Shown: piece by piece, positions 1 through 20,746 of the stretch
Layout of the letters: the number at the start of each line of letters is the position of its first letter
How positions within the stretch are numbered: position 1 is the stretch's first letter
Origin: a virus
Direction: 5' to 3' (one strand)
Virus record (IMG/VR): IMGVR_UViG_3300026321_000027
Coordinates: 1 to 20,746 of that record
DNA: 20,746 nt
Program-made: the position numbers and the translations under genes
Notes under the pieces: model-generated
Told to the model about the DNA's origin: nothing
The model's database searches: none
What the model saw: the letters and a program-made list of their open reading frames with translations, nothing else

Positions 1-3000
1 CGAAGAAAGCATAGACTCTTGTCCTAGGCTTCATTCTTTCAACGTTGAATGCAACGTTACGACTTCTGATCCAAGGGATCGCTGTCTGTGATAACTGGAA
101 GTCACCCAAAGACTTTTTATCAATCTTGGGAACCACCTTAGTTCTAATACCTTGTCTTGCCTGGTTGTTAACAACCCTCCAAGTCCTTCTTTCATGTACA
201 AACAGTGCTGCTCTACCCTGTCCATGACCCAATCTACCGAGTCTACGACCACCTGCACTGAATGAACCTGATCTATTTCTAAACTGTGATGATGATATTA
301 GTGACTCACCTGTCCAGTTAGTCTTCCATGATCCCCACTGTATAGGTGCGAATCCATCTCCATCAATCTGCATATCTCTTGCAGTAGCAGAGAAGTCTCC
401 TTCTACGTTCTCTACCCTAGCTGGCATACGCTTGGTATCTACCCAGTCATCAGATGCTGGAGTAAGATCTACACGTCCAATGAATGTGAAAACGTTGAAT
501 GGGTTTACATTCTCTGTCCTAGATGCATATGGTTGAGTAATGATTGCTAGATCATCCCAAGGCAATAGTGCCATGTTACCAGTAGTCTTAACTATATTAG
601 TAGAAGACGAGGTATTTAAACTAAGTGGGACGTTAGTTGTAAAGTGTGATGGTCTTAGATGACCCTCTTTAAAGTCAAGGGAGCACTTGTAGTCAACGTT
701 GAGTACGTCACCGACATTATGGTCTGTGAAGTCATCAACAACGTAACCGTTCTTGAGACGGTCAAATCCGTTATCGTCATAGGTCTTGGTGTTATCTGCT
801 TGGACTTCAAGTAGAGATAGAGAAGTATAATATTCTACATGCTCTATTCTTGTCTCAAGATCACCAATATCCTTCATAGTATAACGACGGATAATCTCAG
901 GGTTAATGAGGATATCTCTTTCTACGTCATAAACATAAGGACGGTATTCAAGCTGTGCTAATAGCATAGCATTGTCAATCTCGTCAGGTGGTGGTAGATC
1001 CTCAGAGGATACACCGTTAACTATCTTAAGTTGATTGTCATGTGTTAAGTATAGTTTATCTGCACGAGGTAGGTAGTATGAGTAATCCATACGGATCTCA
1101 GTATTTACCTTCGGTATGTCAAAGATAGTTGATCCACCTGCACCACCAGAGGTATCAAATGCCCTTGCTGAGAAGTCTAGAGATGCACATTCTACTAGGA
1201 ATGGGTTAGATACCGTGCCATCTCTAGATGCCAACTCACCTACACCTGGACGGAAATCTACTTGGTCTCTTAAGAAGTTAATAGATCCATCCAACTTATA
1301 AGTCGGTATTTCTGAATAACTTATACCTGTATATGATTGAGAGGCAAAGTAATCTCCAGATGATTCATGTACGAAGTAGTCAAATATAATTAACAGTTTA
1401 CGAATTGGAGGTGTATACTGTGGGTATCTTGTAATCTTAGATACATCATAGAAGTGTGCTTTCTGCCCTGCTTCTAATGTATACTGAGTGGTTACAACCT
1501 TACTACCCCTAGTTACAGATCCCTCTGCGTCATCAATAATAGCAGTCAATGCATTACCATCGTCATCCTGGCCATCAATAGTCTCACCAGCGGCAAATGG
1601 AATCTCATTCAACTGCACAACATACAATCTTAATGTTGAGTTGATAAATTGAATTACCCTACCACGTGCTCCAGAAGTCTTACCAATAACAACAGATCCG
1701 TTGTCAAAGAAGGTCGATTCTGTTAGTACTAGGTATGGTGGACTAGCATCATTATCATTCTCAGACTCATATACAGCGTGGATGTTATATACATCATTCA
1801 ATGCAAATGAGATCTCTTCATCCTCAATACGGGTGCCGTACAGGTTACCATAGGCAAGACCATACTTAGGTTGGTCATTGTTAATTCTTGTGCGAAGGAC
1901 GTTAAGACATCTCATCTTAGCAGCAGTCTTAATCTTCTTCGATACAATATTCTTAGATATCAATGCTGTTAACTTAACAGTGTTAACATTTGCTAGACCG
2001 TCAATAGTAACTGACTGTCTGTCAGCACCAAAGGTAACTGTTAATGTACCTAATTCATTGAGTGCATCAATGTTAAGGTTATCACCAACAGACCATGAAG
2101 ATCCTGATTCAGCAATGATAGTTAAGATATAGTTTTCATCATCTAGTGTTGCAAACTGCTCTGACTCAGGTAGTGAAACAGTAACACCACCAGATACAAC
2201 AGTCTTATTATTAAATGTCCTGTATACAAAGAATGATTCATCAGCGATTGCCTTCATCGATGTCCTAGGACAGTCAATTGACAATTCACCATTCTGATAA
2301 TCCTTTTGGAATACGAAAGGACGTAATCTTGCTAGTGTAGTTACCTCACCGTCAGCGTTACCACTACCTTTCTTAAGTCCAGTCTCTACTAACGCATGTT
2401 GTTGTAGGTAATCAAAGATGTATGATGACTGACCTGTAGCAGCATTAGCAGCAGTAGTATTAATAGCACCAGGATCTACTCTCATAATTCTAAGAGTATT
2501 CTCACCTTCGTCTGAAGTATTAGTTGATGTTACTACTTCACCTGGACGTAGGTCTTCTGCAAACTTAGTTCTAAATCCTTCTAATCTACCGTTACCTGCA
2601 CTGTCGATAGTAACAGTTGCACCCTCAATAACTCTTACATCATTAAGCATCCAGTTACAACCAAATACTACAGTACCTGCTGCACCAGAGTTTTGTCTAC
2701 CAATACACTTTCTAGTATCAGTTAGGTTATATGTGTGTGCTGCCTCTAGTGTACCAACAACTCGGCCATCACGCTCGATAACCTCGCCATTTATGAAGGC
2801 ACCTGAGACTTGCTCAAGCATACAGTCTGTTGATGTTGGAGAAGATCCTTCGTCACCAACGTATCCTCTTGCCCTAGAAGTCCTTCCTACTAGCACATCA
2901 CCAACTGCTACAGAGTTATTACCTGCTGCAAAGTTGATGGCAGTAAACATGGTGGGATCCATTATCCATAGTTCCCATACTCCTGTTACAGAAGATTCCT

Positions 3001-4348
3001 GAAGTTGGACAGTACGTGCTCTACCAATCTTTCTACCTACCACAGTATTAGTGGTATTAAGTGTCCAATCATCATACAACTCAAGTGTCTGATATGCTTG
3101 TGATACACCCTCACCAGTTAGCTCAGGCCATCCATATACATCGTAGACCTTAACCATCTGTCCTAGACGGAATGCTAGGATAGCGTTATTTACTGATTCA
3201 AAATCTCTTGGTTTAGGAGCATCCACATATTGTGGCACTAGAAACTCAGTCCTATAACCCTTAACATATGCTCTACCTGGAGAGATCTCATATGTTACTA
3301 ATCCTTCAGAAGCAAGGTTCTTAGACTGTGTTGTGTCTCCTACTCTATAAACACCATTGTTAAATCCATCATCTAGACACTCTCTTGCTTTAACAGTAAA
3401 GGTGTCAATTACATAGTCACCACTTTCCTCAAAGGTTCGTCTTGCGAGAGATCTCTCAAGTTCTGAATATGCTGTGTGAGTAACAAACTGCTCAACTTTT
3501 GAGTTGTTAATACGCAGTAATTCAATGAAGTTTTTATCTGTCTCGTCTGCGATTGGCTTCTTAGTAAGAAAAGTCTTAATTCTAAATCTGTGACCACCTG
3601 GAGCAGAATAGTTAGATGTCCCAGCCGCATTATCATTAAGTGACGGATCATCCTCTGGTGTAACGATTGATTCACTAACGTCAAGTCCAACTCTATATGA
3701 GGGGTTATTAGTGTATTGATCAAGTATGAGATATGATGACGGTACATCTACGAAGTGTCCTCTTATAAAGTATACACCAGCATTAATATATGCTGTAGAA
3801 GCGACAGCAGTTGCATCAGTAGGAAGTAACTGAGCGAATGGAGATCCAACCTCGATCAATGTAGTTCCGAAGGTTATTTCATTTTCGGCCAATAACTGCT
3901 CGTTGGGCTGAAATGTCTTGATACCAGTGCCACTTACAGTATCACCTGACTCAACATACTTAACGTACAGTGTGACGTATCCCTTAGTACTCTCTGTGGA
4001 AGGGATTGAATATAATACTTTTGCTTTAATACCTGTTGTGATACCCTCGATAATCTGACCATTTATCTGGGTACGATATGTCTCAACGTCTACTCCTAAG
4101 AAAGACTGTTGTACGACAACTGCTTGTACTTGAAGATCATAACCTACCTGACCTGGTATGACCATAGCACCTTCTCTAAAGAAGTGCTGTCCAATCGATT
4201 CCATCTGATTCTGGAGAATCGACTGCATAGTCGTGAGTTCTCTTGCCTGGATAGGATATCCTGGTCTGAATAAGACTCGGTAAAAGTTTTTATCCTTATC
4301 GAAATCGTCAAAATAAGGACTAATATTTAGATTAGTATTCTGTGGCAT
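1..4348 (-). CDS. DUF4815-type phage structural protein, C-terminus cut by the window edge
   Basis: I translated the minus strand from ATG at 4348 and read 1449 codons to the left edge without a stop, so the 3' end lies outside the window. The N-terminus (MPQNTNLNISPYFDDFD, then FRPGYPIQARELTTMQSILQ within the first 50 residues) matches what I remember of the DUF4815 family of tailed-phage virion proteins; family membership is from memory. Further along there is a 'GKTSGARGRV' module followed by 'FAAGETIDGQ' (encoded near 1560-1710), and near the edge 'NVERMKPRTRVYAF', a motif I associate with large phage tail or fibre proteins. No signal peptide or membrane segment is evident. It starts 4 bases after the gp8 stop, without a clear Shine-Dalgarno sequence, suggesting translational coupling to gp8. 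By position downstream of gene 8 it occupies the slot of T4 genes 9-12 (baseplate periphery and fibres). That role is inference; I see no residue-level similarity to T4 gp9, gp10 or gp11. Confidence 0.88.
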   Translation of the reverse strand, partial: MPQNTNLNISPYFDDFDKDKNFYRVLFRPGYPIQARELTTMQSILQNQMESIGQHFFREGAMVIPGQVGYDLQVQAVVVQQSFLGVDVETYRTQINGQIIEGITTGIKAKVLYSIPSTESTKGYVTLYVKYVESGDTVSGTGIKTFQPNEQLLAENEITFGTTLIEVGSPFAQLLPTDATAVASTAYINAGVYFIRGHFVDVPSSYLILDQYTNNPSYRVGLDVSESIVTPEDDPSLNDNAAGTSNYSAPGGHRFRIKTFLTKKPIADETDKNFIELLRINNSKVEQFVTHTAYSELERSLARRTFEESGDYVIDTFTVKARECLDDGFNNGVYRVGDTTQSKNLASEGLVTYEISPGRAYVKGYRTEFLVPQYVDAPKPRDFESVNNAILAFRLGQMVKVYDVYGWPELTGEGVSQAYQTLELYDDWTLNTTNTVVGRKIGRARTVQLQESSVTGVWELWIMDPTMFTAINFAAGNNSVAVGDVLVGRTSRARGYVGDEGSSPTSTDCMLEQVSGAFINGEVIERDGRVVGTLEAAHTYNLTDTRKCIGRQNSGAAGTVVFGCNWMLNDVRVIEGATVTIDSAGNGRLEGFRTKFAEDLRPGEVVTSTNTSDEGENTLRIMRVDPGAINTTAANAATGQSSYIFDYLQQHALVETGLKKGSGNADGEVTTLARLRPFVFQKDYQNGELSIDCPRTSMKAIADESFFVYRTFNNKTVVSGGVTVSLPESEQFATLDDENYILTIIAESGSSWSVGDNLNIDALNELGTLTVTFGADRQSVTIDGLANVNTVKLTALISKNIVSKKIKTAAKMRCLNVLRTRINNDQPKYGLAYGNLYGTRIEDEEISFALNDVYNIHAVYESENDNDASPPYLVLTESTFFDNGSVVIGKTSGARGRVIQFINSTLRLYVVQLNEIPFAAGETIDGQDDDGNALTAIIDDAEGSVTRGSKVVTTQYTLEAGQKAHFYDVSKITRYPQYTPPIRKLLIIFDYFVHESSGDYFASQSYTGISYSEIPTYKLDGSINFLRDQVDFRPGVGELASRDGTVSNPFLVECASLDFSARAFDTSGGAGGSTIFDIPKVNTEIRMDYSYYLPRADKLYLTHDNQLKIVNGVSSEDLPPPDEIDNAMLLAQLEYRPYVYDVERDILINPEIIRRYTMKDIGDLETRIEHVEYYTSLSLLEVQADNTKTYDDNGFDRLKNGYVVDDFTDHNVGDVLNVDYKCSLDFKEGHLRPSHFTTNVPLSLNTSSSTNIVKTTGNMALLPWDDLAIITQPYASRTENVNPFNVFTFIGRVDLTPASDDWVDTKRMPARVENVEGDFSATARDMQIDGDGFAPIQWGSWKTNWTGESLISSSQFRNRSGSFSAGGRRLGRLGHGQGRAALFVHERRTWRVVNNQARQGIRTKVVPKIDKKSLGDFQLSQTAIPWIRSRNVAFNVERMKPRTRVYAFF

Positions 4349-4352
4349 TGAA

Positions 4353-5873
4353 TTAGAACTCGATTACGATTTTGATATCTTCTATCTGGTCACCAGCACG
4401 AGTGATAGCTCCTCTGTTATCTATGTAGATAACGTCACCAGAGTTAGGATCAACTTCTGCTTTTGCATAACCATTAGTGAACGCCATACCTAGATCGTAT
4501 TCTGCATTGTTAATAACCCTTGTAGAGGATCCTGAAACAATTGGGAAGTTGATGTCTGGGTCAGCAGATGCACCTGAAGTAGCACCCACAATTGGGTTAC
4601 CACCTTCAAATTCGATTAGGTTACCAGTAAATTCTGGGAAGATACCGTCAACTCTATTCTGATAATACTTCAGCACCTTAGTGGTACTGTTCCATGATAT
4701 AACACGTCCTCTTGCTGTTACCTGTTGTCCACCAACAGTACGAGATTGTGTGATAATCTCATCTGTCTGGAAGTTACCAGTAAACGTCGGTGCAAAGATA
4801 GACGCTTTTGTTGCACTCAATGTTAAGTCTGAAGTTAACTCTTGAGTACCAAACTTGTTAGGATTAATTACCAAACCAATACGACGATAGTCGTTATCAG
4901 TCGGGAAGTCACCAGATCCTTCATCATAGGTGAACTTAGTGTTGATCATTACACGGAAACCACCCAACTCAGTTGCTGGAGAAGCACCATGTCCCATCGA
5001 TGGTGGAATAACAACTTCAACGCTACCACCAGTACCTGTACCAGCACCAATACCGTTGACTTCATCGATGATTACTTTACCAAAGGTGTATCCACTACCA
5101 CCAGATGTCACAGTAGCAGAGGCAATTCTACCACCATCAACTACAAGTGATACCCTACCACCTACACCGTCTCCTTTAATAGGGACGTTTTCATATGTAC
5201 CATTGTTATAACCACTACCAGATGAACCGATAATGATAGTATCAATCTCTCCACCAATAGCATCTGCTACAACAGCAGTATCTTCGAGCACAGGCATGTA
5301 CTCATTAGAGAAGAATTTTAAGACTTGACCAACAGGGATCGTGTACATATACTTCCAACGGTAGCCATCAGCAGTTGTGATAATGCTGGTGGACGTTCCT
5401 GTAGGTTCACCGTTAGGATCAGAAGGAGATGTGCCGTTGTAAATGCACTTGTATACTTGATAGGACGAGTTAACAACGTAGAAATCCGAGTCGTATAACT
5501 TCGTAGCACCTGAAGATGCGGTCTTAGTCGAGGAGTAATCATGACGGTACATATCATAGACATAACCCAATCCACCAGTGGTTTGCTCTGGGGGAATCCA
5601 GTCGGTACGCCTGACTACCTGAATAGTGTCATTTGCTAACACTCTCTTCAGGGAGATCATATCCGAATAGTCATCCGCAAATTCTTGGAATGAGTCTACT
5701 GGGTCTGGAGGTGCATTCTCATTGTCCCACGGTTGTGGTCTGCCAATGAACACGTAAAGGCGATCCCTAGCACTACCTGCCAACAGGTCAGATTGCGTAG
5801 GATCTGGTCCTTCAAGTGCTTTCCTAAACCTTTCGGCAGTAAAGATTCTAAATTGGTCGGTAAGTAACGCCAT
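4353..5873 (-). CDS. gp8: Baseplate wedge subunit gp8 (T4-like), enlarged
   Basis: This 506-residue protein is a homologue of T4 gp8, which joins gp7, gp10, gp6 and gp53 in the baseplate wedge. Collinear matches recalled from T4 gp8 are: IGRPQPWDNEN at 43-53 (T4 FGRSEPWSSNEN), VVRRTDW at 86-92 (T4 VIPRRDW), VYKC at 140-143 (T4 VYRC), ADGYRWKYMYTIP at 168-180 (T4 GDGYVWEYLFEIP), NEYMPV at 190-195 (T4 NEYIVV), GLVINP at 333-338 (T4 SIITNP), and the C-terminal IYIDNRGAITRAGDQIEDIKI (T4 IYMENRPPIIMAMDQTEEINI). It is about 170 residues longer than T4 gp8 (about 334). The extra length sits in two blocks, about 200-300 (two GSGY beta repeats) and about 350-450 (a 'GNFQTDEIITQ... ARGRVISW' and 'GATSGASA' module). 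The ATG at 5873 follows AGAAGG, 12 bases upstream, and a late-promoter-like octamer. Confidence 0.93.
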   Translation of the reverse strand: MALLTDQFRIFTAERFRKALEGPDPTQSDLLAGSARDRLYVFIGRPQPWDNENAPPDPVDSFQEFADDYSDMISLKRVLANDTIQVVRRTDWIPPEQTTGGLGYVYDMYRHDYSSTKTASSGATKLYDSDFYVVNSSYQVYKCIYNGTSPSDPNGEPTGTSTSIITTADGYRWKYMYTIPVGQVLKFFSNEYMPVLEDTAVVADAIGGEIDTIIIGSSGSGYNNGTYENVPIKGDGVGGRVSLVVDGGRIASATVTSGGSGYTFGKVIIDEVNGIGAGTGTGGSVEVVIPPSMGHGASPATELGGFRVMINTKFTYDEGSGDFPTDNDYRRIGLVINPNKFGTQELTSDLTLSATKASIFAPTFTGNFQTDEIITQSRTVGGQQVTARGRVISWNSTTKVLKYYQNRVDGIFPEFTGNLIEFEGGNPIVGATSGASADPDINFPIVSGSSTRVINNAEYDLGMAFTNGYAKAEVDPNSGDVIYIDNRGAITRAGDQIEDIKIVIEF

Positions 5874-5894
5874 TGTAAACGATTGCCTTCTTTT

Positions 5895-5902
5895 TATTTA
5901 TG
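5895..5902 (-). promoter_or_regulatory. Putative T4-type late promoter (CATAAATA)
   Basis: Read on the minus strand the octamer is CATAAATA. T4 late promoters use TATAAATA, and T4-like cyanophages are reported to use NATAAATA. It lies in the 33-base gap between the stop of the 626-residue gene and the gp8 ATG, the longest intergenic gap here, and is followed by an AAAAAGAAGG purine stretch. It would drive gp8 and the downstream DUF4815-type gene from the phage late sigma/sliding-clamp machinery. The sequence match and position are seen; activity is inferred. Confidence 0.55.
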
Positions 5903-5906
5903 TGGG

Positions 5907-7787
5907 TTATTCATCCTCATTTCTGACGGCTGTGGTATATTCAACGGAATATATCTTTGCCGTAGCACCAGAGGTGTTTCCTTGTAGTGTTTCACCCACT
6001 GTCCATAGGTATGTGGTACCATTCGGAGAAACAATATCTTTGATAGTTAATGTATGTAAGTCTTCATTACTACCTATCACAGGTCCAGCTGTAATACCAG
6101 TAGAATGAGCAGTCATACTTGAAGTCTGGCCTTGGACTTGCTCAGTAGCAGTAAATGTATTGCTATTGATGTATTCAACAATTAGAGTAGCAGTAGATGT
6201 ATGAGTATCTCCATCACCTAGAGCACCAGCAGATTGGATAGTAGCAACTAGAGATTGTGGATTACCATCATATATCTGATCACCTGCTTGGAACAAGGTA
6301 GTGTTTTGTCCACCTAATGTTTCCTCTATACCATATTTAGACTCAGCGATACCACCATCTAAACAAATCTGGTTTTCAAACTCAGTACCAGTGTTAAGTA
6401 AATCGATAATACCATCACCTACACCGTCTAATTCATCATCATCTTCAAACTTTCTGTTAAGAATGAGACTTAATGGAGTAGTGAATGCAACGATATCACT
6501 ACCCTCAAACTCTACTAATGTATGAGGAGAGACACCAGTACCAGATGCTCCAGCAGTACCAGCAACGAATGCTATAATTTTAGACTTCTCATTGGATCTA
6601 CCACCATCAATAAACGCTAGTTCATCAACCTCAAAGGTTAAATATAGTGCTCTTTGTATGGGATCCCAGTCATATACTATGGCAACTCGGTTATTAGAAG
6701 ATTCAATTACCCTTCTAACCTTATCAGTTACCTGAAAACTGTATGCAGTTAACCCTGTATTTGGATCATCCTGTAAGTTATCTAATATAACCTTCTGGTC
6801 AAAACGGAAGTTAACACCTCTATCACAACCAGTGAAGGAATCATAATCGTCACCATTTGATACAGCAGTCTTACCTGTATATCTTATAATCTCTCTACCT
6901 ACTAGTAACTTACCAGATCCTGCATATGGATCAGTAGTCTGCACAGTTAATGTGCCAGTACTAGAGTTAACGTTGCTAGTTAATCCAGTTATATCATATA
7001 CAGTAGAGTTAAGAGACTGTCTATTTCTTGCCTCTCTTATCAGGTTAGTATCTCTAGTAAAGATGATCTCTGGAGGAGTAGTATATCCACCTCCACCTGT
7101 CAATAGACTGATATTGGTAATCTTACCAAGGTTTATAAATGCCTCAGCAGTAGCACCAGATCCACCACCTTTAATAATTTGTATAAGAGGTGGAGTCTCA
7201 AAGAATTCACCTTGATTGGTTAAAGTAATAGATGAAACTTCACCAAATTGGTTAACGTTAGCAACACCTGTTGCACCTTGGCCACCACCACCGCTGATGA
7301 TGATATTTACGTCTTCCTCTGTGTAGTTTCTACCCTGCTCTTGTATAGCAAGACTGGTTATCAAACCTGTTACTGGTACTAACTCAGATCCAGATCCACC
7401 ACCTCCAATTATCTCAGCAGAAGCATCATAATACTGATCACCAGGTGTGGTCATCTGGATGAAATCTATACCACCATCTCCCTTAAGGAAGATCTTACCA
7501 TCTGCTGAATGATCTGAACCATCATCTTCTATCTTTAGACGTAATGGATCATATCCCTCACCAGGGTCTAATACTTCTACAGCAGTTAATTCACCTAGGT
7601 CACCTTCAATGACTGCTCTTAATACTGCGTCTCTAATAGGTGTACCACAATTCTCAACCCTTAGTCTTGGTGGATCATTAGGGTCATATCCACTTCCTTT
7701 TTCCTGTACATAAACATCCCTTACCCCAAATATACTATTGAATATTGGAATTATGGAAGCACCGCTACCTGGGACTGTTCTTGTCAT
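5907..7787 (-). CDS. Virion structural protein with glycine-rich GY..PP beta repeats
   Basis: A 626-residue protein I cannot name. Residues about 23-245 hold six degenerate repeats of a beta-strand, 'GxGY' turn, 'xPP', strand and 'GGGGSGA' turn (GSGYDPNDPP at 31-40, GEGYDP at 77-82, GDQYYD, GRNYTEED, GEFFETPP, GGGYTTPP at 232-239), which suggests a repetitive all-beta shaft. Residues about 295-325 contain LLVGREIIRYTGKT followed by FTGCDRGV, a module I associate with marine T4-like phage structural proteins. The C-terminus carries TVGETLQGNTSGATAKIYS, a module also seen in the gp8 insertion and the DUF4815-type protein. It begins 1 base after the stop of the fibre-like gene (TAG T ATG), so it is probably translationally coupled. 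Because it lies immediately before gene 8, where T4 has gene 7, it could do a gp7-like job in the wedge, but I see no gp7 motif and hold that loosely. Confidence 0.9.
   Translation of the reverse strand: MTRTVPGSGASIIPIFNSIFGVRDVYVQEKGSGYDPNDPPRLRVENCGTPIRDAVLRAVIEGDLGELTAVEVLDPGEGYDPLRLKIEDDGSDHSADGKIFLKGDGGIDFIQMTTPGDQYYDASAEIIGGGGSGSELVPVTGLITSLAIQEQGRNYTEEDVNIIISGGGGQGATGVANVNQFGEVSSITLTNQGEFFETPPLIQIIKGGGSGATAEAFINLGKITNISLLTGGGGYTTPPEIIFTRDTNLIREARNRQSLNSTVYDITGLTSNVNSSTGTLTVQTTDPYAGSGKLLVGREIIRYTGKTAVSNGDDYDSFTGCDRGVNFRFDQKVILDNLQDDPNTGLTAYSFQVTDKVRRVIESSNNRVAIVYDWDPIQRALYLTFEVDELAFIDGGRSNEKSKIIAFVAGTAGASGTGVSPHTLVEFEGSDIVAFTTPLSLILNRKFEDDDELDGVGDGIIDLLNTGTEFENQICLDGGIAESKYGIEETLGGQNTTLFQAGDQIYDGNPQSLVATIQSAGALGDGDTHTSTATLIVEYINSNTFTATEQVQGQTSSMTAHSTGITAGPVIGSNEDLHTLTIKDIVSPNGTTYLWTVGETLQGNTSGATAKIYSVEYTTAVRNEDE
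7053..7721 (-). repeat. Six glycine-rich GY..PP protein repeats
   Basis: In-frame repeats within the 626-residue structural protein (residues 23-245), spaced roughly 35-45 residues. Each ends in a run of glycines in the later copies (GGGGSGS, GGGGQGA, GGGSGATA). The first two and the last two copies keep the GY or PP signature best; the middle copies are eroded (DQYYD, RNYTEED). Single repeats of the same kind appear in gp8 (GSGYNNG, GSGYTFG) and near the C-terminus of the giant protein (GDGYTDRP, GVGYTSP). Confidence 0.75.
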
Positions 7788-7788
7788 A

Positions 7789-9270
7789 CTAGACTACTGT
7801 AAGGTTTCCTACCATTGCTGAATGCAATGTGCATTGATAAACATATGTTGTGCCAGCAGCAAGTGATTGAGGCACTGTCCAATATTGGACTCCCTGTTGA
7901 GATCCACTAACACCATCTGTGACTGCTGTACCACCAGAAGTCTGTCTTAAAGCAAATGGGTGTCCAGATCCAGTCTCATTATTAAATCTGTATGTGAATC
8001 CTCTGTAAACAAACATGGTTGGGTTATCAGTAGAAGCATTAACTCCACCACCTGCAAATCTATATGCAGAAGCACCGTTAGCAGTGACATTAACTCCAAC
8101 AGCAGCAGTTGCAACTGGTTCCCATGCAGTACCGTTATAGATTATAGTGTTATTTTCATCAGGTGAAGCACTGAGATATAGATCAGCACTTACAGTTACT
8201 GTATTTGCTGTTACAGCAGTAGTAACTCCATTACCACCAGTGACTGCCAGCGATGATGTCGCTAAAGCAGCAGTAGTTGTGCCAGAATCGCCAGTTACTG
8301 TCCTATAAACAACTTGCTCTACGTTAGGAGAGTCATTTGTAATCGTGAGATTGTCTCCATTAACAGCAGTACTAACACCAGACCCACCAATGATGTTAAT
8401 AGTAGCAGTTGTACTACTTGCGGTCTTGTTTCCTGCATCACTTCCTATTACACCATAAGCATTCTGGTTTGCATCTCCTAATGCACCAGTCATATTGATT
8501 GTTACTGTGTCTCCAGCGATTGCTGTGGTTATATTAGTACCTCCAGCAATAGTTAAGACATCAGTAGGAGCACTAGCAGTTGTTGTACCTGAATCACCAG
8601 CAATCCCTTCAAATAAATTCTGAGTTGTGCCTCCTCCTCCACCACCTGATGAATCATCGTTTGCTGGTTCCCATTTTGAATTACCAGCATTCCATTTTAT
8701 TACTTGTCCGTCTGAAGGTCCACCTCCAACGGTCATATCTACGTCTCCTAGGAGACCTAAACTACTACTCTCACTTATTAATGGTTCCCATACACCACCG
8801 TGTGCAAAGTATCCCTTTCCTTCAGCATGAGCATGGGCAAACATACCATGATGAGTAGATGCATCTGGCAAAGAAGCAAAATCTGTGAAGTGATTAGACC
8901 ACTTTAACTTTCCATCAGCACCATCGATGTATGTCAGAGCAGATCCTGTACCACCAGCCCAGAAATGAATATCTCCTGTGCCGTTTGGTTGAATTACTAT
9001 ATTACCGTCGTTTGCTGATATAATCTTATTGCCATTGACATCAATGTCATTAGTAAATTTACTGAAATCTCCCTCAGCAAACTGAGCACCATTCCATTTG
9101 AGTAATTGGTCTTGTGCTGGAGTCCCAACATTAATTTGTAAATTGGTATCGTTACCAAGATTGGTATATAACTCATCAATGACGCTATTTAATTTAATAG
9201 CACCATCTCTAAGACTGTCACCAGTCCCGTCATTTGCCGACGATCCAATTGCTAGGGTTTGCTTTGCCAT
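7789..9270 (-). CDS. Tail-fibre-like virion protein with C-terminal cupredoxin-like domain
   Basis: A 493-residue modular protein. The N-terminus (AIGSSANDGTGDSLRDGAIK, predicted helix to about residue 38) resembles an attachment segment I associate with marine phage structural proteins. Fibre-type strands follow ('LLKWNGAQF' near 57, 'VIKWNAGNSKWEP' near 190, 'IIYNGTAWEP' near 380). After a six-glycine linker (about 210) come three 'GDSGTTTA... LTIAGG..ITTA..GDTVTI' repeats at about 218-361, typical of a trimeric shaft. The last 79 residues (415-493) look like a cupredoxin: a beta strand with GHPF (His437), then YVYQCTLHSAMVGNLTV with Cys480, His483 and Met486, the full set of type 1 copper-ligand residues. 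There is no signal peptide, as expected for a virion part. It starts 23 bases after the YHYH gene's stop. A host-contact or fibre role is inferred. Confidence 0.9.
   Translation of the reverse strand: MAKQTLAIGSSANDGTGDSLRDGAIKLNSVIDELYTNLGNDTNLQINVGTPAQDQLLKWNGAQFAEGDFSKFTNDIDVNGNKIISANDGNIVIQPNGTGDIHFWAGGTGSALTYIDGADGKLKWSNHFTDFASLPDASTHHGMFAHAHAEGKGYFAHGGVWEPLISESSSLGLLGDVDMTVGGGPSDGQVIKWNAGNSKWEPANDDSSGGGGGGTTQNLFEGIAGDSGTTTASAPTDVLTIAGGTNITTAIAGDTVTINMTGALGDANQNAYGVIGSDAGNKTASSTTATINIIGGSGVSTAVNGDNLTITNDSPNVEQVVYRTVTGDSGTTTAALATSSLAVTGGNGVTTAVTANTVTVSADLYLSASPDENNTIIYNGTAWEPVATAAVGVNVTANGASAYRFAGGGVNASTDNPTMFVYRGFTYRFNNETGSGHPFALRQTSGGTAVTDGVSGSQQGVQYWTVPQSLAAGTTYVYQCTLHSAMVGNLTVV
7792..8028 (-). 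other. Cupredoxin-like C-terminal domain
   Basis: Residues 415-493 of the fibre-like protein. Seen: His437 (GHPF), Cys480, His483 and Met486 in C-x2-H-x2-M spacing, the same ligand-loop length as in amicyanin (CTPHPFM) and shorter than in plastocyanin. The order His, Cys, His, Met and the Y-x-Y-x-C strand fit a type 1 copper site. I recall similar 'YYQC..H..M' tails in other marine virus proteins, so this may be a shared structural cap rather than a redox centre. Confidence 0.6.
8190..8620 (-). repeat. Three GDSGTTTA shaft repeats
   Basis: Residues about 218-361 of the fibre-like protein. Copies begin IAGDSGTTTASAPTDVL, GVIGSDAGNKTASSTTATI and RTVTGDSGTTTAALATSSL. Each is followed by 'I.GG.(G/N)(I/V).TA' and a 'GDTVTI'-like strand. 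The middle copy is the most diverged. Repeats of this form are common in phage fibre shafts. Confidence 0.75.
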
Positions 9271-9290
9271 GATAGTAGTCTTTACAGTGT

Positions 9291-9298
9291 TATTTAGG
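9291..9298 (-). promoter_or_regulatory. Possible late promoter overlapping the YHYH stop codon (CCTAAATA)
   Basis: Minus strand reads CCTAAATA, one base off the NATAAATA late consensus (C for A at position 2). It overlaps the TAA stop (9296-9294) of the YHYH gene and lies about 20 bases before the ATG at 9270. The gap has no good Shine-Dalgarno sequence. It is a weaker candidate than the site at 5895-5902. Confidence 0.3.
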
Positions 9299-10889
9299 TG
9301 CCATCATATGTTTGTAATGTAGAGTCCATAGTAGATGAGGTACTATCGAATCTATTATCGGTGCTACCACCATCTCCAGCACCAGCAACAGTCAATATTG
9401 CTGCATTAGAGTCCAATGGTGAGTTAGATGCTGCTTGTGGTGCCCCTATAGGACCAGCGATCCTACAACGATACCTATACCCAGTCATATATGACAATGC
9501 AGTCACTGAATATGTGTTAGTTGTTGCTCCAGTTACAGCAGCAAATGCAAATCCACCATCAGTAGATCTATACCACTGGAATGCCACAGGACCATCTTCT
9601 GGTGATACAAGTTTAGTAACAGTGAATGTAGCAGTCTGACCTGCGTTAACTGTAGCATTCTGTGGTTGTAGACTGAATGATAATACTGGTGCAGGACCAT
9701 CTCCAGCACCTCCTCCACCGCCACCACCAGCAGGTGCCTCACTAGTGAAGGTTGTATCTATAGTTTCTCTAGTAGTATTACCAATAATGAATGGAAACTT
9801 AGTAATGTTTACATTAGTTTCATCTACTGTAAGGAAATATGCATAGGTACCATCCTGATATTCAGGTGTAATAGCAAATCTTCCATTATGAGTGTCTAAA
9901 TCACCTGTCCCTTCAACAAACTCATAGTCCTCCATGAGAGTACCAGCAGGTGGATTGTCACTTGTATTACCATAATCAGGTCTTCCTGCTACTTCTGTGT
10001 CTCTTACAGCATAACCAGTCCTCATTGTCCTAGTACCACTCAAATTATCGAATGGTGTGTCATATCCATAAGGTCCATAGATGGGAAATCCATCAAATGC
10101 TATGCCAACTATCTTAGAATGACCATCAGGATGACGAATATTGTCTCCATTATACTGAGTTGCACCATAATAATCGTTATATGATGCCATAGATGACCCT
10201 GCTTTCCAACAATCTAGGAAATGTGGGTCATGATAGTGGTAAATTCCCTGTTGTTCAGGGTGTCCACCACAAGAATCTTCTCCAGAGTTGACAAAAGTGA
10301 GATCACCAGCAGCAACCCAACTAAAACCAGAGGGAGGATTGAGTCCACCACCAGCAGAAGGGTTAAAAACAGCAACTCCATTACCAGCAACGCCAATTTG
10401 ACCTAGAGGAGTCTCAATTCTTGCATTTCTTTGATCAAAATACTCCATTGTGCCACTAACAGGAGTGGGTGCTTGTGTTGCTACAATGAAATCTAATGTA
10501 GTATCAGTAGATAACCAACACTCACCATCAATTGAAGTGAATGTTGTGCTTCTAAAGATGAATTTTTGCTTTAATCCGTCACTAAAGACGACCATTATCT
10601 CATCATTAACAGCAATACTTGGATTTGCACCAGTGAATAACGTTAAGTCATTGACTGAGATGGTCGCTCTCCGAATATATCCGTCATGCGTATATCCATT
10701 ATTATCAAATGTGCGAGCAATTCCAAATGTTCCTCCACGGTATAAGAAGTCATGATCCCAGTCTTTCTCCTGTATTGTATTAGGGTTATTATCATTAGGG
10801 AACGTGCCAGGAACCACAGGAGCAGGGAGGGCATCCGATGCTACTGTGATTATCTTGGTACTATTATCGTAGGAAGCTGTTGCTGCCAT
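9294..10889 (-). CDS. YHYH-domain virion protein with Ig-like domain
   Basis: A 531-residue protein. The N-terminal half contains the YHYH domain (PF14240, function unknown): SCGGHPEQQGIYHYHDPHFL with the name motif at 217-220, then HPDGHSKIVGIAFDGFPIYG at about 252-271. It is rich in His, Asp and aromatic residues with at least two Cys nearby, so metal or ligand binding is plausible but unproven. A seven-glycine linker at about 390 leads to an Ig-like domain at about 401-500 (SLQPQNATVNAGQTATFTV, FQWYRS, YRYRCRI, AAILTV), followed by a Ser/Thr/Asp-rich tail. The ATG at 10889 comes 15 bases after the giant gene's stop; the leader ATAAAAGTAAAAACA has no strong Shine-Dalgarno sequence. A virion surface or host-binding role is inferred from Ig-like domains in other tailed-phage structural proteins. 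Confidence 0.92.
   Translation of the reverse strand: MAATASYDNSTKIITVASDALPAPVVPGTFPNDNNPNTIQEKDWDHDFLYRGGTFGIARTFDNNGYTHDGYIRRATISVNDLTLFTGANPSIAVNDEIMVVFSDGLKQKFIFRSTTFTSIDGECWLSTDTTLDFIVATQAPTPVSGTMEYFDQRNARIETPLGQIGVAGNGVAVFNPSAGGGLNPPSGFSWVAAGDLTFVNSGEDSCGGHPEQQGIYHYHDPHFLDCWKAGSSMASYNDYYGATQYNGDNIRHPDGHSKIVGIAFDGFPIYGPYGYDTPFDNLSGTRTMRTGYAVRDTEVAGRPDYGNTSDNPPAGTLMEDYEFVEGTGDLDTHNGRFAITPEYQDGTYAYFLTVDETNVNITKFPFIIGNTTRETIDTTFTSEAPAGGGGGGGAGDGPAPVLSFSLQPQNATVNAGQTATFTVTKLVSPEDGPVAFQWYRSTDGGFAFAAVTGATTNTYSVTALSYMTGYRYRCRIAGPIGAPQAASNSPLDSNAAILTVAGAGDGGSTDNRFDSTSSTMDSTLQTYDGT
9390..9690 (-). other. Ig-like domain of the YHYH protein
   Basis: Residues about 401-500. The framework 'QP.NATVNAGQTATFTV ... 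FQWYRS ... YRYRCRI ... AAILTV' is that of a phage Ig-like domain. The strand-B Cys is replaced (FTV) while the strand-F Cys is present (YRC), so no canonical disulfide can form. It is clearly related to the domain ending the neighbouring giant protein. Confidence 0.7.
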
Positions 10890-10901
10890 TGTTTTTACTT
10901 T

Positions 10902-10909
10902 TATTTAGA
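10902..10909 (-). promoter_or_regulatory. Possible late promoter overlapping the giant gene's stop codon (TCTAAATA)
   Basis: Minus strand reads TCTAAATA, one mismatch (position 2) from the NATAAATA late consensus. The TAA stop (10907-10905) of the giant gene lies inside it, and the YHYH ATG follows 12 bases after the octamer. It has the same arrangement as the site at 9291-9298. Activity is inferred only. Confidence 0.3.
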
Positions 10910-13900
10910 TGTCATCAAAGATGAGGTTAGGTGTAAAGTTGCTGATTACAGTTGCACCCGTCTGGACGCTTAAGATAGCGGACAGTGAGTAAACTGGAGT
11001 TGCGCCAGCAGCGGTTATAGCAACACGATACTCATCACCATCGTCTGCTTGTTGTGTAGCATTTGTGTTGTATGTTGCTTGGTTAGCACCAATGATGTTG
11101 CTCCAAGTCTGTGTGCCATACTCCTTCTTCTGCCACTGATAATTCATTGTCTGACCATTAGTTACGGTAGTAACGACTGTGAATGCAGCAGTCTGACCTT
11201 GGTTAACAGTTACGTTAACTGGGTCTGTAGTGATTGCAATCGTGCCAGGAGTAATTCCTCCTCCACCACCTTCTTGTCCACCAGGTCCTTCACCTGCGAG
11301 TACGTCAAATCCACCGTTAATTGGACCACCTACAGGAGGTGTAAAGTCATCTGGGACTACGTTATCGATAGCAACTATCGGTGAAGTATAACCAACACCA
11401 GATGTCTTAACATCAATACGTGTGATACCCATCAATGCCTTAAGTTTTCCGTCAAATCCTGAAGAGGAGATAACGTCAACGTTAGGACGGTCAGTGTAAC
11501 CATCACCAGGATTGGTTAGTACTGCGTTGGTAATCTGACCAGAGGTTATTGCTGAAATAGCATCAGCGTTTCTACCCTTAACAGATCCAGTGTATTCAAA
11601 TGTGATCAGTGAGTTAGAAGACTCAATTAGAGCAACTTCTCTTGCAAATTCTTCACCCTCGATGTTAAGTAGGTCACCTGCCTCAATTGGAGGTACGACT
11701 GTTGCTGCGATAACGTCTGCGTCAGATCCAATGTATGAGAAACCAACGAAGGTTGATCCCGCACGTGGGACTTCAGCAAAGATTATACGTGAACCAACGA
11801 TCTCGTATGCGACTCCAGGTTCCTGAATGATACCGTTAAGTGAAACGATAATGTTATTCTCAGGACGTATAGTGTTAGAAGAAACACCTTCAGTCAGTGT
11901 TAAGGAGTAGAATAATCCACCACGCTTAAGGTTGAAGGAAGATCTCAATGAGTCAAACTCGAAGGAGATATCATCTAACTGACGTAACTTACCAACGTAG
12001 TATCCGATAAATTCAGATCCAACTTCAGGTGCCTCAGCAAATTGTATCTTGTCAGAGAATGCAACGTAAGAAGCATTACCACCTGGAGGTTGTAGAATAC
12101 CATTAACGAATGCTAGTAAGTGACCAGCAGGATCTGGGAAGTATGCCTCACCGTTAGAAACGGTTAAGTCAAATATTGTTTGGACTCCATCAAATCCTCT
12201 GAAGTAACGATCAACTCTACCTTCTAGTGTGCGAGCAGAAGAAATACCTGCACCCCACTGGAAGTCAGACTTGAGTGACATGTTGTCAAGGAATGTGCCG
12301 TTAGCAGATTGTACCCAGATGGTAGCAGTAATACCTGCTTGCTCAATAGCAACAACCTGTGCGTAAGACTGATAATCAGTTGCAGTGTAACTTCCAACAG
12401 GAGCATAGATTGTTGGGAAGTTAGATCCCAATTCAATCTTACCAATGTTATTACCTGCCTGTGTTAAGTCAGTTAGAGGAGCACCGTTACCAACATCAAC
12501 TAAGTTAGCAATCCAGAGTTTGTGTGGTACTGGTGGGACTGCATTTGCATCTTCAGGTTGATACTTAGTAACTACAGCAGTGAATCCAGGATTCTTCTGC
12601 ACAGTACCTTGTAGGAGTGAAATTTGATCACCAACATTGAATGTGTCAGAGATACCAGTATCAATGATTGCTGTGCCTAGATTTAATTCTAGAGTTTGTG
12701 TACCATGTATCCACTGGTTAAGTTGTAACTGTGTACCACTGATACCCTTAATATCTAAAATGTAATCAGTAACACTACCGTAGATTACGTCTCCTGGTAT
12801 CCAAGGTTCCTCGATAGTTTCTACATCAATTGCAATTCTACCACCATCATTACCTGTGAGAGATCCAGACTTACTTGTGTAGAGGTCCATGTATGCTTCT
12901 ATAGCACCAACCTTACTGAAGAACCAATCGCCTGTAGCGAATGCTCCCTTCTTAACGTTGATTAAGAATCTATCTTCAGGAGTGCCAACTGTATGAATTG
13001 CACCACTATCAACACCTTCTAATACATCACCACTACTAATAGTACCAGCAATAGTATGAAGTTTCACGAATGATGTGCCATTCTCAGAATCAGGTTTCAA
13101 CATCTGTAATACAGATCCGTTATTAGCGGTTGCATTCTGGACTTGTGCTGATTCTCCATTTACGAACTGATCGTATGTACCTGGAGTTGTCTGTGCAGCA
13201 ACTGTTGGATAATGTGTAAAGAGTTTGTAGATCAAACCTTCGTTTGCTTGAATAGTGCCGATCTCAGCGTTAGCATTTGAGGTACTACCAAACACAACAT
13301 CAGCAGCATTGAATCCACCTTGTATTGGACATTCTGAAGTATCAGTTGCGAATGTAGCAGAAGTCCTAGGTACTCCATCTCTTCTATTAACAGAAAGTAT
13401 TTGAGATCCAGAGTTAGACTTATCTATTTGTAGAAGTCTGAATCTACCATCATGGATAAAGGAAGCACCAATTTCAAACCATTCAGCAGTACCAGTTAGG
13501 ACATAATAGTATTCCTGTCCAGTAAGACCAGATAGTGAATTCTCAGATGCTGGAATGTATGTTAATACATCACCACGACGGAAGTTATTTGGACGCTCAA
13601 TTCTAATTCTATACTCAGCACGATCATAACCTACATCAACTTCTGGGGTTAGACTTACTAGATCAGGATCAGTATTATAATCAATACCCATCTCATACTT
13701 GGTAACTCTATTAGTTGCGTCTGTAGATGCTACGAATGTTACTCTTGCTTCAGTTGGATACTGAGACATTTCTAGAGCAAACTCAATTGGGTTAAGTGAA
13801 GAGTCAATCATAAACTCAGCAGCTTCTTGATTCCACTCAAGTTTCTGTGGTGTCTCTATTGAATAAACATCATATGGATTCCATCCAGTAGATTCAAAGT

Positions 13901-16900
13901 CATACAATACACTCTTAGAATATTCACGAATTCTTGCTAAACAGTATATGAGATGAGTCCTTGTTACATTAGTGAATGCAATGAAGTTACCCTCACCGTC
14001 AAACCAGTCTTGTGTCAACTTGAATGATCCAGCATTACCTTCAGTAACTAAGTCGTATCTTAGTGCAGCAACAACATCATTAGCAAAATCAATTGTTAAG
14101 TTAGTAGTTGGATAAGATGTCTGAGTTTCAGCGAATGCTCTAGCAGTAATTGCTTGCTTGTTAAAGAGAATCATATTAGAAATTCTCTTACTGTTGTTTG
14201 ATCCGTTACCAAGTGCATCGGTAAATAGATCCATCAATGTGTCAATTGCTGACGTTACGTTATAGCAAGTACCTGACTGGAAGTCTGCGTTACTATTGTA
14301 TGGGAATGTCTTAGTTATAGTAGACAGATGATTTGTAGAAGCATTTGCTGCCTTATCAATTGTCTCTATAAAGATGTCTGCTAATGTATTAATAGCAGAT
14401 GCAGTTTCTTGACATGTTTGATTCCATGTGCCATTAGCATCTGATCCACCATTACTAGAATCGTAAGTGACAGTCTTATCTCTAATGACAACATCAGGTG
14501 TATACTTGACGGGCCAAATGATTGGCATTGTATAAGATCTACCAGCAACGTTACCAGGACTGGTAATAGCATCTGTTACTAATTGCATTAGGTTGCCAAT
14601 CTCAGCTTCTACACTAGCACCTTCATTACCTGTGTATTCCTCTGAAACTCTACGTGCACGATAGTATGATAGATCTGTCCTAAGTGGATATGCATAAGAC
14701 AATACTGATTGGACAGGTATTATCTTACCGTCAACGTAATCTGTTACACGAGGATATGTGTGCTGAGTAGCATTACTATCTTGACTACATGTGAATGTTA
14801 GTGAGTTACTATCAATCGTTATGGAGTCATCTGTGCGTAGACTATGACCAGCAACTGTAAAGGTTAATTGACCTGTAGTTGGCTCATAGTATGCATCAGT
14901 AGGTGTAAGTTGAGTACCATCATTAACTACGTTAATAGCACCAGTTAGAGCACTCACGAAGTTATGCTTATAGTTACCACCCTGTATTAAACATCCAGAG
15001 TTTGCACTCACGAATGTATGCTGGAATGTCTTACCAGCAGGTGATACACCTACGTTAATTCTTATCTTACCATCTTGGACTCTAATACCTTTCTCTATAC
15101 AAGATACAAATGTATGAGATCCCATGAAGTTGGTAGGAAGTGTATCTAACACTTGTACCTGGAATGTGTCAGTAGTTATGTTATGGACTGCCAACCATTC
15201 ATTGCTTGCATGATCTGTAGGTCTTGGATATAAGTGTGTAGTGCGATGAGCATCTAGATCACATGTAAATCCTAAAGCATAATCTTGTATGTAGATGTAA
15301 TCATTTGCCTTCCATATACCATCAGTCTTGGCAGATACAAAGTTGTGTTGATAGTTACCACCACCAATAACAGAACCAGGTATTGCACTGACGAATGTAT
15401 GATCGTAAAGGTTAGCAGTAGCAGCGATATTTACATCAACTGTAATCCAACCACTCTGTCTGTGTAATGTGTTATTCTTAAATCTTTCAAATGTATGAGT
15501 ATGGTTTCCACCAGCAGTAATAGCACCAGAAGTAGCAGAAGCAAATCTGTGTGTATGATTACCACTAACAGTGGATCCTACATTAACAGTAATTGTAGAA
15601 TTCTTCTTCTCTAATCCATCAGCAACAGCACTTACATATGTGTGTGCATAATCACCATTACCTCTTACTGTGCCTCGGATAACTGCACCTGTAACAACAG
15701 AATCAAACTGGTGAGTTGTAGTGTTAGGAGAAATTCCTACGTTTACATCAAATGTATTTGTCTGCTTATTAGAGATTGTTAACCAATTACCAGATTGAGG
15801 ATCTTGTGCTCTAGGATATGCATGAGTTGTAGCATAGTTGTCTTGCTGACACTTGAATACAATAGACTCATTCATAATCTGCACCTTATCACCATTCTCA
15901 AATGGGTGACCATTCTGGGTGATTGTCAATACACCTGTTGCAGGAGCATAGGCAGCAGTTGATGGAGTAAATGAATTCTCAGATCTTACAAATTGGTGAA
16001 GTGTTGTGTTACTTGACTTACCAACGTGCACTGTGATTGTATCAGCAGTAGCAGAAAGAATAGGTATAGAAGTATTATAGAATGGGTCAGTAGATCTTGG
16101 ATACTTATGCTCACTACCGAAGCTGTCAGCATTACACTTGAATACTAGTGACTCTTCCTCAATGTAAACTGCTTCATGTGCAAACTTAAGACCGTTAGTA
16201 ACAGCAGATACGAATGTATGAGCAGAAGTAACAGACTGAGGAGCAGATGATAAGACATTTACATCAAATGTATCTGTAGTGATGTTGCTAATGTTTAACC
16301 ACTTATCACTTGGATAATCAGTTGATCTTGGATATGCATGATTGTTAGTAGGATTATCAGCATTAGCGATACCAACTTGGAGTGTAATTGTTGTAGCAGT
16401 TGGGTTGGTTACTGCTAAGTTTGCTCCAGATGCAGGGTCGGTTGCTCTTGGATATGCGTGGTTAGTTGCATTACCGTCAGCAGCACAAGTAAAGGTTACA
16501 CCACCATTAACAATGGTAACTGTGTCAGCAGTTGTTAAACTATGTGATCCGATTTCTAAGACTAAAAGTCCAGTAGCAGGATCATATGTTGTACCAGCAG
16601 CTGCGGTGTATGTGTTACTACCATCATTGATAGCATTGTTAACACCACTTACAAATGCGTGAGTGCCAGTTGCAGCTTCACAATTGAAGGTTATAGATCC
16701 ATCGTCAAACTTAACTCTGTCTCCGATGACCATTCCGTGACTAGGGACAGTAGCTGTTAATACACCAGTTGTAGGATTATAAGCAGCATCAGTAAGTGTA
16801 GTTTGACCACCACCATTAAAGTTGTGAGCACCAATGGTGAGCACCATATCACCTGTAGTAGGTTCAAATGTTGCAGCAGAAACTAGGTAGTTAGCACGAG

Positions 16901-19900
16901 GTGTCTTACCAACGTTAACATCAAAGTTATTACCAGAAACATTAGAAATTTCTAACCACTTCTCTGAAGCATAATCTGTCTCTCTTGGATAAGAATGATT
17001 AGATGCATTGTTATCCATGTCACAAGTCATGACCAATGAATTGTCAGCAATTCTTACATGGTCACCATTTGCAAATGGGTTGTTAGCAACTGTTAGTGTT
17101 AATACACCAGTAGAAGCATTGTATGCAGCACCAGATGCTGAATACTTAGCATGACCTACTGCCTTGATTTCAATAGCATGATCGTATGCTCTATCTCTCT
17201 TCGCCTTAAGTCCATTATTAGCGAATGATTGGAAACTGTGTGTGAATGATCCACCAGCTCTTAGTGATCCTCTCTTAACAGCACCAACTCTTGCTCTCTT
17301 GAATGTATGAGCAGAGGTGTTTAGAGAAGGTATATTAGCACCTAATACTTGTACTCTGAATGTGTCATTAGATACGTTATCGATTGTTAACCACTTACCA
17401 CTTGCAGGATCACCATGTCTAGGATAAGAATGCTCAGTAGCATTATCATCTTTATTACATGTGAAGACTAATGAATTATCTTCAAACATGATCTGCTCAC
17501 CATTGGACATTCCATGACCAGCAAGAGTAACAGTCATAAGACCAGTACCACCACTGTATGAAATTGCGGTTGGAGTAAGTCCGACAGCAGGTTTGAATAC
17601 GTGAGTTGTAGTGTTAGAAGAAGTACCAACGTTAACTGTGATGGTGCTATCAGATACAGCAGTTACATCAACAGCATCTTGATATGCAGGGTCATCAGCA
17701 GAAGCACCACCAGTACCATTAGGACGTGGATAGAAGTGATCACTTGCATAAGAGTCCTGTCCACAAGTGAAGCAGAATGCTAATGCATTAATGTATACAG
17801 TATGTGCAGTTGTAATACCGTGGTCAGGACCAACAGTGATTACCATGTTACCGTTAGAAGGATTATATTCTACATTCTGAGGATCGAAACTCTTAAACTC
17901 AGACTTACCAACGAAAATCTTATATGTGTTAGCATCGATGTACTCAATAGGCTTCCACTTACCACTGATAGGATCAGAAGATCTAGGATAAGTCTTGTCA
18001 CTGGTACTTCCGTCCATTGTGCAACGCAAGGTTATTGCATTGTCATCAATCTTAACAAGAGATCCTTCATCTAATCCATGACCAGTAGAAGTAAGTGTTA
18101 AGTAACCTGTTACTCCATCGAATACAGCATTGGTTGGAGTGGAGTTATCAATTGTATTTCTTGGATATGCATGTGTAGATCCATAAGAGTCTTGACTACA
18201 CTCCATTGTGATTCCACCAGTAGCAATCTCTATACTCTGACCAACCTTAAGTGGATGAGTACCAACAGTGATTTCCATATCACCTGTTGTTGGTGTATAG
18301 TCTACATCTGTAGGTGTGTAACTAACAGCAGCAGTTGTGCCTACGTTAATATCAAATCCATCTGTAGATACATTAGAAATCTGTACCCACTTACCACTAA
18401 CAGGATCTGTGCCTCTAGGATATGCATGGTCACTAGAACCATCATCCATAGTGCAGGTCATATCCATAGAGTAATCATCAATCTTAATGTAGTCTCCATT
18501 TGAGAATCCATGCTTGGATACTGTCATTGCCAATACACCTGTAGATGGTGTGTAGGTAGCAGCAGTTGGAGTATGACGTGTTACACCATCATCAATGATT
18601 CTAAGTGAATTGTCATATGCAGGATCAGATGTCCTTGGATAGGTATGGTTAGATCCATTACTATCCATTGAGCAAGTGAATGTTAAAGCATCAGCAGCAA
18701 GTTTAATGCTGTCATTACCCTTCATCAAGGTAGCAACAGTTATACTCTGAGGTCTAGCAGATACAAAAGTATGAGTTGTAGTATTGCTAGAAGGTATGTT
18801 GAATAGTACCTGTATAGTAAATGTATCCTTAGTTACATTCTTAACTGTCATCCACTCATCACTATATGGGTCAGATGCCCTAGGATATGAATGGTTAGAT
18901 GCGTTACTATCTTGTGTGCAAGTAAATGTTACAAATCCATCTTCTACCTTAACCCTGCTACCATTCTTAAGACCGTGATCAGCAACAGTAAGTGTCATTA
19001 CACCTGTTGTTGGGTTGTAAGCAGCATTGGTTGGAGTAAGTTGTGCAGGAGCAACAAACTTGTGAGTGTAGTTACCACCAGTTGCAACTGTTGCTCTAAC
19101 AACAGCACCAGTAAGAGCACTTACAAATGTGTGAAGAGTTTGGTTGGTTGATGGTGCATTATCAAGTACCTTAACATCAAAGGTATCATCAGTTACGTTA
19201 GAAATAGGAATCCATGTATTGCCTACTGGATCACTAGCTCTAGGATAAGCATGATTAGATTGGTTACTATCCTGTAAACATGTGAATACAATTGAGTTAG
19301 TATTAAACTTAATACTCTCTCCATCCATGAATCCATGATGAGGAATAGTAACAGTCATCCAACCTGTTGTTGGATTGTATACTGCATTTGTTGGTGTATA
19401 TGCTTCACCATCTGCAACGAATGTATGGTTATATGCACCACCAACCTTCAGACTATTAGCACTAGAAGTTACATATGCGTGAGCAGTTGGATGAGTGATT
19501 TGACCATTACCGATATCAAGTATTATGCTACCAGTCTGTCTATGTAATGAATTGTTTGCAAAAGATACAAAGGTATGATCGTAAACATCATTTATACCAG
19601 ACTTGCCTACATGGACAGTGAAACTAGTATTAGTTACATTAGAAATAGGTAACCACTTAGCGAATGTAGGATCAGTCCTTCTAGGATATGTGTGGTTAGT
19701 AGCATTATTATCTTTTGTGCACTGTAAAGTTATTGCATTTTCGTCAATCATTACAAAGTCATTTGCTTTCCAAACAGCATCAGTGCCTATAGAAATAAGT
19801 TGATGGACTGTATTATTTGAAATAGCACCTTCACCTTGGAAGTTACCAACGTTAACATCGAATGAATTACTACCAACGTTGAATGCCTTCAACCACTTGC

Positions 19901-20746
19901 CACTAGCAGGGTCAGAAGATCTTGGATATGCATGGTTACTTCCATTACTATCTTGCTCACACTGGAAGACGAACTGTCCATCCTGAAGGAGTAGCATGTC
20001 ACCATTCTTAACGCTATGACCACTGAGATTGATTCTCATGGTACCTGTAGCAGGATAGAATGAAGCACCAGTTGGTGTCAGTGTGCTATGGTTAGCGAAG
20101 CTGTTACTCATAGTAACTACCATAGTACCAGCACTAGCATCATACTGGACGTTAGTTGGACTATGATCTGTCTTACCTACTTCGTAGATAGGAATATTTG
20201 TATCGAAGAAATGATCCTTCTTATGAGTAATACAATTTGCAGAAGCAGATACAAATGCATGGATTGTAGTATTTGTAGAAGGTATTACATCTAACACTTC
20301 TACAGTGAATGTATTAGAAGTAACATCATGGATCATCATCCACTTACCAGCAACAGGGTCTGTTGCTCTTGGGTATGTGTGGTTAGTTGCATTAGCATCC
20401 TTAGCACATGTAAATGTCAAGGAGTTATCAGCAATCTTAACGTAAGAGTATGGAAGGAATCCGTGATTATCAACAGTAAACTTAAGATGTCCTGTATTAG
20501 GATTGTAAGTAACGTCTGTTGGTGTGTGAGTTGTGCCAGGTCTAGGATATGCATGATTAGATCCATTTCCATCAGCACCACAAGTAAATGTTACTGCACC
20601 TTCGTCTAGTCTTACTGTATCTCCAGCATGACGTAGGCAATCAGCAACAGAAGTTGAATATGTATGATCGTAAACACCACCACTTACAATCTGTGCTCTA
20701 GTAATGCAGTTACCAACAGCACTAGAGAATAGGTGGGTTGTTGTAT
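10905..20746 (-). CDS. Giant modular repeat virion protein, N-terminus outside the window
   Basis: The reading frame is open from the right edge (first full codon at 20744) to TAA at 10907-10905, giving 3279 residues of an even longer protein. The TTG at 20420 is not a credible start: the same repeat pattern continues upstream of it. Residues 1 to about 2000 are a modular array: 'PTTGVMTVTV..HG...GD.VKI.DNSLTFTC', then C-x2-D-x5-H-x-YPR, then 'TDP.SGKWL.ISNVT..TF.VNVG', then 'HTFVSA'. About 2000-2300 is a more helical region with three 'AI..L.D.....I' segments. About 2300-3150 is beta-rich, with two 'VNGI(L/I)Q.PG' modules near 2880-3010 (12175-11720) and two 'GxGY..(R)P' repeats. A Gly-rich linker (11255-11300) precedes an Ig-like domain. 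It is upstream of the YHYH gene and resembles very large virion or fibre proteins of marine T4-like phages; a baseplate-fibre or adhesin role is inferred. Confidence 0.93.
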   Translation of the reverse strand, partial: TTTHLFSSAVGNCITRAQIVSGGVYDHTYSTSVADCLRHAGDTVRLDEGAVTFTCGADGNGSNHAYPRPGTTHTPTDVTYNPNTGHLKFTVDNHGFLPYSYVKIADNSLTFTCAKDANATNHTYPRATDPVAGKWMMIHDVTSNTFTVEVLDVIPSTNTTIHAFVSASANCITHKKDHFFDTNIPIYEVGKTDHSPTNVQYDASAGTMVVTMSNSFANHSTLTPTGASFYPATGTMRINLSGHSVKNGDMLLLQDGQFVFQCEQDSNGSNHAYPRSSDPASGKWLKAFNVGSNSFDVNVGNFQGEGAISNNTVHQLISIGTDAVWKANDFVMIDENAITLQCTKDNNATNHTYPRRTDPTFAKWLPISNVTNTSFTVHVGKSGINDVYDHTFVSFANNSLHRQTGSIILDIGNGQITHPTAHAYVTSSANSLKVGGAYNHTFVADGEAYTPTNAVYNPTTGWMTVTIPHHGFMDGESIKFNTNSIVFTCLQDSNQSNHAYPRASDPVGNTWIPISNVTDDTFDVKVLDNAPSTNQTLHTFVSALTGAVVRATVATGGNYTHKFVAPAQLTPTNAAYNPTTGVMTLTVADHGLKNGSRVKVEDGFVTFTCTQDSNASNHSYPRASDPYSDEWMTVKNVTKDTFTIQVLFNIPSSNTTTHTFVSARPQSITVATLMKGNDSIKLAADALTFTCSMDSNGSNHTYPRTSDPAYDNSLRIIDDGVTRHTPTAATYTPSTGVLAMTVSKHGFSNGDYIKIDDYSMDMTCTMDDGSSDHAYPRGTDPVSGKWVQISNVSTDGFDINVGTTAAVSYTPTDVDYTPTTGDMEITVGTHPLKVGQSIEIATGGITMECSQDSYGSTHAYPRNTIDNSTPTNAVFDGVTGYLTLTSTGHGLDEGSLVKIDDNAITLRCTMDGSTSDKTYPRSSDPISGKWKPIEYIDANTYKIFVGKSEFKSFDPQNVEYNPSNGNMVITVGPDHGITTAHTVYINALAFCFTCGQDSYASDHFYPRPNGTGGASADDPAYQDAVDVTAVSDSTITVNVGTSSNTTTHVFKPAVGLTPTAISYSGGTGLMTVTLAGHGMSNGEQIMFEDNSLVFTCNKDDNATEHSYPRHGDPASGKWLTIDNVSNDTFRVQVLGANIPSLNTSAHTFKRARVGAVKRGSLRAGGSFTHSFQSFANNGLKAKRDRAYDHAIEIKAVGHAKYSASGAAYNASTGVLTLTVANNPFANGDHVRIADNSLVMTCDMDNNASNHSYPRETDYASEKWLEISNVSGNNFDVNVGKTPRANYLVSAATFEPTTGDMVLTIGAHNFNGGGQTTLTDAAYNPTTGVLTATVPSHGMVIGDRVKFDDGSITFNCEAATGTHAFVSGVNNAINDGSNTYTAAAGTTYDPATGLLVLEIGSHSLTTADTVTIVNGGVTFTCAADGNATNHAYPRATDPASGANLAVTNPTATTITLQVGIANADNPTNNHAYPRSTDYPSDKWLNISNITTDTFDVNVLSSAPQSVTSAHTFVSAVTNGLKFAHEAVYIEEESLVFKCNADSFGSEHKYPRSTDPFYNTSIPILSATADTITVHVGKSSNTTLHQFVRSENSFTPSTAAYAPATGVLTITQNGHPFENGDKVQIMNESIVFKCQQDNYATTHAYPRAQDPQSGNWLTISNKQTNTFDVNVGISPNTTTHQFDSVVTGAVIRGTVRGNGDYAHTYVSAVADGLEKKNSTITVNVGSTVSGNHTHRFASATSGAITAGGNHTHTFERFKNNTLHRQSGWITVDVNIAATANLYDHTFVSAIPGSVIGGGNYQHNFVSAKTDGIWKANDYIYIQDYALGFTCDLDAHRTTHLYPRPTDHASNEWLAVHNITTDTFQVQVLDTLPTNFMGSHTFVSCIEKGIRVQDGKIRINVGVSPAGKTFQHTFVSANSGCLIQGGNYKHNFVSALTGAINVVNDGTQLTPTDAYYEPTTGQLTFTVAGHSLRTDDSITIDSNSLTFTCSQDSNATQHTYPRVTDYVDGKIIPVQSVLSYAYPLRTDLSYYRARRVSEEYTGNEGASVEAEIGNLMQLVTDAITSPGNVAGRSYTMPIIWPVKYTPDVVIRDKTVTYDSSNGGSDANGTWNQTCQETASAINTLADIFIETIDKAANASTNHLSTITKTFPYNSNADFQSGTCYNVTSAIDTLMDLFTDALGNGSNNSKRISNMILFNKQAITARAFAETQTSYPTTNLTIDFANDVVAALRYDLVTEGNAGSFKLTQDWFDGEGNFIAFTNVTRTHLIYCLARIREYSKSVLYDFESTGWNPYDVYSIETPQKLEWNQEAAEFMIDSSLNPIEFALEMSQYPTEARVTFVASTDATNRVTKYEMGIDYNTDPDLVSLTPEVDVGYDRAEYRIRIERPNNFRRGDVLTYIPASENSLSGLTGQEYYYVLTGTAEWFEIGASFIHDGRFRLLQIDKSNSGSQILSVNRRDGVPRTSATFATDTSECPIQGGFNAADVVFGSTSNANAEIGTIQANEGLIYKLFTHYPTVAAQTTPGTYDQFVNGESAQVQNATANNGSVLQMLKPDSENGTSFVKLHTIAGTISSGDVLEGVDSGAIHTVGTPEDRFLINVKKGAFATGDWFFSKVGAIEAYMDLYTSKSGSLTGNDGGRIAIDVETIEEPWIPGDVIYGSVTDYILDIKGISGTQLQLNQWIHGTQTLELNLGTAIIDTGISDTFNVGDQISLLQGTVQKNPGFTAVVTKYQPEDANAVPPVPHKLWIANLVDVGNGAPLTDLTQAGNNIGKIELGSNFPTIYAPVGSYTATDYQSYAQVVAIEQAGITATIWVQSANGTFLDNMSLKSDFQWGAGISSARTLEGRVDRYFRGFDGVQTIFDLTVSNGEAYFPDPAGHLLAFVNGILQPPGGNASYVAFSDKIQFAEAPEVGSEFIGYYVGKLRQLDDISFEFDSLRSSFNLKRGGLFYSLTLTEGVSSNTIRPENNIIVSLNGIIQEPGVAYEIVGSRIIFAEVPRAGSTFVGFSYIGSDADVIAATVVPPIEAGDLLNIEGEEFAREVALIESSNSLITFEYTGSVKGRNADAISAITSGQITNAVLTNPGDGYTDRPNVDVISSSGFDGKLKALMGITRIDVKTSGVGYTSPIVAIDNVVPDDFTPPVGGPINGGFDVLAGEGPGGQEGGGGGITPGTIAITTDPVNVTVNQGQTAAFTVVTTVTNGQTMNYQWQKKEYGTQTWSNIIGANQATYNTNATQQADDGDEYRVAITAAGATPVYSLSAILSVQTGATVISNFTPNLIFDDI
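10960..11250 (-). other. C-terminal Ig-like domain of the giant protein
   Basis: About residues 3166-3262 of the visible fragment, behind the linker GPGGQEGGGGG. The framework 'DPVNVTVNQGQTAAFTV ... YQWQKK ... DGDEYRVAI ... AILSV' parallels the Ig-like domain of the YHYH protein. Neither canonical Cys is present. A 17-residue tail ending NLIFDDI follows. Confidence 0.7.
14200..14630 (-). repeat. Three helical 'AI-x2-L' segments in the giant protein
   Basis: Between the repeat array and the beta-rich C-terminal part are three related predicted helices: AEIGNLMQLVTDAI, ETASAINTLADIFIETI and NVTSAIDTLMDLFTDAL. The second and third are each preceded by a Cys (NQTCQE, GTCYN) and lie about 52 residues apart. 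They look like an internal duplication and could form a helical hinge or coiled bundle between two beta regions. Confidence 0.5.
14748..20549 (-). repeat. Array of 19 C-x2-D-x5-H-x-YPR boxes in the giant protein
   Basis: The YPR codons begin (plus-strand left coordinate) at 14748, 15222, 15810, 16095, 16326, 16446, 16983, 17418, 17724, 17982, 18159, 18414, 18633, 18879, 19239, 19680, 19920, 20367 and 20541. Spacings run from 120 to 588 bases, all multiples of three. Seventeen of 19 copies keep the whole pattern with exact internal spacing. One has Lys for His (17982), and one lacks the Cys half (16326). Linkers between boxes are built from 'TTGVMTVTV', 'ISNVT', 'HTFVSA' and 'GG-x3-H' pieces in varying order. 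Confidence 0.85.

Follow-up and report, generated by a model that had tools for sequence, protein, structure and literature searches.

The analysed stretch, a 20,746-nt IMG/VR fragment taken whole and called the window here (20.7 kb), has all of its large genes on the minus strand, among them the C-terminal part of a giant open reading frame that contains a repeat array (Table 1). Judged by its gene string, the window is the baseplate region of a T4-like cyanophage (Kyanoviridae), because the same string follows gp6 in the nearest isolates, P-RSM6 (giant protein of 8,573 aa), P-TIM40 (7,351 aa), S-WAM1 (6,737 aa) and S-SZBM1 (6,619 aa). The order gp6–giant gene–...–gp8 is seen in these four phages and also in P-SSM2, P-SSM4, S-SSM7, Syn19, S-TIM4 and S-PM2. 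Matches to the array protein were found in 324 phage records, all at <60% identity, and every record name refers to Synechococcus, Prochlorococcus, a cyanophage or a marine virus. By its isolate relatives, the phage would infect photosynthetic bacteria of the ocean; psbA/psbD genes (PF00124) were found in none of the related fragments, each 33–101 kb long.

Table 1. Features of the window, by ascending start coordinate; aa positions refer to the window copy of the giant protein.
Feature	Coordinates	Strand	Basis or remark
DUF4815 structural protein	2..4348	-	Profile matches; contig end cuts gene
Baseplate wedge gp8	4353..5873	-	Profile matches
Baseplate-wedge-related protein	5907..7787	-	PHROG 22827/708
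T4 gp9/gp10 N-terminal-like baseplate protein	7789..9270	-	Profile matches
YHYH-domain protein, Ig-like C-terminus	9294..10889	-	Profile matches
Giant ORF, C-terminal 3,279 aa	10905..20744	-	5' (high-coordinate) end open
C-terminal non-YPR part of giant protein	10905..14564	-	Alignment with relatives
Ig-like C-terminal domain of giant protein	10965..11243	-	PHROG 613/4069 match
YPR repeat array	14691..20678	-	22 HMM matches, 19 YPR boxes; runs past contig end in relatives
HTFVSA/GG-x-Y-x-H-rich stretch without YPR cores, extra hairpins	15150..15650	-	Part of the 196-aa spacing; low-confidence structure
Segment where window differs from all close relatives (62–78%)	15645..15944	-	aa about 1600–1700; most of those relatives agree at 86–94%
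Segment missing in relative L020, 211 aa	16173..16808	-	Alignment; aa 1313–1524
Short-start unit, joined straight to preceding HTFVSA hairpin (junction type B)	18594..18725	-	aa 674–717, model positions 28–71
Representative full unit, nine predicted strands	19089..19406	-	aa 447–552, model positions 3–109

Scanning IMG/VR with the non-repeat C-terminal region of the giant protein gave 23 related loci (64–94% identity). The gene is complete in five contigs (9,553, 9,559, 9,560, 9,792 and 9,458 aa) and cut at 9,228 and 9,400 aa in two others; measured against complete relatives of 9,458–9,792 aa, the window copy amounts to about the last third. The giant gene occupies the gp7 position, with gp6 on one side and the genes for the YHYH protein and gp8 on the other: gp6 lies directly upstream of it in full relatives, and the window shows the matching downstream neighbours. 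In one full-length relative (G007), the array is preceded by a YHYH domain (aa 1396–1541, E 2.6e-27) and by a lectin-like LamG domain (about aa 4480–4606, E 1.7e-15). Complete copies carry 29–31 array units between about aa 5,490 and 8,300. The N-terminal 1,300 aa are homologous in seven isolates at 50–66% identity and more weakly in three more; the conserved N-terminus (..VSDRVE.QLPEFI..YYKSQEKTG..) is present in close relatives, and the window copy is cut before it. The PHROG 701 profile (phrog_701) matches the C-terminal half of the window protein with E 1.5e-267 and the full relative with E 0, and the last 400 aa are strongly conserved, at about 88% against isolate phages around aa 2900–3000.

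Several further observations concern the giant gene and its neighbours. YHYH domains occur both inside the G007 giant protein and in the separate next gene, which suggests that a virion domain was duplicated between neighbouring genes. At about aa 4038–4106 of the same giant (locus L043), Pfam reports Phycobilisome (PF00502) at 23.5 bits against a cut-off of 22.2, a probably spurious match, given that it lies in a phage structural protein, yet an odd one for a cyanophage. S-SSM7 has two genes annotated gp7 (L079 7562–26656), the first with the conserved N-terminal region and no YPR units and the second with YPR units and lacking that N-terminus, an arrangement that looks like a split of the giant gene. 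Our literature search found no paper on the largest phage proteins, and we therefore assert no size record.

The array contains 19 exact YPR boxes on the minus strand, the lowest starting at 14748 and the highest ending at 20549, which bears out a first-pass annotation of nineteen boxes sharing a core over about 6 kb. Successive boxes are separated by 58, 149, 80, 147, 120, 82, 73, 85, 59, 86, 102, 145, 179, 40, 77, 95, 196 and 158 aa, and this range of 40–196 aa reproduces exactly the unit lengths of 120 to 588 nt first reported. All the smaller pieces described alongside the boxes were recovered by motif count, with 15 TG-strands, 19 YPR boxes, 18 HTFVSA-like and 8 GG-x-Y-x-H-like pieces, and 26 ISNVT-like strands under a loose pattern. 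An HMM built from the boxes, the check that annotation had proposed, scored up to 158 bits per unit, whereas 20 shuffles of the same protein all stayed at or below about 2 bits (full-sequence score). Tandem Repeats Finder detected no tandem repeats in the DNA, so the repeat exists only at the protein level; within the window, unit cores are 28–53% identical to their best paralogue. The boxes lie where the array had been placed, but the array does not end at the window edge: HMM matches extend slightly beyond the outermost boxes, to approximately the limits in Table 1, the minus-strand ORF is open at its 5' end, and the array of relatives begins ~800 aa farther upstream, so that this part falls outside the window.

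We predicted the structure of a two-unit segment with AF2 from 54 aligned segments. The unit is modelled as a nine-strand beta domain of ~105 aa (mean pLDDT 84), the GG-x-Y-x-H linker is the sole weak internal stretch, and a pTM of 0.48 leaves the orientation of one domain to the other uncertain. A second model (aa 1505–2012, 508 aa, 17 sequences) kept the YPR units and placed the hairpin-rich stretches at pLDDT <50. The predictions thus describe a single domain type that recurs and has separable hairpins, rather than a uniform fold without module boundaries. Pfam returned no family above cut-off for the unit, only Fn1_2 and E1_FCCH below it, and NCBIfam returned no family; sequence searches of the PDB gave 0 matches to the unit and only noise for the N-terminus, and a fold search of the PDB with Foldseek gave nothing significant for the unit. 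In a comparison with predicted viral structures, the top-ranking matches that carry a name were cyanophage structural, tail or baseplate proteins.

To describe how units are joined, we applied a refined 110-position unit model to nine proteins. The core comprises strands 3–7 and carries FTC..D.N..NH.YPR..DP; it is flanked by hairpin 1 (strands 1–2, TPT.A.Y.P.TG.M..TV) and hairpin 2 (strands 8–9, HTFVSA...AI). Joints cluster at model positions of about 28–31, 59–60, 84–88 and 107–109, mostly loops; across the nine proteins, internal starts cluster at 28–32 and internal ends at 84–89, and strands are interrupted by 0 of the 25 internal starts and by 8 of the 57 internal ends. At tight joints (a gap of 6 aa or less), neighbouring cores are linked by one hairpin, either the preceding HTFVSA or the following TPT..TG. 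In the discovery set, 43 of 48 tight junctions followed this rule (Fisher p 1.4e-7): 29 lacked hairpin 2 before and had hairpin 1 after, 14 had hairpin 2 before and lacked hairpin 1 after, 3 had both hairpins and 2 neither. In an independent set of 78 loci obtained later and absent from model building (604 non-redundant junctions), one hairpin linked 319 of 339 tight junctions, split into 227 and 92 of the two types, with 12 having both and 8 neither; the p value of 4e-59 is not to be taken literally, since junctions are partly dependent and domain envelopes cannot overlap much. The method permits the both and neither classes, and both hairpins was the commonest class at linkers of 7–60 aa (100 of 223).

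The hairpin rule accounts for the irregular spacing, since a hairpin dropped or added changes the distance between boxes. By our reading, one hairpin gives about 80–86 aa and two give 100–120 aa or more, spacings of about 58 aa arise where strands 6–7 are missing, and those of 145–196 aa contain extra HTFVSA/GG hairpins. The array is therefore unlike a simple tandem repeat, as first annotated, in that sub-pieces are lost or doubled at defined places, with joints mostly in inter-strand loops.

We compared module order across relatives. Six loci (L014, L015, L016, L023, L029 and L036; about 80–93% identical) and the covered part of L021 are collinear with the window across the array and have the same modules in the same places; in global alignment, the only array indels of at least 8 residues are 8-aa insertions. 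Order is the same among relatives that are 75–95% identical. Window units match their positional orthologues mostly at 74–98%, against 28–53% for the best paralogue, and in close relatives the positional orthologue beats every paralogue except in two L036 cells. The lowest positional matches (66–79%) belong to the unit at aa 1642, and some L036 or L020 cells are lower still where the position lacks a unit whose YPR triplet is intact. Changes in module content are confined to relatives of about 80% identity or less, namely L020, L024, L033, L025 and L026. In L020 the deletion fuses two units at equivalent points, each in the loop between strands 2 and 3, and what remains is a normal composite unit. 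An additional unit (about 117 aa, at aa 117) is present in L024, L033 and L026, and in L024 it sits within the D..NH.YPR core. In L025 and L026, about 330 aa are added at aa 1717, and about 100 aa near aa 1356–1479 are missing from L024 and L033. Across the wider group, unit matches per protein fall from 29–31 in the window clade to 21 in P-RSM6, 15 in S-SSM7_103, 13 in P-SSM4, 11 in P-SSM2, 8 in S-TIM4, 6 in Syn19 and P-TIM40, and 0 in S-WAM1, S-SZBM1 and S-PM2d081. We saw no reordering of modules among the compared relatives, only gain and loss.

Module content thus changes slowly, through rare in-register gain and loss, and is not shuffled from one close relative to the next. Pieces are indeed dropped and doubled, as had been proposed, but the reordering proposed with them was not seen, and the expectation that module order would differ between isolates failed in the orthologue comparison, where seven relatives have collinear arrays in identical order. 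The idea that the protein evolves by recombination among submodules holds insofar as content ranges from 0 to 31 units between genera, but order is fixed within the clade and recombination extends to control genes.

Recombination was apparent from allele sharing read in fifty-residue windows: L016 and L036 reach 94–98% over aa 250–400 and 94–96% over aa 950–1100, against about 80% elsewhere. The divergent segment around aa 1600–1700 is likely, from its alignment pattern, to be an allelic replacement. The PHI test rejected an absence of recombination in the array (observed 0.333 versus shuffled 0.455, s.d. 0.004), in the C-terminal part and also in the downstream control genes (0.384 versus 0.458, with a somewhat different contig set). 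As control genes recombine as well, strong recombination is general, and array-specific recombination as a special feature was ruled out. dN/dS was 0.24–0.26 in the array, 0.13–0.16 in the N-terminus and 0.21–0.25 in two other internal regions; selection on the array is relaxed but purifying, and the array value rules out diversifying selection at the scale of gene regions. In the relatives compared, with the G002 tract left out, the array was among the least conserved parts (64–91% versus 84–95% for the N-terminus). That tract concerns G002 and G007 (L016 and L029), whose DNA is about 75% identical up to aa about 3,200 and about 100% from there to aa about 9,200, with gp6 at 79%; these 18 kb reflect either a recent transfer or a chimeric contig.

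The reading that we favour, and consider reasonably probable, is that the array strings beta domains together within a giant structural protein anchored in the baseplate of a T4-like cyanophage. A conserved N-terminus at the gp7 position would be followed by the YHYH domain, the LamG domain, ~30 YPR units and the conserved C-terminal part. Each unit would consist of a core plus hairpins, with one hairpin of two interchangeable types at tight joints and often two hairpins plus a linker at loose joints, so that losing or adding a hairpin would shift the spacing while apparently leaving the fold intact. The chain would form a long baseplate arm that positions binding domains, lectin-like ones included, and may be used in host adsorption; its units would be gained or lost rarely by in-register recombination and its alleles swapped often by ordinary homologous recombination.

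A role in adsorption is plausible, given the lectin-like domain, virion proteomics and mutations in an array-less homologue. Mass spectrometry of purified S-SM1 virions detected a protein of the T4-GC969 group (PMC3037559), and the Syn19_088 record bears the label T4-GC969. S-PM2d081, a positional homologue by synteny with similarity in the N-terminal region (E 4.5e-33), had acquired a non-synonymous mutation by day 39 of coexistence with Synechococcus WH7803 and mutated again later (PMC9910659). Because S-PM2d081 has no YPR units, its mutations bear on the protein and not on the array, and the lack of YPR units in S-PM2d081, S-WAM1 and S-SZBM1 makes the array non-essential to the protein. For the array itself, the adhesion or host-range role suggested by the first-pass annotation is plausible; the purifying selection on it is not what one would expect of a rapidly evolving receptor-binding tip.

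This leaves some room for the array being a pure spacer, a structural rod or length-setting arm without direct host contact, whose variation would reflect relaxed constraint on length while binding falls to the LamG domain or to separate YadA-domain or tail-fibre proteins. We regard this as somewhat unlikely. It agrees with the purifying selection, with the absence of the array in several orthologues and with a unit order fixed at 75–95% identity. It agrees, too, with S-TIM4 evolution, where PMC6224464 reports mutations mostly in genes for tail-fibre and baseplate proteins and, in the main text, stresses the YadA protein ORF108 and does not name ORF_101. Against it stand the low conservation of the array relative to the N-terminus and the replacement of array content between genera.

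That same replacement, together with the mosaic identity patterns and the PHI signal in the array, is what one would expect if submodules were reordered between isolates by recombination as a fast host-range switch. We consider this improbable, because arrays are collinear in seven relatives with positionally orthologous units, control genes clearly recombine too, and gain and loss occurred without reordering; at the scale of this clade, fast shuffling is largely refuted. An origin of the repeat or mosaic in misassembled metagenome contigs is very improbable: a chimera could produce the abrupt identity change between G002 and G007, but loci from many samples have the same array in long unbroken ORFs, isolate genomes carry YPR arrays themselves, and arrays recur in 78 further loci.

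The giant protein also bears on a gap in the cyanophage gene set. T4-like cyanophages have no recognisable homologues of T4 wac, g10, g11, g12, g34, g35 and g37 (PMC2984593), and the giant protein, encoded in the baseplate operon and equipped with a lectin-like domain and a long array, is a candidate substitute for these missing tail-fibre and baseplate genes. The junction rule makes an apparently chaotic repeat a readable code and offers a testable model for length changes in giant phage proteins that leave folding unharmed. Irregular spacing, moreover, need not signal fast shuffling, and in this array it is an old, inherited trait. More speculatively, and with rather less confidence than in the arm itself, the array might be a polymer of beta cores with exchangeable hairpins, each hairpin ending one unit or starting the next, in which pieces are inserted, dropped or spliced at any of the equivalent strand boundaries with the fold kept, one-hairpin joints are stiff and two-hairpin joints flexible, and hairpin order encodes the shape and length of the baseplate arm. 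If true, this would be a general, rule-based route for repeat proteins to vary length and bending.

The unit appears to be a marine-phage module, as far as tested. A scan of IMG/VR found at least 564 stretches with the unit core, and among 84,980 bacterial and archaeal genomes the core occurred in only two contigs, both from metagenome-assembled genomes; these scans used a narrow pattern from five closer cores, which remoter cellular relatives could escape. The two contigs (L083 and L084), labelled Euryarchaeota and Planctomycetaceae, have long YPR arrays of 30 and 10 units and are probably mis-binned cyanophage DNA. The unit has a weak sequence likeness to E1_FCCH (PF16190), the catalytic-cysteine half-domain of ubiquitin-activating enzyme (E 0.0034–0.0054), and a weak likeness in fold (Foldseek probability 0.85 to 2v31, E 0.09); both methods stay below threshold, and there is no functional link. 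T4 gp7 (1,032 aa) occupies the matching position after gp6, but homology to it was not significant (hhalign probability 0.2%, P 0.32; first 130 aa, P 0.13–0.35; no PDB match), although the best alignment recurred at the same place.

The closest known systems are the cyanophage giants annotated as 'virion structural protein' or 'baseplate wedge initiator gp7' (PHROG 701 and 18802; T4-GC969 and relatives), whose members P-RSM6 CPXG_00128, P-TIM40 PTIM40_99, P-SSM4_080 and S-TIM4 ORF_101 share the position between gp6 and gp8. These giants have the conserved C-terminal part in common and several have YPR units; the N-terminal 1,300 residues of G007 are 64–66% identical to those of P-RSM6, P-TIM40, S-WAM1 and S-SZBM1. 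With 29–31 units and 9.5–9.8 kaa, the window clade exceeds any isolate examined, the largest having 8,573 aa and 21 units. The same YPR unit occurs in other, tail-fibre-like genes with other N-termini, P-HM2 'YapH' PHM2_096 and S-SSM7_103 (PHROG 5342 and 1276), and, judged from this sharing among different virion genes, modules appear to move between genes. In P-HM2, PHM2_096 (L080 23396–34429) places the unit in a second virion gene, outside the gp7 position. The protein is thus of a known kind, a giant cyanophage structural protein, with a repeat domain absent from the curated libraries checked and a clear rule, open to testing, by which its units are assembled.

Follow-up and report, generated by a model that had tools for sequence, protein, structure and literature searches.

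A repeated Cys/Tyr-Pro-Arg hairpin, predicted within an FCCH-like barrel, in the giant baseplate/tail protein of a T4-like marine cyanophage

The giant protein encoded in the stretch of DNA analysed here (20,746 nt, hereafter the window) would be a baseplate-wedge/tail-fibre protein carrying a repeat of ~100 residues, of which the recurrent C-x2-D-x5-H-x-Y-P-R signature (the box) would be the conserved hairpin. Each unit is predicted to be a small FCCH-like beta-barrel with the box as hairpin, and we consider it probable that Cys and Tyr-Pro-Arg, along with an Asp three residues past the Arg (D57 in unit numbering), make up the structural core of that hairpin in barrels repeated along the baseplate/fibre protein. 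An earlier note had proposed a shared structural or chemical job for the signature; the structural part is borne out by residues that lie in a confidently predicted hairpin under purifying selection, while the chemical part, taken as a Cys/Asp/His metal site, is not.

Gene cluster and virion setting

The window is a baseplate/tail gene cluster of a T4-like marine cyanophage, a single cluster on the − strand. A frame without stop (10905..20744, −), open from the window edge, encodes 3279 aa, the C-terminal part of a giant protein of the baseplate/tail, identified through phrog_701, phrog_18802, phrog_5342 and phrog_1276 and by synteny with P-RSM6; the 5′ end of the gene falls outside the window and the repeat domain occupies aa 1-2010 of the window protein. 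Beside it lie a protein with the YHYH domain (PF14240, E 3.6e-36) and then a Pfam T4_gp9_10_N protein, with a 626-aa protein (phrog_22827 and phrog_708), gp8 (PF09215) and a phrog_358 protein further on. The order giant, PF14240, T4_gp9_10_N, phrog_708-like, gp8 is the giant/(YHYH)/gp9-like/gp8 order expected for a Kyanoviridae-type giant, its gp6 side being known from relatives. In S-SM1 and S-TIM4 the giant adjoins gp9, with gp8 further on, and in S-SM1 it comes directly after gp6. P-RSM6, with gp25-like, wedge and giant in succession, has the same gene order as the window and is the only organism with a DNA match to the giant gene (77% over 10%); its giant of 8573 aa (HQ634193 103907-129628, annotated as hypothetical) has 18 profile-detected units and 57 Cys. 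The YHYH protein (9294..10889), flanked by the giant and the gp9-like gene, has weak Ig-like matches at its C-terminus, and the end of the giant gives a weak Ig match in Pfam as well.

Evidence for a place in the virion comes from S-SM1, whose protein SSM1_102 (note T4-GC969) has two units and is located between gp6 and gp9. The 41 proteins that PMC3037559 lists as detected when S-SM1 virions were purified include T4-GC969, so the repeat family is a virion component, and we infer the same for the giant of the window. A tblastn search with the repeat region matched 324 of 50,697 phage records, and a count of the repeat itself gave 321; in both cases all the records are named Synechococcus, Prochlorococcus, Cyanophage or Marine virus.

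The box signature in the window protein

As the earlier note had stated, 17 of the 19 boxes containing YPR are exact, spanning 14748..20582, and 2000 shuffles of the window protein returned 0 matches. A degenerate DNA pattern recovers the same 17 boxes, all on the − strand, with no match in the window on the + strand and none with a reversed-pattern control; six-frame translation of the window gives the strict signature in these 17 places only.

Named by their position in the window protein, and all on the − strand, the strict boxes begin with aa 55 (20541..20582), 113 (20367..20408), 262 (19920..19961), 342 (19680..19721) and 489 (19239..19280). Next is aa 609 (18879..18920), the box of the 103-aa unit that was modelled alone (18732..19040), followed by aa 691 (18633..18674). 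The four-unit block that was modelled together (17520..18575), whose order and spacing are kept in related contigs, has strict boxes at aa 764 (18414..18455), 849 (18159..18200) and 994 (17724..17765) and a variant with Lys for His at aa 908 (17982..18023). Further strict boxes lie at aa 1096 (17418..17459), 1241 (16983..17024), 1420 (16446..16487), 1537 (16095..16136), 1632 (15810..15851), 1828 (15222..15263) and, in the last unit, 1986 (14748..14789).

The second exception, at aa 1460 (16326..16367), is a hybrid without Cys in which a V-G strand, the one that precedes THTFVSA elsewhere, replaces the F-x-C strand and is joined to the second half of the box. The same hybrid in one relative suggests, as far as sequence can tell, that a unit's two hairpins may be interchangeable. 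Conversely, a further F-x-C strand, the nineteenth (aa 1353-1364, Cys at aa 1355; 16653..16688), has the Cys without the D/H/YPR box. A single Cys per unit, as previously claimed, is accurate for the box strand, but the first 2010 aa carry 25 Cys in all, of which 18 belong to boxes. Between units, at 15459..15572 (aa 1725-1762), there are short HTF/HTH repeats (GNHTHRF, GNHTHTF), which include the only two HxH of the window protein (aa 1730 and 1748), outside the boxes.

Conservation among relatives

A family profile (A1) seeded by the 10 of 19 window box units that have a regular layout returned at least 1555 unit matches, at least 1276 of them non-redundant, at a minimum of 90 loci (77 on viral contigs, from the best 80 matches, and 13 on genome contigs). 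Among the matches listed from the 1276 non-redundant units, Cys41 is present in 1084 of 1084, a count given by a profile seeded with Cys-bearing window units, which may miss relatives without Cys. Among the same listed matches, conservation reaches 100% for Pro53, 99% for Tyr52 and Arg54 and 97% for D57, compared with 91% for D44 and 78% for H50, the latter being Lys in 18%; outside the box, G13 (96%), Y8 (89%), H22 and F39 (both 88%) also stand out. One locus, the 188-kb contig NZ_RMVE01000006.1, filed under the flavobacterial genome of Nonlabens xiamenensis 1Q3, is 98.9% identical to Cyanophage P-TIM40 (188,632 b) over the 12.2 kb tested, which suggests that cyanophage DNA contaminates that assembly.

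Two counts in which Cys was not required, made on the same loci as the profile set, gave a similar picture among the matches listed: a pattern for the upstream strand found Cys in 444 of 444, and Cys stood at position −11 in 922 of 1007 YPR contexts. Inspection of 70 of the other 85 contexts showed mostly loop-length variants with the Cys kept, the minority without Cys being of the V-G strand type plus a few unrelated ones. Of 1020 distinct F-x-C...YPR hairpins among the matches listed, 776 are strict; the loop from C to YPR has 6 to 13 residues and in 946 hairpins exactly 10. Hairpins with loops of other lengths, C-TQGGGNHS-YPR and C-AFGGASGAAAQKS-YPR among them, retain Cys and YPR, lose Asp and often lack His.

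Of 14 named phages examined, 13 also have units (54 in all), with Cys in 54/54, Pro in 48/48, Tyr in 44/48 and Arg in 43/48, and with His 23, Lys 15 and other residues 10 in the 48 filled cells of the His column. For the fourteenth, S-CREM2, there was no unit in the stretch read and no box in three long tail fibre/wedge proteins (gp124 partly read). S-RIM2, S-RIM8, S-RIM12, ACG-2014a and ACG-2014b each have one unit place per record (E ≤ 1e-5), in which the Cys is kept; these five proteins have 11-16 Cys in total in the part read. In the named phages, loss of Arg goes with loss of D57 (both present 41, Arg only 2, Asp only 1, neither 5; Fisher p 6e-5, the cells being units and hence non-independent events). 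This table is preferred to that of the viral contigs (963, 31, 9, 4), which includes partial alignments that are not real units.

Predicted fold

The single unit, modelled with AlphaFold2 from 79 rows (alignment A3: four window units plus 75 rows of a 90-row list, which headed 310 entries drawn from 699 candidates), reached a mean pLDDT of 95.9 and a pTM of 0.87. The four-unit block, modelled from 36 rows (A2, from 38 block matches with duplicates and one 122-aa row excluded), gave 83.7 and 0.54. Over the box, the unit model has block means of 97 (residues 41-50) and 94 (51-60), and DSSP assigns a strand at 37-41, a three-residue helical turn and a strand at 50-52; the hairpin appears in the DSSP of both models. 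Columns 38-51, 40-49 and 44-48 covary, and the first two pairs share the same sum, which fits an antiparallel hairpin. Leu37, Phe39 and Cys41 would then face the same side of the hairpin as S/T48, His50 and Tyr52, a side-chain direction read from strand alternation and covariation, the models serving for confidence and DSSP.

Comparison of the unit model with solved structures by VIA-align pointed to two folds, all Z scores being below 8, the level below which a match may mean merely a common arrangement. E1 FCCH domains ranged from Z 7.2 to 5.5 over 70-74 residues (UBA6 7.2, with rmsd 2.6 and 72 residues aligned; UBA1 7.1), and the endosialidases of phi92 (residues 259-338, Z 6.9, 25% identity) and endoNF (427-506, Z 6.3, 23% identity) aligned over 77-78; the phage chains FCWL1 (Z 6.7) and N4 (Z 5.7) are also listed. 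With 70-78 of 103 residues aligned, approximately a quarter of the unit is extra. Foldseek against PDB returned no match at E ≤ 0.001 for the unit or the block, the latter giving poor matches only, most with rmsd > 15, and the BFVD matches of the block are headed by cyanophage structural proteins.

Relation to known families

That the signature belongs to no named family, as the earlier note had it, is nearly right: Pfam scans of the giant and of five units reached no cut-off, but in PHROG the whole window protein matches PHROG 701, 18802, 5342 and 1276 at E 5.6e-177 or better, and all 79 aligned units match these profiles at E ≤ 0.001. All four entries hold the repeat (1276 as function unknown, 5342 as tail fibre, 701 and 18802 as virion structural protein) and give no domain definition, fold or role for it. 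Weak Pfam matches among the 79 units were to E1_FCCH (PF16190) in 11 and to End_beta_barrel (PF12195), tied with Cthe_2159, in 7 (E ≤ 1, best 0.0048), with no End_beta_barrel match for the window unit scanned first; none of these would count as family membership. For E1_FCCH the best intact unit scored 12.9 bits and the best box-deleted one 13.9, against a cut-off of 29.5. Deleting the box from five units moved the E-value of E1_FCCH from 0.12 to 0.06 and that of DUF7243 from 0.023 to 0.003, with SH3_1 at 0.0052 in one unit, so little a gain that an insertion in FCCH is argued from fold and aligned length rather than from sequence.

The E1 FCCH domain is the best solved-fold match. It leaves ~30 of the unit's 103 residues unpaired, the box probably among them, and its enzyme context is absent here. 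The endosialidase beta-barrel, which the unit's predicted fold resembles and which is likewise in a phage tail protein, is nested in a propeller. It is a single barrel within a catalytic tailspike, whereas here tandem units with an extra hairpin lie in a baseplate giant, and Pfam detected no neuraminidase domain in the window protein. A sister module (GLAFTC...GVTTTIFPDG) occurs in tail fibres of the cyanophages S-SCSM1 and Sf-CH8, with further matches in ACG-2014f and S-PRM1. It shares the barrel strands, the F-x-C strand including its Cys, the aromatic-Pro second strand and PHROG 1276, but has a longer loop without D/H, and F-P-D-G where the units have Y-P-R-x-x-D. In S-PRM1 (MH629685 120887-121108) this module lies inside a protein that carries an endosialidase annotation, in keeping with the fold similarity to the endosialidase barrel.

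Other Pfam matches of the giant (Fn1_2, Ig_3, YmaF) were all below cut-off, and no PDB sequence matched the repeat region as a whole. The iota-carbonic anhydrase 7c5x (profile E 1.1e-4 and 0.014) was rejected, its best single stretch having an i-Evalue of 12 and a simple strand pattern, and BURRH and other PDB sequence matches were judged to be chance. A literature search, with most subscription journals outside its scope, found no paper on this domain.

Structural core and alternative readings

In the arrangement that we propose, the box hairpin would run from a strand SLTFTC through a short helical turn, which carries a D-x-N-x-S/T loop, into a strand xHxYPR, held to the barrel by the packing of Cys, Tyr, Pro, Arg and D57, with the loop shaped by D44 and S/T48 and with H50, exchangeable for Lys, on the same hairpin face. 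The joint loss of Arg and D57, the joint change of D44 and position 48 and the His/Lys exchange indicate a structural set rather than a three-ligand metal site. The units would be beads that lengthen and space a fibre-like virion arm, for which spacer or bead arm would be the simplest role of a run of barrels, and some may contact host surface glycans too. The odd point under a structural core is the never-replaced Cys: a plain core would rarely insist on Cys so strictly that no Ser, Ala or Val turns up in over 1000 copies, and this counts against the reading. A calcium-type D-x-N-x-S/T loop was also considered and is not supported, because loops of other length and composition occur.

Doubtful in our judgement is a glycan-binding array, in which each unit would weakly bind a host surface polysaccharide, the array giving avidity and the box forming the rim of the pocket. 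Of the two best solved folds, the endosialidase barrel has a known ligand: PMC12632334 counts it as one of the three sites at which the K1F tailspike binds polysialic acid, and glycan contact is conceivable on that account. The End_beta_barrel Pfam matches, weak as they are, point the same way. Against this, the other best fold, E1 FCCH, is not known to bind glycans, and the endosialidase-barrel match is below Z 8.

Disulfides from the invariant Cys, between units or between chains, or some other covalent bond locking the fibre once it is released into oxic seawater, are unlikely. Cys alone is never replaced, whether in the 1084 units and 444 strands among the matches listed or in the 54 of named phages, as a covalent role would have it, but alternation with Leu37 and Phe39 would turn it to the hydrophobic side, and its retention in the five proteins with a single detected unit means that it can do without a partner in the next unit, although these proteins have 11-16 Cys in the part read. 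Disulfides between neighbouring units are hence not a requirement. We give an equally low standing to the Cys as a free reactive thiol, a redox lock or a covalent link to Tyr, Arg or a partner chain, present one time in each bead of the baseplate arm, by which the arm would change state at the oxygen-producing host.

Still less probable is an iron or zinc site built from the Cys, Asp and His of each unit, or shared between neighbouring chains, which would make the virion a metal carrier, or 'Ferrojan horse'. Their spacing is fixed in 17 of the 19 window boxes, strand register would put Cys41, S/T48 and H50 on one hairpin face, and there is a precedent in PMC11705849, where the HxH of T4 gp37 binds iron and something similar is proposed for marine phages, likewise with repeated His in a tail protein. 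The boxes, in contrast, have no HxH, the two of the window protein lying elsewhere. Among the matches listed, D44 and H50 occur together in just 804 of 1072 Cys units; another 150 pair Asp with Lys, and the remainder have other combinations. With Lys replacing His in 18% of units, fewer than half of the filled His cells of the named phages holding His, Asp and often His missing from loop-length variants, and only 776 of 1020 hairpins strict, the three ligands are not all conserved. A metal bound by Cys, Asp and His, as suggested earlier, is thus not what the relatives show.

Finally, the codons of the invariant residues speak to the origin of the conservation. The codons of Cys, Tyr, Pro, Arg and Asp vary synonymously, both within the window and across 761 boxes from relatives (in the 761 boxes, AGA 468, CGT 243, AGG 37 and CGC 13 for R54, and TGT 640 and TGC 121 for Cys), so selection holds the amino acids and recent copying does not. 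Self comparison of the four-unit block gives 21-45% between units, spacing strings such as 73-85-59 are found again in other contigs, and in five of the six contigs compared the closest unit is generally, not always, the one at the same position of another contig, exceptions being contig L054 and, often, the fourth window unit. Kept order and spacing, closest same-position units and codon variation together make the invariance a matter of selection on the protein, and an artefact of units duplicated recently, or copied in concert, inside a single protein, which the tandem arrangement of the copies might suggest, can be set aside given how little the units resemble each other and how their codons vary.

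Implications

The attractive idea of a metal site fails when relatives are counted, and the Cys fixed in every one of the 1084 units among the matches listed leaves a clean question for the bench. If the models are right, a nameless motif would become a defined domain, ~100 residues long, in which a Cys/Tyr-Pro-Arg hairpin is inserted into a barrel of the FCCH/endosialidase type, and a curated profile of it would annotate many giants that are now recorded as 'virion structural protein' or 'hypothetical protein'.
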